From contig NZ_JAIWYX010000001.1 of NCBI RefSeq assembly GCF_020251205.1, forward strand, positions 620,001 through 684,000: a stretch of 64,000 nt of DNA, in the 5' to 3' direction. The stretch comes from Arthrobacter sp. M4 (GTDB lineage Bacteria > Actinomycetota > Actinomycetes > Actinomycetales > Micrococcaceae). Below, in pieces: positions 1 to 64,000 of this stretch (position 1 is the first letter of the stretch; the number at the start of each line of letters is the position of its first letter). The notes beneath the pieces are model-generated. The model did not search any database. It worked only from the letters and a program-made list of their open reading frames with translations, and was not told the origin of the DNA. The position numbers were made by a program, and so were the translations under genes.

Positions 1-435
1 CACTTCGGGACCCGCGATGCACTCATCGAGGCCGCTCTGGAGTGGTCGGTCAAGCGGTCCATCGGCCTGTCGCAGCTGGAAGAACTCCCGGACACAGAAG
101 AGGAATTCTGCCAAAGCATCCTGGCGTTGATTGCCGATAATCCTGACCTCCAGGTTTTCCAGTACGAGATGATCCTTGAGTCCCGGCGCCGACCCGAGCT
201 TGCCGGTGCCGTGCGGCGGCTGTACGCCAGCTACGTCGCCGCGCTCTCGGAGGGGTTGCGCCGGATCGGCTTCGACGGCCAAAACGGCGCCGCCGAGGCC
301 GCTTTTGCCGCATTGGATGGGCTGGTCCTCCAGCTGCTGGCGGGGGTGGATCCCAAGGGAGTCGAGAACGCCATCCGGTACCTGTGGGTTGCCTTGGGCG
401 GTGACGTGACCGAACCCGCCGCCAGCGCCAGCTGA
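1..435 (+). CDS. TetR/AcrR family regulator, C-terminal part (5' end outside window)
   Basis: The reading frame is open from base 1 and begins HFGTRDALIEAAL, the end of the helix-turn-helix typical of TetR repressors (Y-x-HFx-(S/T/N)K/R-x-x-L). About 144 residues remain, mostly the ligand-binding domain, ending at a TGA at 433-435. A TetR dimer usually represses a neighbouring transporter. The next gene downstream on the same strand, 512 bp away, is an MFS carrier with a palindrome in its leader, so it is the natural candidate target. That link is inference. Confidence 0.85.
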   Translation, partial: HFGTRDALIEAALEWSVKRSIGLSQLEELPDTEEEFCQSILALIADNPDLQVFQYEMILESRRRPELAGAVRRLYASYVAALSEGLRRIGFDGQNGAAEAAFAALDGLVLQLLAGVDPKGVENAIRYLWVALGGDVTEPAASAS

Positions 436-580
436 CACGACACTACTGTGCCCCGGCCGGACGAGTCAGGGCACAGCTTCGTCCTTGCCGGTCGGGTGCG
501 CCTAGCAAGCCCTGGACGGGCTGAGGGCGGCCAGATTCAGGTACGACATTCCAGCCCTTGCAAAACGGTAATACTGGCCC

Positions 581-664
581 CGGGCGCGGCGGAGCCCTGA
601 GGAGCCGGGCGCGGCGGAGCCCTGAGGAGCCGGGCGCGGCGGAACTCTGCGGAGCCGGGCGCGG
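581..664. repeat. 25-bp tandem repeat, about 3.4 copies
   Basis: The unit starting CGGGCGCGGCGGAGCCCTGA is exact at 581-605 and 606-630, diverged at 631-655 (GGAACTCTGC in place of GGAGCCCTGA) and partial at 656-664. It is very GC-rich and lies between the TetR and MFS genes. It could be a slippage-prone minisatellite; no function is visible. Confidence 0.85.
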
Positions 665-871
665 ACTCAACAGCCGGCCGCGAAGTGGACCCCCATTTCT
701 CAACACCCCTGCCTACATTGGGTGCAATCCGTCATTGCTTCTCGTGCCGAGCAGCTTTCCAAAACGGTATACAGAAATTGGCGCAACCAAGGCTGCGGCG
801 CTCATAAATTCCCGGATTTATGGGCTTGAATCAATTCTTAGCATGATTGAAACCTCCGCGAAACAGCTTTT

Positions 872-892
872 GGGATACAAAATGGGTATCCC
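872..892. promoter_or_regulatory. Perfect palindrome GGGATAC-N7-GTATCCC, candidate operator
   Basis: Arms 872-878 and 886-892 are exact reverse complements separated by AAAATGG, about 55 bp before the MFS start. Size and position fit an operator of a dimeric repressor, possibly the TetR protein encoded upstream. This is inferred from position only. Confidence 0.45.
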
Positions 893-947
893 TTTCGGCG
901 CCGATCTTATCGGGGCCGGCCCTCCCCTTCATGCCGTGGAGTTACAC

Positions 948-2381
948 ATGACTGCTGTATCCCGCACTACCGGGTCACCGGCACCGTCCCCGGGCGGTAC
1001 CGTCGCCTCTGTCCTTGACTCGATCGGATTCACCCGCGCCCAGTTCTGGGTCTTTCTGCTGATCCTCGCCGGTGAGTTCTTCAACACCCTCGAGCAGAAC
1101 TCCGTTGGCGCCATGGCCACCCACATCAAAGGGTCGCTGCAGATCAGCGACGTCCAACTCACCGCAATCAACACCGCTACCGTCGTCGGCGGGCTCATAG
1201 GCCGGGTCCTCGCCGGCTGGCTCGCCGACCGGTACGGCCGGCGCTTCTCCCTCAGCTTCAATCTGCTCATCTACACCCTCGGCGGCCTCCTGAGCGCCGT
1301 CTCGTTCAACTACGAAATGCTCCTCGTCAGCCGGCTCATCGTCGGTATCGGCATCGGCGGCGAGTTCATGATCGGCATCGTGATGCTCTCCGAAATGGTC
1401 GCCACCCGGTTCCGCGGCATCGCAATCGGAGCCATCAACGTCGGCGCCGGCGGCCTCGGCAACTTCATCTCCTACGGCCTGTTCCTTCTCCTGCTGGGAC
1501 CATTGGAAATACCGCTGGGAGGCGAAGACGCCGTCTGGCGCTGGTCATTCGTCATCCTCGCCGTCCCCGCCCTCCTGGTGGTCCTTTACCGGCGGCGGCT
1601 GCCCGAGACCCCGCGGTTCCTGCTCTCGAAGGGACGCGTCACCGAAGCGAACCAGTCACTCGCCATCCTCGCATCCGACTCGCTCCGCCCCACCAAGGAA
1701 CGTCCGAAAGTGGAACTCAGCTTGGAGGACCTCCCCCCGGTTCCGCTCCGCTCCTCGCCGGCGGCGGTCTTCCACCGCCTCGTCCTCCGGCGGACGGCCG
1801 CCCTCGGTGTCGCATCCTGGATGGCATTCGGGTCCCAAGTCACGCTGAACTTCCTGATGCCCACGCTCCTTGTTGAACGCGGTTACTCTGTGTCGGAGAG
1901 CCTGCTCTACACCATGATCATGAACATCGGCTCGTTGCTAGGCGCCACCACCGCTGCGGTCATTGCAGGAAAGGTCGGGCGGCGCACCGCCGTCACTGTC
2001 GCCGGGGTGCTCGGATGCCTCACTGCACTCGCCTTCGCCGCGTTCGGAAACGGCACTGCCACCATCCTGGTGTTCGGCGCGCTGTTCCAGTTCTTCACCA
2101 TGGTGACCAACACGACGCTCGCATCGTGGACCGCCGAGGTCTTCCCGACGGCCATCCGAGCCTCCGGAGCATCCATCGTGAACGGCATCGGCAACATCGC
2201 CGGCGCGGTCATGCCCTTCCTCGCCATCGCCCTCTACGGCACCTTCGCCTTCGCCGGCGTCTTCGGACTTGCCGCCGTAATGTACGCAGCCCTGGTGCTT
2301 GCGGCACGGTTGGCCCCGGAAACCCGGGGAAGGTCCCTTGAAGACGTCAACGAGAACACCCTCGCTACTGCCCACGCCTGA
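948..2381 (+). CDS. MFS transporter (sugar/aromatic-acid porter type)
   Basis: A 477-residue membrane protein with about 12 predicted helices. The loop after helix 2 carries GWLADRYGRR, the MFS signature, and the mid-protein segment PETPRFLLSKGR is typical of the sugar-porter and AAHS branches. The ATG at 948 is chosen because GGAG (938-941) sits 6 bases upstream and the mature-looking sequence MTAVSRTTG starts there; the frame is open further upstream only through repeats. The next gene is an NMT1/THI5-like binding protein 71 bp downstream, so the carrier may import the ligand that protein recognises. Substrate unknown. Confidence 0.85.
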   Translation: MTAVSRTTGSPAPSPGGTVASVLDSIGFTRAQFWVFLLILAGEFFNTLEQNSVGAMATHIKGSLQISDVQLTAINTATVVGGLIGRVLAGWLADRYGRRFSLSFNLLIYTLGGLLSAVSFNYEMLLVSRLIVGIGIGGEFMIGIVMLSEMVATRFRGIAIGAINVGAGGLGNFISYGLFLLLLGPLEIPLGGEDAVWRWSFVILAVPALLVVLYRRRLPETPRFLLSKGRVTEANQSLAILASDSLRPTKERPKVELSLEDLPPVPLRSSPAAVFHRLVLRRTAALGVASWMAFGSQVTLNFLMPTLLVERGYSVSESLLYTMIMNIGSLLGATTAAVIAGKVGRRTAVTVAGVLGCLTALAFAAFGNGTATILVFGALFQFFTMVTNTTLASWTAEVFPTAIRASGASIVNGIGNIAGAVMPFLAIALYGTFAFAGVFGLAAVMYAALVLAARLAPETRGRSLEDVNENTLATAHA

Positions 2382-2384
2382 CCC

Positions 2385-2417
2385 ATGGGGTGCCGCCGGG
2401 TTCCGGCGGCACCCCAT
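2385..2417. terminator. Perfect 15-bp hairpin between MFS and binding-protein genes
   Basis: ATGGGGTGCCGCCGG (2385-2399) and its exact complement (2403-2417) enclose a 3-base loop GTT. It starts 3 bases after the MFS stop codon and lies 36 bases before the next start. There is no U-tract, so it may be a partial terminator or an mRNA-stabilising element within an operon. Confidence 0.6.
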
Positions 2418-2452
2418 CAACCCACACCGCTCAACCCTCCTGGAGGAAAAAC

Positions 2453-3355
2453 ATGAAATCCCTGAACATCTCAGCCACCGCCAACGGCCTGAACTACCTC
2501 CCCGAGTACGTCGCCGACGTCGGAGGCATCTTCGCCGCCAACGGCCTGAGCGTCACCGCGACCGCGTGCGACCCGTGGACCGGTGTGCTCGACGATCTCG
2601 ACTCCGGTGCCGCTGACCTCGCGCTCGGCGGGCTGTGGGTCCCCGGCATGTACGCCGGAATGGACCGCCGCGTCACCGTCGTGGGCCAGCTCAACCACCG
2701 CTTCCCGATGACCATCGTCGCACGGCATGCCGCCGGCCCCGTGGGCCTCGACGGGCTAGCCGGACGCGTTGTGCTCGCCCCCGGCGCCGGCGGCAGCGCA
2801 CCGTTTGAGTTCACAGCCGGGCTCATCCGCGAGGCCGGGCTGGATCCCGCCGCGACCCGCTGGGTGCGCGACCTCTCCACCGCAATGCTCATCGAGCTGT
2901 ACCGCGGCGGCCTCGGCGATGCCATCATCCTCGACCTCCTCTCCGCAAAAGAACTCGTCGCCGCAGGCGAAGGAACCATCGTCTTCAGCCACCTCGACGC
3001 CGGAGGGGTCATGCCCAACAGCGTGTACTACTGCCGGACCGACCGGGCGGACGAACTCGCCGACCGGATCGCACGCTTCGTCGAAGCCATCGCAGTGTCC
3101 ATGGAACGCATCACGTCCGGCGCGGCGACCGCCGAGATCGACACCGTCCTCGCGGCCCGCTGGCCGGACCGGAACCCGGCCCTGCTGCGCCAGGCCGTGG
3201 ACGAGATGGCCCGCGGCGGGGTCTGGGACACCACCGTCATCGACGCCGGCGCGTCCGGCCGCTGGATGCGGATCCTCGCCGACGCCGGTCTGATCACCCG
3301 CGCCCCCTCGCTCGACGAACTCAGCGGAACCCGCACGGTCGGCACCGCCTCGTGA
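2453..3355 (+). CDS. NMT1/THI5-like substrate-binding-fold protein without signal peptide
   Basis: A 300-residue protein with the SsuA/THI5 fold pattern: an opening beta strand MKSLNISATANGLNYLPEYV, the GIFAANGL segment, and LDSGAADLALGG, which matches the 'G-x-x-D-[IV]' ligand cleft motif. ATG 2453 follows a strong TGGAGGAAAA ribosome site. No secretion signal or lipobox is visible, so it is probably cytoplasmic, unlike ABC-import relatives, and no ABC permease lies nearby. It follows an MFS gene and overlaps the start of a truncated ornithine-cyclodeaminase gene by four bases (GTGA), so all three were one operon. It could be a cytoplasmic ligand sensor or an enzyme of the THI5 kind. Confidence 0.75.
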   Translation: MKSLNISATANGLNYLPEYVADVGGIFAANGLSVTATACDPWTGVLDDLDSGAADLALGGLWVPGMYAGMDRRVTVVGQLNHRFPMTIVARHAAGPVGLDGLAGRVVLAPGAGGSAPFEFTAGLIREAGLDPAATRWVRDLSTAMLIELYRGGLGDAIILDLLSAKELVAAGEGTIVFSHLDAGGVMPNSVYYCRTDRADELADRIARFVEAIAVSMERITSGAATAEIDTVLAARWPDRNPALLRQAVDEMARGGVWDTTVIDAGASGRWMRILADAGLITRAPSLDELSGTRTVGTAS

Positions 3356-3615
3356 CGCTCGTCCTCGCCGCCGACCAGATCGCAACCCTGATCGGCGCCG
3401 TCGACGTGACCACCGTCGTCGAAGCAGTGCACGCGGACGTCGGCTCGGGCCTTTATGACCCAACCGGCGCCGGCGACGCAATCTTCCTGCCCATGGCTGC
3501 CCGATCGTACAGGCTCGGGCTCCCCTCCGTGAAGCTGATGGCCGACATTCCCGACAACGGCTCCCGCGGGCTACCGACTCAACGCTCGACGATCCTGCAT
3601 AGCCAGCGGCCGTGA
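3352..3615 (+). pseudogene. Truncated ornithine cyclodeaminase/mu-crystallin family gene
   Basis: The first ~80 residues match the N-terminus of the OCD/mu-crystallin family, including the hallmark stretch SVKLMADIPDNGSRGLPTQR and STIL. Intact members continue with the Rossmann domain for about 230 more residues. Here the similarity stops at about base 3596 and the frame ends at 3615 after an unrelated HSQRP. The start GTG overlaps the TGA of the preceding gene. The junction lies only ~30 bp before the ligase start, so a deletion or rearrangement joined two unrelated loci here. Confidence 0.75.
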
Positions 3616-3627
3616 CAGACTGGTGCC

Positions 3628-5217
3628 ATGCTGCTCGACGAGATCGTGAGAACCTCGGAAGCCGTTGCGGCCACCCGCTCCCGGCTCACGAAGATCAATG
3701 AATTGGCAAGGCTGCTGCTTCGGCTCGACCCCGCGGACATCCCGACGGCGGTCGGCTTGCTCACCGCTAAGCCTCGCCAGGGCCGAGTCGGGATAGGCTG
3801 GAGCGGCATGCGGGCGGCCAGGGTCGAGTCCGCTCCTGAGCCGCATCTCACTATTGCCCACCTCGACGCTGCGTTGGACCGGCTGCTGGCAGTCGTAGGC
3901 GCTGGCTCGACCGTGGACCGCGCCGCCACCCTTCGGACTCTGATGGCGGAAGCCACCGAACGAGAGCAGGCCTTCATTGCCGGCGTGCTGCTCGGAGAAC
4001 TTCGTACCGGCGCACTTGAAGGCGTACTGACGGATGCGATCGCCAGCGCTGCCGGCCGGCCGGTCGAGGCCGTACGCCGGGCAGCAATGCTCTCCGGCGA
4101 TCTCGGCGGGACCGCCCTGCTGGCGATCACAGGCACCGCGGCCCAGCTTGACGCTGTCGGCCTCGTCGTCGGACGTCCCGTGCAGCCCATGCTCGCCGCA
4201 ACCGCGGCCAATACCGGCGAGGCGCTGGAAGCCACAGGGGAAGCGTCGGTGGAATACAAGCTCGACGGGGCACGCATCCAGGTTCACCGTGCCGGCGACG
4301 ACGTACGCATCTACACCCGCACCCTGGCCGAAGTGACCCATCGGCTGCCCGAGGTGGTGGAGGTGGTGCGCGGACTGCCCGTGCGCGATGTGATCCTCGA
4401 CGGCGAGACTCTAGCCCTAGACGAGGACGGCGGCCCCCGGCCGTTCCAGGAGACCATGTCCCGCTTCGGGGCGGACGCGGCGCGCACCACGCTACTGCAT
4501 CCATGGTTTTTCGACGTGCTGCACATCGACGGGCGCGACCTGCTCGACGAGCCGCTGTCCACACGCATCGATGTGCTCGAACGCATCGCCCCCGGTTACC
4601 GCATCCCGGGGAAAATCACTGCGGATGCGGCTGTTGCCGAGAGAGTGTCGCACGATGCGCTTGCCGCGGGCCATGAGGGTGTGATGGTGAAGGCAGTGGG
4701 CTCGACCTACGCCGCCGGGCGCAGGGGTTCGAACTGGATCAAGGTGAAGCCGGTGCTCACCTACGACTTGGTGGTGCTCGCCTGCGAATGGGGGTCAGGA
4801 CGGCGCACCGGGCTGCTGTCGAACCTGCACCTCGGAGCCCTGGACCCTGTTGGCGAGTTCGGTGAACCCGGCGGCTACGTGATGGTGGGCAAGACTTTCA
4901 AGGGCCTCACCGACGCGCTGCTGCAATGGCAGACTGAAAAGTTTCAGGAGTTGGAGGTGCGGCGTACGGCAGGAACAGTCTGGACGCAGCCGGTCACCGT
5001 CGTCGAGATCGCCATCGACGGCGTCCAGCACTCGTCCCGCTATCCCGGTGGAATCGCCCTTCGGTTCGCACGCGTAAAGCGCTATCGTGACGACAAGACG
5101 GCCGCGGAGGCCGACACCATCCAGACGTTGCGCGCTCTGCTCCGTACTCCACGGGGCAGAAAAGTATCGCCCCAGTCGGCGGAACCAGATCCGGGAAGCG
5201 GCGCCCTACTCTCGTAA
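3628..5217 (+). CDS. ligB: ATP-dependent DNA ligase (LigB/Lig I type)
   Basis: A 529-residue enzyme that seals nicks in duplex DNA using ATP. It has an N-terminal DNA-binding domain (1-190), then the adenylation domain with motif I EYKLDGARIQ (the lysine at about 211 forms the AMP adduct), ILDGETLALD (motif III region), EGVMVKA (motif IV) and WIKVKP (motif V), then an OB-fold domain ending near RFARVKRYRDDK. Length and order match the mycobacterial LigB class, accessory to NAD-dependent LigA. It stands alone, directly after the truncated OCD gene. Confidence 0.93.
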   Translation: MLLDEIVRTSEAVAATRSRLTKINELARLLLRLDPADIPTAVGLLTAKPRQGRVGIGWSGMRAARVESAPEPHLTIAHLDAALDRLLAVVGAGSTVDRAATLRTLMAEATEREQAFIAGVLLGELRTGALEGVLTDAIASAAGRPVEAVRRAAMLSGDLGGTALLAITGTAAQLDAVGLVVGRPVQPMLAATAANTGEALEATGEASVEYKLDGARIQVHRAGDDVRIYTRTLAEVTHRLPEVVEVVRGLPVRDVILDGETLALDEDGGPRPFQETMSRFGADAARTTLLHPWFFDVLHIDGRDLLDEPLSTRIDVLERIAPGYRIPGKITADAAVAERVSHDALAAGHEGVMVKAVGSTYAAGRRGSNWIKVKPVLTYDLVVLACEWGSGRRTGLLSNLHLGALDPVGEFGEPGGYVMVGKTFKGLTDALLQWQTEKFQELEVRRTAGTVWTQPVTVVEIAIDGVQHSSRYPGGIALRFARVKRYRDDKTAAEADTIQTLRALLRTPRGRKVSPQSAEPDPGSGALLS

Positions 5218-5373
5218 AATAGATAGTTTAGCGTTTCCGTGCAGGCGCGTGCACGAGCTTCAGATCCCCAGCAGCGGCGAAGGTCCTGATGAGCGGACGA
5301 TCGTCACGTGCGAGCACTCCGGGCCTTGGATGAGGATCCTTAATTGGGATATTGCTTCGATGAAGGGAAGCCG

Positions 5374-5961
5374 GTGAACAAGAACCGCTTGGAGGCGTTC
5401 AGCGATGGTGTGCTCGCCATCATCATCACAATCATGGTGCTGGAACTCCATGTGCCGGACGAACCGACCTGGCGTGGTTTGGGGTCCGTCCTGCCCACGT
5501 TCCTCAGCTACCTGCTCAGCTTCGTCTACGTCGGAATCTACTGGAACAATCACCACCATATGATCCATCTGGGAAGCAGGGTCAACGGCGCGATCCTCTG
5601 GGCCAATCTGCACTTGTTGTTCTGGCTTTCACTAATCCCGTTCACCACCCGCTGGATGGATGAGTCCGGGTTCGTGCAGATCCCGGTGCTGACGTACGGG
5701 ATCAACTTGCTGTTCGCCGCGATCGCCTACTTCATTCTGGAACAGGCACTGATCCGCCAACAGGGCCGGGACGGCCCCCTCGCGCAGGCAATTGGCCGGG
5801 ACTGGAAAGGCAAAACGTCGCCACTGATTTACCTCGCAGGCCTCGGGCTAACAGCAGTCCAGCCATTGCTTGGGGTTGCGGCCTACACCATCGTGGCCCT
5901 GATCTGGCTAGTTCCTGACCGCCGGGTTGAGCACTTTGTCACCCGGGCTCATCGGGACTGA
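5374..5961 (+). CDS. TMEM175 family (DUF1211) potassium channel-like membrane protein
   Basis: A 195-residue integral membrane protein with six predicted helices. The first helix carries NRLEAFSDGVLAI, the R-x4-FSDG signature of the bacterial TMEM175 family, whose members form tetrameric K+ channels. Helix 2-3 includes YWNNHHHMIHL and WANLHLLFWLSL, also conserved. GTG 5374 is chosen because GAAGGGAAG precedes it at proper spacing and the conserved region starts there. A monocistronic gene, not obviously linked to its neighbours. Confidence 0.85.
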   Translation: MNKNRLEAFSDGVLAIIITIMVLELHVPDEPTWRGLGSVLPTFLSYLLSFVYVGIYWNNHHHMIHLGSRVNGAILWANLHLLFWLSLIPFTTRWMDESGFVQIPVLTYGINLLFAAIAYFILEQALIRQQGRDGPLAQAIGRDWKGKTSPLIYLAGLGLTAVQPLLGVAAYTIVALIWLVPDRRVEHFVTRAHRD

Positions 5962-6038
5962 ATGATCCCTTGACCACCCATAGCTAATCAGAGTAGCTTT
6001 TGGGCTATGAAAGCTAGCAAAAGGGAAGGGAACTGGCT

Positions 6039-6860
6039 GTGGCAATCGACCCAGGCATGAGGAAGCTTCACCGCGGTGAAGGGCAGATCGCCTATGAGAT
6101 ATACGGCGAAGGACCGTTGGTTGTCTGCGTGCCAGGCATGGGCGAACTGCGTGGGGCCTACCGGTACAACCTGCGTCCGCTGGCCGAAGCCGGGTTCATG
6201 GTCGCTGCGATGGACCTGCGCGGTCATGGTGACAGCGACGCAACTTTTTCAAGCTATGACGACGTCGCCGCGGGCGCAGACATCCTTGCCCTGATTGAGG
6301 AACTGGGCGGACCGGCCGTCGTCGTGGGGAACTCAATGGCTGCCGGAGCTGCGGTGTGGGCCGCCGCAGAGAGACCGGATCTGGTCTCGGGTGTCGCACT
6401 CTTGGGACCGTTCGTACGAAATCCGCCGATCAATCCTCTGCTGGCGTGGGCGTTCAGGGTCGCCATGTCCGGACCGTGGGTCGCCGGAGTATGGCATAGC
6501 TACCTGCCCTCGCTCTACCCCGAACGCAAACCCGCTGACTTCGCCGAGCACCGGGATCGGATCCGGGCCAGCATGCGCCGCCCGGGCTACGCCAGGGCAT
6601 TCGCCGCCACCACGCGTACCAGCCATGCTCCGGCAGAAGCCAGACTGCCCGAGGTGAAGGCACCGGCCCTCGTGGTGATGGGGACCGCCGACCCGGATTT
6701 CAAGAATCCCTCGGCAGAGGCCCGTTGGATCGCGGAGCGTCTTCACGGCGCCGAGCAGCTCCTAGTGCCCGGCGGCGGGCACTACCCCCAAGCCGACAGC
6801 CCGGAGCAGGTCAACCCCGCCCTGATCGATTTCGCCCGAAAAGCGATGAAACTTGCCTAG
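6039..6860 (+). CDS. Alpha/beta-fold hydrolase
   Basis: A 273-residue cytoplasmic hydrolase. The nucleophile elbow is GNSMAAGA, LRGHGDSD precedes it, the acid lies in VMGTADPDF, and the catalytic histidine is in GGGHYPQAD. GTG 6039 follows AAAGGGAAGGG by 8 bases. The end overlaps the downstream TetR gene by 8 bases, so the two are translationally coupled and the regulator probably controls this enzyme. Substrate unknown; haloalkane dehalogenase, epoxide hydrolase and esterase relatives are all possible. Confidence 0.85.
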   Translation: MAIDPGMRKLHRGEGQIAYEIYGEGPLVVCVPGMGELRGAYRYNLRPLAEAGFMVAAMDLRGHGDSDATFSSYDDVAAGADILALIEELGGPAVVVGNSMAAGAAVWAAAERPDLVSGVALLGPFVRNPPINPLLAWAFRVAMSGPWVAGVWHSYLPSLYPERKPADFAEHRDRIRASMRRPGYARAFAATTRTSHAPAEARLPEVKAPALVVMGTADPDFKNPSAEARWIAERLHGAEQLLVPGGGHYPQADSPEQVNPALIDFARKAMKLA

Positions 6861-7437
6861 GGCAGGACTTAATGCTGCGAAGGTTGTCGAGCAGGCAGCC
6901 GAACTCGCCGACGAGGCAGGCTGGGACGGTCTGTCCCTGGCGGGACTCGCGTCCCGTTGCGGGGTGAGGCTGCCCAGTCTCTACAAGCACATCGCCTCTC
7001 TCGACGCGCTGCGCCTGGAGGTCAGCGCTCTCGGACTCCGGGAGCTGACAGCCGCCCTGACCAGTTCGGTGGTCGGCAAGTCCGGGAGCGCGGCGTTGCA
7101 CGCGATGGCTGACGCCTACCGCACCTACGCCCTTGCGCACCCCGGCCGCTACCAGGCGACCGTCTCGGCCCCCACGGGAGAGCACCCCGGGCAGGATCAG
7201 GCCGCCGTCGAACTGTTCCAACTCGTCAAAGCCGCCCTGTCCGCCTACGGGCTCAGCGGCGACGACGCCATTGATGCCGTGCGCGCCCTCCGCGCAACCC
7301 TGCACGGCTTCGTCCATCTGGAGACCAACCACGCCTTCGGGCTTCCCACCGACGTCGACCGCAGCTACCGGCGGCTGGTCGAGGGGATCGACACGGCCAT
7401 CGCAGGCTGGGCCAGCAACGAGCAACCAAGCAACTAA
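6853..7437 (+). CDS. TetR/AcrR family regulator with WHG domain
   Basis: A 194-residue repressor. The N-terminal HTH is GLSLAGLASRCGVRLPSLYKHI; the C-terminal half carries LRATLHGFVHLETNHAFGL, the WHG (TetR_C_33) pattern. The TTG start at 6853 lies inside the 3' end of the hydrolase gene. Because it is coupled to that gene, autoregulation of a two-gene unit is likely. Promoter and operator would lie before 6039; I could not single out an operator there. Confidence 0.87.
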   Translation: MPRAGLNAAKVVEQAAELADEAGWDGLSLAGLASRCGVRLPSLYKHIASLDALRLEVSALGLRELTAALTSSVVGKSGSAALHAMADAYRTYALAHPGRYQATVSAPTGEHPGQDQAAVELFQLVKAALSAYGLSGDDAIDAVRALRATLHGFVHLETNHAFGLPTDVDRSYRRLVEGIDTAIAGWASNEQPSN

Positions 7438-7496
7438 CCGCCGACGCACAAAGCTAACCCGATCACGATCGGATCCATACCCCATAGAGAAGCGCC

Positions 7497-7986
7497 ATGA
7501 CATCCTCCATCGTGCAAGCCGCCACCAGCTCTGTACGTCCGTCGCTGATTCGCTCCCTGAGCCTCGCCCCGGAACTTTTGCTCTGCGCGGCCGGATTCGC
7601 GGTCTACCCCGCCCTCCGCGGGGAAAAGCGGAATCTGGTTCATCATCCTCGGACTGCTCGCCCTCGCCGGCGGAACCGTCGTGCTGACTACCGCCGCGTG
7701 GTCACATCTTCCACGCCCCGGCTGGACGCTGCCGCCGCTGACTACCGCCGTCGCCCTCTACATCCCCCAGTTCGCCGCATCCCAGCCCCTCAGAGTCGCC
7801 CACGGCCTGCTTATGGCCGCCGGCTGCATTCTGCTGACTGCCGGGATATCCGCCCAGCGTCGGCGCGCCAACCCCTCAGACAACCCCGAGCAGGTACCTG
7901 AACATAAGTTCATTCGTGCGGGGCGGATCCGAACCCCACCCTGTGGCCGGCACCGATACCGGGCCCGGTGGAGCCAGCGGGCATAG
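7497..7986 (+). pseudogene. Frameshifted small multi-pass membrane protein
   Basis: The first ~40 residues (MTSSIVQAAT to LLLCAAGFAVYPALRG) are in one frame and the rest (SGIWFIILGLLALAGGT, then a second hydrophobic block ending GILLTAGISAQRR-like) in the next. The switch lies at the GGGGAAAA run (7620-7627): removing one base restores a continuous hydrophobic protein of about 160 residues. This is either a true frameshift or a homopolymer sequencing error. Family not recognised. Confidence 0.6.
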
Positions 7987-8292
7987 GCCTTGACCTCCGT
8001 CAGAGCTCCGAGTAACTCAGGCTGGGGCGCCCGATCGCACGCCCGCCCTTGATTGGACATCTTCCGCGCTTCAGGAAGGACAATAGTGCTTCCGAAAACC
8101 ATATCGAAAGTCCAGGCCGGACCCGGTCCAGACCGGCGCCACGCGTCCTGCTCCCCGATCCTCTGGCAGGTTCTTCAGCAGCACCATATGCTGCCGATTA
8201 GCATCGCGCAACGCCGAGGACCTGGATCGTGGCGCCTCCCGTTTAACGATCGGTGCGCTCAAGCGACTACGCGATCGTTCATTGGTGCACCC
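7987..8292. other. Intergenic, no gene recognised
   Basis: About 306 bp between the broken membrane protein and a hydrolase fragment. Open frames here are antisense or composition artefacts, and no repeat or hairpin stands out. Confidence 0.5.
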
Positions 8293-8742
8293 TCACTGAT
8301 CGGTCGAGGCGGTGGGAGAGGGTGTATCGAGGAACGTGATCACGACGTCGAGCACGAGGTCGGTCCGCGCGAGCCCGAAAAAATGCGTCGTGCCGGGGAA
8401 CACCGCGAGCTGCGACGCGGGCACGCCCTCGAAATCGCCGTTTACGTCTCCCCCGCGCAGTTGGAGGAACTTCACCGCGTGATCAAGCCTGACCATGTCA
8501 CAGTCACCGACCGTGATAAGCGTCGGGGCGGCGATTCCTCGGATCTTCTCGTCGCTCCATCCGATTTCTCCCGGGCCGTAGCGCGCGAGCTTATCGAGCA
8601 GGCCCTGCAGGTGCTCACGATCGGGATGCGGCGACACAGCGAGGTAGCGTTCCTCCATCGGTGTTCCCGAGATCATGTCCACCGTAACCTCAGCGACCGC
8701 TAACGGCAGACTGTTTGGTCGATTCACGACGCAAGACGGCAT
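8293..8742 (-). pseudogene. C-terminal fragment of an alpha/beta hydrolase
   Basis: Only the last third of a hydrolase is present: the family's cap-to-tail block GTPMEERYLAVSPHPD, DEKIRGIAAPTLITVGDCD (acid strand) and VFPGTTHFFGL (catalytic histidine). The nucleophile elbow and N-terminal half are missing. The frame upstream of about 8670 no longer resembles the family. The gene was cut at its 5' end by a rearrangement next to the SGNH gene. Confidence 0.65.
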
Positions 8743-8807
8743 CGGGGAACACAGGGCCTCCGCCGGCGGTTATTCAGGATACAGACAGGTTCACAAGAAG
8801 GTGCCGG

Positions 8808-9722
8808 ATGAACGCCAGACGCGCCGTCGGCTGGGGCAGTCTTTCCAGGGTCTTCCGCGGTTGCGCCAACCCCGGGAACGAACCAGAGAAGCATCCGTGG
8901 AAGCGTTACGTCGCCTTGGGGGATTCGTTCACTGAAGGGCTGGGTGACCCGGAACCCGGCAGCCCTGGCGGTCTGCGGGGTTGGGCGGACCGTGTTGCCG
9001 AAGAACTCGGCAAGGACCACCCGGGTTTCACTTACGCGAATCTTGCCGTGCGAGGCCTGTTGCTGGAGCAGATCCTCAATCAGCAGACCGGGCCGGCGCT
9101 GGCGCTTGAGCCGGACCTGATCAGCCTCAATGCAGGGGGCAATGACCTGATTTTCCGTAGAAGCGATCCGGACAAACTGGCGGCCCAACTCGATGCCGGC
9201 GTGGAACTGCTGGGTTCCACCGGCGCGACCCTGGTGCTGTTCACCGGCCCGGACTGGGGAGGGACACCGCTGCTGGGAGGTAGTAACCGCGCCAAGGTCG
9301 CCATTTACAACGAGAACATCCGCACCGTCGCCCGGCGTCACCATGCAGTGATCGCAGACCTGTGGTCCTTGACGCAGGAGGCGGACGCCCGAATGTGGGA
9401 TCCTGACCGCCTGCATTTCTCACCTGAGGGGCACCGCGTGGTTGCCATGACGGTGCTGGATGCCCTGCACGTCCCGCACTCGCTCCGGCCCCTGCAGCCC
9501 AGGGAACTGCCGGAAAGAAGCTGGCACCAGGCAAGGGCCGGAGACCTCCTCTGGGCCAGGCGGTACTTGATCCCGTGGGCGCTGGGACATTTGGGCCCGC
9601 ATGCTGTCGGGAACGCGTCAGGGGCGAAGCGCCCCGACGCGTTGACACTGTCCGCGGCCGTAAAGCCTCCCGCATCGATCACTTCGGAATCACCGGCCAC
9701 CGGAGGGAAGGCCGGCCGATAG
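8808..9722 (+). CDS. SGNH/GDSL-type hydrolase
   Basis: A 304-residue esterase-like enzyme. Block I is YVALGDSFTEGLGD (catalytic serine), block II is in YANLAVRGL, block III is SLNAGGNDLIF, and block V is DPDRLHFSPEGH with the Asp-x-x-His pair. ATG 8808 is preceded by AAGAAGG. The C-terminal ~60 residues after VPHSLRPL are typical of actinobacterial relatives (ARRYLIPWALGHL). No signal peptide is obvious. Natural substrate unknown. Confidence 0.88.
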   Translation: MNARRAVGWGSLSRVFRGCANPGNEPEKHPWKRYVALGDSFTEGLGDPEPGSPGGLRGWADRVAEELGKDHPGFTYANLAVRGLLLEQILNQQTGPALALEPDLISLNAGGNDLIFRRSDPDKLAAQLDAGVELLGSTGATLVLFTGPDWGGTPLLGGSNRAKVAIYNENIRTVARRHHAVIADLWSLTQEADARMWDPDRLHFSPEGHRVVAMTVLDALHVPHSLRPLQPRELPERSWHQARAGDLLWARRYLIPWALGHLGPHAVGNASGAKRPDALTLSAAVKPPASITSESPATGGKAGR

Positions 9723-9918
9723 GCTCTCGCTCCCCCGCCGCGCAGCCTGACCCGGACCCCGAATACACACAGATCGAATCCGCCCGCTAAATGACGGCTT
9801 CAGTCCCTCCGTTTCGCTGTTGGTATGGTTGGCCCCCGCAGTGGCCCAGACGGACGGTGTGAGAATGGTAGGTGGAGGGGTGCTGCGGAAATACCAGTGT
9901 AGGGATAGGAGACTGACG

Positions 9919-10218
9919 ATGAACACCGAGCCAGAGGAAATCGGCCCCGAAGTGCCGGAGGCCGACGCACTTGAGCAGCGTACGCCGGTGCTGGCGGAAA
10001 GCACCGAGGAATCGACGGTACCGGACCTGTTGCCCGATGACGTCCCGCAACCGGACTTCATCGACCAGCACACGGACGTACAGCCCGGCAGCGTTGGCTT
10101 CGACGGGATCGCCGCCACGGAAGCGGAGGCCGCCGAAGCAGACCTCCTCGACCAGGCAACCGAACTCCCCACCGGCAACGACGACGACTACCCCGGCGCC
10201 GGCGAAGACGCCGGTTAG
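9919..10218 (+). CDS. Small acidic repeat protein, function unknown
   Basis: A 99-residue, strongly acidic, probably disordered protein with no membrane segment. A loose unit ADxLEQ/DFIDQ/ADLLDQ recurs three times: EADALEQRTPV, PDFIDQHTDV and EADLLDQATEL, about 40-60 residues apart. ATG 9919 has AGGAG at 9907-9911. It ends in a DDDYPGAGEDAG tail. Similar acidic 'DQ' proteins occur in other actinobacteria as I recall, without known role. Confidence 0.65.
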   Translation: MNTEPEEIGPEVPEADALEQRTPVLAESTEESTVPDLLPDDVPQPDFIDQHTDVQPGSVGFDGIAATEAEAAEADLLDQATELPTGNDDDYPGAGEDAG

Positions 10219-10386
10219 TGATGACCGCTTACCCCTGACGTCGAACGCTGTGGAGGGGGTTCCAGAATGCCTGCAGGGATGAAGGAAGCGGACCGCCGCG
10301 ACGGGACCACCCAAAGGACACAATCCGTCTTGTTTGTCATTCTGCCGCGAATGAAGGCCCCTTGTGTCCGCGGGAGAGTCGCAGGT

Positions 10387-10845
10387 CTAGGCCACCATCT
10401 GGGAGTCCGGGCCGTGGGCCTTCCTGATGCGGGGTGAGGCGCCACGGGAAGTCCTGGCGTCGGGGATATGGGCGCCATCGGGGACCAGGCTGTCTCCGTG
10501 CAACCGGACCCCGTGACCGATGCGCGCCCCTGCACCGATGCGTGAGTGGCTGCCGACGTGGACCCTGCTGCCCAGCACGGCTCCCGGCCCCACGTAGACG
10601 TCGTCTCCGATGAAAACATGGTTCCCGACTCTTGCCTGGCGGTCGATCCAGCCTCCACGGCCGATCCAGCATCCCGAGCCGACGCTGGCCCCAGCCTCGA
10701 CATAGGTTGTTGCGCCGATGAAAGAATCCGTCTTCACCTGGGCGCCCGATGCCAGCAGGCCACCCCCGTTGGGGTGCCGGTGGTAGGTGGTGGCGTTGCC
10801 GGCGTCGTCCTCGACCACCTCGATGTTCAGTTTTCTCCTATTCAT
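10387..10845 (-). CDS. Left-handed beta-helix (hexapeptide-repeat) protein
   Basis: A 152-residue protein. From about residue 30 on it is a run of hexapeptide repeats (IGATTYVEAGASVGSGCWIG, VGNHVFIGDDVYVGPGAVLG, IGAGARIGHGVRLHGDS), the LbetaH fold of acyltransferases and gamma-carbonic anhydrases. ATG at 10845 has AAGGAACAG upstream on the minus strand. The ~25 residues before the helix (LNIEVVEDDAGNATTYHRHP) and the basic tail are not diagnostic. No clear catalytic histidine pattern can be assigned, so the enzyme activity is open. Confidence 0.75.
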   Translation of the reverse strand: MNRRKLNIEVVEDDAGNATTYHRHPNGGGLLASGAQVKTDSFIGATTYVEAGASVGSGCWIGRGGWIDRQARVGNHVFIGDDVYVGPGAVLGSRVHVGSHSRIGAGARIGHGVRLHGDSLVPDGAHIPDARTSRGASPRIRKAHGPDSQMVA

Positions 10846-11098
10846 CCTGTTCCTTCCCGCGCGACTTTCTGCGCGCAATTGAGGGCAAGAAATTTAACGT
10901 CCACGGCTCCGTCTTGATTCCGGAGTCCGCATGTAGGGGCATATCCATGTCCTCGAACCACGTTTCCTGTCGCAGGCAGGGCTGAAGCGGCAGGCAGTTC
11001 GGTTCGACGTCGAAGGGTCGCGGGAATGGCACGACCGGCACCGGACGGCGTCGGACAGGTTGGCGCTTTGGGGGTCGGGACGTCGGCATAGCGCACAT
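10838..11098 (-). CDS. Possible small proline-rich protein, unknown
   Basis: About 83-86 residues: a basic, proline-rich start (PPKRQPVRRRPVPVVPFPRP) followed by a more ordinary tail (TWFEDMDMPLHADSGIKTEP). Its stop codon overlaps the start of the hexapeptide gene by 8 bases, which suggests coupling. There is no good ribosome site at either candidate ATG (11098 or 11089), so it may not be translated. Confidence 0.3.
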   Translation of the reverse strand: MCAMPTSRPPKRQPVRRRPVPVVPFPRPFDVEPNCLPLQPCLRQETWFEDMDMPLHADSGIKTEPWTLNFLPSIARRKSRGKEQDE

Positions 11099-11208
11099 TC
11101 GGGCGGCGCCCCCCGCGGCTGGGTATGCTCGGGGAATGTTTAGGCGTTGCTGCTGGGGACGTGGCTCGTTGCGGCGGGCCCAGCGTCCGGTTTGCGCAGA
11201 ACCGGCAG

Positions 11209-11640
11209 TTAGGGCCGGATCCGCGGGATCAGCATGTAGCCGCCTGGCAGATGTGGACCTGGTATGAGCGGCATCGCGGCAGCCCATCGCGGTCCAGATT
11301 CCCAGCGCACCGGTCCGATCAGCAACGAGGCCGCGGGAAGCGGTCGCCTTGGCGCCCGTATAAAGGCTTCCGGCCGTGGAGTGGTTGGTGTTGCTACGGT
11401 TTGCCGGTGGTTCCGGTCGTAGGCGGCCCGCCTTTCCGGGTTACCGAGGATGGCGTAGGCTGCCATGATCTCGTGCAGCTCGGTCGGTGTTGAATCCCGT
11501 CCGGCGTCGCGTTCTTCCGCTGGCCGGGTGTCCGGGTGTCGGCTCCGCACGAGCGCGCGGTAGGCGCGCACCACCTCACTTCGCGTCGCGGTCGGGGCGA
11601 TGTGCAGGACGGCGTAGGGGTCCGGGGCGTCGTTCTTCAT
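11209..11640 (-). CDS. J-domain (DnaJ-like) protein
   Basis: A 143-residue protein. The N-terminal 75 residues form a J domain: DPYAVLHIAPTATRSEVVRAY, the invariant HPD in RSRHPDTRP, then IMAAYAILGNPERRAAYDR. The tail after residue 80 has no zinc-finger or C-terminal DnaJ domain, so it is a J-only co-chaperone that would stimulate an Hsp70. It lies next to an hsp20 gene on the same strand, separated by a strong hairpin, and may belong to the same stress regulon. Confidence 0.82.
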   Translation of the reverse strand: MKNDAPDPYAVLHIAPTATRSEVVRAYRALVRSRHPDTRPAEERDAGRDSTPTELHEIMAAYAILGNPERRAAYDRNHRQTVATPTTPRPEAFIRAPRRPLPAASLLIGPVRWESGPRWAAAMPLIPGPHLPGGYMLIPRIRP

Positions 11641-11676
11641 GGTTTACCAGTGCAGCTTGTCAGTGGCGAAGGATGG

Positions 11677-11709
11677 GATGGTCCCCGGTCCGTTTGACCG
11701 GGGACCATC
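11677..11709 (-). terminator. Hairpin terminator after hsp20
   Basis: GATGGTCCCCGGTC (11677-11690) pairs perfectly with 11696-11709 around the loop CGTTT. It lies 130 bp beyond the hsp20 stop and 37 bp before the J-domain start, so it would end hsp20 transcription or attenuate read-through. Confidence 0.65.
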
Positions 11710-11838
11710 GTTGGGGGGCATCGTCAGGGTCTCGATTGTGCGCTACCCGCGCGGTGGCGTGGTTTGTCAATCCATCGCCCTCTTTCAAAATCACCGGACC
11801 CGTCCGATGCCCCCGGTCCAGGAGACCTGGGGCCGCGG

Positions 11839-12264
11839 TCAGGCGCTGATCTCCTGCCGCTGGTTCGCTGGCGTTTCGATTTCGATGCGGCGCGGCTTCG
11901 CGGTCTCCGCGATCGGGATCCTGAGGGTCAGGACCCCTGCGTCATAGCTGGCTTTGACGCCGTCGGTATCGAGCGCGTCTCCGAGGATGATCTGGCGGCT
12001 GAAGACGCCGCGGGGACGTTCGGAGGCAATCAGTTCCGTGTCCTCTTTCACGGGGTCCGGGCGTTCGGCCTTGACGGTCAGAACGTTTCGTTCGACGTCA
12101 ATGTCCACAGAATCGACGCTGACCCCCGGAAGATCGAGGGCGACCACAAAATCGTCCCCGTCCCGCCAGGCATCCATGGGCATAGCCGCCGGCCTGGCCG
12201 TGGTGCCGAGTACTTGCTGGGCCAGTCGGTCGAATTCACGGAACGGGTCAGTTCGCATCAGCAC
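11839..12264 (-). CDS. Hsp20/alpha-crystallin small heat-shock protein
   Basis: A 141-residue ATP-independent holdase. The alpha-crystallin domain runs from [18 protein letters not shown] to [14 protein letters not shown], including the A-x-x-x-x-G-V-L-T motif ([13 protein letters not shown]). GTG 12264 is preferred over the ATG at 12258 because AAGGAG lies 9 bases upstream of it. It is divergent from a MerR/HspR-type repressor gene with a palindrome between, so heat-shock repression by that protein is likely. Confidence 0.92.
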
Positions 12265-12327
12265 GGTGTCTCACTCCTTGCAGATCGCAGTCTATTTCCT
12301 TTGTGAATCCAGCCAATCTATAGTGGC

Positions 12328-12348
12328 TGCTATATATTTTTTATAGCA
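12328..12348. promoter_or_regulatory. Palindrome TGCTATA-N7-TATAGCA, candidate HspR-type operator
   Basis: Exact 7-bp arms at 12328-12334 and 12342-12348 around TATTTTT, in the hsp20-merR divergent region. A second overlapping pair, TATAG-N6-CTATA, begins at 12319. The 7-7-7 geometry is that of the HspR box HAIR (CTTGAGT-N7-ACTCAAG), but the sequence differs. Confidence 0.5.
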
Positions 12349-12402
12349 CCGCGCATGATTCAGGGCAAGTGCGTGACAGGCGGAAATATTTGGGAGGTTG
12401 GG

Positions 12403-12771
12403 ATGGATCAGGCCGAGGACCGGAGGCGGGGCGTGTACGCGATTTCCGTCGCGGCCGAACTGGTGGGCATGGGGCAGCAGAATCTGCGCCTCTATGAACG
12501 CAAAGGCTTGCTGGAACCGGGCAGGACATTGGGCGGGACCCGCCAGTACAGCGAGAATGATCTCGCGACGTTGCGGCGGATCGGTGAGCTCCTGGACCTG
12601 GGCTTGAATCTGGCCGGCGTCCGAATGGTTCTGGTATTGGAAGCCGACAACCGGCGTCTGGAACGGGACCTCAAGGCCGCGCGGGCCACCGGCCCAGGCC
12701 AGATCAGGAAGAAGACCGGCCTGAAAGAGCCGGCCGGGCATCAAGGGGATTCCGGAAACGACGCCGGGTGA
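12403..12771 (+). CDS. hspR: MerR-family heat-shock repressor, HspR-like
   Basis: A 122-residue regulator. Residues ~9-75 form the MerR winged helix typical of HspR: YAISVAAELVGMGQQNLRLY, ERKGLLEPGRTLGGTRQYS, DLATLRRIGELLDLGLNLAGV. A short coiled coil (VLVLEADNRRLERDL) and a basic tail follow, with no metal-binding cysteines. ATG 12403 follows TTGGGAGGTTGGG. Unlike the classic arrangement (dnaK-grpE-dnaJ-hspR), it sits alone, divergent from hsp20. Confidence 0.82.
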   Translation: MDQAEDRRRGVYAISVAAELVGMGQQNLRLYERKGLLEPGRTLGGTRQYSENDLATLRRIGELLDLGLNLAGVRMVLVLEADNRRLERDLKAARATGPGQIRKKTGLKEPAGHQGDSGNDAG

Positions 12772-13012
12772 GTCCCACAGGCGGCAGCCCTGCGCTTTCG
12801 CCGGCGAGACTCTAAGGGTTCGCCCCTAACCTGCCCATTCCGCCTTGGGCCCGCACTCCCGCTCCGAAGGCTGCGTGGCTCTTCTTCGGACTGTGCCTGG
12901 CAGGATCGGCGGGAGTGCGGCCGGAATGTCGAGCGTGACAGGCGCGGCGGAAGATTCGGGGGCCGCCGGCCGTTGATTCTATAGGCCGAGGCTGAGAAAG
13001 GAGACGTCCGAG

Positions 13013-13828
13013 ATGGTCACGGTGGCCATCGGATACGATGGCTCGGATCCGTCCAAGTTGGCGTTGCATTGGGCTGCGGAATATGCCGCGGCATCAGGTG
13101 CCGCGCTACGCATCGTGCATGCGTGGATTTGGCCCCTGTTCACGCAGGATCTGGGACCGGTGAAGGGTGTGGAGGGCAGCGGCCTGCGTCATGCCGCAGA
13201 GATGATTCTCTCCGAAGGCGCCGGTCTTGCCCGCGAGATCGCGCCGGACTTGGAGATACATCCACGCATGATTGCTGGGCTGCCCCCGGAGGTCCTGCGC
13301 AGGGAAGCCATTGACGCTGACCTGCTCGTGGTCGGTAACCGCGGACTGGGGGGCTTCCTTGGAAAACTGCTCGGCTCCGTTTCGGCCGAGCTGGCCGGGT
13401 CCTGCCCCTGTCCCATCGTGGTGGTCAGGGCACGGCGCTCGGAGGGCAAGCCGGTGGTCGCCTGCGTCGACGGACGCCTAAGGAGCAGCAAGGTATTGGA
13501 GCAGCCGGTGCAGATGGCACGCGCTCTTCAGGGGAAGCTACGGATCGTTCACGTTGACCCGCCGAAGCCGTTACGGGGACGTCACGTGCCGTCGAAGTTC
13601 CACGGCGCGGACGTGCTGCGTAATGCCATGCTCACCGTGCGGGAGTTTGACCCTGATCTTGCCGCCACCGAGGACCTCATCTCGGATGAGTCTGTGGCGG
13701 ATGCGCTGGTGGAAGCGGGGGAAGAGGCTGAACTGCTTGTGCTGGGAGCGCACGGCCGCGAAGGCCACCCGGGCACTGCAGCCACCGTTCTGACGCGCGC
13801 GCCGTGCAACGTGATGATTGCAAGGTGA
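13013..13828 (+). CDS. Universal stress protein, two tandem UspA domains
   Basis: A 271-residue cytoplasmic protein. Domain 1 (1-140) opens VTVAIGYDGSDPSKLAL and carries GNRGLGGFLGKLLGSVS, the G-2x-G-9x-G-S ATP-binding motif. Domain 2 (about 148-271) opens PVVACVDGRLRSSKVL but its nucleotide loop is altered to GAHGREGHPGTAATVL. This fits the actinobacterial tandem-Usp type with one intact ATP site. AAAGGAG precedes ATG 13013. The DoxX gene follows 14 bp later and is probably co-transcribed. Confidence 0.9.
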   Translation: MVTVAIGYDGSDPSKLALHWAAEYAAASGAALRIVHAWIWPLFTQDLGPVKGVEGSGLRHAAEMILSEGAGLAREIAPDLEIHPRMIAGLPPEVLRREAIDADLLVVGNRGLGGFLGKLLGSVSAELAGSCPCPIVVVRARRSEGKPVVACVDGRLRSSKVLEQPVQMARALQGKLRIVHVDPPKPLRGRHVPSKFHGADVLRNAMLTVREFDPDLAATEDLISDESVADALVEAGEEAELLVLGAHGREGHPGTAATVLTRAPCNVMIAR

Positions 13829-13842
13829 TTGGAGGTCCACGA

Positions 13843-14262
13843 ATGGGCATTCTCATCCTCATTGGCCGGGTCCTGTTTTCGGTGCTGTTCCTGGTGTCCG
13901 CCTATGGTCACTTCACGAAGTGGAAAATGATGGCCGGATATGCGGCAGGCAAAGGCGTTCGCGCGGCCGGATTCTGGGTGCCGTTCACTGGCGTGCAAAT
14001 TGCCGTCGGGGCGCTCATGGTCGCCCTGGGGCTCTGGCCTGACCTTGGTGCGCTGATCCTGTTCGTGTTTCTCGTGCCCGTGCCGATCCTGATGCATGCC
14101 TTCTGGACGGAAAGCGATGCCCGGAAGCGGGCGATGGAGAAGGTGCAGTTCTTCAAAGACCTGGCGTTGGCCGGAGCAGCGCTGGTGGTGTTCGCCGCAT
14201 TCGCTGCGCTGGGCAGCGACCTTAACCCCGCCATTACCGGGCCACTGTTCAACTTCCGCTGA
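13843..14262 (+). CDS. DoxX family membrane protein
   Basis: A 139-residue protein with four predicted helices. It shows the DoxX pattern: ILIGRVLFSVLFLVSAYGHF then YAAGKGVRAAGFWVPFTGVQIAVGAL. GGAGG at 13831-13835 precedes ATG 13843. Family members have roles in redox balance and respiration; no specific role is visible here. Probably in an operon with the universal stress gene. Confidence 0.87.
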   Translation: MGILILIGRVLFSVLFLVSAYGHFTKWKMMAGYAAGKGVRAAGFWVPFTGVQIAVGALMVALGLWPDLGALILFVFLVPVPILMHAFWTESDARKRAMEKVQFFKDLALAGAALVVFAAFAALGSDLNPAITGPLFNFR

Positions 14263-14291
14263 TGGGACTCGGAGACCGGCGAACAGGGCGG

Positions 14292-14459
14292 CGCCGGTGG
14301 CAAGGCGTAGGGCAGGTCTTGATGAATAAGTCGGAATCGTGGGCGCAGACGCAAGGAGCGGCCTATGTCTCTCTGACGAGCCGGCAGGCAGACGATTTCT
14401 ATCGTGCCCTGACGTATGAGGACGCCACGGCCTTCTTCAAAAAGCCCCTTGATTCCTAA
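14292..14459 (+). pseudogene. C-terminal remnant of a GNAT acetyltransferase
   Basis: About 55 residues keep the end of a GNAT fold: GVGQVLMNKSESWAQ matches the acetyl-CoA-binding R/Q-x-x-G-x-G/A loop and helix, followed by GAAYVSLTSRQADDFYRAL and FFKKPL. The N-terminal half of the domain is absent and no plausible start exists. A decayed gene. Confidence 0.6.
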
Positions 14460-14643
14460 GACTTTAGCTTTGTGCTCGTTTGCGGGACCGCTTCACGCCC
14501 GGCGACATGACGGGCATGTTCAGCCTCGTGACGCCGATCGCGGACTGAGGGGGCCGGCAGGGTGTCGATAGGCTGCAGCCAGCAACAGGAGGCTGATGGC
14601 CCCGCAGCGAATCCGTGCGGGGGCCAACCGTGTCCTGCCGGGT

Positions 14644-15693
14644 TCATGGCTGTGCGTAAACGTAGGGCTTGAGGGTCGGTTCGGACCCAACGTGCGGGTA
14701 CGCGACGAGCTGGGCGAGGACGGTGTTCCAGAGGTTCACGTATTTGCCTGGGAAGGTCATTGGACTGACGCCGGGCATGAGCAGTTTCGTGCAGGTGGAG
14801 GCCGGCACCCTCGCGGGGTCTGCCGGACCGTCGTGGCTAAGAGCGTCGACGGCCAGGGCGTAGGCGACCGGGTCATACGTGCCGGTGGCCAGGTGGTCGG
14901 CCGCGTTGAGCGGGCAGACATCCTGGAGGGCGACGTTGGTGATGCTGCCTCCGCCGCCGTGCAGAGACGTGGTCCCGGACTCGTTCAGGTTGGGGGTGAC
15001 GAACTGGTCGGTGTGAGAGTAGATGTCGGTGTAGGAAATGCCCGCGAAGGTCTCCTGGTGCGAGTTGGTCGCCTGGGTGAAGGCAGAGTTGTAACGCTGC
15101 TGCTGCAGTGCCGGCGCGCATCCGGCAGCGCACATGCCGTCCACGGTCAGGCTGCCGTGGTTGGTTGCACCCAGAGCCACGTAGTCATCGACCATTGCCC
15201 GTGCGTCGGGCCAGAACCGCAGTGCAAACCGGGGAGCCAGACCGCCTTGGCTGAACCCCAGCAGGTCTACCTTGCGGCCGCTGGTTTCTCGAATCTGGCG
15301 GATCGCATTGACGATGTACTCGGCCGTGACCTGGATGTCATTCATCGCGTCTTCGGGCAGACTCACGGAGCAGTAGGGCCAGTTCAGTGCGTCCAGGGCC
15401 TGAAACCAGTTCCCGTCGAAATTCGCATCCGGCGTCAGCGTGGTTCCGGGGATCAGCAGCACCACGTCGCGGCTCGCATTGCTGACATTCGCGGTGCACT
15501 CGAGGCTGCCCGCCAGGAGGTTCTGCGGCACGGAGAGCGCGGGCCCGGGCTGGTCGACAGAGGCGTACACCGGTTCGCCCGGGTCGGCGAACGCGGCCGT
15601 AACCGGCGCAAGGGCCAGGGTCGCCGCGGTGGCTGCCGCGACGACCGCACCGCGGGCTCGTTTTCGGATCGCTATTGAACGTGGTTCTTTCAT
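14644..15693 (-). CDS. Secreted lipase resembling Candida antarctica lipase B
   Basis: A 349-residue exported enzyme: the N-terminal KEPRSIAIRKRARG plus a hydrophobic stretch ending TAAFADPGEP form a signal peptide. The catalytic triad is visible: serine at about 148 in GFSQGGLAPR, aspartate at about 229 in IYSHTDQFVTP, histidine at about 267 in CPLNAADHLATG. The surrounding pattern (LLIPGTTLT, FDGNWFQAL, NDIQVTAEYIVNAI) follows CalB, whose elbow is WSQGG rather than GxSxG. ATG 15693 is chosen for the signal peptide; its ribosome site is weak. Paired cysteines (CTANVS, CAAGC, DVC, STC) suggest disulfides. Confidence 0.8.
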   Translation of the reverse strand: MKEPRSIAIRKRARGAVVAAATAATLALAPVTAAFADPGEPVYASVDQPGPALSVPQNLLAGSLECTANVSNASRDVVLLIPGTTLTPDANFDGNWFQALDALNWPYCSVSLPEDAMNDIQVTAEYIVNAIRQIRETSGRKVDLLGFSQGGLAPRFALRFWPDARAMVDDYVALGATNHGSLTVDGMCAAGCAPALQQQRYNSAFTQATNSHQETFAGISYTDIYSHTDQFVTPNLNESGTTSLHGGGGSITNVALQDVCPLNAADHLATGTYDPVAYALAVDALSHDGPADPARVPASTCTKLLMPGVSPMTFPGKYVNLWNTVLAQLVAYPHVGSEPTLKPYVYAQP

Positions 15694-16084
15694 ATCTAGC
15701 CCATTTCTGTTGGTCCATGCCATGAAGGCTCTGCTCCCCTCGGGCAAATGGATCATGACAGAGGCGCGATCTCCACGGCTTGTCACACACGATTCGTTAC
15801 GAGTCATCACAATCCCAGGTGGCATCCACTGCGTGGCATGCATTTCGAATCGTGGCGGGATTTGGGCCAACTACAGTGAGACCAGCGCTGGATTCGGGAA
15901 GGGCCATCTGCTGAGGCAAAGGAGATCGTGCCTTGATGTCCCGCCCCGGCGGCTCCCCCTTGACCGCGTCCGCGCCGGCGCCCACCGTGCGGAGGAACTC
16001 GCATGACCAGCATGGCAGGGCTAACCTCATAGGCGGCTCACGTGGCCCTCGCGTGGTCGGAAGAATCACGCTAACCTGACGCCC
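15694..16084. other. Divergent intergenic region, no gene recognised
   Basis: About 390 bp between the lipase and methyltransferase starts. It should hold both promoters. I see no repeat or convincing operator. Confidence 0.5.
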
Positions 16085-16594
16085 ATGACCCAGCCAGCCT
16101 CGCCCGTGCGCGCGTGGATCGGGACGATCGTCTTCCTCTTTCTCGCGCCCGGCAGCGTCGCGGGCCTCATGCCGTGGCTCATCTCCGGCTGGCGATGGTA
16201 CGACTGGGGCGGTGCGGCCTGGGTCGTCGTGCCGGTCGCCTGGGTCGCGATCGCTACCGGGGCGGCTTTCCTCCTGCACGCCTTCGCACTGTTCGCTATG
16301 CACGGTGGTACGCCGGCTCCGGTCGCTCCGACCGAGACGCTCGTCGTGACGGGAGCCTACCGATTCGTGCGCAATCCTATATACCTCGCGGTGCTCACGA
16401 TCATCCTCGGCCAGACACTGCTGTTCGGCAGCTGGTGGCTCGTGTTCTACGCCGTGATCGTCCTAGCCGCGTTCGTCGCCTTCGTGAAGGGCTACGAGGA
16501 GCCGACCCTGACCCGCACCTACGGCGAGCAGTACCTCGAGTACCGGCACAACGTCCCGGGGTGGTGGCCACGACTAACGCCGTGGCGAGCGTGA
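16085..16594 (+). CDS. Isoprenylcysteine carboxyl methyltransferase (ICMT/PEMT) family protein
   Basis: A 169-residue membrane protein with about four helices. The C-terminal half has the family's SAM/lipid motif TGAYRFVRNPIYLAV and the tail EEPTLTRTYGEQYLEY then VPGWWPRLTPW. Bacterial members methylate membrane-bound or hydrophobic small substrates; the target is unknown. Monocistronic. Confidence 0.85.
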   Translation: MTQPASPVRAWIGTIVFLFLAPGSVAGLMPWLISGWRWYDWGGAAWVVVPVAWVAIATGAAFLLHAFALFAMHGGTPAPVAPTETLVVTGAYRFVRNPIYLAVLTIILGQTLLFGSWWLVFYAVIVLAAFVAFVKGYEEPTLTRTYGEQYLEYRHNVPGWWPRLTPWRA

Positions 16595-17224
16595 CGGCAG
16601 TGCACGGCACACACGGAATCGGTCACGCTAGGACCGTTCCGCCACGTGGCTGAGCGCCAGCAAGGGAAGGCGAGTCCTCCGCGCAACCAGGGCATCAAGC
16701 GCAGGCCACCCCAAGAAAATTTTGCTCGTCGCTCCAAATTCATCGCACGACGCCCCAGTCCAATGACCGGCGTCGAGTCGTGTCCTCTGTTTCCTTTTCG
16801 TGACGGGCACCTCCGTGGTTAAGAAACGATTCCGCTGTGACCTCACGTGACGCATTTCTGCCGAGATGACGTTTGAACCACCCCGGGTGACGCCCGTTGA
16901 AGAACGAAGTCCCCAAGGTGGAAACGGCGATTCTCTCCCCTTGGGATCGTTCGAGTTGTGCCCAGCCGAAGCCTGTGCGGTACCACCGCAGGGATTCGCT
17001 CCCGCGGCCTGCGAGGTTCCCGCGCCGGGACCTCGCGACGACGACAAGGGTTCCGCCGTCACAACCTGCCTGCTTTTCCGCCTCACTGGACGCCGCTATT
17101 GCCTCTCCGGCCAGGCTATGCCCCCGTTTCTCCATTCCCGGTCGATGCCTGTCTCTCCCGGGCGCTGCGCCCCTGTCTCGCACAGCGCACGGCGCTCGGG
17201 CCGCTTGGCGTGCGGTGCGGGGCG
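16595..17224. other. 630-bp region without a recognisable gene
   Basis: Open frames on both strands have arginine- and proline-rich composition and no homology-like motif. One hairpin, GCGAGGTTCCCG..CCGGGACCTCGC (17011-17036), is the only structure I noticed. It may be decayed DNA. Confidence 0.45.
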
Positions 17225-18262
17225 TCAGATCCAGCCGTCTGAGACGCCGGGGACGATGTCGTCCCGGTGCACCGCTATCATCTGGGCCGCGCTCATCCCC
17301 CTCACGTACCCCTCGGCTGCCTGTGGGGCGGTGATCTCCGCGTCGACCAGCCTCATCAGGTCGCGCTCGTCCGGCAAAGCTGACGGCCCTACCGCCCGCG
17401 AGGCCCCGTCCAGGACCGCCACCCCGAATAGGATTAGGCGCCGCTCGAAGTCGAGACTACGTCTCTCGCTGTGGGCGGCACGCGAGAGGCCGCCCACAAG
17501 CCTCATGGTGCGTGAATCCCGTTGGATCAGCGCGGCGAAGTCGCCGCCGTGCCGTGCGGCGAGCCGGTAGACGCCGGTCTTAACCACGTTTGGGGTTGCC
17601 ATACCGATCTCGAACCGCTCGATCCAGCCGCTGATGTCCTCGGCCCTGACCGGCTGATCTGCACCCGACCTCAGGCTGGCCAGCAGCCCACCGAGGGTAC
17701 CCTCGTCGTCCTCGGCGTCCAGGAACCGCGAAATGCCGATCTGCAGGATGTCCCGCAGATCGATCCTGCGCTCCTGCACGGCGGCCCAGACCGTCCGGTT
17801 CCGCCGGAGCTTGCCAAGCAGGTCCTCCCCCAACTTCTCCTCGAAGCCATCCGGGTCGTCGTAGAAGGACAGCGGGGAATGCTGGAAACGGTCGAGCACC
17901 TCCGAAGGCATCGCCGCCCAGCGGAGCGCCGCCTCCGCGACATCGTAGTTGTCCTCGACAAGGTCGTCGAGCCCTTGCTCTTCCAGGAACGCCACAGCCT
18001 CGTCCGCCGTGCTGATCCCCGCATCGAGCAAGGCCACGGCGGTCTCCGGGGACGCCACGCAGAGGACCTCGCAGAAGCTGTACGGAGTGGACGTGAACTC
18101 GAACTCGGCCTTGCGCCCCCCGCGGCTGGTACGTTTCGCGAGGGCGTCCAGCAGGCTGTTGCCGCTGGGCAGGTCGCGGACGTACGTGTCCACGACGCGG
18201 CGGTGCACATCGTAAGACGGAGCGTACGGGAATCTCTTCCCCGGCACGGGATCGCTGCCCAT
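17225..18262 (-). CDS. Conserved-looking orphan protein, function unknown
   Basis: A 345-residue soluble, acidic protein without membrane segments or a signal peptide. Base composition and codon use are those of a real gene. The N-terminus (PGKRFPYAPSYDVHRRVVDTYVRDLP) and C-terminus (GYVRGMSAAQMIAVHRDDIVPG) show no family motif I know. A predicted helical region AVAFLEEQGLDDLVEDNYD follows a mixed region. ATG 18262 is chosen because the sequence upstream looks non-coding. A 19-bp near-palindrome lies at 18411-18429. Confidence 0.65.
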   Translation of the reverse strand: MGSDPVPGKRFPYAPSYDVHRRVVDTYVRDLPSGNSLLDALAKRTSRGGRKAEFEFTSTPYSFCEVLCVASPETAVALLDAGISTADEAVAFLEEQGLDDLVEDNYDVAEAALRWAAMPSEVLDRFQHSPLSFYDDPDGFEEKLGEDLLGKLRRNRTVWAAVQERRIDLRDILQIGISRFLDAEDDEGTLGGLLASLRSGADQPVRAEDISGWIERFEIGMATPNVVKTGVYRLAARHGGDFAALIQRDSRTMRLVGGLSRAAHSERRSLDFERRLILFGVAVLDGASRAVGPSALPDERDLMRLVDAEITAPQAAEGYVRGMSAAQMIAVHRDDIVPGVSDGWI

Positions 18263-18410
18263 ACGTCCGAGACTAGACCTTTCGCGCGTCCTCGGAGGTC
18301 CTCCGGACCGGAAGCCGCCGGTGCCGTACAACCGGCACGGGCGTGCGTGGCCGTGCTTTGAACGCATTACCTGCGGAGTGTCATCGGCGGCGGACAGCCA
18401 AACTCCAATT

Positions 18411-18429
18411 CTGTTAACACTGTCAACAG
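18411..18429. promoter_or_regulatory. Near-palindrome CTGTTAACACTGTCAACAG
   Basis: A 19-bp sequence symmetrical except at two paired positions and the centre. It lies about 150 bp before the orphan gene, and its minus strand includes TTGACA, a good -35 hexamer. A repressor site overlapping a promoter is plausible but unproven. Confidence 0.4.
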
Positions 18430-18687
18430 TGCCTTCATAAGAGATTTTGAACATATTTCCAACACAGAGAGACTGCAGCTCCCGTTTTGAAAGGGTGCGG
18501 TAGTCGCTCTGTTTCCTTCATCGAATGCCGTCCGCAGCAGCATTCCGGCCAACCCCTTTTTTACGGATTAGATTGCATGACTAGTCGACTTGATTTCACT
18601 CACGGCGGTTCACCTCCCTTCACCGCTCTCATGGCTTCAGGGACGGAAACTCTCACGACCGGTCACCAGAGCGCCTGCGCGGGTGAT

Positions 18688-18724
18688 GTGCCGGTGCCGG
18701 GGGAGCTGCCCCCGGCACCGGCAC
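18688..18724 (-). terminator. Perfect 16-bp hairpin after the cupin/Tmm operon
   Basis: GTGCCGGTGCCGGGGG (18688-18703) is the exact complement of 18709-18724, loop AGCTG. It lies 24 bp beyond the cupin stop on the minus strand. There is no strong U-tract, as is common in high-GC actinobacteria. Confidence 0.75.
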
Positions 18725-18748
18725 GCTGGAATGGTCCAGGATCATGCC

Positions 18749-19129
18749 TTACGGGGCGAAGGTGCGGTCACCGGTGAAGAAGCCCAAGGCGTAGTCAGGT
18801 GTCTCGAACTTCACGGTTGTCCCCTTCGGGAAGAACAGGACGTCGCGTTCCTTGGCGTGCATGACGGCGCCGGTGGCCATGTCGGTGAGAATGAATTCGC
18901 CCTGGACAACCAGCTTCATCTCGTCGTAGGTGTATTCGTAGACGAGGGGCTCAGAGGCCTTCAGTTCGAAGAACCCAGCGCACATCGCGGAGCCTTCAGG
19001 GTTCGCGTAGGAGTCCGCGATGAAGGCCTCGCATCCTTCTTCGTCCATTTTGGGGAGGTCCAGGAAGCCGTTCTCCACCTTGTGGATGGAACCACCCTTG
19101 GACATCGTGCCGCTCAAAGTCGTATCCAT
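18749..19129 (-). CDS. EutQ-like cupin protein
   Basis: A 126-residue single-domain cupin. LVYEYTYDEMKLVVQGEFIL and ERDVLFFPKGTTVKFETP correspond to the two cupin motifs of the EutQ C-terminal class. The classical metal-binding histidines are largely replaced (YDEMK in place of HxH), as in EutQ, which binds acyl phosphates rather than a catalytic metal. AAAGGAGAACGTC precedes ATG 19129. It is the last gene of an operon with Tmm (117-bp gap), so it probably handles a nitrogenous intermediate or aldehyde of the same pathway. Confidence 0.8.
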   Translation of the reverse strand: MDTTLSGTMSKGGSIHKVENGFLDLPKMDEEGCEAFIADSYANPEGSAMCAGFFELKASEPLVYEYTYDEMKLVVQGEFILTDMATGAVMHAKERDVLFFPKGTTVKFETPDYALGFFTGDRTFAP

Positions 19130-19246
19130 GACGTTCTCCTTTTCGAATTCGCTACAGTCAAATGGGGCTTACGGAAATTCAATTGTTATGGGTTTCGGGG
19201 GGCTGATTCCCATGGTCTGCAATTCGGCCCAACCCGGTAAATTTGC

Positions 19247-21497
<2,251 letters not shown>

Positions 21498-22377
21498 TGA
21501 ATGGGCTCCTTTGGGGTTTCACCCTTGCGGCACAGCGGTGCCAGGGGAAGCTGGGTGGGCCGAGGGTTTGAGCCGGATCGAATGCCCGGCACAAAGTCTT
21601 GAATTTCTTTCGCTGTGGTTTAGCGTCGTGAAACCATGATTACCGACAGTGGACCTTCGTGGATTTCACCCAGGTTAAGTCTCTGTTTCACTCCGAGGTC
21701 CTAAGTCCTCATCAGTGCCGCCCCGCCGACCATCGCACTTTCGCCCCGGCGCCGAACCGTGCATCCGAAGTCCTCACCCAAGGAGGCCCCGGCCTTTTCT
21801 TGATCGACGACGCCCGCGAAGACGAAAGAGACTTCAGGGGCGAAGCAGCCCCCGAACCGGGATGGATCCGCTTTCGACGCACCCGGGAACCAGGACGACA
21901 CATTCACGTCTGCCATCAAGTTGCACAGCCTCCGCCACCCCTGACCGAAGAATTCCCGGCTCTCTGCGGCACAACCCGAAGAACCGTGCACGGTTCCTTC
22001 CAGGTTTCCGGCCAGCCATTGCAAGTACACGCGGGAACCACAGACTCTGTGACGGGGAAGGCAACGTGAAATTTACAACCCTGAAACCCATCGCAAGTTT
22101 ACTGTCATTCACAATAGTTTCATATCAGTTGTCCTCTGAAATCACATCGAGCAACTCATGCAACTGGCCGCGATGCAGTCATAGAGCCAAACCCGGTGCG
22201 TATCGGGAGAAACCGGCCCAGTACCCAGAAGTACTCACTCCACATTTGGGGTGCGCCGTGGAGGCCACATTTACTCGGACTTCCGGTCACGACATGAGAA
22301 ATTCGCGGACGAAAACGCCGCCCTTACACCTCTCAACCTGCTTTTCAACCCATAGTTGCCTTGATCCAAGGAGTGTA
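21498..22377. other. 880-bp divergent control region, no confident gene
   Basis: Lies between the Tmm operon and the APC permease gene and must contain both promoters. Overlapping open frames on both strands at 21659-22112 are about equally plausible and mutually exclusive. The right part (22050-22370) is distinctly AT-richer. A decayed regulator gene is possible. Confidence 0.45.
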
Positions 22378-23913
22378 ATGACTACGATCACAACCCCTCG
22401 CCACCAAGCGCCAGAGCCGGATGGGGACGCCGAACATCTCAGCGAGCTAGGCTACTCCTACGAAACGAAATTCGAGCGCGATGTAACGTTCTGGGGCAAT
22501 GTGTCCCTCGGCTTCACCTACCTGTCACCAGTAGTCGGCATCTACACGCTGTTCGCCAGTTCCCTCGGCATCGGTGGACCACCCATGATCTGGTCCCTTC
22601 TTATCGTGGGGGTCGGCCAGTTCCTCGTAGCCCAGGTCTTTAGCGAGGTGGTCTCGAGCTACCCCGTCGCCGGTGGAATCTACCCATGGTCACGACGCCT
22701 CTGGGGCCGCAAGTGGGGCTGGATGAGCGGATGGATCTATCTGTTCGCCCTACTGACGAGCATCGCCACAGTGGGCTACGGGGCCGGACCTTACGTGGCA
22801 GACCTCTTCGGATTCGAACCCGGCGTAGACACAACCATCGCAGCGGCAATCATCCTCATCGCCATCTCCACCACGTTGAACCTCTGTGGGACCAAGATCC
22901 TCAATACCGTGGCGATGATAGGTCTGATCGCCGAGCTCGGCGGGGCGATCCTCGTCGGCAGCTGGCTGCTGACCGCCTCCCGAAACCAAGACATCTCGGT
23001 GATTTTCCAGACATTCGGTGCAGGCGGAGGCGATGGGTACTTCGCAGCCTTTGCGGCAGCCGGTCTGATCGGAATTTTCCAGTATTACGGCTTCGAGGCA
23101 TGTGGCGATGTAGCGGAGGAGGTCAAAAATCCCGGGACAACCATTCCGAAGGCCATGCGGGTGACCATCTACATCGGAGGAGCCGCCTCCATGTTCGTAT
23201 GCCTCTCGCTCCTGCTTGCCGTTCCGGACTTCGGCGCCGTCATCTCCGGAGCGGACCCAGATCCGGTCCACTCTGCCCTCGCATCCGCGTTCGGAGCAGT
23301 CGGAGTCAAAGTGGTCCTCGCCGTCGTTATGATCTCCTTCGTCTCTTGCCTGCTAAGCTTCCAGGCGGCGACGAGCCGCCTAACCTATGCCATGGGCCGC
23401 GACCGGATGCTGCCGCTGAGTGATCTATGGACGAGGTTCAGCAAGAGCCGCAGAGTGCCGCCGTTCGCGCTGCTCCTGGCCGGGGTCGCACCTGCCCTAA
23501 TCGTCCTCCTGTCAAAGTTCTCTGAAGAGGGACTGATGGCCATCATGTCCTTCGCGACGATGGGAATCTACCTCGCATTCCAAATGGTCGTCCTTGCGTC
23601 CCTTCGAGCACGACTCAAAGGCTGGAAGCCCGGCGGACAGTTCAAGCTAGGCAAATGGGGGGCGCCTGTAAACATGTTGGCACTCGCCTGGGGTGTAACC
23701 GGCATGATCAATATGGCATGGCCGCGCACTCCGGACGGGCCATGGTGGGAGAACTGGCTGACATTGCTGACTTCCGCGCTGGTGGTCGGAGCCGGCCTGC
23801 TCTACATGGGGTGGAAGAAACCCCACCTCCGCGGACACGCGCCGGCAGCCGATGCCATTCCCACCCCCGGCTCCGCGACATTTTCCCTCGTCCCGGAAGA
23901 TACAGGCGCCTAA
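22378..23913 (+). CDS. APC-superfamily amino acid/amine permease
   Basis: A 511-residue transporter with 12 predicted helices. The region SYETKFERDVTFWGNVSLGF leading into helix 1 (TYLSPVVGIYTLFA), YPVAGGIYPWSRRLWGRKWG after helix 2, and the helix-6 region YYGFEACGDVAEEVKNPGTTIP are typical of the AAT/ACT branch, which carries GABA, choline-like amines and amino acids. AAGGAG precedes ATG 22378. Divergence from the Tmm operon suggests it imports the amine substrate, but known TMA importers are BCCT carriers, so this would be different. Confidence 0.87.
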   Translation: MTTITTPRHQAPEPDGDAEHLSELGYSYETKFERDVTFWGNVSLGFTYLSPVVGIYTLFASSLGIGGPPMIWSLLIVGVGQFLVAQVFSEVVSSYPVAGGIYPWSRRLWGRKWGWMSGWIYLFALLTSIATVGYGAGPYVADLFGFEPGVDTTIAAAIILIAISTTLNLCGTKILNTVAMIGLIAELGGAILVGSWLLTASRNQDISVIFQTFGAGGGDGYFAAFAAAGLIGIFQYYGFEACGDVAEEVKNPGTTIPKAMRVTIYIGGAASMFVCLSLLLAVPDFGAVISGADPDPVHSALASAFGAVGVKVVLAVVMISFVSCLLSFQAATSRLTYAMGRDRMLPLSDLWTRFSKSRRVPPFALLLAGVAPALIVLLSKFSEEGLMAIMSFATMGIYLAFQMVVLASLRARLKGWKPGGQFKLGKWGAPVNMLALAWGVTGMINMAWPRTPDGPWWENWLTLLTSALVVGAGLLYMGWKKPHLRGHAPAADAIPTPGSATFSLVPEDTGA

Positions 23914-23946
23914 AGGCAGTTCACCGGGACAGGCCCACTCAATAGA

Positions 23947-23988
23947 TCAGCAGCCAGGTCCGCAACCAAACATGGACCTGGCTGCTGA
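23947..23988. terminator. Bidirectional hairpin terminator
   Basis: TCAGCAGCCAGGTCC (23947-23961) pairs perfectly with 23974-23988 across a 12-base loop. It sits between the convergent permease (ends 23913) and hydrolase (ends 23994) genes and can serve both. Confidence 0.8.
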
Positions 23989-23993
23989 GCGCG

Positions 23994-24836
23994 TCAGCTG
24001 TTCCGACTAATGAATTCGAGCGCCGTGTCCGCGACCTCGCGCCAGCCATGGTCGATGGTCAGTGAATGGCCTCGCCCGGGTATTTCCTTGATCTCGGTCA
24101 GTCCCGGGTTCCGGTTCTGCCGCTTGAAGGATGCATGGGCAATGGACCACGGCACAGTGTGGTCCTTTTCCCCGGAAATGATCAGCAAGGGTCCCCGCTC
24201 CGGGTTCTTGGTGTCAACCTTGGCCTCGGTGAACGGGTTCAGGTTCGCCGTTGCGGCCTGGAACAGCGTCACTCCGGAGGCGGGCACATGGAACGTCTCA
24301 TACAGTTCGCGGGCTTCCTCCACCGGAAGGGCATTTGCCCAGCCATAGCTGAACTGCTCGAACGTCAACGACACCGCGCGCGAGGCATTGGCCGGATTCC
24401 CCAGCACCGGCGACGCAGACTTCAGGGAGGAAACCGGCAGCGGCAACACACCCCGGAACGGGGCCGGGTCAATGGCCACCGTCACCGCCGACGCCCCCAT
24501 CCCGGCGACCTTCTGAGCAATCAGGCCACCGAAAGAGTGTCCGATGACCGCGGGCTTGGCAGTGAGAGCGCCGGCTGCCGCCAAGTAATGCTCCGTGACC
24601 TGATTAATCATCTTCTTGGCGAAGACGTCCGGATCCCGCTGAGCTGCCTCGATCGATTCCGGGTCGTCTGGCCAGCCGGGAGCGAGGGTGGCATAACCCT
24701 GGTCCTCGAAGAGGGCTCTCCAGCGGTCCCAGCTGCTGGAGAGCAGCCAGAGCCCGTGGACGAACATCACCGGACGCAGTCCGGAGTCATTGGCTTTGTC
24801 GATCTCGAGCAGTTCGCGTTCGGTGAACTCGGCCAT
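23994..24836 (-). CDS. Alpha/beta-fold hydrolase
   Basis: A 280-residue enzyme. Oxyanion strand PVMFVHGLWLLSSSWDRW, nucleophile elbow VIGHSFGGLIAQ, acid in IISGEKDHTVPW, histidine in PGRGHSLTID. The HGLW opening and the cap around FEQFSYGWANALP recall bacterial hydrolases annotated as non-haem chloroperoxidase-like or lysophospholipase-like. AAAGGGATCCGCC precedes ATG 24836. Stand-alone. Confidence 0.86.
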   Translation of the reverse strand: MAEFTERELLEIDKANDSGLRPVMFVHGLWLLSSSWDRWRALFEDQGYATLAPGWPDDPESIEAAQRDPDVFAKKMINQVTEHYLAAAGALTAKPAVIGHSFGGLIAQKVAGMGASAVTVAIDPAPFRGVLPLPVSSLKSASPVLGNPANASRAVSLTFEQFSYGWANALPVEEARELYETFHVPASGVTLFQAATANLNPFTEAKVDTKNPERGPLLIISGEKDHTVPWSIAHASFKRQNRNPGLTEIKEIPGRGHSLTIDHGWREVADTALEFISRNS

Positions 24837-25028
24837 GGCGGATCCCTTTCGCGTTGCGGGGCGGGGCCGGAAGTACGCCCACGGCGGGCGGCAGTGCTCT
24901 GAGTATCCCAGCCGCCGCCGTGCGTGACAACGATGCTGCGGGTGTGCGCGGACAACTACCTCGTAGTCATTGACGACGCCCTCGACGCAGCCGCCACTGT
25001 CCTGACAGACTCGGCTCTCCCCCGGGAC

Positions 25029-25529
25029 TCAACGTTTCTTACCCCCGACACCCGGCACGGACGTGACTTGTTTCATCCACGCCGCGATTTGGTCCTCGTC
25101 GATGTCATCAATGGACTCGAGCTCCACGCCGCGCGTCGACTTGCCCATCCCGACCGGTGTCACCGGCGGTAGGGGCTCGAGCGCCGCACCATTGATGAAC
25201 ATGAGCTTGACGTGGCTGGCAAAACCGCCGCAGCTGAAGCACCACCCGTCACCTACGCCGTAGTACGACATGCCCCACTTGACGGAGCGTCGAAGCCCGG
25301 GCAGCGTTTTTGCCGCCAGCGCGTCGACCGCTTCGGCGATGCCACGCTGCGGCTGCGGCAAACTCGCTATATATGCGAAAACCGGCTTGTCACCGACCGC
25401 CGCTTTCGCCGGGCTCGCCCTGCCGGTCATGGCTACCGGCAGCGTGGTGGCGCCGTCGACATGCGCCATGGGGGTAGCCGGGTTCCGGGCCTCCCCTTCA
25501 CCGTTCTCCCTGCTGGTCATGGACAGCAT
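25029..25529 (-). CDS. DUF1801 (YdhG-like) protein
   Basis: A 166-residue protein. The first ~45 residues are low-complexity. The DUF1801 core follows: AYIASLPQPQRGIAEAVDAL, the strand RSVKWGMSYYGVG, WCFSCGGFASHVKLMFING and the C-terminal helix DEDQIAAWMKQV. Bacillus relatives are described as intracellular iron chaperones (Fra/YdhG). ATG 25529 and ATG 25520 are both possible starts. Confidence 0.78.
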   Translation of the reverse strand: MLSMTSRENGEGEARNPATPMAHVDGATTLPVAMTGRASPAKAAVGDKPVFAYIASLPQPQRGIAEAVDALAAKTLPGLRRSVKWGMSYYGVGDGWCFSCGGFASHVKLMFINGAALEPLPPVTPVGMGKSTRGVELESIDDIDEDQIAAWMKQVTSVPGVGGKKR

Positions 25530-25639
25530 TATTCCTTGTGCATCGCCAGAAAGGAGCTGTATGCAGCCCGCAGGCGTTCGCGGCGTTCAAGAGGGCCACG
25601 CAAGGGAGATGGATGGCGAAGGAGCTCATAGACGACGGG

Positions 25640-26150
25640 TTCCCGACGCCTAAGGTCTCTGTGCTGAAGGGGCGGATGGATATTCGTCCCAGGCCGATAC
25701 CCGACGCCGACGCCCCGGCTGCCGCCGAGGACGGAGAGAACACAGGCTGCCGCCTTCGTACTCGACGTGCACGCCCGTCTCATCCTGGCGGATGGTCCGG
25801 ACAACGGCGTTGAACCGGACCGCGTCACCCAGTGCGGCGGACATGCTCTCGGAGACGAGGTGGGTGCCGGCGACCACGCGTTACTCCTGGGCATCGCCTG
25901 TGATCGCCGCCAATACTTCAAGGCTGGTGCCGGACTTGACGTAGAAGAGGCATCAGAAGGGAAAGCTCCGGAGACTCCGCGGAGAACAGTGTAGGCACGA
26001 GCAGGCGGAAGAACCTGAGCGCGATGCTGTCTTCGGTGTGGGTGACCAGCCACGCGTCCAGGGTCTACTGGTCCAGGCCCTCCCCGCCCAGAGTCTCCTA
26101 TGGTCCAACGGGCATCATCCATCGGGCATGGACGCCAGACCGTCCAAGGC
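25640..26150 (-). pseudogene. Decayed flavin monoamine oxidase gene fragment
   Basis: Reading the minus strand across frames gives ETLGGEGLDQ*TLDAWLV, then THTEDSIALRFFRLLVPTLFS, AESPELSLLMP, a frameshift to FYVKSGTSLEVLAAITGDAQE*, then VVAGTHLVSESMSAALGDAV and RFNAVVRTIRQDETGVHVEY, and later a PFWR motif. These are consecutive parts of the substrate and FAD domains of flavin monoamine oxidases. There are at least two in-frame stops and several frameshifts, and both ends are missing. Confidence 0.72.
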
Positions 26151-26164
26151 GCAAGATGAGGTGC

Positions 26165-27292
26165 ATGACAACAACCGTCATGATCCTCGGCGCCGGCTTC
26201 GGAGGGTTGGAACTGGCGAGGACTCTGTCGGAGCGCCTTGCCGGCGAGGTCGACATCACCCTCTTCGACCAGCACGACGCCTTCGTGTTCGGCTTCTCCA
26301 AGCTGGAGGTCCTCTTCGGGCACCAGAACGCGGAACAGGTACGGATCCCGTACCGCGAGATCCGCACGCCGAGCGTGGAGTTCCGCCAGGAGCGAGTGCT
26401 CGCGATCGACCCGGAGACGCGGCACGTCGTCACCGACGCTGCGGTTTACGATCCCGACATCGTCGTCGTCGCTCTCGGTGCCGATTACGACATCGCCGCG
26501 ACACCCGGCTTCGCCGACGGAGGGTTCGAGTACTACACGGTCGCAGGCGCCGAGCGGCTGCGCGACGAACTAGCGGCGTTCCGCGGCGGCCGGGTGATGC
26601 TGGCCGTGCTCTCCATCCCGTTCAAGTGCCCGCCCGCGCCATACGAGGCGATCCTGCTACTCCACGACCAGCTCGTCGCCCGCGGCATCCGCAAGGGCAG
26701 CAACCTTCACATGGTCAGTCCGCAGCCGTCGCCCATCCCGGTCTCGCCGCAGGCGTCGGCCGCGCTGGAACGCGCGATGGCCGAGCGTGGGATCGCGTAC
26801 ACGAAACGCCATCGGATCCACGGGATCGACCCCGACGCGCGGGTCGCGCAGTTCAAGGACCACGACGAGCCGTACGACTTGTTCATCGGCATCCCGACCC
26901 ACAAGGTGCCCGACGTGCTCGTCGAGGCGGGCCTGACGCAGGACGGCTGGGTCGCGGTCGACCCCGTGACACTGCAGACGCCATACGCCGGAGTGTACGC
27001 GATCGGTGACTGCGCCGAGACCGGGATCCCGAAGGCCGGCACCTTCGCCGAGAGCGCGGCCCACGTCGTCGCGGACGGCATCGTTCGCAGCATCCGAGGC
27101 GCCGGCGGACTTGCATCCGGGGGCACCGGGCTCTGCTACCTGGAGTTCGGCCACGGTGACGTCGGTCGCGTCGACGTTGATTTCCACGCTGACGGCGGGC
27201 CCACCGCGCCGCTCCTGGGGCCATCGCCGGCGTACGCCGACGAGAAGGCAGAGTACGGCGCGGTGCGACGCGCCCGCTGGTTCGGAGCCTGA
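26165..27292 (+). CDS. FAD-dependent pyridine-nucleotide-disulfide-type oxidoreductase (SQR/NDH-2-like)
   Basis: A 375-residue flavoprotein. FAD-binding VMILGAGFGGLELA at residues ~5-18, and a second FAD motif VYAIGDCAETGIPKAGTFAE near the C-terminus. The pattern, FDQHDAFVFGFSKLEVLFG and the proline/cysteine loop SIPFKCPPAPYE resemble sulfide:quinone oxidoreductases and flavocytochrome c. Only one of the expected redox cysteines is clear, so sulfide oxidation is uncertain. ATG 26165 starts right at the Rossmann fold. Confidence 0.82.
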   Translation: MTTTVMILGAGFGGLELARTLSERLAGEVDITLFDQHDAFVFGFSKLEVLFGHQNAEQVRIPYREIRTPSVEFRQERVLAIDPETRHVVTDAAVYDPDIVVVALGADYDIAATPGFADGGFEYYTVAGAERLRDELAAFRGGRVMLAVLSIPFKCPPAPYEAILLLHDQLVARGIRKGSNLHMVSPQPSPIPVSPQASAALERAMAERGIAYTKRHRIHGIDPDARVAQFKDHDEPYDLFIGIPTHKVPDVLVEAGLTQDGWVAVDPVTLQTPYAGVYAIGDCAETGIPKAGTFAESAAHVVADGIVRSIRGAGGLASGGTGLCYLEFGHGDVGRVDVDFHADGGPTAPLLGPSPAYADEKAEYGAVRRARWFGA

Positions 27293-27464
27293 CGCGCCTC
27301 GCATGTTCGGGCGACGGGCACTCGAGTGCCGCAGGACCGGGGCAGCAGAGCCGGGGCGGCCAGCATGCAGGCACGCCCGACCCGCGTCTCACCCACGCCC
27401 CGGGCGTTGTGCGGGCGCGGCGGACCCTCGAGGTCTGAGCGGCTAACGCGCCAGCCGGTCTACT

Positions 27465-27530
27465 CGCCAAATGGGGGAGATTGTCCGGGTTCCGCGTGGC
27501 GAAGATCCGTGCGATCCTGTCGCTCTCCAC
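27465..27530 (-). pseudogene. C-terminal remnant of a SigJ-type ECF sigma factor
   Basis: About 20 residues on the minus strand, SDRIARIFATRNPDNLPHL, match the last strand of the SnoaL-like domain ending SigJ-family sigma factors (G-R-I-x-x-x-Y-x-x-R-N-P-x-K-L). Upstream sequence does not continue the match, so only the tail is left. Confidence 0.45.
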
Positions 27531-27838
27531 CCCCTGGCTGATGAGTGACGGACCGCCGCTTCGTCGTCGATCCGCCGTCCTGCGTTCGCAACCGTCGGGA
27601 GAATTCTTATTGCTACCACTGCTTCAGGACAGCTTGGCAGGCCAAAGGAGAAGCTCAAGAGACAGATATCGCCGGGAACTGGATTATTGTCCTGCTGCTC
27701 AACATCCACCGGCATACGGTGGCGAGCTTCCTGCGGGCCGGTGCCCCGGTTGTGTGCGGCTGCCCGCCAGACACAGGGTCTTGGACAATCTCGTTCTCGA
27801 AGGCATCATGTTCTTGAACTGAATACCCACCATCTCCA

Positions 27839-27861
27839 GCACCTAAGTCCCACCTAGGTGC
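27839..27861. repeat. Inverted repeat GCACCTA-N9-TAGGTGC
   Basis: Exact 7-bp arms at 27839-27845 and 27855-27861; the right arm overlaps a CACCTAGGTG palindrome. Could be a small terminator or protein site. Confidence 0.35.
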
Positions 27862-27898
27862 TCTGCCCCGAGCCCATCATTCTAGTGTCTCCACCGGA

Positions 27899-27955
27899 AC
27901 GGTAAAGGGCGCTTCTCGTCACTTCGTGATTACCCTCCGGGCAACCCTTTACCGT
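27899..27955. repeat. Inverted repeat ACGGTAAAGGG-N35-CCCTTTACCGT
   Basis: Exact 11-bp arms at 27899-27909 and 27945-27955, about 125 bp before the next gene. The spacing is unusual for a terminator and more like paired operator halves or the ends of a tiny element. Confidence 0.45.
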
Positions 27956-28079
27956 CCCGGCTCCGACAATGATCGGCCCATATCGGGGACAGAGCCCACA
28001 GGGGCCGGCCGCTCAAGAAAAAGAAACCGGCGGACAGACCTCGCTGCCAGCAACACTAATGCCAAGGGGGAACAAGACA

Positions 28080-28499
28080 TTGTTCAATAACACCGCTGTC
28101 CGTATCCGGGCCGGCCACCTGATGGTCCGTTCCGCCGCCGAATGGGATGACCTTTCAAACACCCTGTGCCAGGCGTACCACGCCAAAGACGATGAACTCA
28201 TCGACCAGCTCCGCTCACCTTTCCTACAGTCCTGGCGCACCGTGACTGCCTACGTCCTGAGCGACGTCCTGGACTCGGCCGGCATCACCGCTACGGCAGC
28301 CCGGCACCCCTGGGGAATCGCAACACTCACCACGGCAGGACGAACCTGCGAACCCCTCCTCTGCGCCGTCGACCAAGACGAGGGCGGATGGGATGCGGCC
28401 GCCATCGACGGCGGACTACAACTACTCAACTTCGACTCCGTCATGACAGGCTATGCAGCCTGCGTGGCCCACCTGACCCGCGTAGAAAACCAGAAGTGA
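28080..28499 (+). CDS. Small hypothetical protein
   Basis: A 139-residue soluble protein beginning LFNNTAVRIRAGHLMVRSAA. TTG 28080 is preferred because AAGGGGGAA lies about 9 bases upstream; an ATG at 28059 lacks a ribosome site. The central block YHAKDDELIDQLRSPFLQSW and the end LQLLNFDSVMTGYAACVAHL give no known family. Codon use looks genuine. The next gene downstream is broken. Confidence 0.55.
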   Translation: MFNNTAVRIRAGHLMVRSAAEWDDLSNTLCQAYHAKDDELIDQLRSPFLQSWRTVTAYVLSDVLDSAGITATAARHPWGIATLTTAGRTCEPLLCAVDQDEGGWDAAAIDGGLQLLNFDSVMTGYAACVAHLTRVENQK

Positions 28500-28694
28500 A
28501 CACGTAGTACGCAGAAAGCCGAAGGGGCCACGCATGGGGTTCCCAACCCTTCACGGTTTCGCGGCCCGATTCGCTGCCGACGCTTAAGCCTGGTTACGCC
28601 TGTTTCAGGACGTTGGGGCGGGTGCCGGCCGCAATTCGTGGTGGCCGCGCCAGACCGGCTCGCCGTCCGTGCTCGTATTCCACGAGCCACTCAT

Positions 28695-29296
28695 TCGAGA
28701 TCGCCGAGGCCATCGCCGAAGCCATCAAACCCCTGGGCTTCACGGGGACGGTCACAGCGCCCGACAACCGGCCAGGCCCCCCGTCCGAAGATGGGACGGT
28801 ACGCCCACTGTGTCGCGATCTGCTCGGTCGGCGCCGCTCTGGACCACAGGATTGTGGGACTCGACTTCCGGCCCCTGAGGAAGAACGTCGACAGCTGGGC
28901 GGTAGACAGCCCAGCCTTCAGGGACATCGTCGAAGCCGTCTCCGGTTGGGCAGCTGGGAACGCCGCCGCGCCGATCCTTGCCGGGATCGGGCTTTCGATG
29001 ACGCGTGTCGAACCTCATCAGGTCGCCGACGTCCTGACCCGCTGCTGCGAGGACATCGGCAATGCCGTTGTCCTCTTCCCCACGGCCGCCAATACCACCA
29101 AGGCAGAAAATCCATCCATCACCCAGTCGTGGGCACCCTCAACCTCAACTACGAAACCCTCGACCTGCCCGCCGACGGCCTCATCCTCTTCGCCTACAGC
29201 ACCGAATCCGGCAGCGCATCCGAAGACGCCCTTCGCCTACTGGCCAACTGGGCCCTCGGCCACAACCCTCAACCAGCCGAACACCACCACCGGTAA
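28695..29296 (+). pseudogene. Hypothetical gene with two compensating frameshifts
   Basis: Frame 1 encodes FEIAEAIAEAIKPLGFTGTV and PGPPSEDG. At about 28795 the sense switches to another frame: GRYAHCVAICSVGAALDHR, then SPAFRDIVEAVSGWAAGNAA and VLTRCCEDIGNAVVLFPTA. At about 29115 it returns to the first frame: VGTLNLNYETLDLPADGLIL to DALRLLANWALGHN. Each segment alone looks like real protein. Either two sequencing errors or two indels are present. No family recognised. Confidence 0.5.
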
Positions 29297-29546
29297 GGAC
29301 GACCAACGTGCGGACGAAACCGAGGGCGTGCTGGATGCCGGGAAGTCAGCGCTTCTCAGGCGTACTCGGTACCCACCGCTGCCTGTCTCGTCGACCCCTC
29401 TGTGGGCCCTTGCGGCTGAACATACCGCGTGCCGCGTCAACAGCGGCCTTTTAGCCCGGCTCGGCGTCTTTGTCGCGGCGTGAGATGGTTCGTCCACCTC
29501 GCCTCGGCAGGGAGACGTGCGGCCCTGTCAGTGCTCCAATAGACCC

Positions 29547-30917
29547 ATGACCATTCCCGAACCGGCGATTGACGGTGAGGACACCGTCTCCGACTTCTAC
29601 GTGGATCTGCGGCGCGAGCTTCGCCATCGGCTGCGCCCGTTGACAGGTGTGATCCCTGGCGGAAGCTCCCGGCCTGTGAGTCCGCTGGAGCTCTTGTACG
29701 ACCTCACATACGTGGTCGCCTTCGGCAAGGCCGCAGAAGAGCTGGCCGCAACGGTAGCCGCCGGTCACGTCGCTGCAGGGGTGGGGGCTCTGGTATTCGC
29801 GGTCTTCGCCGTCGGCTGGGCCTGGCTGAATTTCTCGTGGTACGCCTCCGCCTACGGCAACGACGACGCGCTGTTCCGGGTGGCGACGATCATCCAAATG
29901 GTCGGCGTCATCGTTCTGACGTTCGGTCTGCCCCAGAGCTTCGAGGATGCTGCGGCGGGGGCGAACCCGAACAACCTGATGGTTGCAGTCGGCTACCTCG
30001 TCATGCGCGCCCCACTCGTGTTGCTGTGGCTGCGCGCTGCCCGCCACGACCGTCGGCATCGCAGGACGGCGCTCGCATATGCGGCGGCGATCGGGGGCGC
30101 TCAGCTGGTGTGGCTGCTCGCAGCGATCGTCCCGATGTCGGGCGTCCTTGCCGTGCTGGTTCTGGTCCTGCTGGTCGCCGTGGAGATGGGTGTTCGGATC
30201 GTCATAGAGAATCGCCTCGGGTGGCCGCCATGGGATGCGACCCACCTCGCCGAACGCTTCAGCCTGCTCGCTCTCATCACGCTAGGAGAGGTCGTCGCCG
30301 CGACCACCGAGGCAGTGGGCGCGCTCGTACAGAATGGGGGATGGTCCGTTGGCGCTGCGGCGATCGCTGCGGCAGGAATCGTCCTCGTCGCGGGGTTGTG
30401 GTGGGGGTACTACCTCGTACCGTCCCGGCTGATTCTTGCCCGTTGGCCGGAGCGGATCTTTGTCTGGCGCTACGCGCACTTGCCGATGTACGGGGCGATT
30501 GCAGCCGTCGGCGGCGGCCTAAGACTGGCAGCGGCCGCAGTCGAGGGCGGACAGGTCACGCTGCTGCAGGTCACGATCGCGTTAGTAGCCCCGGTCGGCT
30601 TGGTCATTGCGTTGATCTTCCTCCTGTGGAGCACGCTGGTGCACGCCTACGACCTCTCGCACATCCCCCTGCTCGCCGCTGCTCTGCTCCCGCTCGCCGC
30701 GGCAGTGGTGGTGGCCGTCGTCACCGGTCCCACTGCTCCTTTAGGCCCTGACGACGGCCCCGGCCGAGACGCCCTCATCGTGATAATCGCGCTCGTCGCG
30801 TTCAGCACGATAGTGGAAGTAGTCGGACACGAACTCATCGGCTACACGCACACAGTGCGCGCGCTGCGCCGGCGCGAGCTGGCCGAACGGGCAGCAAATG
30901 CCATCCGAGACACTTGA
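29547..30917 (+). CDS. LtrA (low temperature requirement A) family membrane protein
   Basis: A 456-residue protein with about 12 helices. The family signature V-[ST]-P-L-E-L-x-Y/F-D-L is present as RPVSPLELLYDLTYVVAFG, and the later hallmarks AERFSLLALITLGEVVAATT and VGHELIGYTHT are also there. The name comes from a Listeria mutant defective at low temperature; the biochemical role is unknown. ATG 29547 is chosen because the conserved protein begins soon after. Monocistronic. Confidence 0.87.
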   Translation: MTIPEPAIDGEDTVSDFYVDLRRELRHRLRPLTGVIPGGSSRPVSPLELLYDLTYVVAFGKAAEELAATVAAGHVAAGVGALVFAVFAVGWAWLNFSWYASAYGNDDALFRVATIIQMVGVIVLTFGLPQSFEDAAAGANPNNLMVAVGYLVMRAPLVLLWLRAARHDRRHRRTALAYAAAIGGAQLVWLLAAIVPMSGVLAVLVLVLLVAVEMGVRIVIENRLGWPPWDATHLAERFSLLALITLGEVVAATTEAVGALVQNGGWSVGAAAIAAAGIVLVAGLWWGYYLVPSRLILARWPERIFVWRYAHLPMYGAIAAVGGGLRLAAAAVEGGQVTLLQVTIALVAPVGLVIALIFLLWSTLVHAYDLSHIPLLAAALLPLAAAVVVAVVTGPTAPLGPDDGPGRDALIVIIALVAFSTIVEVVGHELIGYTHTVRALRRRELAERAANAIRDT

Positions 30918-31372
30918 ACATGGCACGCGAACCCAAGTAGCGACATCCACTCCCCTGTCTTACCAAAGGACAAAAACAAGCAATTTTCGCAATCCCTACG
31001 ATCCGGAGGCTGCGGGCGGAAGATGCGCAGCCGTAGGAGCGGGGTCGAGTGCCCCTCAATCAGAATTCGCTCAAACTTCCTGTGGATAGAGCTACGACTG
31101 AACGCCAAGGAGGGCTTGCATCACGGCGCGCGCGAAAGATCGGTGATGTCAGCGGATTGCGGCATGTTTGTCATTCTGATGTTTCGATCGGTCCCTGGGC
31201 GCACGCTCCGCACAATCAGGGCGCCAGGGCCCGATCACCCTGGCGCACCCTACCCGACGAAGTCGGCCGGGAAGACGTCTGCCAACATGCGGGTTGGCTC
31301 CGGTAGACTCCGGGCAGATGCTGGACGCCAACCTCGGCGCTCACACCCACGACCGCCCAGGCGGGTGACCTG
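30918..31372. other. Intergenic region, no gene recognised
   Basis: 455 bp without coding signal. It contains a hairpin at 31221-31246 and presumably the promoter of the downstream oxidoreductase. Confidence 0.5.
31221..31246. terminator. Hairpin GCGCCAGGG-N8-CCCTGGCGC
   Basis: A perfect 9-bp stem, 31221-31229 with 31238-31246, 304 bp after the ltrA-like gene. Possibly its terminator or an upstream-leader element of the next gene. Confidence 0.4.
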
Positions 31373-32335
31373 ATGAGAGCAGTTGTCTACGAGAAGTACG
31401 GACCGCCCGAGGTGCTGCGGCTCGCTGACATCGAGCAGCCGACGCCCAAAGCCGACGAGGTCCTCGTCCGGGTCCGCGCCACAACCGTCAATCGGACCGA
31501 TTGCGGGTTTCGCAAAGCCGATCCCTTCGTCGTCCGCTTCTTCAGCGGCCTCTCGCGACCCAGGAAACGTATCCTCGGCACCGAACTGGCCGGGGAGATC
31601 GAGGCAGCAGGACCGGCCGTCCGGCACTTCAAGGTCGGCGACCACGTCTTCGGCGTCAACGCCAACCGCTTCGGCACGCACGCCGAGTACGTCTGCATCC
31701 CGGAGGACGCCCCGCTCGCGGTAATGCCGGACCACCTGTCCTTCGACGGGGCCGCAGCCATGTGCGACGGGGCCCTCCTGGCCATGACATACCTCAAAGC
31801 GGCGCGTGTTCGGCCAGGCCAAAGCGTCGTCATCTACGGCGCCTCTGGATCAATCGGAACCGCCGGCGTGCAGCTCGCCAAGTACCTGGGCGCGAAGGTC
31901 ACCGCTGTATGCAGCACCAAGGGATTCGACGTCGTTAGCTCTCTCGGTCCCGAGCGGGTGATCGACTATGCCCAGCAGGACTTCACCGCCAACGGCGAGA
32001 CCTACGACGTTATCTTCGACGCCGTGGGCAAGCTCTCGTTCGGTCGATGCCGAGACTCGCTGCGGCCGGGCGGAATCTACACGAGCACCGATCTGGGGCC
32101 CTTCCCGCAGAACCCCCTTCTGGCTCTGTTGACCTCCGTTGCCGGTGGCAAGAAGGTCAAATTCCCGTTACCGAGATACGCCCCTGAGGAAGTTCTCTTC
32201 CTCAAGGGCCTCATCGAAGCGGGCAAATACCGCGCCGTGATCGACCGCCGTTATACCCTCGACCAGGTCGTTGAGGCAACGAGATACGTCGAGACAGAGC
32301 AGAAAATCGGAAATGTCCTCCTGACAGTTGGCTGA
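31373..32335 (+). CDS. Zinc-less NAD(P)-dependent alcohol dehydrogenase/quinone oxidoreductase (MDR)
   Basis: A 320-residue medium-chain reductase. GroES-like N-terminal domain (MRAVVYEKYGPPEVLRLADI, GTELAGEIEAAGPAV), then the Rossmann fold with VVIYGASGSIGTAGVQLAKY and VIFDAVGKLSF. The cysteines that bind structural and catalytic zinc are absent, as in QOR-type NADPH reductases. It could reduce quinones or enals. ATG 31373 has a weak ribosome site. Confidence 0.87.
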   Translation: MRAVVYEKYGPPEVLRLADIEQPTPKADEVLVRVRATTVNRTDCGFRKADPFVVRFFSGLSRPRKRILGTELAGEIEAAGPAVRHFKVGDHVFGVNANRFGTHAEYVCIPEDAPLAVMPDHLSFDGAAAMCDGALLAMTYLKAARVRPGQSVVIYGASGSIGTAGVQLAKYLGAKVTAVCSTKGFDVVSSLGPERVIDYAQQDFTANGETYDVIFDAVGKLSFGRCRDSLRPGGIYTSTDLGPFPQNPLLALLTSVAGGKKVKFPLPRYAPEEVLFLKGLIEAGKYRAVIDRRYTLDQVVEATRYVETEQKIGNVLLTVG

Positions 32336-32493
32336 GATGACCACAGCGCCCAGCCGGCCCGATCTCAAGGAATTCTTGAGGGAGTCAACGATCGCAGCCC
32401 GCAGACTCCACCGTCTATCGCAAGCCGGTCGTTGACCGAGGGCCTGCGCCCCGACCACGACCTCACCGCCGTCGCGCTGCGCCGCGCCCCAGC

Positions 32494-33054
32494 CTAAGTG
32501 CCACCTGACGGTGTAAGGAAGGGCGGCCAGATGCGTGTGCGGGTGCGGCTGAGGGTCCAGTAGTTCGCGTCGTCGCATCGTTCGTAGCGGAGGACGTCCA
32601 TGGCTGCCTTGGCCATGGCCAGTCCGGTGCCGTTTTCGGGCAGATCGCCGGGCATGGCCGCTGCATCCACGTGCGCGGTCCGTCCGTCGTCCCGGAACCG
32701 GGCGTCGAGGCGGTCACTGTAGACCTCGAGGATGAGGTTGCAGGTCATGCTGCCGTCCGCGGTGCTTTCCGGCCTTCCGTGACGGACGATGTTGGAGGCG
32801 ATGTCGATCACCGCCATTTCGAACATCATCTGGTCGATCGCGGAGACACCTCCGACGTCGGCCCAGAGCCGGGCAACGCGGCCGCGGATCGTCCCGAGGC
32901 AGTCAGGGTCCGCGCAGGCGTGCAGTTCCACGACACACAGCGGGCGAATCACCGGAGCCAATGGTCGACCGATTGGTGCGGGCGCAGGACTCGGTCGTTG
33001 GTAAGGTCCGGCACCATCCTGATCGGCGCGGACAAGGAATTGATGGTTCACCAC
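32494..33054 (-). CDS. RsbW-like anti-sigma factor/serine kinase (HATPase_c_2)
   Basis: A 186-residue protein. The GHKL ATPase N-box is MFEMAVIDIASNIVRHG and the glycine box NGTGLAMAKAAMDVL, as in anti-sigma kinases that sequester or phosphorylate partners. GTG 33054 has AAAGGGG seven bases upstream; the frame stays open beyond it but overlaps the glycanase gene. No sigma factor or anti-sigma antagonist is adjacent, so the partner is unknown. It may be co-transcribed from the glycanase gene 82 bp upstream. Confidence 0.8.
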   Translation of the reverse strand: MVNHQFLVRADQDGAGPYQRPSPAPAPIGRPLAPVIRPLCVVELHACADPDCLGTIRGRVARLWADVGGVSAIDQMMFEMAVIDIASNIVRHGRPESTADGSMTCNLILEVYSDRLDARFRDDGRTAHVDAAAMPGDLPENGTGLAMAKAAMDVLRYERCDDANYWTLSRTRTRIWPPFLTPSGGT

Positions 33055-33136
33055 AGACCGGCCCCTTTCAGGTCGCCCCTGACCCGGTGCGCCGCACCCC
33101 CACGGACGATTAGGAGGTGCAGCGCAGCGGGCGGCC

Positions 33137-34456
33137 CTAGTTGTTCCTGGCCGCCAGGGCGGCGGCGAGGGCGTTCGTGGAGCTGGTGGAGCTGTTGATC
33201 CGCCAGTCCACTTCCTTGTTGTGGTGGAACCAGACAAACCCGGTCACGTCCGACTGTGCGGCGAGATAGGAGACCAGGGCTGTGTTCCAGTCCCCTTTGG
33301 ATCCGCCGGCTTCGGCCGAGGAGGTTTCGGAGATGATGATCGGTTTGCCCGGGGCCAGGCTGCGCAGCGCGGTCAGGCCGTCGCCGAACAGCGCCGACGG
33401 GGAGGTCCAGGCGCTCCACGACTGCGAGGTGCCCCAGTTGTAGCCGTCCAGGGCCACGACATCGACGTATCCGGCACCCGGGTAGAGGCCGGACAGCGGG
33501 GTGGAGCCCCAGTACGGTACGTTCGGGGCCCACACCCACTGCACGTTCGACGCGCCGGTGGCGGCGATCACGTCGTGGACGTGCCGCCAGGCGGCGACGT
33601 AGTCCCCGGCGCCATTGCCGTTGGCGGCCTCGGCCCACGGGTACCAGTTGCCGTTCATCTCATGGGCGAAGCGCAGCATCACCGGCTTGCCCCAGGATGC
33701 CAGTGCCGTGCCCCACTGGGCGATGTAGGCATCGAAATCCCCGGCAGTGATCCGGTCCAGCGCGTAGGCGGGCTGGTTGGCGCCGTTGCCGCTCCACAGC
33801 CACGGCTCCCACGTGACCAGGCTCACCGCGCCGCGGGCATCGACGGCGTTCAGGTCAGCGATCGGGGCAGCCTGGGAGAAGTCCTTGTAGGACATCACGA
33901 TCGACGGGTTCTCATTCACCAGGGACGCGACTTCGTCCAGCTCCGCGGTGGCCTGAGGCCCGCCCGGGGTGGACACGCCGAAGCGCAACTGGTCCGTGCT
34001 CATCGGCGGGACCGACGACGCGGTCATCGTCTGCGTCCGGGCAGCCATGGTCAACGGCGCCCCTGCCGCTGCGGCCTCCTTCCCGGCCGTGAGCGAGGCC
34101 GGGCTGTAGGTCACCGCGTAAGGCGCCGACGCGGACGTCTTGCCAGCCGCGGCCGTCACCGTCACCGCGGGTTCCGTAGTCACAGGGATGGTCACCGCGA
34201 CCGTGAACGACCCCTGGGCCGTCGTGGTGAACGGAACGGTGGAGGACCCGGCCGTCAGCGTGCCATTTGCCTGGCGGGCGAAGCCCGATCCTGTCACTGT
34301 GACCGACGCCCCGGCTGGGCTGGAGGACGCGCTCAGCGTGATTCCCGCCTTTGCGGGTGCCGCTTCGGCGGGCACGGTAATGCCAAACAGGGTGGCCAGG
34401 GACAGGACAAGTCCCGACACCACCAGCCCAACAAAACGATTCTTACGCACAAACAC
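33137..34456 (-). CDS. Secreted GH26-like glycanase with N-terminal Ig-like domain
   Basis: A 439-residue exported enzyme. Signal peptide 1-32 (NRFVGLVVSGLVLSLATLFG to PAEAA), an IPT/Ig-like domain about 37-117 (SPAGASVTVTGSGF), then the catalytic TIM barrel from about 157 (QLRFGVSTPGGP). E266 in RFAHEMNGNWYPW and E377 in IIISETSSAEAG fit the acid/base and nucleophile of clan GH-A family 26 (mannanase/endoglucanase). The barrel contains WAPNVPYWG and VDVVALDGYNWG, typical of COG4124. Polysaccharide substrate not determinable. Confidence 0.85.
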   Translation of the reverse strand: MFVRKNRFVGLVVSGLVLSLATLFGITVPAEAAPAKAGITLSASSSPAGASVTVTGSGFARQANGTLTAGSSTVPFTTTAQGSFTVAVTIPVTTEPAVTVTAAAGKTSASAPYAVTYSPASLTAGKEAAAAGAPLTMAARTQTMTASSVPPMSTDQLRFGVSTPGGPQATAELDEVASLVNENPSIVMSYKDFSQAAPIADLNAVDARGAVSLVTWEPWLWSGNGANQPAYALDRITAGDFDAYIAQWGTALASWGKPVMLRFAHEMNGNWYPWAEAANGNGAGDYVAAWRHVHDVIAATGASNVQWVWAPNVPYWGSTPLSGLYPGAGYVDVVALDGYNWGTSQSWSAWTSPSALFGDGLTALRSLAPGKPIIISETSSAEAGGSKGDWNTALVSYLAAQSDVTGFVWFHHNKEVDWRINSSTSSTNALAAALAARNN

Positions 34457-34840
34457 TCCCCAGCATCAGCGAAAACGAAGCCCCCGTCAGGGGCGAACGA
34501 TCGGTTTCGGCGGCCCCGGATGCGAACAACAAATTCCCCGCGCCAGGGCCGCCGACCCCCATGGAGCAGGTGCCGGATCCCGTCCCCAATCAGCCCGGAC
34601 CGGAACCCCAGACCATGGTGACAAAACAACCCCTGCCGCGACAGGCCGTGAATGGAATCTCTGAAAATCCTGCGCAAAAACTGCGGCAACACCGACCAAA
34701 TCCTGCTCTTCCAACGATCCGAGGGCATTGCCCAGAGGGGACGACACCGCCACCCTGATCCTTGATGGTGTGAAGCAGCTACCCCCTGACGATCCTCCAA
34801 AATATCTTCGTCTCAAGCCTCCGGGAGCAATGAAGGCAGG
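34457..34840. other. Intergenic region upstream of the glycanase
   Basis: 384 bp between the end of the OtnC gene and the glycanase start, both read on the minus strand. It must contain a terminator for the acid-sugar operon and the glycanase promoter. A GGCGGCC/GGCCGCC pair flanks an AT-richer segment near 34507-34551; otherwise nothing stands out. Confidence 0.45.
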
Positions 34841-35467
34841 TCACTTGGCGCCTGCCAGCTTCGCTGCCTCCTCCGGAGTGAGGGTTCGGACGTTGCGACC
34901 TTGGAGGAGCAGGAACAATTTGGCGGTTTCCTCCAGTTCCTCGATGGCGTCAATCGCTGCGGCAAGGCTGTGTCCTGATGTGACCGGCCCATGGTTTGCC
35001 AACAGCATGGCCTGGCTCTTCCGTGCTGTTGTTTCGGCGAGTTCCTCGAGCGACCTGTCTCCCGGGGCATGGTAAGGCAGGAGCGGCAGCGAGCCTACGC
35101 GCATGGCGAAGTAGGCGGTCAGGGGAGGCAGTGCATCCGACGGGTCGAGGCCGGCCAGACAGGACACGGCAGCCGCGTGTGTTGAATGGGTATGGACCAC
35201 CGCACCGGCCTGTGGGCGTGCCCGCAATACTGCGGCATGGAGGAACGCCTCTTTGGATGGCCGGTTGCCGTCCACATGTCGGCCGTCGGCGTCGATGACG
35301 GCTAGCTCTTCGGATTCGACGGTACCCAGGCTGCTACCGGTGGGCGTGATGATGATCCGTTCCCCGAACCGGACGCTAATGTTGCCTGTGCTTCCATGCG
35401 TCAAACCTCGAGTGAATATCGATCGGGCGGCAGCCACTACAGAATCCCGCAGCTGGTCCTCGTTCAC
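34841..35467 (-). CDS. otnC: Class II aldolase family, 3-oxo-tetronate 4-phosphate decarboxylase (OtnC) type
   Basis: A 208-residue zinc enzyme of the fuculose-aldolase fold. GLTHGSTGNISVR, TPTGSSLGTVESEEL and AVVHTHSTHAAAVS (metal histidines) with FLHAAVLRARP match OtnC, which converts 3-oxo-tetronate 4-phosphate to dihydroxyacetone phosphate plus CO2. GTG 35467 overlaps the otnK stop by four bases. It acts directly after the OtnK kinase and is the last gene of the operon. Confidence 0.87.
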   Translation of the reverse strand: MNEDQLRDSVVAAARSIFTRGLTHGSTGNISVRFGERIIITPTGSSLGTVESEELAVIDADGRHVDGNRPSKEAFLHAAVLRARPQAGAVVHTHSTHAAAVSCLAGLDPSDALPPLTAYFAMRVGSLPLLPYHAPGDRSLEELAETTARKSQAMLLANHGPVTSGHSLAAAIDAIEELEETAKLFLLLQGRNVRTLTPEEAAKLAGAK

Positions 35468-36747
35468 GCGTCCGCCTTCTGCTTGATGCCTACCCCGGCA
35501 GCCCGGGCCAGGAGTCCTGGTTCGCCAAAGTTGCCTGACTTGAGCAACAGAGCCAGTGGTTGATCCGAGGTGGTGTAGATCCAAGGGACCCCCGGCGCGG
35601 CTTCCTCACCGACGACTCCGCCGTAGACGCCAAGTGCGGTGACGACGGCGCCAGACGTCTCGCCGCCTGCCACCACCAATCGACGTGTGCCCCGGGCTAC
35701 GAGCCCTCTGGCGATGAGGCCCATGGCGCCCTCCAAGATATCGGCTGCCCGGGCGGAACCCAGCGTGTTCTGGATTTCGATGAGTTCCTCTGGCGGTCGT
35801 GATGCGTAGATCAGCGGTGCACGCTCGTCCTCACGGCTGTCGTACCAGGCCAGTGCCTGCTCTGCGAGTCCTGCAGCGTCAGGGGTTGCCACCGGATCCA
35901 GGCAGAAGGAAGGGTGGGTGGATTGCATGGTTTCGATCTGTTCAAGGGTCCGTGCCGAGCAGCTGCCAGCCAGTGCGGCTGCCGGAGAGTCCCCCACCGG
36001 ATCGTGGTGAGCATCCTGCGCACCAGCGCCGGCCAGCGGCAAGCGAGCTGCCCACGCGTCCCCGAGGCCTCTTGCCATACCGGCCGCGCCCGTGACCAGG
36101 ACGTCGTCCACGCACGCCTTTCCGATTTCCCTGAGGTCGGCATCGCTCAGAGCATCAGTCACCGCATAGCCGATTCCATCGCGGGCCAGCAGGTCCAACG
36201 CATCCCGGACGGCCGCATGGCCACGGGCCACGGTCGGGTAGGCCACCAAACCGACTTCGCGTGGAGTCTGGAGTTGCAGCGCCGCTGGAATACGGGAATC
36301 GTTCATGGGCGTGAGCGGATGGTGCCGCATGGAGGACTCGGAGAGGAGCTGTTCGCCGACGAAGAGCCTGCCCATGTACTGCGTCCGGCCGTGCACGGGA
36401 GATGAGGGCGCGACAACAGTGACGGGGGCCTGCATGTGGTGTGCCAGCGCGTCGCAAACGGGTCCAATGTTCCCCTTCGCCGTTGAATCGAAGGTGGAGC
36501 AGTACTTGAAATACAGCTGGGTGGCTCCCCGGGCCTGGAGCCAGCGCGCCGCGTCCAAGGATCGCCGGACAGCCTCGGAGGCGGCGACGGTGCGGGTTTT
36601 GAGCGCAACCACCGTGGCGTCGACGTCGGGCAGCTCATGCGAGGCCGCCGGGTCGCCGAAGACGATGGCAGTCCGAAGTCCGGCCTGTTGGAAGGCGACC
36701 GCTACGTCGGTTCCGCCCGTGAAGTCATCTGCGATCGCGCCGATCAT
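35464..36747 (-). CDS. otnK: Four-carbon acid sugar kinase (DUF1537), OtnK type
   Basis: A 427-residue kinase. The N-terminal substrate domain opens MIGAIADDFTGGTDVAVAF and has FKYCSTFDSTAKGNIGP; the C-terminal ATP domain has LVVAGGETSGAVVTALG and DQPLALLLKSGNFG. DUF1537 kinases phosphorylate 3-oxo-acid sugars such as 3-dehydro-threonate/erythronate; the related OiaK acts on 3-oxo-isoapionate. ATG 36747 overlaps the preceding stop (ATGA). Its pairing with OtnC argues for the tetronate branch. Confidence 0.9.
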   Translation of the reverse strand: MIGAIADDFTGGTDVAVAFQQAGLRTAIVFGDPAASHELPDVDATVVALKTRTVAASEAVRRSLDAARWLQARGATQLYFKYCSTFDSTAKGNIGPVCDALAHHMQAPVTVVAPSSPVHGRTQYMGRLFVGEQLLSESSMRHHPLTPMNDSRIPAALQLQTPREVGLVAYPTVARGHAAVRDALDLLARDGIGYAVTDALSDADLREIGKACVDDVLVTGAAGMARGLGDAWAARLPLAGAGAQDAHHDPVGDSPAAALAGSCSARTLEQIETMQSTHPSFCLDPVATPDAAGLAEQALAWYDSREDERAPLIYASRPPEELIEIQNTLGSARAADILEGAMGLIARGLVARGTRRLVVAGGETSGAVVTALGVYGGVVGEEAAPGVPWIYTTSDQPLALLLKSGNFGEPGLLARAAGVGIKQKADA

Positions 36748-37439
36748 GCTGCCCCTTCGCTCAGCAGTTCCGGCGTCACGCTCAGAAGTCGATGGAGTTC
36801 CTGCATCAGCAACGGCGGGCTGGCCAAGACCGGAGTAGCCGTGGCGGCGGAGATCGGCCCTTGGAGGTGCATCAGGCTGGCCTGTGCCAAAACCAGGGTG
36901 TCAACCCGCGGTGCAAGGTCGACAGCGGCGGCGGTCACGATCTTGTCGTGAAGGTCCCTATCTCCACCGAGCAGGGCATCGTAGGCGTCACTTTCGAGCA
37001 GCACAGTGACATTGAGGTCTTGGGTGCCGGCGTGTGCCCGCAGCAGCGCCGTGCTTGGCGCCACCGTGCTGGTGGCCGTGCAGACCAGACCGATGTTGCG
37101 GCCGGCGTGCACGGCGGACAAGGCCATTGGGTCATCGATCTTGATGATGGGGATAGTAGTGAGTTGACGGGCGATATCCACCGCCGGCGAGGTCGAAGAG
37201 CAGGTCATCACGATCAGGTCTGCGCCGGCGTCGGCCGCGATCAATACCTGCTCCACGACACGGCGGTAGACCATTGTGGTCGGGACCCCTGCGAGCAGGT
37301 CCTGAAGCAGGCTTTCGTTCAGTACGTGCCTGGTCTTCACGGCGGGAAGTTCCTCGGCCATGCGCTTCTTGAATTCCTCCACCAGGAAACTCACGGTGTG
37401 GATGAAAACGATGGTCTGCGGTGCCTGTGGGGCGGGCAT
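36744..37439 (-). CDS. Aspartate/glutamate (hydantoin) racemase family protein
   Basis: A 231-residue protein with the two cysteines of the racemase fold: VMTCSSTSPAV holds the first, and LVCTATSTVAPS a candidate second. TIVFIHTVSFLVEEF opens the first Rossmann-like half. ATG 37439 shares a base with the SMP-30 stop (TGATG). In this operon it is more likely an isomerase or epimerase of the acid-sugar intermediate than an amino-acid racemase; that is inference. Confidence 0.82.
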   Translation of the reverse strand: MPAPQAPQTIVFIHTVSFLVEEFKKRMAEELPAVKTRHVLNESLLQDLLAGVPTTMVYRRVVEQVLIAADAGADLIVMTCSSTSPAVDIARQLTTIPIIKIDDPMALSAVHAGRNIGLVCTATSTVAPSTALLRAHAGTQDLNVTVLLESDAYDALLGGDRDLHDKIVTAAAVDLAPRVDTLVLAQASLMHLQGPISAATATPVLASPPLLMQELHRLLSVTPELLSEGAA

Positions 37440-38371
37440 CAGATGGCTCCTCGGGTGTTGACATACAGGGAGTACAAGGATCGGCTGGCGGCCATGAACA
37501 GCCGGTTTTTCCGTGGTCCGCCGAAGGTGAGGTTGGCGCACCGCTCGGGCAACACAATCTGGCCTATCAGCTGGCCGTCAGGGTTGAAGATCCGCACGCC
37601 GTCAAGTTCGTCGGTTCCCATGCCCCAACCGCACCACAGGTTTCCGTCCTCGTCGCAGCGGAAACCGTCCGGGACGCCGTCGCCGGCGTCGATCAGCACG
37701 CGGGGCCCGTCCAGCGTCTGTCCGTCGGCCGCTATGTCAAAAGCCACAATGTTGCGGCGCGGGATGGCCCGGCTTTGGACTACGTACAGCCTGGATTCGT
37801 CCGGCGAGAAGGCGAGTCCGTTGGGCGACCGGACCTCGCTGGATGCCACCGTGAGTTCCCCCTCCGGGCTGATCCGGTAGATGTTGGTGGGCAGCTCGGG
37901 CTCGGCGCGGTAGCCTTCATAGTCGCTCAGCAGCCCAAAGGCCGGATCGGTAAACCATATGCTGCCATCGGATTTCACTACGACGTCGTTGGGCGAATTC
38001 AGTGGTTTGCCGTCGTAACTGTCTGCCAAGACCGTGATCGTTCCGTCGTATTCCGTGCGGGTGACACGGCGGGTGCCGTGTTCGCAGCTGACGAGACGCC
38101 CTTGGCGGTCGCGGGTGTTGCCGTTGGTGAAGTCTGACGGGCGTCGGAATTCGGACGTCTCCCCCGTCGTCTCGTCCCACTTCATGATGCGGTTGTTGGG
38201 CAGGTCACTGAATAGCAGATAGCGGCCGTCCCCGAACCAGACTGGCCCCTCGGTCCACCGGAACCCGGTGGCGAGCCTCTCCACCCCTGCCAAAACTATC
38301 CGGTATTTCTCGAAGGACGGGTCATGGACCACAATGGCCGGATCCGGATAGCGCGTACTTTCAAACCACAT
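37439..38371 (-). CDS. SMP-30/gluconolactonase family lactonase
   Basis: A 310-residue six-bladed beta-propeller. Metal-site motifs: ATGFRWTEGPVWFGDG (Glu), DRQGRLVSCEHGTRRV, LNSPNDVVVKSDGSIWFTDP (Asn/Asp) and EVRSPNGLAFSPDESRLYV. It would open a sugar lactone to the acid that enters the pathway. ATG 38371 is one base after the stop of the HpcH gene (TGACATG). No signal peptide, so it acts in the cytoplasm. Confidence 0.9.
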   Translation of the reverse strand: MWFESTRYPDPAIVVHDPSFEKYRIVLAGVERLATGFRWTEGPVWFGDGRYLLFSDLPNNRIMKWDETTGETSEFRRPSDFTNGNTRDRQGRLVSCEHGTRRVTRTEYDGTITVLADSYDGKPLNSPNDVVVKSDGSIWFTDPAFGLLSDYEGYRAEPELPTNIYRISPEGELTVASSEVRSPNGLAFSPDESRLYVVQSRAIPRRNIVAFDIAADGQTLDGPRVLIDAGDGVPDGFRCDEDGNLWCGWGMGTDELDGVRIFNPDGQLIGQIVLPERCANLTFGGPRKNRLFMAASRSLYSLYVNTRGAI

Positions 38372-38372
38372 G

Positions 38373-39158
38373 TCAGAGGGCCACCTTGTCCTGGGCGACA
38401 ACTCCAAGACGGCCAATCAGGCCTGCTGCGCCGCTGTTGACGATGGACGTGTCTGTCGCGACACCGAGCATGTCAACTCCCTGACCCATTCGGAAACGGG
38501 CTTCGTCCTCGTTCAGCGTCAGGTAACCGGAGGGCTTGCCGAGGGCGCGCAGGCGGTCAAATGCGTCATTGATGGCGGCCTGCACCTCCGGGTGTTGGGC
38601 GTTGCCGACGTGTCCCATTGATGCCGCGAGGTCTGCCGGACCAATGAAGACACCATCCACTCCCGGTACGGATGCGATCGCCTCGAGATTGCTCAGGCCG
38701 AGCGGCGTTTCGATTTGCACGATGATGCAGATTTCAGCCTCGGCAGTTGTCACGTAGCTGCGATTCTGCCCGTAGTTCGCGGCTCGGGAACTGGCGGAGA
38801 CGCCCCGGACGCCGAAGGGCGGGTAACGGGTGTAGCTAACCGCCGTATCCGCTTCCTCTGCCGTATCGATGCTGGGGATCAGCAGCGTCTGGGCACCGGC
38901 ATCAAGCAGTCGTTTTATCAGGATCATGTCCGACCAGGCCGGACGCACTACGGCGCTGACTCCATGGACGGCCAAGGCACGCAACTGTTCGATGACATCG
39001 GCCATTTCGGTCGGCGAGTGTTCGGTGTCCAGCAGGATCCAGTCGAATCCGGCGCCCGCCAGGAGTTCGACAAGGGAAGCGCTGTTCAGCGTTGAGAACA
39101 TTCCCAGTTGCTGGTCCTGTCCCAGCCGACGCTTGAAGGTGTTGATCGGTGTTTTCAA
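38373..39158 (-). CDS. HpcH/HpaI aldolase family protein
   Basis: A 261-residue class II (metal-dependent) pyruvate aldolase. Hallmarks: FDWILLDTEHSPTEMADVI, AGAQTLLIPSIDTAEEADTA, VQIETPLGLSNLEAIASVPG (metal Glu) and VFIGPADLAASMG (metal Asp). Such enzymes cleave 2-keto-3-deoxy acid sugars or 4-hydroxy-2-oxoheptanedioate to pyruvate plus an aldehyde. Next to OtnK/OtnC it implies either a second outlet or a substrate beyond simple tetronates. Confidence 0.9.
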   Translation of the reverse strand: MKTPINTFKRRLGQDQQLGMFSTLNSASLVELLAGAGFDWILLDTEHSPTEMADVIEQLRALAVHGVSAVVRPAWSDMILIKRLLDAGAQTLLIPSIDTAEEADTAVSYTRYPPFGVRGVSASSRAANYGQNRSYVTTAEAEICIIVQIETPLGLSNLEAIASVPGVDGVFIGPADLAASMGHVGNAQHPEVQAAINDAFDRLRALGKPSGYLTLNEDEARFRMGQGVDMLGVATDTSIVNSGAAGLIGRLGVVAQDKVAL

Positions 39159-39166
39159 TTGCTCTC

Positions 39167-39988
39167 CTATGCAGAAATTGGTCCAGCTTGGGCGCCGGAA
39201 AGGTGGGTGATTGCACGCGAGAGCTCCGCGGCAATGCTGAGTGCCCGGGGAAGGGCGGTGTCGATCAATTCGCTCATCGTCATGCGTGTGGCGTCCGTGG
39301 TGAGGCTGACTCCAGCGAGCGGACTCGCGTTTTCGTCAAGGATCGGCACTGCGACCGTTCGCAGTCCGTAGGCATTTTCACCGTCGGACACCGCATAGCC
39401 CTGGGCTTTGACCTGGCGAAGCCGCTCGAGGAGTTCAGGCAGCTCAATCAGCGTCCGGTCTGAGAATTTGATTCGCGGCTGGCTCTCCAGGATCTCGACC
39501 TGCCGGTCCTCGGGCAGCCAAGCCAGGACCGCGTGGCTGAGGGCGGCGGCGTGGTTGCTTGCTTTCCGGCCCGGCCGCGCGTCCACCCGGTGACGCACTA
39601 CCAAGGTGTCGTAGCGCTTCAGGTAGATGACGTCGTTTCCATCCAAGACGCCTAGCGACGCGGCATCAACGATGTCCGGAACGCAATCCTCCAGCAACGG
39701 TGCGCTGTTGTCCCAGAGCTCATGGGAGGCAAGCGCCGAGTAGCCCAGGTCCAGGCACTTCAGGGCCAATCGGAACCGTTTGCCGGGGACAGACCGCAGA
39801 TAGCCCAGGGACATCAGCGTGTGCAGCAACCGGAACGCCGTACCCCTGTCCAGTCCGGCAGCAGCGGCCACTTCGCTGACGCTCATCACTGGGTTCTCCG
39901 GTCCGAAGGCCTGCAGAACCGCGAAGGACTTGCCGACCGAGTTAACGACGTTCTTTGGGTTGTCCGACGGGGCGGGCTCTTTCACCAT
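39167..39988 (-). CDS. IclR family transcriptional regulator of the acid-sugar operon
   Basis: A 273-residue regulator. Winged helix VNSVGKSFAVLQAFG to GLDRGTAFRLLHTLMSLGYL, then the ligand domain ending VAVPILDENASPLAGVSLTT. It lies inside the operon, 8 bp before the aldolase gene and 27 bp after the SDR gene, so it is probably autoregulated by the pathway intermediate. Confidence 0.9.
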   Translation of the reverse strand: MVKEPAPSDNPKNVVNSVGKSFAVLQAFGPENPVMSVSEVAAAAGLDRGTAFRLLHTLMSLGYLRSVPGKRFRLALKCLDLGYSALASHELWDNSAPLLEDCVPDIVDAASLGVLDGNDVIYLKRYDTLVVRHRVDARPGRKASNHAAALSHAVLAWLPEDRQVEILESQPRIKFSDRTLIELPELLERLRQVKAQGYAVSDGENAYGLRTVAVPILDENASPLAGVSLTTDATRMTMSELIDTALPRALSIAAELSRAITHLSGAQAGPISA

Positions 39989-40015
39989 GATTTCTTCCTT
40001 GGGTTTGGTGGGCGG

Positions 40016-40768
40016 TCAGGAATCGAAGAGACGCAGCGAAGCAAAACCGCCGTCGACTGTTAGAACAGTGCCCACCGTCGATACGGCGGCCGGGTCGGCC
40101 ACATAGATGACGGCGCGGGCAACTTCCTCGGCAGAAACCATGAATCCGGTGGGCTGGCGATTGTTGTACACCTCCTGCTGGGCAGCGGGGTCCGGCGCCT
40201 GCCGTATCAGTTCCGCGATGAGTGGCGTGTCCACCGTCCCGGGGCTCACGCAGTTCACACGGATGCCTTCGTGTAGGAAGTCGGCGGCCATCGCGCGGCT
40301 CATGGCCTCGATGGCACCTTTCGTGGCTGAGTAGAGGACCCGGCGCCGGAGCCCTGTCGTCGCGGTGCACGATGAAACGTTCGTGATGCTGGCACCCCGG
40401 CGCCGGCGCAGGTATGGCAGGGCTGCCCGCGTGGCCCGCACATAGCCCAGGACGTTCACATCGAAGACACTGTGCCAGTCCTCCAGGGGCCCGTCTTCGA
40501 CCGTCGCAGGGTAGCTGACACCGGCGTTGTTGATCAGGATGTTGATGTGCCCATGCTTTTGGCCGATGCTGTCGAAGGCGGCGCGTACCTGGTCATCGCT
40601 GCCCATGTCAGTCTGGTACAGGTCAGCGCCGGCAGGACTTCCGGCGGTGTTCTTGTCCAGGATGGATACTTTGGCGCCGGCGGCGAGCAGGGCGCTGGCT
40701 ACTGCCTTGCCGATGCCTGCCGCGCCGCCGGTAACTACTGCGATGGCGCCGTTGAGGTTGCCGTTCAC
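40016..40768 (-). CDS. Short-chain dehydrogenase/reductase
   Basis: A 250-residue classical SDR. NAD(P) motif VVTGGAAGIGKAVA, NNAG in ILINNAGVSYPA, catalytic Ser in ITNVSSCT and YxxxK in LYSATKGAIEAM, closing TVLTVDGGFASL. In the acid-sugar operon it is the best candidate for the 3-dehydrogenase that makes the oxo-acid phosphorylated by OtnK, a step done by LtnD-type beta-hydroxyacid dehydrogenases in described pathways. Confidence 0.9.
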   Translation of the reverse strand: MNGNLNGAIAVVTGGAAGIGKAVASALLAAGAKVSILDKNTAGSPAGADLYQTDMGSDDQVRAAFDSIGQKHGHINILINNAGVSYPATVEDGPLEDWHSVFDVNVLGYVRATRAALPYLRRRRGASITNVSSCTATTGLRRRVLYSATKGAIEAMSRAMAADFLHEGIRVNCVSPGTVDTPLIAELIRQAPDPAAQQEVYNNRQPTGFMVSAEEVARAVIYVADPAAVSTVGTVLTVDGGFASLRLFDS

Positions 40769-40786
40769 GAAAGGATGCTCCGGGTT

Positions 40787-42127
40787 TCAGTCGATGGGGG
40801 TCATGGTTTTGATCGGGCGCAACGCGTAGGCACACCCTGCCGAGATAACAGCGATGATGATCATGTAAGCCATGACGGCATTGCTCGTACCGTACTGGGC
40901 CAGCAGTGTTGCCGCGATCAGGGGCGAGAGTCCGCCGCCGAGGATTGGTCCGAGCTGTTGGACGAGTGACAGGCCGCTGTAGCGGACGCGTGCCGGGAAC
41001 AGTTCGGAGAAGAACGCACCCTGCGCGCCGTAGACGGAGCCGTGTCCCACGGCTAGGCCCAGCGCGATGGCGGCGTAGATCAGGACGTGGTTCCCGCTGC
41101 TGAGCATGGCAAAGAATGGGAGCGCCAGCACAGCCTGGAAGAGCAAGCCACCGATGTAAACCTTGCGCCGTCCGATCCTGTCGGAAAGGGCGCCGAACAG
41201 GGGCAGGGTGATGCATTCGAGAACCGCACCAATCAATACGCCGTTAAGGATCTCCTGCTGGGGCAGCTTCAGGGTGCTTACACAGAATGTGATGGCGAAG
41301 ACAGCGTAGATGTTGAACAGACCGCTTTCGGCCACCTTGGAGCCAATGCCGAGGAGGATGCTTCGCCAGTGGTCACGAAGTGCCTCGATTACCGGGAGCT
41401 TGGCCGTGTCGCCAGCTTCCTTGACGGCGGCGAACGCCGGAGACTCCGTAATCCGGTAGCGGATGAAGAAGCCGATCGCGACGAGGATGATGCTGGCGAT
41501 GAACGGGATGCGCCATCCCCAAGCCAAGAAGTCTGCTTTGGGCAGGGCGGAGAGGGCACCCAGGAAGATGACCGGCAGCACCAGGCCGGCGGGGACGCCG
41601 ATGTGCACGAGCGAACTGTAGAAACCGCGCTTGTTGGCCGGGGCGTGTTCGATGGTCATGGTCATGCCGCCGCCGTACTCGCCGCCGATGCCGATGCCTT
41701 GGACGAGCCGGAGGATAACGAGCGCGATGGGGGCCAGGATGCCAATCGTGTCATAGGACGGCACGAGGCCGATGATGAAAGTGCCCGCGCCCATGATGAT
41801 CATGGTGAGCAGCAGGATCTTCTTGCGGCCAATCCGGTCGCCGTAGTGACCAAAGATAATGCCGCCGATGGGTCGGGCGCAGTAGCCGACGAAGAACGTC
41901 ACGAATGCCAGCAGGGTACCGACAAGGGCGTTCCCCGAGGGGAAGAACACGACGTTGAACACCAGCGAGGACGCGACTGCGTACAGACTGAAGTCGTAGT
42001 ACTCAATCGCGTTGCCGATGGCGCTGGCGAATGCCACGCGGCGCATCTGGGTCCGGCTCTCAAGGGTGCCGGCTTCGGTAAGGGCCAAGCTGTCCAGCTC
42101 GGCGGTAGAGGTTGGCTTCTTTGCCAT
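40787..42127 (-). CDS. MFS transporter, metabolite:H+ symporter (MHS) family
   Basis: A 446-residue carrier with 12 helices. MHS signatures: RRVAFASAIGNAIEYYDFSLY, IIFGHYGDRIGRKKILL after helix 2, and EYGGGMTMTIEHAPANKRGF. ATG 42127 has GGAG 6 bases upstream. It is the promoter-proximal gene of the acid-sugar operon and should import the acid (or its lactone) with protons. A TCCGA-N8-TCGGA inverted repeat at 42193-42210 lies upstream. Confidence 0.9.
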   Translation of the reverse strand: MAKKPTSTAELDSLALTEAGTLESRTQMRRVAFASAIGNAIEYYDFSLYAVASSLVFNVVFFPSGNALVGTLLAFVTFFVGYCARPIGGIIFGHYGDRIGRKKILLLTMIIMGAGTFIIGLVPSYDTIGILAPIALVILRLVQGIGIGGEYGGGMTMTIEHAPANKRGFYSSLVHIGVPAGLVLPVIFLGALSALPKADFLAWGWRIPFIASIILVAIGFFIRYRITESPAFAAVKEAGDTAKLPVIEALRDHWRSILLGIGSKVAESGLFNIYAVFAITFCVSTLKLPQQEILNGVLIGAVLECITLPLFGALSDRIGRRKVYIGGLLFQAVLALPFFAMLSSGNHVLIYAAIALGLAVGHGSVYGAQGAFFSELFPARVRYSGLSLVQQLGPILGGGLSPLIAATLLAQYGTSNAVMAYMIIIAVISAGCAYALRPIKTMTPID

Positions 42128-42192
42128 AGGAGTCTCCAGCGATAACGGGAAATTGATGTCGTATGAGGAATGATTCATCTCACCGTTCGGAG

Positions 42193-42210
42193 TCCGATCG
42201 AAAGTTCGGA
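42193..42210. promoter_or_regulatory. Inverted repeat TCCGA-N8-TCGGA, possible operator
   Basis: Arms 42193-42197 and 42206-42210, about 66 bp before the MHS start. Short arms, so weak evidence; IclR in the operon is the obvious candidate binder. Confidence 0.25.
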
Positions 42211-42336
42211 TGTTCCTCAGTGTAGGTGCGGCCTGTGGCCTCGTCAACCGAGTCCCCATCCGCTGGCCGATGCCGCACTGTCACGAGAAAGAACCTCAGC
42301 CGCACCACCAGCCAGCGACATTCCAAAGGAGAAAAC

Positions 42337-42537
42337 ATGATCCGAGCCATTGTTGCTAGCCGACCCGGCGGGGCCGGATGTGCCGGAGCCGGCGGAGTGG
42401 TTCAGCTGGTCATCCAGCTATTGAAATCCCGGTCAGCGCGCGTCATCGCGACTGTGTCATCCGAGGAGAAGCGCTACGTGCCTACAAAACCGGGGCTGAC
42501 GGGGCCCTCCCCGGCGAGAGGTTTATGCAGCGCGTAA
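42337..42537 (+). pseudogene. Quinone oxidoreductase gene with large internal deletion
   Basis: The frame starts MIRAIVASRPGG, the typical N-terminus of a zinc-independent quinone oxidoreductase, then jumps directly to AGGVVQLVIQLLKSRSARVI and ATVSSEEK, the NADPH-binding region normally ~140 residues later. The sequence then degenerates. The ribosome site region (CAAAGGAGAAAAC) is intact. Confidence 0.6.
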
Positions 42538-42689
42538 GGAGTTGACCAACGGGAGGCGTGGACGCCGTCCTAGACGGCGCAAGTGTGGAGAGCCGACAGG
42601 GCGGGACCACCGTGCGGCGCGGCCGCGTCGAGGATACGACGGCGGACGGTGCCATCCTGTGGCTAGGCAGCGGCGAGGGGGAACCAAAT

Positions 42690-42824
42690 GTGCCCGCTCG
42701 TCCGCCGTCGACGTCGCAGCAGGCGACCAGCTCAACCTCGGGGGATGCTCTGGAGTGCCCCCGTGTGGTTGATCGCGATCTTTCCGCATCCGATGATGCC
42801 CACACGGAGATTTCCGTGCGGCAT
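42690..42824 (-). pseudogene. N-terminal fragment of a Gfo/Idh/MocA oxidoreductase
   Basis: Starts with a good ribosome site (AGGAGAACTGAC-ATG) one base after the aroQ stop and encodes MPHGNLRVGIIGCGKIAINH, TGALQSIP. A +1 base in a C5 tract (42740-42744) then shifts the frame; in the next frame it continues EVELVACCDVDGGRAGTF before similarity ends. So the operon once had one more gene, now truncated. Confidence 0.65.
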
Positions 42825-42825
42825 G

Positions 42826-43302
42826 TCAGTTCTCCTGTGCAGCCCTGGTTACTGCCTTGGAGCGCTGGGCGTGCCGGTCAGCGATGATGTCTATGCCAAA
42901 GGCGTAACCACTCACCCCCGCGCCGGCGATGACAGCGGCGGCCACGGGCGAGACGAAGGAGTGATGGCGGAAGCTTTCGCGGGTGTGGGGGTTGCTGATG
43001 TGGACTTCGACGACGTCCAACTCCGAAGCCTTAATGGCGTCGTGCAATGCGACGGAGGTATGGGTCAGGCCGGCCGGGTTGATAACACAGCCAACATTCT
43101 CGGTGCGGCCACGGTGCAGCGCGTCGATGAGGTCACCCTCGTGGTTGCTTTGCAGGAAGTCCACTTCCAGCCCGTGGGTGGCGGCACGGTCGCGGACCAT
43201 GCGTTCCACGTCGGCGATCGAGTCACTACCGTATATTTCCGGTTCGCGGGTGCCGAGCATGTTCAGGTTGGGTCCGTTAAGGACCAGGACACGATTGGTC
43301 AT
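42826..43302 (-). CDS. aroQ: Type II 3-dehydroquinate dehydratase
   Basis: A 158-residue dodecamer-forming enzyme. VLVLNGPNLNMLGTREPEIY carries the catalytic Tyr and the R/E lid; INPAGLTHTSVALHDAI and VEVHISNPHTRESFRHHSFV are the other active-site blocks. It dehydrates 3-dehydroquinate to 3-dehydroshikimate. ATG 43302 gives the standard N-terminus, though an upstream ATG at 43347 overlaps the previous stop (ATGA) and could add 15 residues. In this operon it is likely catabolic. Confidence 0.92.
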   Translation of the reverse strand: MTNRVLVLNGPNLNMLGTREPEIYGSDSIADVERMVRDRAATHGLEVDFLQSNHEGDLIDALHRGRTENVGCVINPAGLTHTSVALHDAIKASELDVVEVHISNPHTRESFRHHSFVSPVAAAVIAGAGVSGYAFGIDIIADRHAQRSKAVTRAAQEN

Positions 43303-43343
43303 GGGGCTGCTTTCTTGCTCGAGGTCTAAAAGGGTTTGGTGTT

Positions 43344-44245
43344 TCATGAAGGTTCCAGGGCGTGTGCGACGAGCGTGCGGGCGGCGGAGATGCTGCTGCG
43401 GGCCGCGGCGGTGGAATCGAGCGCACGGAATTCCGGATAGTTGACTTCTACGCACCACGGCCCGGTGAAGCCTGCGGTGCGGACGGCACGGACGAAGCCT
43501 GCGCCGTCGAGGTCACCGTCGCCGGGCAACCGGCGGGTTGAGCGTGCATTGGCCAGGAAATCTTCGTGGACGCGGTATCCGCCGTTGAGCTGGACAGCCG
43601 TGATCGGCCCCATCTCCCCCTTGGCGATCCCGTCAGTGGTGCAGTCTGTGTTGAGGCGTGCCACGTGTCAGCCAGCGCTCCCCCGGTGCCCGCAATAGCC
43701 TGGATTTCGCGGACCAGGCCGTAGTCCCGGATCTTTGACCACGCGAAGGCCTCGACGGCGGGGGCGTAGCCGGTACCGGCCACTAACGCGGCTAGTTCGG
43801 CGAGTCCGCGGCCGGCAAGCTGCGGATCCGCAGCCGGTCCGGCGCCGAACTCCCCGACACTCACGTGATGTCCGCCGACAGAGTTGGTGGCCAGATGCCC
43901 TTCCACTTCACCGACAAGTTCGGCGGCTTTGGCGACGGCGGGGTTGCCGGGTCCGTCGCACCAACCCCCCATGAACTCGATTTCGACGACGTCCAGCCCG
44001 GTTCCGCGCAGAACTCCGGACATGTGGGCCAGCACCTCCGAGGGGTCGTCCGTGCCGAGCTCATTCCAGTCCGGGTCGGTGAGTTCGTTCAGGTGCAGGC
44101 CGATGCCGGCGTAGCCGGTATCGGCTGCTGCCTGAACCCGGTCGGTGAACGTATGCCGGGGCGGTTGCCCGAAGCCGCTGCCGGACAGGGTGAAGAAGCT
44201 CGCTACGAAGCAGTCGGCGTGGGGTACCTTCTGGCGCGTTGTCAC
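43344..44245 (-). pseudogene. TIM-barrel sugar-phosphate-isomerase-like gene (probable 3-dehydroshikimate dehydratase), frameshifted
   Basis: Residues 1-193 (from GTG 44245) are in one frame: TGYAGIGLHLNELTDPDWNE, VEIEFMGGWCDGPGNPAV, YAPAVEAFAWSKIRDYG, ending GGALADTWH. The remainder continues in another frame from base 43664: VARLNTDCTTDGI, VQLNGGYRVHEDF, WCVEVNYPEFRAL. The metal ligands expected of xylose-isomerase-like barrels (E in EAF, D/H in DTWH, E in EVN) are split between the parts. The site has a single GTGGCAC at 43658-43664; a duplicated GTGGCAC would restore ...DTWHVAR... in one frame. Context suggests conversion of dehydroshikimate to protocatechuate (AsbF-like). Confidence 0.7.
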
Positions 44246-44248
44246 TGC

Positions 44249-45274
44249 TCAGCCGACCTGCGCGGCCGTGGGCAAGTAGGGCGGAGTGGCGTATTCCTTG
44301 AAGCTGGGCGGGGTGGCCAGACCCCAGGCTGTGCTGCGCCCGCCGGTTTCGGTGTCCCAGGTGACCGGTTCCCAGTCCGGGGAGTAGATGTGGATGCCTC
44401 CGGAAAACACCTCGATCCGGTTGCCGCCGGGTTCGATGACGTAGAGGAAGAACCCCTGGGTGCGGGAGTGCTTGGCGGGGCCGAAATCGATCGGCACCCC
44501 GTTCTCCATGAAGATGTCGGCTGCCTTGAGCACGTCTTCGCGGCTTTCGACGGCGTAGGCCAGGTGGTGCAGCCGGCCTGACGTGGGGTAAGGCTCCCGG
44601 GTCAGGGCAAGGTCGTGTGCCTTGGTCATGACCGAGAGCCAGGCCCCGACTTCCTGCTCTGTACCGGCCGGGACCAGACGCTCCCGTAATTTGAAGCCGA
44701 GGGCTTCCTGCGCGAAGGCGCTGGCCTGGCCGACGTCCGGCACCAGCAGGTTGATGTGGTCCAGGTGGGCAGCTCCCACGCCGCGGGGATCGTATTTTTG
44801 GGGTTGGTTGGGCAAGTAAGGCTTCTGTCCCGCAGGGGCGAGGAACTTTTCCGTTTCGAAGTAGATCTCCTGAAGGTGCCCGCCGGGGCCGCGGTACTGG
44901 TAGGCGGCACCGTGCCCGACGTCCCCGTCAATCCACTGGCCCTGGATGCCCTTGACCTCCAGGGCGGCGACCCTGCGGCGCAGCGCCTGAGGGCTGGTGC
45001 AGCGCCACGCCACGTGTCCGGGCCCGGGCTGCGCCGCGGCGGTCACCTTCAGCGACGTGAGCACATCGTCGTTCCACGCCCGCAGGTAGACGGAGTCAGC
45101 CGTCTCCTCCACGGTGTAGAGCCCGTAGACCCTGGTGAAGAAATCCGCCGTGGCTTGGAGGTCCGGGCTGAGGATTTCCACGTGCCCCAGTTGGGCGACG
45201 TCGTAGACCGGTTCTTTGTATGTGTCCTCTCCGGGGTCAGTGAGCCGTTCGGCGTGGTGCGAGATGTCAACCAT
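44249..45274 (-). CDS. Type I extradiol ring-cleavage dioxygenase (VOC family)
   Basis: A 341-residue two-domain Fe(II) enzyme. The N-domain starts at QLGHVEILSPDL; the catalytic C-domain has iron ligands His173 in HLDHINLLV, His237 in RLHHLAYAV and Glu288 in GGNRIEVFSGG. It resembles catechol 2,3-dioxygenases. In this operon protocatechuate 2,3-cleavage is the best fit, with catechol or a carboxycatechol analogue as alternatives. AAAGGAGCACC precedes ATG 45274. Confidence 0.87.
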   Translation of the reverse strand: MVDISHHAERLTDPGEDTYKEPVYDVAQLGHVEILSPDLQATADFFTRVYGLYTVEETADSVYLRAWNDDVLTSLKVTAAAQPGPGHVAWRCTSPQALRRRVAALEVKGIQGQWIDGDVGHGAAYQYRGPGGHLQEIYFETEKFLAPAGQKPYLPNQPQKYDPRGVGAAHLDHINLLVPDVGQASAFAQEALGFKLRERLVPAGTEQEVGAWLSVMTKAHDLALTREPYPTSGRLHHLAYAVESREDVLKAADIFMENGVPIDFGPAKHSRTQGFFLYVIEPGGNRIEVFSGGIHIYSPDWEPVTWDTETGGRSTAWGLATPPSFKEYATPPYLPTAAQVG

Positions 45275-45344
45275 GGTGCTCCTTTGCACGCGGCCGGCCC
45301 GGCGGGGCCGCCCGGTATTCCTGTGGATGGGTCAGCTGCAGGTG

Positions 45345-45773
45345 TCAGCGTGGCGCGGCAGTTGCGCCCAGACCGGCCTCGTTTTTCTGCTCAAGCTCCG
45401 CGATTCCGTCCAGGATCGCCGGGGCATGGTTGGCCACGGACAGCCCGCCAAAAAGGTAGGCGAGATCGATGGTGGCCTGCAGTTCGTCCCAGCTGGCGCC
45501 GGCCCGACGGGCGGCCAGGCCATGGAGCTTGGCCGCGTCGCGCAGGTTGACGGCCAGGACCGCGAAGAGGATCAGCTGGACTGTTTTTTGGTCGAGCTTG
45601 TCCGTGTAGCAGATCAGGTTCCGGACCCGCTCCTCGGCGAGCAGCAGCTCGGGGTTGGTGTCCCGGAGCCGGTCGAAACGGGCCTGGATGCGCGGGGGCA
45701 CGAAGCCCATCAGTTCGCGGTAGGTGTCCAGGAATTCATCGATCTGCCAGTTCTGGGCTTCGGTAGCGGTCAT
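45345..45773 (-). CDS. Carboxymuconolactone decarboxylase (PcaC-like) family protein
   Basis: A 142-residue helical protein. The core LILFAVLAVNLRDAAKLHGL followed by YLFGGLSVANHA lacks the CxxC of AhpD peroxidases and instead follows the PcaC pattern with a histidine near the motif. In the operon it could remove the carboxyl group from the ring-cleavage product of protocatechuate (5-carboxy-2-hydroxymuconate semialdehyde). That assignment is inference from context. Confidence 0.8.
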   Translation of the reverse strand: MTATEAQNWQIDEFLDTYRELMGFVPPRIQARFDRLRDTNPELLLAEERVRNLICYTDKLDQKTVQLILFAVLAVNLRDAAKLHGLAARRAGASWDELQATIDLAYLFGGLSVANHAPAILDGIAELEQKNEAGLGATAAPR

Positions 45774-45826
45774 GGCCGTCTCCCTCTTTTCCGTCGTGTG
45801 TGTCTGGGTCGTGCCGTGGCGCGGGT

Positions 45827-46642
45827 TCAGGCGCCGGTGACCGTCAGTGTTCCCAGGTTGGTGAACTCTGCGGTGACCTGTTCACCCGGGCGGACAAAGA
45901 CGGCGTCGGTCAGTCCTCCGGTTAGCACGATGGCTCCGGCTTCGATGCTTTCTCCGCGTTCCGCGAGGGCGTTGGCCGCCAGGGCCAGGGCTTCGCCGGG
46001 GTGCCCTTGGACGGCGGCCCCGGTGGCGGTGGCCACCACCGTGCCGTTGACGGACAGGACCACGGCTTCGAGGGCGAGGTCAAGGCCGGAGGGCTGGGTG
46101 CCGTCTGCTCCGATGAAGAGCCGTGAGGATGAGGCGTTGTCCGCCACCACGTCCGGGAGCGTGAATTTGAAGTCGGTGTAGCGGCTGTCGATGACCTCAA
46201 AGCCGGCGTGGACGCTTTGGACGGCGGCCATGGCAGTTGCGGCCGTCACCCCGGGTCCGGCGAGGCGTTCCTTCATCACGAAAACGATTTCCGGTTCGAT
46301 CTTTGGGTGGATCAGTTCGTCCATCGGGATGGGAACGCCGGCTTGCAGGACCATCTTGTCGGTGATCACGGCGGTGAGGGGCGAATCGATGCCCATCTGC
46401 TGTTGCTTCGCCCTGGCTGTCAGGCCGAGCTTGACGCCGATGACGCGCTCTCCTCCCGCTACCTTGAGGTCGATCAGCTTACGCTGGACGCGGTACGCGG
46501 CGTCGAGATCAAGCTCAGGGTATTCGTCGGTGATCTTTCCGCCGTCGGTCCGGTCCAGTTCGCGCTTGTACAGCACGTCCGCGACGCGCTCTTCGGTCCA
46601 GGCGCTGCCCTGGGCGGACGGTGAGGTGGGTTCGTTGCTCAT
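45827..46642 (-). CDS. 4-oxalocrotonate (2-oxo-3-hexenedioate) decarboxylase
   Basis: A 271-residue FAH-superfamily enzyme. GGKITDEYPELDLDAAYRVQ, GVKLGLTARAKQQQMGIDSP, ELIHPKIEPEIVFVM and VIDSRYTDFKFTLPDVVADN follow XylI closely. It decarboxylates 2-oxo-3-hexenedioate to 2-oxopent-4-enoate, working in complex with the vinylpyruvate hydratase encoded at 48698-49489. The start overlaps the aldolase stop by four bases. Confidence 0.85.
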   Translation of the reverse strand: MSNEPTSPSAQGSAWTEERVADVLYKRELDRTDGGKITDEYPELDLDAAYRVQRKLIDLKVAGGERVIGVKLGLTARAKQQQMGIDSPLTAVITDKMVLQAGVPIPMDELIHPKIEPEIVFVMKERLAGPGVTAATAMAAVQSVHAGFEVIDSRYTDFKFTLPDVVADNASSSRLFIGADGTQPSGLDLALEAVVLSVNGTVVATATGAAVQGHPGEALALAANALAERGESIEAGAIVLTGGLTDAVFVRPGEQVTAEFTNLGTLTVTGA

Positions 46643-47724
46643 GCGGGGACTCTTTCGTTGTGTTCGGCTGCCTGGCGCTGCAGACCCGCCAGTTCGATGG
46701 CGACGTCGATGATCATGTCCTCCTGCCCGCCGACGTAGCCGGCTTCGCCGACTCGGCGGAGGATCTGGTAGGCCGGAACGCCATAACGGTCTGCTGCCCG
46801 TTCCGCGTGCAGCAGGAAGGAGTTGTACACACCGTAGCGCCCCTGGACGATCGAGGAGCGGTCCATCACCGGCATGCGTGTCACGATCGGGGCCAAGACT
46901 TCTTCGGCGGCGGCGAGGGCCGCTTCGACATCAACGCCGGTGGCGATGCCCATGGCGTCCAGGACGGTGACCAGAACTTCGGTTGGGGTGTTGCCGGCAC
47001 CGGCACCGAGCGCACGGAGCGTTCCGTCGATGCTGCGCGCCCCGGCACGGTAGGCTTCCACCGAGTTCGCTACACCCATGGACAGGTTCTGGTGTCCGTG
47101 GAAGCCCACCATGGCGTCGTCGCCCAGTTCCTGGACCAGCGCATCGACCCTGTTCCGGACGCCGTGGGGAAGCAGTGCCCCCGCGGAGTCCACAACATAC
47201 ACACACTGGCAGCCGGCGTCGGCCATGATCCGGGCCTGCTTGGCCAGCTGGGCGGGCTCCGTGCGGTGGGACAGCATGAGGAACCCGGCTGTTTCCATGC
47301 CCAGGTCCCGGGCAGCCCGGAAATGCTGGACGCTGACGTCGGCCTCCGTCGAGTGGGTGGCGACACGTGCCATGCCTGCCCCGGCGGCGCGGGCTTCATG
47401 GAGATCGTTTACGGTACCGAGTCCGGGAAGCAGCAGGACGGCGATTTTGGCGTTGGTGACGGCTTCGGCAGCTGCGGCGACCAGGTCGATGTCCCGGACA
47501 GCGGAGAAGCCGTAATTGAAGGAGGACCCGGCGAGCCCGTCACCGTGGGTGACTTCGATGATGGGTACGCCGGCCTTGTCCAGTGCCTTTGAGATGTCGG
47601 TGACCTGTTGGACGGTGAAGTTGTGGCTGACGGCGTGGCTGCCGTCGCGCAGGGTGGTGTCGATGATGCGCACGGGCGGGTTCGCGGCGGTGTTGGCCAC
47701 GCCGGCTGGTTCAGTGGAGGTCAC
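46639..47724 (-). CDS. 4-hydroxy-2-oxovalerate aldolase
   Basis: A 361-residue DRE-TIM enzyme. [19 protein letters not shown] holds the catalytic Asp and metal site, [16 protein letters not shown] the HxH metal ligands, and [16 protein letters not shown] the C-terminal barrel strand. It splits 4-hydroxy-2-oxovalerate into pyruvate and acetaldehyde, channelling the aldehyde to the next enzyme. GTG 47724 overlaps the dehydrogenase stop (GTGA), as usual for this pair. Confidence 0.93.
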
Positions 47725-48668
47725 TTGGTTGTCACCTGTTCTTTTTCGTTCGTGGCGGCCCAGGCAAGGGCCAACTGTTCGCCCGCGCGGGCGGCGGCGG
47801 CGGTCATGATGTCGAGGTTGCCTGCCCATGGCGGGAGATAGTCGCCGTTGCCGGTGACTTCGAGGAAGACGGCAACCCGTCCGTTGCCGTCCCAGTCCGG
47901 GCGCGGGTCATCGAACTGGGGCTCGGATTTGAGCTGGTAGCCGGGGACGTACTGCTGGACTTCGGCGACCATCCGGTGGATGGATTCGGTGATGGCTTCG
48001 CGGTCCGCGTCAGGTCCGATGGCGGCAAAGACGGTGTCACGCATAACCATCGGCGGCTCCACGGGGTTCAGGATGATGATGGCCTTGCCCCTTGTGGCGC
48101 CGCCCACCGATTGGAGGGCGTGTGAAGTGGTTTCGGTGAATTCGTCGATGTTCGCCCGGGTTCCGGGTCCGGCGGAGCGGGAGGAGATGGAGGCGACGAT
48201 TTCGGCGTATGGCACCGGGGTGACCCTGGAGACGGCAGCAACGATCGGAATGGTGGCCTGGCCGCCGCAGGTGATCATGTTGATGTTCGACGTGGTACCG
48301 CCGCCAGCATCCAGGTGCTCATCGAGGTTTACTGCCGGGCATACGAAGGGGCCAACGGCGGCGGGCGTGAGGTCGACGGCGGCTATGCCGGCTTCGCGGT
48401 ACCGCGGGGCGTTCGCTTCGTGGGCCTTGGCGCTGGTCGCTTCGAAGACGACGTCGGGCAGGATGTCCTGGTCAAGGAGCCAGTCGACTCCCCCGGCGCT
48501 GGCTTCGACGCCGAGCTCGCGTGCCCTGCGCAGCCCGTCCGACGCGGGATCGACGCCGATCATGTAGCGGACGTCGAGGGTGCCGCTGCGCTGGAGCTTG
48601 ATGAGCAAGTCGGTGCCGATGTTTCCCGGGCCGACGATGGCCGCGATGGGACGTGGACGGTGGTCCAT
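47721..48668 (-). CDS. Acetaldehyde dehydrogenase (acetylating)
   Basis: A 315-residue enzyme making acetyl-CoA from acetaldehyde with NAD+ and Co[18 protein letters not shown] is the NAD motif; the catalytic Cys is in [36 protein letters not shown] follows. It pairs physically with the aldolase. First gene after the vinylpyruvate hydratase, 29 bp away. Confidence 0.93.
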
Positions 48669-48697
48669 GAGGTTACTCCTGTGGCTTGTTGGAGGTA

Positions 48698-49489
48698 TCA
48701 GTTGGCGAAGTTCGCAGTGACGGTGCCCAGACCGCCGGCGAAAGTGGCCGAGATCGTGTCTCCGGGCGCCGCCGCGACGGCGCCTGTCATGGAGCCGGGA
48801 AGAACAACGGAGCCAGCCTCGAGGGTAACGCCCAGAGGGCCCAGGGTGTTTGCGAGCCAGGCGAGTGCGTTCAGCGGTGAGCCGAGCACCGCACCGCCGG
48901 CGCCGGTGGCAACGAGCTCACCATTCCGGAACAGGTTCACCCCCGTGGTCCGCAGGTCCATGTCTGCAGGTTTCACGGGCCGTGAACCGAGGACGACCCC
49001 GCCGGATGAAGCGTTGTCGGCGATGGTGTCCGCGAGCTTGATCTTCCAGTCCGTGATTCTGGAATCGATGATTTCCAGTGCCCCCACGACGTAGTCGATC
49101 GCGCTGAGTGCTTCGGTGGCGGTGACGCCCGGGCCGGTCAGGGACTTTCCGAGGACGAACGCGAACTCTGGTTCGACCTTGGGGTTGATGAAACGGCCTG
49201 CCCGGATGGGATCCGTGTCCGCGAAGAACATGTCGTCCATCAGGTGCCCGAAATCGGGCTGGTCCACGCCAAGCTGCACCTGCATGGCCCGGGAGGTGAG
49301 GCCGACTTTATGGCCCTTGACGGTACGGCCTTCGACCTTCCAGGCCTGAACCTGTGCCAACTGGATACCGTAGGCACCTTCAACCCCCAGGTCGGGAGCG
49401 GTGTCGGTGAGGGGGGCAACGGTCTGACGGGTGCGGTAGGCCTCAAGGAGTGCCTGTGCGGCGTCGTTGTCGCGGGTGCTGGTGGTCAT
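48698..49489 (-). CDS. 2-oxopent-4-enoate (vinylpyruvate) hydratase
   Basis: A 263-residue FAH-superfamily hydratase. [38 protein letters not shown] and [20 protein letters not shown] match MhpD/BphH/XylJ. It hydrates the dienol to 4-hydroxy-2-oxovalerate. ACGGAGAAGGC precedes ATG 49489. It is the first gene of the meta-cleavage operon and divergent from an IclR gene. Confidence 0.9.
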
Positions 49490-49582
49490 GCCTTCTCCGT
49501 CAGTCGTGGTGCTGCGGCCTGGTCGGCCGGTGAATGGAACGAACACTTGGAATACTGCCGGTTGCTGCCCCATACTCCAACC

Positions 49583-50356
49583 ATGTGTCCCACTGAACGA
49601 AACGTCCCCGAGTCCATGATCGGAAGAGTCTCGCTGGTCCTGGGTGCCTTCGGCCCCGACGACGAAGACCTGGGAATCTCCGAGATCGCCCGCCGGACGG
49701 GCCTGGCGAAAGCGACGGTTTCGCGGATCGCACGGGAGCTTATCGAGTATGAGTTTCTTGAGCGTCGCGGCACGTCGGTCCGGCTGGGGCTGCGGATCTT
49801 CGAACTCGGATCTGTCACCCGCAGGCCAAAGGACCTCCGCCGTTTGGCCCTGGCGACGATGGCTGACCTGCGTCAGGCGACCGGCCATACCGTGCACCTG
49901 GCTGTCCGCGAAGGCCGGGAGGTGGTCTACATCGAGATCCTCAGGGGCCGCGATGGCGTCCAGCTGCCGTCGCGGGTCGGCGGGCGTATGCCCGCGCACG
50001 CCACCGGAGTCGGCAAAGCCCTTTTGGCCCATGCGGATTCCGCGGCCGTGGAGGAGATCCTTGGTGGTCAGCTGGAGCAGATGGGCCCGCGCACGTTCAC
50101 CTCCCCCAAGGACCTGCGGGTGGAATTGGAATCGGTGCGCACACATGGCGTCGCCTACGAACAGGAGGAGTCAGCTGCGGGCGTCTGCTGCGCGGCCAGC
50201 GCCATACTGCGCGAAAACGGTGAACCACTGGCGGCCATCAGCGTCTCCGGGCCGCTCGGCGTCGTTCAGCTGGAAAGGGTGGGGCCCGCCGTCCAGGCGG
50301 CCACGATGGGCTTGAACCGCCTAATCCGGAACAACTCGCTCCTGAACAGAATCTGA
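49583..50356 (+). CDS. IclR family regulator of the aromatic pathway
   Basis: A 257-residue regulator. HTH ISEIARRTGLAKATVSRIAR, ligand domain with HLAVREGREVVYIEILRG, MPAHATGVGKALLAH and CCAASAILRENGEPLAAISV. It is divergent from the operon starting at 49489 with 93 bp between, the usual layout of a pathway-specific regulator. The gap has TGGAAC/TTGGAA-like elements but no clean palindrome. Confidence 0.9.
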   Translation: MCPTERNVPESMIGRVSLVLGAFGPDDEDLGISEIARRTGLAKATVSRIARELIEYEFLERRGTSVRLGLRIFELGSVTRRPKDLRRLALATMADLRQATGHTVHLAVREGREVVYIEILRGRDGVQLPSRVGGRMPAHATGVGKALLAHADSAAVEEILGGQLEQMGPRTFTSPKDLRVELESVRTHGVAYEQEESAAGVCCAASAILRENGEPLAAISVSGPLGVVQLERVGPAVQAATMGLNRLIRNNSLLNRI

Positions 50357-50391
50357 AGGCACGGACCCCTCGTAGCCGACGACGCAGCGCA

Positions 50392-50425
50392 GCCCGGCCC
50401 CGAAACCGGAGCTTCGGGGTCGGGC
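50392..50425. terminator. Bidirectional terminator hairpin
   Basis: GCCCGGCCCCGAA (50392-50404) pairs with TTCGGGGTCGGGC (50413-50425), one G:U pair, 8-base loop. It lies between the convergent IclR and MHS transporter genes. Confidence 0.75.
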
Positions 50426-50444
50426 CGCAGCAGTTCAATGTCTG

Positions 50445-51848
50445 TCAGACCGAGGCCTTGATCCGGTCTGCCCGGGTGGCCTTCAGGTCCACCCGGCGGG
50501 GGTTCTTCTTACCCAGCTCCTCCAGCGGGATGTTGTAGGTTTCCCGGCTGAACAGGACGGCTACAGCGCTGATTGAACATGCGACGGCGACGAAGATCGC
50601 GATCGGCAGCCACCCCATCTCGCCCTTGAGCACGATAGCGGCAGCGATGGAAGGTGCGAAGCCGGTGAGGACCACGCCCAGCTGGGTAGAGACCGCCACG
50701 CCCGAGTAGCGCACCCTGGCCGCGAACTGTTCCGGGTAGAAGGACGGCCAGATGGCGTTGTAGCAGCTGTAGAAGAGGGACGTGATGGTGAACTGGCCCA
50801 GGAAGATCAGCCAGCCGTTGCCGGATGTCAGTGTGGTCAGCCAGAAAAAGGAACTGAGCGTGCAGCCGACCGCGGCCGTGATCAGAACCGGCTTGCGGCC
50901 GATCCGGTCTGACAGCATCGCCGCGAGAGGCTGGACGATCAAGGCGCCGAGGTTTGCCCCGATGACTACCCACAGCATGGTGCTCGAGGAGACCACGTTG
51001 GCGTGCCCGTATTCGGGTTTGGAGGCGTAGGCCACACCGAAGGTTGCGGTAACAGAGCTGACCACGCCAAGGCTGGTGCAGCCAATCACGCGAATGATAT
51101 CTCGCCACTGATCACGGAACAGTGCCTTGATAGGCATCTTCTCGACCTTGTGGTCTTCTTCGAGATCGGTGAAGATCGGCGCGTCATCCAGCGTGCGGCG
51201 GACGATGAAAGCAATGACCACCAGAACGGCGCTGAGCAGGAACGGTACCCGCCAGCCCCATGTGTACAGTTGCTCCGGCGGGAGCGCGGCAAAGGGCAGG
51301 AACACGAGGTTGGCCAGGATCAGGCCGGCCTGCGTGCCGTTGAGGGTCCAGCTGGCGAAGAACGCGCGCCGGCCCATCGGTGCATGCTCGATCGTCAGCG
51401 AGCTGGCACCGCTTTGCTCGCCCGCCGCGGACAGGCCCTGGCACAGACGCAGGAAAACCAGCAGCGCTGGAGCCCAAAGGCCGATGGAGTTGTAATCAGG
51501 CAGGACCCCGATCAGGAACGTGGAGATGCCCATCAGCAGCAGGCAGAACACCATGACCTTCTGACGGCCCAGTTTGTCCCCGTAGTGGCCGAGGAAGAAC
51601 GCGCCGACAGGACGGGCCACGTACGCGACGCCGAACGTTGCCAGCGCGAGCAATGTACCGGTGGCCGGATCGGCGTCTGTGAAAAAGACCTTGTTCAGTA
51701 CCAGCGTCGCCATAACGCCGTAGATGAAGAAGTCGTAGTACTCCACCATAGAGCCCAGGAAGGAAGCGAGGGCGGCCTTGACAGGGGTAGGGGCGTGGCC
51801 GGGCAAGGGTGTCGGGCCTTTTACCGAGATGGACATTTTGGAGCTCAT
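50445..51848 (-). CDS. MHS-family MFS transporter (shikimate/aromatic acid type)
   Basis: A 467-residue, 12-helix carrier. VKAALASFLGSMVEYYDFFIY, AFFLGHYGDKLGRQKVMVF and EQSGASSLTIEHAPMGRRAF are MHS hallmarks shared with ShiA. It overlaps the aroE stop by four bases, so import and dehydrogenation of quinate/shikimate are coupled. Confidence 0.9.
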   Translation of the reverse strand: MSSKMSISVKGPTPLPGHAPTPVKAALASFLGSMVEYYDFFIYGVMATLVLNKVFFTDADPATGTLLALATFGVAYVARPVGAFFLGHYGDKLGRQKVMVFCLLLMGISTFLIGVLPDYNSIGLWAPALLVFLRLCQGLSAAGEQSGASSLTIEHAPMGRRAFFASWTLNGTQAGLILANLVFLPFAALPPEQLYTWGWRVPFLLSAVLVVIAFIVRRTLDDAPIFTDLEEDHKVEKMPIKALFRDQWRDIIRVIGCTSLGVVSSVTATFGVAYASKPEYGHANVVSSSTMLWVVIGANLGALIVQPLAAMLSDRIGRKPVLITAAVGCTLSSFFWLTTLTSGNGWLIFLGQFTITSLFYSCYNAIWPSFYPEQFAARVRYSGVAVSTQLGVVLTGFAPSIAAAIVLKGEMGWLPIAIFVAVACSISAVAVLFSRETYNIPLEELGKKNPRRVDLKATRADRIKASV

Positions 51849-52816
51849 TTCTCGTGTTCGGAACTGCGTTGTTCAGCGTCAATAAGGGAAAGGAAAATGC
51901 GGCGCATGCGCTGCGGGTCCGGCTCGAGGCCGGTGAAAAGCCTGAATGCTTCGGCGCCCTGGTGGACACACATACGCCCGCCGTCCAACGTCCTGCATCC
52001 GATGGAGTCCGCTCGTCGCAGCAGTTCGGTGCGCAGCGGCCGGTATACGACATCGCTCACCCACTGGCCGCTGTTGAGCAGGCCAACATCAAAGGAGGTT
52101 CCGGGGTGGGCGGCCATGCCTATGGGCGTGGCATTGACGACGCCGTCAGCAGAACGGATGGCTTGCCGCAGCTGGCCACCGTCCGCCACGCGGACCACGT
52201 CCCGGTCCGCAGTTGCGTTAAGCGTGACCGCCAGGAGGTGGGCCCGCTCCGGGAACAGATCACTGATTGTCAGGCGCTCCACACCGGAGCGGACAAGCGC
52301 CAGGGCCACGGCCGCACCGGCGCCGCCGACGCCGACCTGCACCACATGCTCGCGCGGAGCGTCCCCCAAGCCTTCTGCCAGGCCCCTCTGGAATCCCAGA
52401 TGATCCGTATTGTGGCCGGTCATCCGGCCGTCGCCGTCCAAAACCACGGTGTTAACCGAGCGCAGGATCCGGGCATCATCGGAAACCTCATCCAGTAACC
52501 CGAGGACGGTCTGCTTGTACGGATGCGTGATGTTCAGCCCGTTGTAGCCCAAGAGCTGGGCGTAGTGGAGCAAGCTCTTCAAATCCGCGGCTCCCAGTCC
52601 CAGGCTGGGAAGGTCGATCGGGCGGTAGACCAGGCGTATCCCATGAAACTCAGCCTCCCGCTCATGCATCGGCGGGCTCAGCGAAGGCAGGACTCCGTCA
52701 CCGATGAGCCCAACCAGATAGGCCGGCCGGCACAGGTCCGCTACCGACTGGCCTTCCCAGGCGGCTGGCTCCTCCGCCAGATTTTCGCGGATCAGCCCCT
52801 CAGACCGCAATGTCAA
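51845..52816 (-). CDS. aroE: Shikimate/quinate dehydrogenase
   Basis: About 323 residues. Substrate domain: YLVGLIGDGVLPSLSPPMHE and YNGLNITHPYKQTVLGLLD (catalytic Lys); NAD(P) domain: VVQVGVGGAGAAVALALVR; close GGRMCVHQGAEAFRLFTG. No ATG or good ribosome site is available: TTG 52816 or TTG 52810 are the candidates. A 24-codon ORF with a strong ribosome site ends inside this start region, so translation is probably by re-initiation. With MHS and AroQ it forms a catabolic branch. Confidence 0.87.
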   Translation of the reverse strand: MTLRSEGLIRENLAEEPAAWEGQSVADLCRPAYLVGLIGDGVLPSLSPPMHEREAEFHGIRLVYRPIDLPSLGLGAADLKSLLHYAQLLGYNGLNITHPYKQTVLGLLDEVSDDARILRSVNTVVLDGDGRMTGHNTDHLGFQRGLAEGLGDAPREHVVQVGVGGAGAAVALALVRSGVERLTISDLFPERAHLLAVTLNATADRDVVRVADGGQLRQAIRSADGVVNATPIGMAAHPGTSFDVGLLNSGQWVSDVVYRPLRTELLRRADSIGCRTLDGGRMCVHQGAEAFRLFTGLEPDPQRMRRIFLSLIDAEQRSSEHEK

Positions 52817-52874
52817 CCCAGATTTCGCGGGGTCCGGTTTTGATCAGCGTCCGCTGCGGGTTCCTTATTCGCAT
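52800..52874 (-). CDS. 24-residue leader ORF overlapping aroE start
   Basis: ATG 52874 has AAGGAGTCGCAACG directly upstream, the best ribosome site in this operon. The peptide MRIRNPQRTLIKTGPREIWV-DIAV ends at 52800-52802, inside the aroE start region but in another frame. A coupling peptide or a regulatory leader is likely; a frameshift that split a longer AroE N-terminus is the alternative. Confidence 0.5.
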   Translation of the reverse strand: MRIRNPQRTLIKTGPREIWVDIAV

Positions 52875-53220
52875 CGTTGCGACTCCTTCCATATGCCGTT
52901 GCGCGCATGCTCGGCAACGGCCTAGGAGATAGTGGCAGGGTTCACACTCTAGAAGGAACGCACTGTTCCAATGAGCGGTACGCAATTGCGAGACTTGTAG
53001 CCGACAGGCACCTAGATCCGTCAAGGTCGGAGCATGACTCATGCAGCGGGAGCCGGTTCACTTTGTCAAGCACAGGGGCGGCACATGACAGGTGCCGCCG
53101 CGGCAAATCCGCCGGGGCACCCGAAAGGCAAGGCACCTCACGGAGTCAGCGTTGGACTGCACGGTATTCGGAGGAGGGCCGAGCGCGTTGATTACAAGGG
53201 CAGACGGACTCCCGATCTGG
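52875..53220. other. Promoter region of the aroE operon
   Basis: 346 bp between the debranching-enzyme gene (whose end is at 53221) and the leader ORF. It contains the GGAAC-N5-GTTCC palindrome and no gene. Confidence 0.5.
52955..52969. promoter_or_regulatory. Palindrome GGAAC-GCACT-GTTCC, candidate IclR operator
   Basis: A 15-bp perfect palindrome (arms 52955-52959, 52965-52969), 81 bp before the leader ORF start. Size and GGAAC/GTTCC arms resemble IclR-family sites (E. coli IclR TGGAAAT..ATTTCCA). The IclR at 49583 is the likely binder. Confidence 0.45.
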
Positions 53221-55377
53221 TTAAGCCTTTCCAGTCCTTCTGTGCTGCTCGACGAGGTCAGCTGCCCACGGCCGGGTGCCTTGATGGAATATCATCCCTT
53301 CGGGCAACCCCTGGATGGTCGCGTTGGATCCGGAGATGTCGATGGTGATCCGGCCGTTGGCCATGGGCGCATTGCTGATGTGCAGATCGCCGTAGGATTC
53401 CGGAAGCACGGGATCCATCCACAGGCCGCCGCGACCAACGTCCGCGTAGTAGCCCATCAGGCCCTTGATCAGCTGGATTGGGGTGGTGGCAGCCCAGGCC
53501 TGCGGCGAGCATGCCGTGGGATAGGGCACGGGTTCATCGTAGTGCTCCCGGCTGAAGCCGCAGAACAACTCGGGCAGCCGGCCGTCTGAGTACTCGGCCG
53601 CTTCCAGCAGGGCGGTGGAGATCCGCTGCGCCTGCTCCACGAAGCCATAGCGCAGGAGTCCGGCAACGATGAGCGCGTTGTCGTGGGGCCAGACCGAACC
53701 ATTGTGGTAGCTCGCCGGGTTATAAGCGCCCATATCGCTGGCCAGGGTCCTTACCCCCCAGCCACTGAACATTTCCGGAGACATCAGCCGCTCCGCCACC
53801 AGCGGCGCCTTGTCCTCGTCGACGATGCCCAACAGCAGGCACTGCCCCATGTTGGAAGCGCAGGCATCGACTGGTCGCTTCTTGCCATCCAAAGCGATGG
53901 CGTAGTAGCCGCGCTCGGGCAGCCAGAACCGCTCGTTGAACTGCTCCCTAAGCCGCGCAGCGCGGTCCCGGCACGCGACGGCCAAGTCCACGTCACCGGC
54001 GTCGTAGGCCATCCAGGAGCGGGCTAGATACGCGCTGTAAGTGTAGGCCTGCACCTCACACAGCGCGATCGGACCCTCTGCCAGATGACCGTCGGCGAAG
54101 TTGATCCCGTCCCAAGAGTCCTTCCAGCCCTGATTGATCAGGCCCCGAGGATTGAGCCGGGCGTACTCGACGAAACCGTCGCCGTCCTTGTCCCCGTAGT
54201 CACGGATCCAATCCAGTGCCCGGTCGGCATGGGGCAGCAAAGCGCCGACGATGTCCTTAGCGAAACCCCAGCGGCTGACTTCTCCGAGGACGGCCACGAA
54301 CAGTGGGGTGGCGTCAACGCTGCCGTAGTAGGCGGACTTGCCGCCCAGCGCCAGCCCGCTGGAGACACCGAGCCTGACCTCGTGCAGGATCTTGCCCGGC
54401 TCCTCCTCGCTCATCGGATCCACCACAGTGCCCTGCCGGTCCGCCAACGTCTGGATGGTACCGAGGGCCAGGGACGGGTCCACCGGCAGCGCCATGAGAG
54501 ATGCCAACAGCGAGTCGCGTCCAAACAGCGTCATGAACCATGGCGCGCCGGCAGCCACCACGATCCGCTCCGGGTGGTCGGGATCCTCAATGCGGAGCGC
54601 GCCCAGGTCGTCATAGCTGCGCCGAAGGGTACGCTCGATTGCGCGGTTGCCCATGTGCAGCACCGGAATCCTAGATACCCACTGCTGCCGGCGTAGATCG
54701 CGCGGAGACACTTCGCCCTCGATCGGACGAATGAATGGCGCCACCGGACCGGATCCGTCGGCGGTCGGCAACACGCTTACGGTGGCGCTCCATTGTCCGC
54801 GCGGCGGGACAACGGTGTGGTACGTCAGGCCCTCCGGTCCGACGTCGGCCCCGCGGGCTGACACGACGACGCCCTTCCGGACGTCCTGCCACGCAGCCCG
54901 GATGGTCAACGATTCACCGTCCGCTTTGCGGGACTCTTCCCACCGCCGCTGGACCCGCGCATCCTTCACCTCGAAAACATCCGCGAAGTCCGCCGCGACC
55001 CTAAGGAAAACCACACACTCGGTTGGCGCGGTCGAGTAGTTGCGGACCGTGATCTGCTCCACGATTCCGGCGCCTACTTCACGGACGCGTTCCACAATGA
55101 GCGGGCTGTCCGCATACCCGTCCGAGCGAGGAACCCGGCCGACAAACAAGGCCCGGTACGGCTCCTTCGACTTCGCCGCCAACGCCTCCAATGCCTCATC
55201 ATTGACGGTCAGATTCCAGCGGGACAAGATGCGGGTGTCCTCGAAGAAAACCCCATGCGGCAATTCAGGATGGATATCCCCGTTCTGCGAGGAGATGCAA
55301 AAGGATGAGCCCTCCACCAGCGTGACCGTCCCGGACCCCAATGGCCCGGCAGCAGTGTCAGCATTCCATCCAGCCAT
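53221..55377 (-). CDS. Glycogen debranching-type enzyme (amylo-alpha-1,6-glucosidase, MGH1-like)
   Basis: A 718-residue enzyme. An N-terminal beta domain (about 10-240: FCISSQNGDIHPELPHGVFF, EDTRILSRW) precedes an (alpha/alpha)6 barrel with APWFMTLFGRDSLLASL, LINQGWKDSWDGINFADG (catalytic Asp region) and ASYHNGSVWPHDNALI. Family members hydrolyse alpha-1,6 or other alpha-glucosidic links in the cytoplasm. TGAAGGAGTCGGG precedes ATG 55377. It is divergent from the LacI pair and may be controlled by them. Confidence 0.88.
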   Translation of the reverse strand: MAGWNADTAAGPLGSGTVTLVEGSSFCISSQNGDIHPELPHGVFFEDTRILSRWNLTVNDEALEALAAKSKEPYRALFVGRVPRSDGYADSPLIVERVREVGAGIVEQITVRNYSTAPTECVVFLRVAADFADVFEVKDARVQRRWEESRKADGESLTIRAAWQDVRKGVVVSARGADVGPEGLTYHTVVPPRGQWSATVSVLPTADGSGPVAPFIRPIEGEVSPRDLRRQQWVSRIPVLHMGNRAIERTLRRSYDDLGALRIEDPDHPERIVVAAGAPWFMTLFGRDSLLASLMALPVDPSLALGTIQTLADRQGTVVDPMSEEEPGKILHEVRLGVSSGLALGGKSAYYGSVDATPLFVAVLGEVSRWGFAKDIVGALLPHADRALDWIRDYGDKDGDGFVEYARLNPRGLINQGWKDSWDGINFADGHLAEGPIALCEVQAYTYSAYLARSWMAYDAGDVDLAVACRDRAARLREQFNERFWLPERGYYAIALDGKKRPVDACASNMGQCLLLGIVDEDKAPLVAERLMSPEMFSGWGVRTLASDMGAYNPASYHNGSVWPHDNALIVAGLLRYGFVEQAQRISTALLEAAEYSDGRLPELFCGFSREHYDEPVPYPTACSPQAWAATTPIQLIKGLMGYYADVGRGGLWMDPVLPESYGDLHISNAPMANGRITIDISGSNATIQGLPEGMIFHQGTRPWAADLVEQHRRTGKA

Positions 55378-55697
55378 CCCGACTCCTTCAAAGGATTGAC
55401 TTCAACGGCTCAACACTCCGGCGGCACCACGCGGATCCGGGTCGACCGTTCGATCGCCGCCTTGTCAATCGACGCTACGCCGTTGTGCCCATCGGTGCCA
55501 GCCCAAGGGCGCCCTAGGCGGAGGTGGGAAGCCACACGAGAATGCTTGCGACGAGCTTTTCCATCGACCACGTAACCACGTCGAAGACGCAGGCCGTCTG
55601 AAACGTCCTGGCCCAATTCGGATTGCCTGTGGGACAGGCAGGTAGACTAGCCCCGATGTGCGAAACGTTCGCGTAAACGATTCGATAGGGTTCCGTA
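55378..55697. other. Divergent promoter region, debranching enzyme/lacI
   Basis: 320 bp. The right end carries the LacI-type operator (55660-55672); no gene is present. Confidence 0.5.
55660..55672. promoter_or_regulatory. LacI-family operator GCGAA-ACG-TTCGC
   Basis: A 13-bp palindrome 26 bp before the first lacI, with a second weaker AAACG half-site at about 55675. It shares the CGAAACGTT core with the sites upstream of the second lacI, so the same proteins probably bind both. Confidence 0.65.
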
Positions 55698-56708
55698 ATG
55701 GCGACAATGGTAGATGTGGCGAAGCTGGCCGGTGTTTCGACTTCCACTGTTTCGCACGTGGTCAACGGCACACGGCACGTTGAAGAGGAGACCCGGCAGC
55801 GGGTTCTGAAGGCCATCGAAGAAACGTCCTATCGCCAAGACGTCCTTGCCCGTGCAATGCGCCGGTCCAGGACAGACACCATTGGTCTGATTGTCTCCGA
55901 CGCCGGAGAGCCGGCCTTTGCCGAAATGGTTCGCGGCGTGGAACAAACCGCTGCCCGCCACGGCGTAACCCTCCTCCTGGCTAATTCGGCTGAAGATCCC
56001 GAGCGGGAAGCAAGAGCTGTCCGGACCCTGCTGGAACGCCGCGTCGACGGTCTTATCCTGGCCCGGGCCGCCGGCTCGACTTCAGAGGCGCTGGCTGCCC
56101 TTGGCCAGCAAGATACGCCTGTGGTCCTGATGGACCGCATGTCGGATCTGCCCTTTGACCAGGCAGGCATCGAAAACGCCCAACCCACAAATGATCTCGT
56201 GCAGCACTTCGCGTCCCAAGGGCACCGACGGCTGCTGCTGGTCGCCGGAGACATTCGAGTCTCCACCTTGAGAGAACGACTGGAGTCTTTCGGAGAGGCC
56301 GCAACGGCCGCAGGTCTTTCATCACTCGAACAGCTCACCATCACCGCTGCCGACCCTAAGGTGATCGAGGCGGAAATAGAAGCCGCGTTGGACCGCAGGG
56401 AGCCGCCCACGGCAGTGATTGCCTGCGGTACCGTACTCGCCGCCATAGCGCTGCGTACGCTTCAGCGCAGGGGCCTGCGCATGCCTGACGACATAGCCTT
56501 CGCGACCTTCGACGGATTCGCATATTCAGATCTCTTTGAGCCACGCCTGACCACAGTCCGCCAGCCGGCCTTCGACGTCGGTGTAACCGCGGCCGAGCTT
56601 CTTGCCCGGAGATTGGCCGACAAGTCAGTGGAGCCCACCACCGTCCGACTTATGCCCACGATCGAATACCGCCGCTCCAGCGGAGAATCCCCCGAACCTA
56701 ACGCCTGA
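55698..56708 (+). CDS. LacI family transcriptional regulator (first of tandem pair)
   Basis: A 336-residue repressor. HTH and hinge MVDVAKLAGVSTSTVSHVVN to LARAMRRSRTDTIGLIVSD, then the periplasmic-binding-like ligand domain with IAFATFDGFAYSDLFEPRLT. The recognition helix STSTVSHV is identical to that of the next gene, roughly half of the remaining residues also match, and both act next to a sugar import operon. Confidence 0.93.
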   Translation: MATMVDVAKLAGVSTSTVSHVVNGTRHVEEETRQRVLKAIEETSYRQDVLARAMRRSRTDTIGLIVSDAGEPAFAEMVRGVEQTAARHGVTLLLANSAEDPEREARAVRTLLERRVDGLILARAAGSTSEALAALGQQDTPVVLMDRMSDLPFDQAGIENAQPTNDLVQHFASQGHRRLLLVAGDIRVSTLRERLESFGEAATAAGLSSLEQLTITAADPKVIEAEIEAALDRREPPTAVIACGTVLAAIALRTLQRRGLRMPDDIAFATFDGFAYSDLFEPRLTTVRQPAFDVGVTAAELLARRLADKSVEPTTVRLMPTIEYRRSSGESPEPNA

Positions 56709-56774
56709 TGCGGTAAGTCGCCAAGCCATTATTTAGCTACTTCTGCAAAAACCTTCACGTGACCCATTGCACAT

Positions 56775-56819
56775 CGAAACGTTTGCTTCTACCATCGAAA
56801 CGTTGACGCAAACGTTTCG
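56775..56819. promoter_or_regulatory. Cluster of LacI operators CGAAACGTTTGC
   Basis: CGAAACGTTTGC at 56775-56786 and its reverse complement GCAAACGTTTCG at 56808-56819, with a partial CGAAACGTTGA between (56796-56806). All lie within 60 bp of the second lacI start. Strong candidate control site for lacI2 and the downstream ABC operon. Confidence 0.75.
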
Positions 56820-56834
56820 CTGGGAAGGTATCAG

Positions 56835-57830
56835 ATGGCAACCATCGTCGAAGTCGCATCCTTGGCAGGCGTCTCGACGTCGACCGTGTCGCATGTCCTG
56901 AACGAAACACGACATGTGGAGCCCGAAACCCGTGCCAAGGTTGTGGCCGCGATGAAAAGCGTGGGCTACCGGCGTGACGCCCTGGCCAGATCGCTTCGCC
57001 GTTCCAGGACGGACTCCATCGGCTTGGTGATTTCCGACGCTGGGGAGCCGGCTTTCGCGGACATGGTCCATGGTGTGGAGGAAGCGGCGGCGCAACGTGG
57101 CATTTCCCTGCTGCTGGCGAACTCAGCGGAAGACCCCGCCAGAGAACGCGCTGCTATTGAGGCCCTGCTCGACAGGAGGGTCGATGGCCTCATCCTGGCC
57201 ATGGCCGCCGGGTCGGGAGCAGGCCTGTTGGCGAGGATCCGCGAGGAAAAGAAGCCCCTCGTCCTGCTCGACCGGCTCGCCGACCTGGACGTCGACCAAG
57301 TGGGCGTGGACAACCAATCCGCCGTCACCGCCCTCGTGGAGCACCTGACGGACAAAGGCCACGAACGCATCATGCTTGTGGCCGGAGACCTTCGGGTTTC
57401 CTCCCTCAGGGAGCGCTACGACGGATTCCGGCTGGCCATGCGGGAACGCGGACTGGACACGCCCTCCGATTTGCTGTGCGAAGGCACGTCAACCGCAGCC
57501 GCAACATTCGAGCAGGTAGGAGAACTACTCCGGACATCGGCGCAACAGCCCACCGCCATCCTGGCCTGCAGCACCCTTCTGGGTGCCGGGGTGCTTAAGG
57601 CAGTACAGCAAGCGGGTTTGCTGATTCCAGACAGCATGGCCTTCGCCACATTCGACGGATTCGCCTATTCAGACCTTTTCGAACCCCAGATCACCACAGT
57701 GCGACAGCCCGCCTTCCAAATCGGAGAAGAGGCCGTCGGACTGCTGGTACGGCGTCTGGAGGACCCATCCGGCGCCACACAGATTCATCGGCTCAAATCC
57801 TCCATCGAGTTCCGCCAGTCAACCGAATAG
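56835..57830 (+). CDS. LacI family transcriptional regulator (second of tandem pair)
   Basis: A 331-residue repressor paralogous to its neighbour: IVEVASLAGVSTSTVSHVLN, SLRRSRTDSIGLVISDAGEP, MAFATFDGFAYSDLFEPQIT. It leads into the sugar ABC operon 91 bp later with no terminator visible, so it is probably the first gene of that transcript. The effector is likely a fructo-oligosaccharide or its product. Confidence 0.93.
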   Translation: MATIVEVASLAGVSTSTVSHVLNETRHVEPETRAKVVAAMKSVGYRRDALARSLRRSRTDSIGLVISDAGEPAFADMVHGVEEAAAQRGISLLLANSAEDPARERAAIEALLDRRVDGLILAMAAGSGAGLLARIREEKKPLVLLDRLADLDVDQVGVDNQSAVTALVEHLTDKGHERIMLVAGDLRVSSLRERYDGFRLAMRERGLDTPSDLLCEGTSTAAATFEQVGELLRTSAQQPTAILACSTLLGAGVLKAVQQAGLLIPDSMAFATFDGFAYSDLFEPQITTVRQPAFQIGEEAVGLLVRRLEDPSGATQIHRLKSSIEFRQSTE

Positions 57831-57921
57831 TCAAGGACCAACGACCCGCGACTATCCCATTCACCGCATCCCCCAACCCACTGCGCCTCATTTCACCCGA
57901 GGACATGCAAAGGAGCATCAG

Positions 57922-59223
57922 ATGAGAACCACCATACGTGCCACCGTGGCTGCGGCCGCGGCGACAGCCCTGCTGGCGTTGACCGCCTGCGGGGGCACCC
58001 AAAGCGCAGGTCCTGCCAACGATGACCCCTATTCGGCCCCAGCCAAGGACGTCACTGCCACAATCTCCATTTCCAACTGGGGGGACCCGGGCGACAAAGT
58101 GGTTTACGACGGCGTCGCTGCACGCTTCAAGGAGAAGTATCCGAACGTCACGGTGAACAACAACTTCACGCCCATCACCACCTGGACCGAGTACGTCAAC
58201 AAACTCGTGACCCAGGCTGCCGCCGGCCAAGCCCCAGACGTCATCAACATCGCCACCGAAGGTGTGGAGCTGGGACTGTCCAACGAGCTCTTCGCGCCAA
58301 TGGACGGCTTCCTCAAAAACGACCCACAAGCGAAGTCCCTTCGGGAGAACATCGACCCGAAGCTGCTGGAAGGGTTCAGCAAAAGCGGCTCCACCTACCT
58401 GATGCCCAACACCTTCAACACCATGGTCATCTACTACAACACCAAGATGTTTGAGGCAGCCGGGATACAGCGTCCCAGCGATGACTGGACATGGGACGAC
58501 TTCCTGGCGATCGCGAAGAAGCTAACGACCGGCTCCGGGGCGAACAAGGTCTACGGCTTCGCCATGCCGTATTACTCCTTCGGGATTACTCCATGGCTGT
58601 ACTCCAACGGCACGTCCATGATGAGCAATGACATGAACACTGCCCAGCTGACAGATCCGAAGCTGCAGGAAACCGTCGGCTGGGTGCGGGACCTGGTCAC
58701 CAAACACGGCGTGTCACCCCAGCCCAAGGGCGCCGACCCCTACCAGTTGTTCCCTGCCGGAAAGGCAGCCATGACCGGCGCCGGACACTTCGTCACCGGC
58801 GGCTTCAAAGCAGCCGGCTTCGCCGATTACGACATCCTCCCGTGGCCCAAGGGATCCACTAAGTCAACAGTCTTCGGGGCCGGAGCGTTCGCCATTTCCA
58901 AAACCTCCAAGAACCCGGAACTGTCCTGGGAGTTCATCAAGATGCTCACCGACCAGCAAACCCAGAAGAAATGGGCCGACGCCGGCGCCGCTGTCCCCTC
59001 GACCAAGACGGCTGCATCCTCACCGGAATTTCTTGCCTCGCCCAAGCACGCAGCTGAGTTTTACAACTCCCTGTCCTACGCCAAACCCGTAGCCGCCCCA
59101 CGCGCCTACAACGTCCTGGACCCGGCGTTCATGAGGGCGATGGATGAAATCATGTCCGGCCAGGACATCGGCACATCCCTTCAGAGGGCACAAAAGGACG
59201 TGCAGGAGGCATTGAAGCAATGA
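57922..59223 (+). CDS. Sugar ABC transporter substrate-binding lipoprotein
   Basis: A 433-residue extracytoplasmic protein. Signal and lipobox ATALLALTACGGT, with Cys at about 23 as lipidation site, then a type 1 sugar-binding fold (ATISISNWGDPGDKVVYDGV, YLMPNTFNTMVIYYNTKMFE, AAMTGAGHFVTGG). AAAGGAGCATCAG precedes ATG 57922. Companion of the two permeases; no ATPase gene is in the operon, so a shared MsiK-type ATPase is expected elsewhere. Confidence 0.92.
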   Translation: MRTTIRATVAAAAATALLALTACGGTQSAGPANDDPYSAPAKDVTATISISNWGDPGDKVVYDGVAARFKEKYPNVTVNNNFTPITTWTEYVNKLVTQAAAGQAPDVINIATEGVELGLSNELFAPMDGFLKNDPQAKSLRENIDPKLLEGFSKSGSTYLMPNTFNTMVIYYNTKMFEAAGIQRPSDDWTWDDFLAIAKKLTTGSGANKVYGFAMPYYSFGITPWLYSNGTSMMSNDMNTAQLTDPKLQETVGWVRDLVTKHGVSPQPKGADPYQLFPAGKAAMTGAGHFVTGGFKAAGFADYDILPWPKGSTKSTVFGAGAFAISKTSKNPELSWEFIKMLTDQQTQKKWADAGAAVPSTKTAASSPEFLASPKHAAEFYNSLSYAKPVAAPRAYNVLDPAFMRAMDEIMSGQDIGTSLQRAQKDVQEALKQ

Positions 59224-60176
59224 CCCTCACCGTCCCGCCAACCCAGCTGCCCCCAGCGCCCGCAGTAGGGCGCCGGGGGCGGCCCGGACGGATAAGCACG
59301 GCCCGCCGCCAGGAAGCCCTCACCGGCTATGCCTTCACCGCACCGACCATCGTCGGGTTCCTCGTCTTCGTCCTCGGCCCCCTCGTCGCTGCAATCTACC
59401 TGAGCCTGACAAAATACAATATTCTGACGCCGCCGAAATTTATCGGAATTGACAACTACGTCCGGATGTTCCGGGACGAGCGGCTGGCCCAGACCTACGG
59501 GAACACCGTGCTGTATGTGGGCGCCGCCGTTGTTCTCATCAACGGCTTCGGCCTCCTCTTCGCAGTCCTGATCAACCAGCGGCTGCCCAAAGCCCTGACC
59601 TATGTTTTCCGGTCCGCCTACTTCTTCCCCTACCTGGTCGCCCTGGTTTACGTGTCGATCATCTGGCAGGCCCTGTTCCAGAAGGACACCGGAATCCTGA
59701 ACTACTACCTCACAGCCCTGGGCGGGGAAAAGATCGACTGGCTCAACAGTTCGGAATTCGCCAAAGTGTCGGTCATCATTGTCGACACCTGGCGGAACGC
59801 AGGCTTCGCGATGCTGATCTTCGTCGCCGCCCTGCAGGAAGTACCGAAAGACATGGTTGAAGCGGCCCGTATGGACGGCGCGAACGAATGGCAGATTTTC
59901 TGCAGGATCGTCATGCCCATGATCAGCCAGGCAACGTTCTTCAACATCACCATGACCATCATCGGGGCCTTTCAGATCTACGAGTCGATCATCGTGCTCA
60001 CCAGGGGCGGCCCGGGCGATGCCAGCCGCAGCGTCGTGATGTACATCGCCGAAGTCGCCTTCAACAAATTCGACATGGGCTACGCCTCAGCCATCGCGGT
60101 AACCCTGTTCCTCATCATCATGCTGGTGACGCTGGCGCAGTTCCGCCTCAGGAAGTCGTGGGTGAACAATGAGTAG
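59220..60176 (+). CDS. Sugar ABC transporter permease (MalF-like)
   Basis: A 318-residue membrane protein with six helices. The EAA loop EVPKDMVEAARMDGANEWQI contacts the ATPase, and TAPTIVGFLVFVLGPLVAAI is typical of the first helix. The start overlaps the binding-protein stop (ATGA). Confidence 0.93.
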   Translation: MTLTVPPTQLPPAPAVGRRGRPGRISTARRQEALTGYAFTAPTIVGFLVFVLGPLVAAIYLSLTKYNILTPPKFIGIDNYVRMFRDERLAQTYGNTVLYVGAAVVLINGFGLLFAVLINQRLPKALTYVFRSAYFFPYLVALVYVSIIWQALFQKDTGILNYYLTALGGEKIDWLNSSEFAKVSVIIVDTWRNAGFAMLIFVAALQEVPKDMVEAARMDGANEWQIFCRIVMPMISQATFFNITMTIIGAFQIYESIIVLTRGGPGDASRSVVMYIAEVAFNKFDMGYASAIAVTLFLIIMLVTLAQFRLRKSWVNNE

Positions 60177-61053
60177 CGTCAACTTCGGGATCAGGGCATC
60201 CCGCACGCCAACCCGGCAGGCCAGCCGCGAGCCCGTGATTGGAAAGACCATATCGGTGGCATTGCTGATCATCGGCGCCGTCGCAATGATTGCCCCCTTC
60301 CTTTGGATGTTCACCACCTCACTCCGGGACGCAGCGCAAGCCTACGATCTGCCCCCGCAGTGGCTCCCGACGGAGTGGGACTGGACCAACTACGCGGGGG
60401 CGGTCAGCGGACCGGTTCCCATCCTTAAGAACATGCTCAATAGCGCAATCATCGCCATCGCCGTCAGCATCGGCATGATCATCACGGCACCCATGGCTGG
60501 CTACGCGTTCGCGAGGCTCCAATTTCCGGGCAAGAACTCCATCTTCGTAGGATTGCTGTCCTCCCTCATGGTTCCGGCGCAGGTCACCATTATTCCCCTG
60601 TTCCTGCTGATGCGAACCTTCGGACTCCTGGACAACCCGCTGAGCCTCATCCTGCCGGGAATCACCGGCGCGCTGGGAGTGTTCCTGCTGCGCCAGTTCT
60701 TCCTGGGCCTGCCGCAGGAAATCATCGACGCCGCCCGCATGGACGGAGCCAACGCCTGGCAAACCTACCGCCTCATCGCCTTGCCACTGGCAAAAAACGC
60801 CGTCAGCACCCTCGGCGTCATCACCTTCCTCGGTAGCTGGAATGCGTACTTTGCGCCCTCCATCTTCCTTAACAGCACCGACACCGCCACCCTCCCGCTG
60901 GGCCTGGTCCTCATGCTTGGGCCCTACGGAGCCGGCAACGTCGCTCAGGTCATGGCAGCCACCACCATCGCCATCGCCCCGGCGCTCGTCGTCTTCCTCG
61001 TGGCCCAGCGCTGGATCATCGCCAGCCTCACCCAATCAGCCGTCAAGGGCTAG
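60169..61053 (+). CDS. Sugar ABC transporter permease (MalG-like)
   Basis: A 294-residue membrane protein with six helices. EAA loop GLPQEIIDAARMDGANAWQT; N-terminal MIAPFLWMFTTSLRD and PLFLLMRTFGLLDNPLSLIL are typical of MalG-type subunits. Overlaps the previous gene by 8 bases. Confidence 0.93.
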   Translation: MSSVNFGIRASRTPTRQASREPVIGKTISVALLIIGAVAMIAPFLWMFTTSLRDAAQAYDLPPQWLPTEWDWTNYAGAVSGPVPILKNMLNSAIIAIAVSIGMIITAPMAGYAFARLQFPGKNSIFVGLLSSLMVPAQVTIIPLFLLMRTFGLLDNPLSLILPGITGALGVFLLRQFFLGLPQEIIDAARMDGANAWQTYRLIALPLAKNAVSTLGVITFLGSWNAYFAPSIFLNSTDTATLPLGLVLMLGPYGAGNVAQVMAATTIAIAPALVVFLVAQRWIIASLTQSAVKG

Positions 61054-61077
61054 CACCACCCGAAAGGTAAAACCACC

Positions 61078-62442
61078 ATGGCTCCATCCCCACGCTCCGG
61101 CCTGCTCTCCAGCCTGACGCGGCTCTCCTCAGCACGCACCGCGCGCGCGTCAAGCTGGGACCAGACCGGACGCAACCGTGACAACTGGATCATCATGCCC
61201 GGCGAAGAACGCGTCCTTGCCGACATCCAGGGCCCCGGCGCCATCACACATATCTGGATGACACAGTCCTGCCGCATCCAGCCGGGCCCGGGCCAGATCC
61301 CGCCGGAACTCGTCGGCGTACCGATGCTCGAAATCCACAACGCCCTCGGCGTCAGCTGGGAAGTCGTTGACCCGGACTACTACCGCAAGATCCTCATCAA
61401 GATGTACTGGGACGACCAGGAAACCCCAAGCGTGCTCGCACCCCTTGGGGACTTCTTCGGACTGCTGAACTCCCTGTCCGGCTCCTACGATTCGCTGCCG
61501 CTCTCGGTCTCGGCCAAAGAAGGCGAACTGAACACCTTCGGCGGCAGCGCAGCGTTCAACAGCTACTTCGAAATGCCATTCAACTCCCGGGCCAGGATCG
61601 TCGTCGAAAACCAAAACGACATCCCCTACCTGCAATACTTCTACATTGACTACGAGCTCTACACCGAGCCGCTCCCGGAAGACACCGCCTACTTCCACGC
61701 ACACTGGCGCCGGCAGAAACCCAATGCCGGTTGGGGTCCGGACCTGCAGACCAACAGCATCGAAGTCGCCATCCCCAACCTCACCGGCGAGGACAACTAC
61801 GTCGTCCTCGAAACCGAAGGCCAGGGCCACTACGTCGGCTGCAACCTCGCCGTACGCCACTTCCAGGGATCATGGTGGGGCGAGGGAGACGACATGATCT
61901 TCATCGACGACGACACCTGGCCCCCCAGCCTCCACGGCACCGGAATGGAAGACTACTTCGGGCACGCCTGGGGCATGCAGCACAACGCCTTCCTCATGAA
62001 CGGCACCATGGTCCACGAAGAAAACGTCCCCGGCTTCCACCACAGCTACCGATTCCACATGACCGACCCCATCCGCTTCCAAAAGCGAATCAAAGTCACA
62101 TTCGAGCATGGACACGCCAACCACCTCTCCGATGACTGGTCCTCCACCGCCTACTGGTACCAGACACTCCCCTCGCCCGTCCTGGACATCGACGCCGTCG
62201 AGGAGCGCCTGCCGCTGCGGCCCCGCGAACATGTCGTAGAAGTTCCCCTGCCAGACCTGACCCCCGCCCAGCAAGCCGCCCGCAAGGCATCCGCCGAACG
62301 CATGAAGCGCTTCACGGAAGCCCGCGATGCCGTCAGGCAGGAACGAAGAGCAGAAATCGACGAATGGGAAAAGGCGAATGCGGTGCAGGCACGGGAAATC
62401 AGGGAACGGTTCCTTGCCTCCAACAGCGTCATGGCCCAGTAG
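61078..62442 (+). CDS. GH172 (DUF2961) glycoside hydrolase, alpha-D-fructofuranosidase/DFA I-type
   Basis: A 454-residue cytoplasmic enzyme without signal peptide. The double jelly-roll family motif SWWGEGDDMIFIDDDTWPPS (Glu269) and LHGTGMEDYFGHAWGM (Glu291) lie where the catalytic pair of the Bifidobacterium difructose-anhydride-I synthase/hydrolase sits, as I recall. A C-terminal coiled coil (QQAARKASAERMKRFTE onward) is added. With a GH32 gene 26 bp downstream, it probably opens inulobiose-derived difructose dianhydride or alpha-fructofuranosides. D-arabinanases also occur in GH172. Confidence 0.85.
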   Translation: MAPSPRSGLLSSLTRLSSARTARASSWDQTGRNRDNWIIMPGEERVLADIQGPGAITHIWMTQSCRIQPGPGQIPPELVGVPMLEIHNALGVSWEVVDPDYYRKILIKMYWDDQETPSVLAPLGDFFGLLNSLSGSYDSLPLSVSAKEGELNTFGGSAAFNSYFEMPFNSRARIVVENQNDIPYLQYFYIDYELYTEPLPEDTAYFHAHWRRQKPNAGWGPDLQTNSIEVAIPNLTGEDNYVVLETEGQGHYVGCNLAVRHFQGSWWGEGDDMIFIDDDTWPPSLHGTGMEDYFGHAWGMQHNAFLMNGTMVHEENVPGFHHSYRFHMTDPIRFQKRIKVTFEHGHANHLSDDWSSTAYWYQTLPSPVLDIDAVEERLPLRPREHVVEVPLPDLTPAQQAARKASAERMKRFTEARDAVRQERRAEIDEWEKANAVQAREIRERFLASNSVMAQ

Positions 62443-62467
62443 CCCCAACAATCAAACGAGGACCAGC

Positions 62468-63829
62468 ATGAATACCCACGCTCCCCGTCCCAACTTCCAC
62501 TTCACGGCCAACGAAGGATGGATCAACGACCCCCTCGGCGTGACCTGGAAGGACGGCCAATACCACCTCTTTTACCAGTACGTCCCCGGCCGAACCACCT
62601 GGGCCTCCAACTGTCACTGGGGCCACGCCACGTCCCCGGACATGATCTCCTGGACCGAGCAGGGCATCGCCATTGCCCCCGGCGAAGGAGACGACGGCGT
62701 CTGGTCCGGTTCCATAGTCACCGATGACGGCGGGAACACCACCATGTTCTACACCTCCGTCACCCAGCCCGACATCGGTATCGGCACTGTCCGGACCGCG
62801 GCCCCCGAAAACCCCTCTTGGGACACCTGGGCCAAAGGCCCCAAGCTCATGAGCGCCCCGGACTTAGACGTCATCGCCTACCGTGACCCCTTCGTCTTCC
62901 GCGACGGCGGGCAATGGCGCATGTTTGTTGGCGCCGGACTCGCCAGCGGAGCCGCGGCCGCCGTCTCCTACAGTTCCCCCGACCTGGCCGTATGGACCCT
63001 GGACGGCATCGCCGCACAACGTCACGGCAGCGAAACGACCCCAGTCTGGACAGGCACCATGTGGGAATGCCCTCAGCTATTCGAGATCGACGGCTCCCAT
63101 GTCCTGATTACCTCCATCTGGGAAGACGACGTCCTGCACTACGTCGCCTACGGCGTGGGAACCTACGCCGTAGGCACGTTTGAAGCCCGCTCCTGGGGAC
63201 AGTTGAGTTACGGCAAGAGCTACTACGCGCCCTCCTTCTTCCGGGACAAGGATGGGGCACCGTCGCTGATCTTCTGGGCACGCGGCGTCATCAGCCAGGA
63301 CGGGCAGTGGGCCAGCGCCCTCAGCATCCCCCACACTCTCTCCCTCAACGGCGACATCCTCGTAGCCACACCCCACGGAGACCTCGAAAAATACTCGAAA
63401 CCGGCCAAACTCGACCAGGTCACCGACGGCGTCTTCGAGGCCGAGCTGGCCGAAGGCGCGGACCTGCGGTGCACCATCGTTTCCGGGACAGCCATCCGAC
63501 TGGCAGCCCTCGCAGGGACCCTTGTCACCATCCGTCAGGACGGAAGCGCAATCCGCGTCACCACGCCGGGAAATCCAGACTTCACAGATGCCGCCCTCCC
63601 CGCTGCTGAAGGCTCACAACTGCGCATCATCATCGATACGGGGATGATCGAAATTTCCGGTCCTGAAGGAATCATGGCCATCCCCCTGCCCATCGTCGAC
63701 AGTCCGGTGACGCTGACAGTAGCTGACCCTGCCGATCCACCTGGGCTTTGGACGATCTCCCGGCCGGGCAAAAAAGGATCGAAGACTCCGCATCTCGCGG
63801 CAACCTCCCTGCCCTACCCACTCGGCTAG
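62468..63829 (+). CDS. GH32 beta-fructofuranosidase (levanase/inulinase/sucrose hydrolase type)
   Basis: A 453-residue enzyme. Five-bladed propeller with nucleophile Asp21 in NEGWINDPLG, transition-state Asp in VIAYRDPFVFRDGG and acid/base Glu in TMWECPQLFEIDG, then a C-terminal beta sandwich (about 340-450: ADLRCTIVSGTAIRLAA). The usual N-D-P-N-G reads NDPLG here. No signal peptide, so it acts on imported oligosaccharides. ATG 62468 follows GAGGACCAGC. Confidence 0.93.
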   Translation: MNTHAPRPNFHFTANEGWINDPLGVTWKDGQYHLFYQYVPGRTTWASNCHWGHATSPDMISWTEQGIAIAPGEGDDGVWSGSIVTDDGGNTTMFYTSVTQPDIGIGTVRTAAPENPSWDTWAKGPKLMSAPDLDVIAYRDPFVFRDGGQWRMFVGAGLASGAAAAVSYSSPDLAVWTLDGIAAQRHGSETTPVWTGTMWECPQLFEIDGSHVLITSIWEDDVLHYVAYGVGTYAVGTFEARSWGQLSYGKSYYAPSFFRDKDGAPSLIFWARGVISQDGQWASALSIPHTLSLNGDILVATPHGDLEKYSKPAKLDQVTDGVFEAELAEGADLRCTIVSGTAIRLAALAGTLVTIRQDGSAIRVTTPGNPDFTDAALPAAEGSQLRIIIDTGMIEISGPEGIMAIPLPIVDSPVTLTVADPADPPGLWTISRPGKKGSKTPHLAATSLPYPLG

Positions 63830-63939
63830 CCCTGCCGCCAGGAAATCCGCCCGCATGTCCGCCACGCGCGAATCCTAGAAGTCGAGAGAGTCCATGGCGC
63901 CGGTGCCGTCGGCGACACCATGAACGGGCACCGCGCGAA

Positions 63940-63999
63940 CTACCCGGTGTTCGGGAGGTGGAGGCTTACTGTCGTCCCGCCGTTTTCCCCGGCTGCGAT
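63940..63999 (-). CDS. C-terminus of a sensor histidine kinase (rest outside window)
   Basis: Nineteen residues on the minus strand, AAGENGGTTVSLHLPNTG plus stop, match the last strand of HATPase domains (G-T-x-[VF]-x-[LV]-x-LP). Weak on length, but the fit is good and the ~110 bp between it and the GH32 stop hold no other gene. Confidence 0.5.
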   Translation of the reverse strand: MAAGENGGTTVSLHLPNTG

Positions 64000-64000
64000 A

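Follow-up and report, generated by a model that had tools for sequence, protein, structure and literature searches.

A conserved gene set joining quinate/shikimate and meta-cleavage genes in Arthrobacter sp. M4, with a proposed route through catechol

Closest described systems

Quinate and shikimate are utilised through the qsu genes of Corynebacterium and the qui genes of Pseudomonas, together with pca ortho cleavage. Protocatechuate 2,3-cleavage is represented by the pra genes of Paenibacillus sp. JJ-1b, whose extradiol dioxygenase (EDO) we take to be of type I, and we know of no shikimate genes within the praRABEGFDCHI set. In the alignment given in PMC6362003, the decarboxylase PraH was placed with the 327-aa OpaD and with NbaD. 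A study of engineered strains with the pra pathway describes the loss of the tautomerase PraC in strains that grew and a need for PraD (PMC12455638). In the pathway that contains OpaD, an aromatic acid is converted to 2-hydroxymuconate semialdehyde, which is then processed by the same lower enzymes as in the gene set analysed here.

On plasmid pTHEOS01 of Thermus oshimai JL-2, the gene of a CMD homologue (THEOS_RS10945) abuts a catechol 2,3-dioxygenase gene, and a gene with the two-domain QuiC/QsuB layout lies about 4 kb further on. The genes for IclR, AcDH, DmpG, 4-OT, a hydratase, an aldehyde dehydrogenase and an FAA protein are found in a divergent operon. The conversion of protocatechuate to catechol by a 4-carboxymuconolactone decarboxylase of this strain is stated in the relevant section of PMC10815724, citing Chakraborty et al. 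2021, and we infer that THEOS_RS10945 is the protein that was tested.

Gene content of the locus

The window (the whole stretch of DNA analysed, 64 kb) was taken from contig NZ_JAIWYX010000001.1 of Arthrobacter sp. M4. At 42826-52816 it carries genes for AroE, an MHS carrier, an IclR regulator, DmpE/F/G/H-like enzymes, a CMD-family protein, an EDO, a 3-dehydroshikimate dehydratase (DSD) and AroQ. Ten cluster proteins were scored with Pfam and NCBIfam, and the genes named in an initial annotation were confirmed on the − strand with family-model support. The features were as follows.

42744..42809, −, remnant of a Gfo/Idh/MocA dehydrogenase gene (tblastn, 22 residues, 86% identity, E 7e-6)
42826..43302, −, gene f, type II 3-dehydroquinate dehydratase AroQ (TIGR01088, NF003806 and PF01220 over cut-off)
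43344..44245, −, gene g, single-domain DSD, frameshifted within 43646-43669 in the assembly
44249..45289, −, gene h, type I (VOC-fold) EDO, for catechol or protocatechuate (TIGR03211 304.5 bits, cut-off 320.2)
45345..45773, −, gene i, small CMD-family protein, proposed protocatechuate decarboxylase (PF02627 36.3 bits)
45827..46642, −, gene j, 4-oxalocrotonate decarboxylase-like, DmpH type (best model TIGR03218, 265 bits, below cut-off)
46639..47724, −, gene k, 4-hydroxy-2-oxovalerate aldolase, DmpG type (TIGR03217 460.6 bits, over cut-off)
47721..48668, −, gene l, acylating acetaldehyde dehydrogenase, DmpF type (TIGR03215 440.1 bits, over cut-off)
48698..49489, −, gene m, 2-oxopent-4-enoate hydratase-like, DmpE type (best model TIGR03220, 276.1 bits, below cut-off)
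49546..49580, no strand, imperfect inverted repeat, candidate operator, between the IclR gene and gene m (alignment of five Arthrobacter loci)
about 49583..50356, +, IclR-family regulator, divergent from the m-f unit (PF01614 137 bits, PF09339 46.6 bits)
50445..51848, −, gene n, MHS-family carrier, shikimate-transporter-like (TIGR00883 369.6 bits and PRK09952, shikimate transporter, 281.1 bits, both below cut-off)
51845..52816, −, gene o, AroE-family shikimate/quinate dehydrogenase (NF009201 over cut-off; PRK14027, quinate/shikimate dehydrogenase (NAD+), 332.8 bits, below cut-off)

The IclR gene divides the locus into an aroE-MHS unit, in which gene n and aroE overlap by 4 bases, and an eight-gene unit, m-l-k-j-i-h-g-f. 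The true starts of the AroQ, aldolase and hydratase genes probably lie inside their ORFs, at 43302, 47724 and 49489, respectively.

As in qsu and qui, an AroE-type dehydrogenase, AroQ, a dehydratase and a carrier (the last by best model, below cut-off) lead towards protocatechuate, but in the window this branch is joined to meta-cleavage genes and the usual arrangement is found separately, at locus C55 of the same genome. The EDO, 4-oxalocrotonate decarboxylase, hydratase, aldolase and acetaldehyde dehydrogenase are shared with pra, the decarboxylase and hydratase being assigned by best models below cut-off. PraB dehydrogenase and PraC tautomerase have no counterpart in the window, where genome-wide searches with Aldedh (PF00171) and 4-OT (PF01361) gave no match. 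This agrees with the initial annotation, according to which both enzymes must be borrowed or bypassed. The OpaD-type pathway differs in its substrate, in a decarboxylase (OpaD) outside the CMD family and in a cluster that contains HMS dehydrogenase, tautomerase and hydrolase genes.

The locus also resembles pTHEOS01, where the CMD gene likewise precedes and abuts the gene of a type I EDO, with a QuiC/QsuB-layout gene nearby, and where a DmpF/DmpG/hydratase lower operon and an IclR gene are present. Identities between the two clusters were 46.7% for CMD, 43% for EDO, 54% for AcDH, 52% for DmpG and 35% over 220 aa for IclR. The Thermus cluster differs in having its own dehydrogenase and 4-OT, a two-domain dehydratase and other transporters, whereas a one-domain dehydratase is encoded in the window along with AroE, AroQ and an MHS carrier.

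Outside the window, Arthrobacter sp. M4 has pcaHG-like genes (two side-by-side PF00775 matches) and a 614-aa QuiC/QsuB-type dehydratase. Both belong to locus C55, together with an AroE-like gene assigned by reading, so the window cluster constitutes a second route. The missing semialdehyde dehydrogenase may be HpaE, which was over cut-off in 198 of 206 genomes of the genus. Because HpaE is near-universal in the genus, co-selection cannot be read from its presence. HpaE was also the best-scoring model, below cut-off, for the dehydrogenase of the Thermus cluster.

Conservation among relatives and state of the dehydratase gene

The EDO clade comprised ten loci from Arthrobacter, Ruicaihuangia, Mycetocola, Leucobacter, Mycolicibacterium and Embleya. 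A CMD gene adjoins the EDO gene in nine of these, as it does in locus L098 and in the two Thermus loci that were read; the stretch of the Mycetocola locus (L042) has EDO and a dehydrogenase and no CMD gene. DSD adjoins EDO in 7/10 loci, and AroQ and AroE are present in 6/10, with one AroE in pieces. Recurrence in other genera makes the arrangement more than chance, and the gene set is both genuine and conserved. Within the genus, CMD and EDO of the window clade co-occur in the same 5 of 206 genomes. No CMD gene was found in the stretches of five other relatives outside a 33-row clade (L010, L015, L046-L048). The linkage of shikimate branch and meta-cleavage noticed in the initial annotation was thus borne out, although its description as unusual has to be softened in view of the QuiC/QsuB-layout gene near the CMD-EDO pair of the Thermus plasmid.

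The stretches of all seven DSD-bearing loci gave no dehydrogenase. The clusters of Mycetocola and Leucobacter each include one (82% mutual identity), and that of Embleya a more distant one (33%). Clade loci without DSD (L042, L043 and L084) have apparent ABC transporter genes instead, as judged by reading.

Compared with intact relatives, the DSD gene of Arthrobacter sp. M4 has a one-base deletion within 43646-43669 that shifts its last third to another frame, and the ORF as it stands matched no Pfam or NCBIfam family; the assembly therefore contains no intact 3-dehydroshikimate dehydratase at this locus. DSD is intact in six relatives (L039, L040, L041, L044, L045 and L096), and the L039 protein matches PF01261; it also matches part of the QuiC model NF042435, though its 41.3 bits are far below cut-off. 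The initial annotation, which named a TIM-barrel (AsbF-like) dehydratase here, is corrected in that the ORF is frameshifted in the assembly. Among ten genes, dN/dS was highest for DSD (0.43 and 0.35 for its two parts, against 0.06-0.27), with few changes.

It could be that frameshift and Gfo/Idh remnant are both real and that the cluster is decaying, no longer serves shikimate in Arthrobacter sp. M4 and works at most in its lower part. The one-base deletion, the remnant, a larger broken Gfo/Idh copy in L045 and the fragmented AroE of L040 all point this way; the loci of Ruicaihuangia and Mycolicibacterium have kept the Gfo/Idh/MocA gene intact (copies L041 and L044). We nevertheless consider decay improbable. 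The remaining nine ORFs are open, DSD is kept intact in the six relatives, and the part behind the frameshift is almost unchanged relative to L039 (dN 0.009, dS 0.026), so the deletion is either very recent or an assembly error.

Proposed route and alternatives

Gene i encodes a protein of 142 aa with one Cys and no CXXC, which corrects its earlier description as a cysteine-less PcaC-type decarboxylase. It had no NCBIfam match and a weak PF02627 match, which does not make it a canonical PcaC. The nearest relative from an organism with a reported function was the Thermus oshimai CMD homologue (46.7% identity over 122 aa), with GFVPPR, K-T, Q-L, D-A-A, H and R-A-G-A as invariant positions. GFVPPR is absent from the PcaC of Arthrobacter sp. 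M4 itself, a PcaC-like protein named by reading rather than by a model, which formed a very long branch outside the group of gene i. A relationship of gene i to PraH was considered and rejected, since PraH aligns with OpaD and NbaD in the published alignment (PMC6362003), and not with CMD proteins there; the ten cluster proteins gave no Pfam or NCBIfam match to a PraH-type (OpaD/NbaD-related) decarboxylase.

We favour, by a modest degree of belief, a route from shikimate via protocatechuate and catechol to meta-cleavage. The MHS carrier would import shikimate or quinate, AroE would oxidise it and AroQ, on the quinate route, would dehydrate the product to 3-dehydroshikimate, which the TIM-barrel enzyme, judged by families and synteny, would convert to protocatechuate. 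By analogy with the Thermus homologue, the CMD-family protein would then yield catechol, and the EDO would cut this at the 2,3 position to 2-hydroxymuconate semialdehyde. A dehydrogenase encoded elsewhere would oxidise this, HpaE of the homoprotocatechuate operon being the most likely candidate, and tautomerisation could be spontaneous or due to another enzyme. The DmpH-like decarboxylase, DmpE-like hydratase, DmpG aldolase and DmpF dehydrogenase would finish the route to pyruvate and acetyl-CoA, and the divergent IclR regulator probably senses a pathway intermediate. With DSD broken in the assembly, either the QuiC/QsuB-type enzyme at the pca locus or other aromatics would have to supply the protocatechuate; a sequencing error behind the deletion would remove this need. 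The route is favoured by the gene families, the likeness of CMD to THEOS_RS10945, the pairing and co-occurrence of CMD and EDO, the in-cluster dehydrogenases of Mycetocola, Leucobacter and Embleya, the frequency of HpaE and the PraC loss in the engineered pra strains. Against it stand the EDO identities given below, the loci that showed no CMD gene, the lack of a dehydrogenase in the DSD-bearing stretches, and the frameshift and high dN/dS of DSD.

The pra-like 2,3-cleavage of protocatechuate initially proposed stands as regards the lower-pathway genes; cutting of the ring as protocatechuate was unsupported, and the CMD protein falls outside the PraH family. In true 2,3-cleavage, the EDO would make 5-carboxy-2-hydroxymuconate-6-semialdehyde and the CMD-family protein, replacing the unrelated Paenibacillus PraH, would decarboxylate this to 2-hydroxymuconate semialdehyde. 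Gene content fits equally well, inputs and outputs being identical, and PcaC, of the same broad family as gene i, acts on a ring-cleavage product. The wider EDO family includes members in PIG-L/LigK/tannase clusters, which probably handle carboxylated rings, and the window EDO is 47% identical to one of these (Thermus RS11050, whose cluster has PIG-L and LigK-type genes), against 43% to the CMD-linked RS10950. In the tree it grouped with neither, and TIGR03211 scores do not tell the settings apart; family models and residues alike leave catechol and protocatechuate undistinguished as substrates. Its DHIN, RLHH and NRIEV positions, which bear the two-His one-Glu metal ligands, align with those of homoprotocatechuate 2,3-dioxygenase. 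The position of Arg243 of that enzyme is basic in 0/16 EDO rows and that of Arg292 in 16/17 aligned rows, so that the clade is set apart by no carboxylate-binding signature. This, with the function reported for a CMD homologue of the Thermus strain in the section of PMC10815724 cited above, makes cleavage of protocatechuate itself the less likely reading. We give very little credence to the EDO acting on another ring, such as gallate or another carboxylated catechol, with DSD as one of several feeds: the three DSD-free loci with apparent ABC transporters suggest that other substrates may feed the core, and a 43% relative lies near a tannase gene, but the lower genes are of catechol/2-hydroxymuconate type and the nine clade loci scanned had no PIG-L or LigK match.

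If the CMD-family protein instead decarboxylated the ring-cleavage product, the locus would represent an actinobacterial protocatechuate 2,3-cleavage pathway, supplied by shikimate/quinate, in which a non-homologous protein stands in for PraH, and the Thermus assignment would merit a second look. The CMD-EDO pair offers a cheap, direct test case for whether such proteins use the intact aromatic acid or the ring-opened compound, which bears on whether lignin-derived protocatechuate is routed to catechol or to pyruvate. The range of a little-studied CMD-type protein, which in Thermus is paired with a dioxygenase, now extends to Arthrobacter, Ruicaihuangia, Leucobacter, Mycolicibacterium, Embleya and one further genome. 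The locus ties plant-derived quinate/shikimate to a meta-cleavage route in Actinobacteria, in an organism, Arthrobacter sp. M4, that has the ortho route too.

Organisation of the cluster and its genomic setting

The window (G000:C11:620001-684000) comes from a source genome of 5.07 Mb in 96 contigs and holds a genuine cluster that is both conserved and coherent. The sequences directly show the genes, their synteny and co-occurrence and a frameshift; every catalytic step, the borrowing of HpaE and the role of the regulator are deduced from these. Its closest named relative at the locus is Arthrobacter silvisoli, with 97% identity for the type I extradiol dioxygenase (EDO).

Features of the cluster, in window coordinates
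51845-52816, minus strand: aroE (gene o), AroE curated model over cut-off
50445-51848, minus strand: MHS carrier (gene n), best-model call below cut-off
About 49583-50356, plus strand: IclR gene, presumed regulator, between the aroE-carrier pair and the m-f unit
49546-49580: imperfect inverted repeat with arms of about nine bases, in the gap separating gene m from the IclR gene
Beyond the IclR gene, minus strand: close-packed unit m-l-k-j-i-h-g-f, encoding DmpE-like protein, acylating acetaldehyde dehydrogenase (AcDH), aldolase, DmpH-like protein, carboxymuconolactone decarboxylase (CMD)-family protein, EDO, TIM-barrel 3-dehydroshikimate dehydratase (DSD) and AroQ

Intergenic gaps in the m-f unit were -4 to 55 bases, except for 145 before aroQ, with gene g drawn with its broken frame. 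The names AroQ, AroE, aldolase and AcDH were taken from curated models over cut-off, and those of DmpE, DmpH, EDO and the carrier from best-model calls below cut-off. The stretch 49546-49580 is largely conserved in five Arthrobacter loci, with single differences within the repeat arms. Among the titles and abstract openings listed in searches of open-access literature, none described a shikimate-fed meta-cleavage cluster in Arthrobacter.

The usual route from shikimate to ortho cleavage is apparently present in the genome as well; ortho (3,4) cleavage of protocatechuate is what the initial annotation had named as usual in Actinobacteria. A search for pcaGH found two PF00775 genes at G000:C55:278785-283021 (L065), close to an AroE-like gene (by reading) and the gene of a 614-aa QuiC/QsuB-type dehydratase. 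Next to the cluster, at 37439-42259, is a unit with SMP-30 lactonase, HpcH/HpaI aldolase, IclR, SDR and another MHS carrier, which resembles a distinct pathway of the sugar-acid type; at the related locus L045 its counterpart is found about 3.5 kb past aroQ and on the opposite strand.

Related loci and their gene content

EDO relatives were collected in one scan of one genome per species (84,980 species), which gave 10 loci; distant EDO members were missed because the scan relies on exact short peptide matches. An Embleya locus was added from a plasmid collection, and G783 (L096) and more distant loci from genus and phylum scans. L039, L040 and L045 come from genomes G744, G690 and G803, with identical contig positions; each was counted once, so L097, taken from G690, was left out. 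The clade was defined by an EDO identity of at least 65% and comprises 10 loci: the window, L039, L040 (A. alkaliphilus), L045, L096, L041 (Ruicaihuangia), L042 (Mycetocola), L043 (Leucobacter), L044 (Mycolicibacterium) and L084 (Embleya).

The CMD gene adjoins the EDO gene in 9 of the 10 loci, the exception being L042, and the DmpH-like gene j is present in all ten. AcDH and aldolase are found in eight, DSD in seven (the window copy frameshifted), and AroQ, carrier and AroE in six each, AroE being in pieces in L040. A dehydrogenase is present in three (L042, L043 and, at 33% identity, L084), all without DSD. In L044, aroE, carrier and aroQ form one unit on the opposite strand, so the shikimate link is kept under a different layout. 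Of the 206 genus genomes, the five with CMD are also the five with the clade EDO, which makes the pair sound as a unit to test.

In A. alkaliphilus, aroE shows up as two short matches only, in the stretch L040:3120-3433, which may mean that this species is losing its shikimate branch. The EDO neighbours at L042:11001-13100 and L043:10941-12100 (minus strand) include a gene for a protein resembling class II aldolases and, by reading, a small 4-OT-like ORF; in L042 a second dioxygenase-like gene lies between the two. The L043 class II protein matches PF00596 and has a weak likeness to a 3,4-dihydroxyphthalate decarboxylase model; in L042 such a protein could stand in for CMD.

The broken dehydratase and the steps outside the window

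The ORF of gene g switches frame near its last third through a one-base deletion within 43646-43669 (compared with L039 and L045), which separates four conserved E, D, Q and E positions that we take to be the metal ligands of QuiC1. The frame is open in all six other DSD loci (L039, L040, L045, L041, L044 and L096). Intact proteins measure 300-310 aa in L039, L040 and L045 and 269-279 aa in L041 and L044; that of L096 is a single match spanning residues 9-300 of the L039 protein, which itself matches PF01261; the QuiC dehydratase model aligns with part of the L039 protein, scoring far under its cut-off. Since the part of gene g 3' of the deletion has hardly changed relative to L039 (dN 0.009, dS 0.026), the deletion is either very recent or an assembly error.

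As noted initially, semialdehyde dehydrogenase and tautomerase are absent from the 64-kb window, where neither Aldedh-family nor 4-OT-family matches were found. In the source genome, the closest match to the Leucobacter dehydrogenase (44% identity) is HpaE of the homoprotocatechuate operon, over the HpaE cut-off, and it might be borrowed for semialdehyde oxidation; HpaE is present in 198 of 206 genus genomes, and is thus available rather than co-selected. The gene lies beside hpaD in all five carrier genomes of the genus, and the dehydrogenase of the Thermus cluster scores best with the HpaE model, below cut-off. A second Ruicaihuangia locus, L122, has an aldehyde dehydrogenase match and, by reading, AcDH, aldolase, 3-hydroxyanthranilate dioxygenase-like and aminomuconate deaminase-like proteins. 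One 4-OT-family match was located elsewhere in the source genome, at C77:112020. PMC12455638 reports that strains growing by the pra pathway had lost the tautomerase PraC, but that they needed PraD; the lack of a 4-OT is therefore not necessarily an obstacle. No hydrolase for a bypass from semialdehyde to hydroxypentadienoate occurs among the ten cluster genes.

A Gfo/Idh/MocA protein was considered as a stand-in for the semialdehyde dehydrogenase and rejected: of the family models it fits inositol 2-dehydrogenase best (below cut-off), and its gene is decayed in the window, making it likelier an upper-pathway cyclitol dehydrogenase. The gene is intact in L041 and L044, and the remnants just behind aroQ (window 42744-42809 and L045:12496-12900) suggest that Arthrobacter is in the course of losing an older enzyme of the upper pathway.

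Order of decarboxylation and ring cleavage

In a 52-row EDO tree the window clade (10 rows, 99/99) is separate from a clade of 33 rows (98/95); L098 and two Thermus CMD-linked rows have no firm placement. Thirty of the 33 rows were scanned as loci and the other three read as annotation. Among these 30 (27 with 1.5-kb flanks only) there was no CMD gene, and in 16 a match to PIG-L or LigK pointed to a context of 4,5-cleavage. Outside that clade, no CMD gene was found in the L010, L015 and L046-L048 stretches. In L124, L135 and L099-L101, PIG-L and LigK-type genes accompany proteins that are called catechol 2,3-dioxygenase by annotation or by model score; L135 also has an oxalomesaconate tautomerase and a tannase-family gene. 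The family model may have given these proteins the wrong label, and they may be type I enzymes for 4,5-cleavage of protocatechuate or gallate.

TIGR03211 scores are similar across settings (Thermus oshimai RS10950 344 and RS11050 332, L044 331, L084 311, window 304.5, an Agrobacterium protein near a tannase gene 297), so the 'catechol' label is no evidence of substrate. Among solved chains the nearest is 9wgj, which bears the title catechol 1,2-dioxygenase (292.9 bits). Arg243 and Arg292/293 of homoprotocatechuate dioxygenase, which we presume to make up a carboxylate-binding signature, do not discriminate: the Arg243 position is basic in none of 16 aligned EDO rows and the Arg292 position in 16 of 17.

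Gene i encodes a 142-aa CMD-family protein with one Cys and no CXXC, correcting its initial description as cysteine-less. GFVPPR and other invariant positions are common to the CMD group and missing from the genome's own PcaC-like protein (in an alignment where two rows run a few residues past the stop). The predicted structure of the gene i protein is of low confidence (mean pLDDT 66.1); with it, nine of the ten best Foldseek matches carry a CMD title and the remaining one is TM1620, but as none has E < 0.001 the structure contributes little. A plasmid search with gene i gave nine records (Embleya, seven Thermus and one Hydrogenophaga). On Hydrogenophaga pBPS33-1 (L133:3942-7318) the gene of the CMD relative, of 101 aa, begins directly after that of an IS1071 transposase and precedes an alpha/beta hydrolase gene, with no dioxygenase annotated in the 14-kb stretch read.

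In T. oshimai JL-2 the CMD gene (RS10945, 156-563) is immediately followed by one for a catechol 2,3-dioxygenase (RS10950, 564-1535), a pairing that recurs in T. thermophilus AA2-29. About 4 kb further on the T. oshimai record is a gene whose annotation lists sugar-isomerase and 4-hydroxyphenylpyruvate domains, a QuiC/QsuB layout, whose product shares 28% identity over 245 aa with the L044 DSD. A divergent operon across the start of that record holds IclR, AcDH, DmpG, 4-OT, hydratase, dehydrogenase and FAA protein genes. According to PMC10815724, citing Chakraborty et al. 2021, a 4-carboxymuconolactone decarboxylase of T. oshimai JL-2 turns protocatechuate into catechol. From family, place and cluster, we infer that RS10945 is the decarboxylase meant. 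The Chakraborty study reportedly had gene deletion as its basis. The window EDO is nearer to RS11050, of PIG-L/LigK type (47% identity), than to the CMD-linked RS10950 (43%), which weighs against simply carrying the Thermus assignment over.

The initial annotation proposed a pra-type chain in which protocatechuate itself is cleaved at 2,3 and decarboxylated afterwards. In Paenibacillus the decarboxylase of this chain is PraH, which PMC6362003 aligns with OpaD (327 aa) and NbaD; gene i is instead of the CMD family. We regard 2,3-cleavage of protocatechuate itself as the less likely working. Somewhat favoured as the likeliest working is decarboxylation before cleavage, in which the CMD-family protein would convert protocatechuate to catechol and the EDO would then carry out meta-cleavage of catechol.
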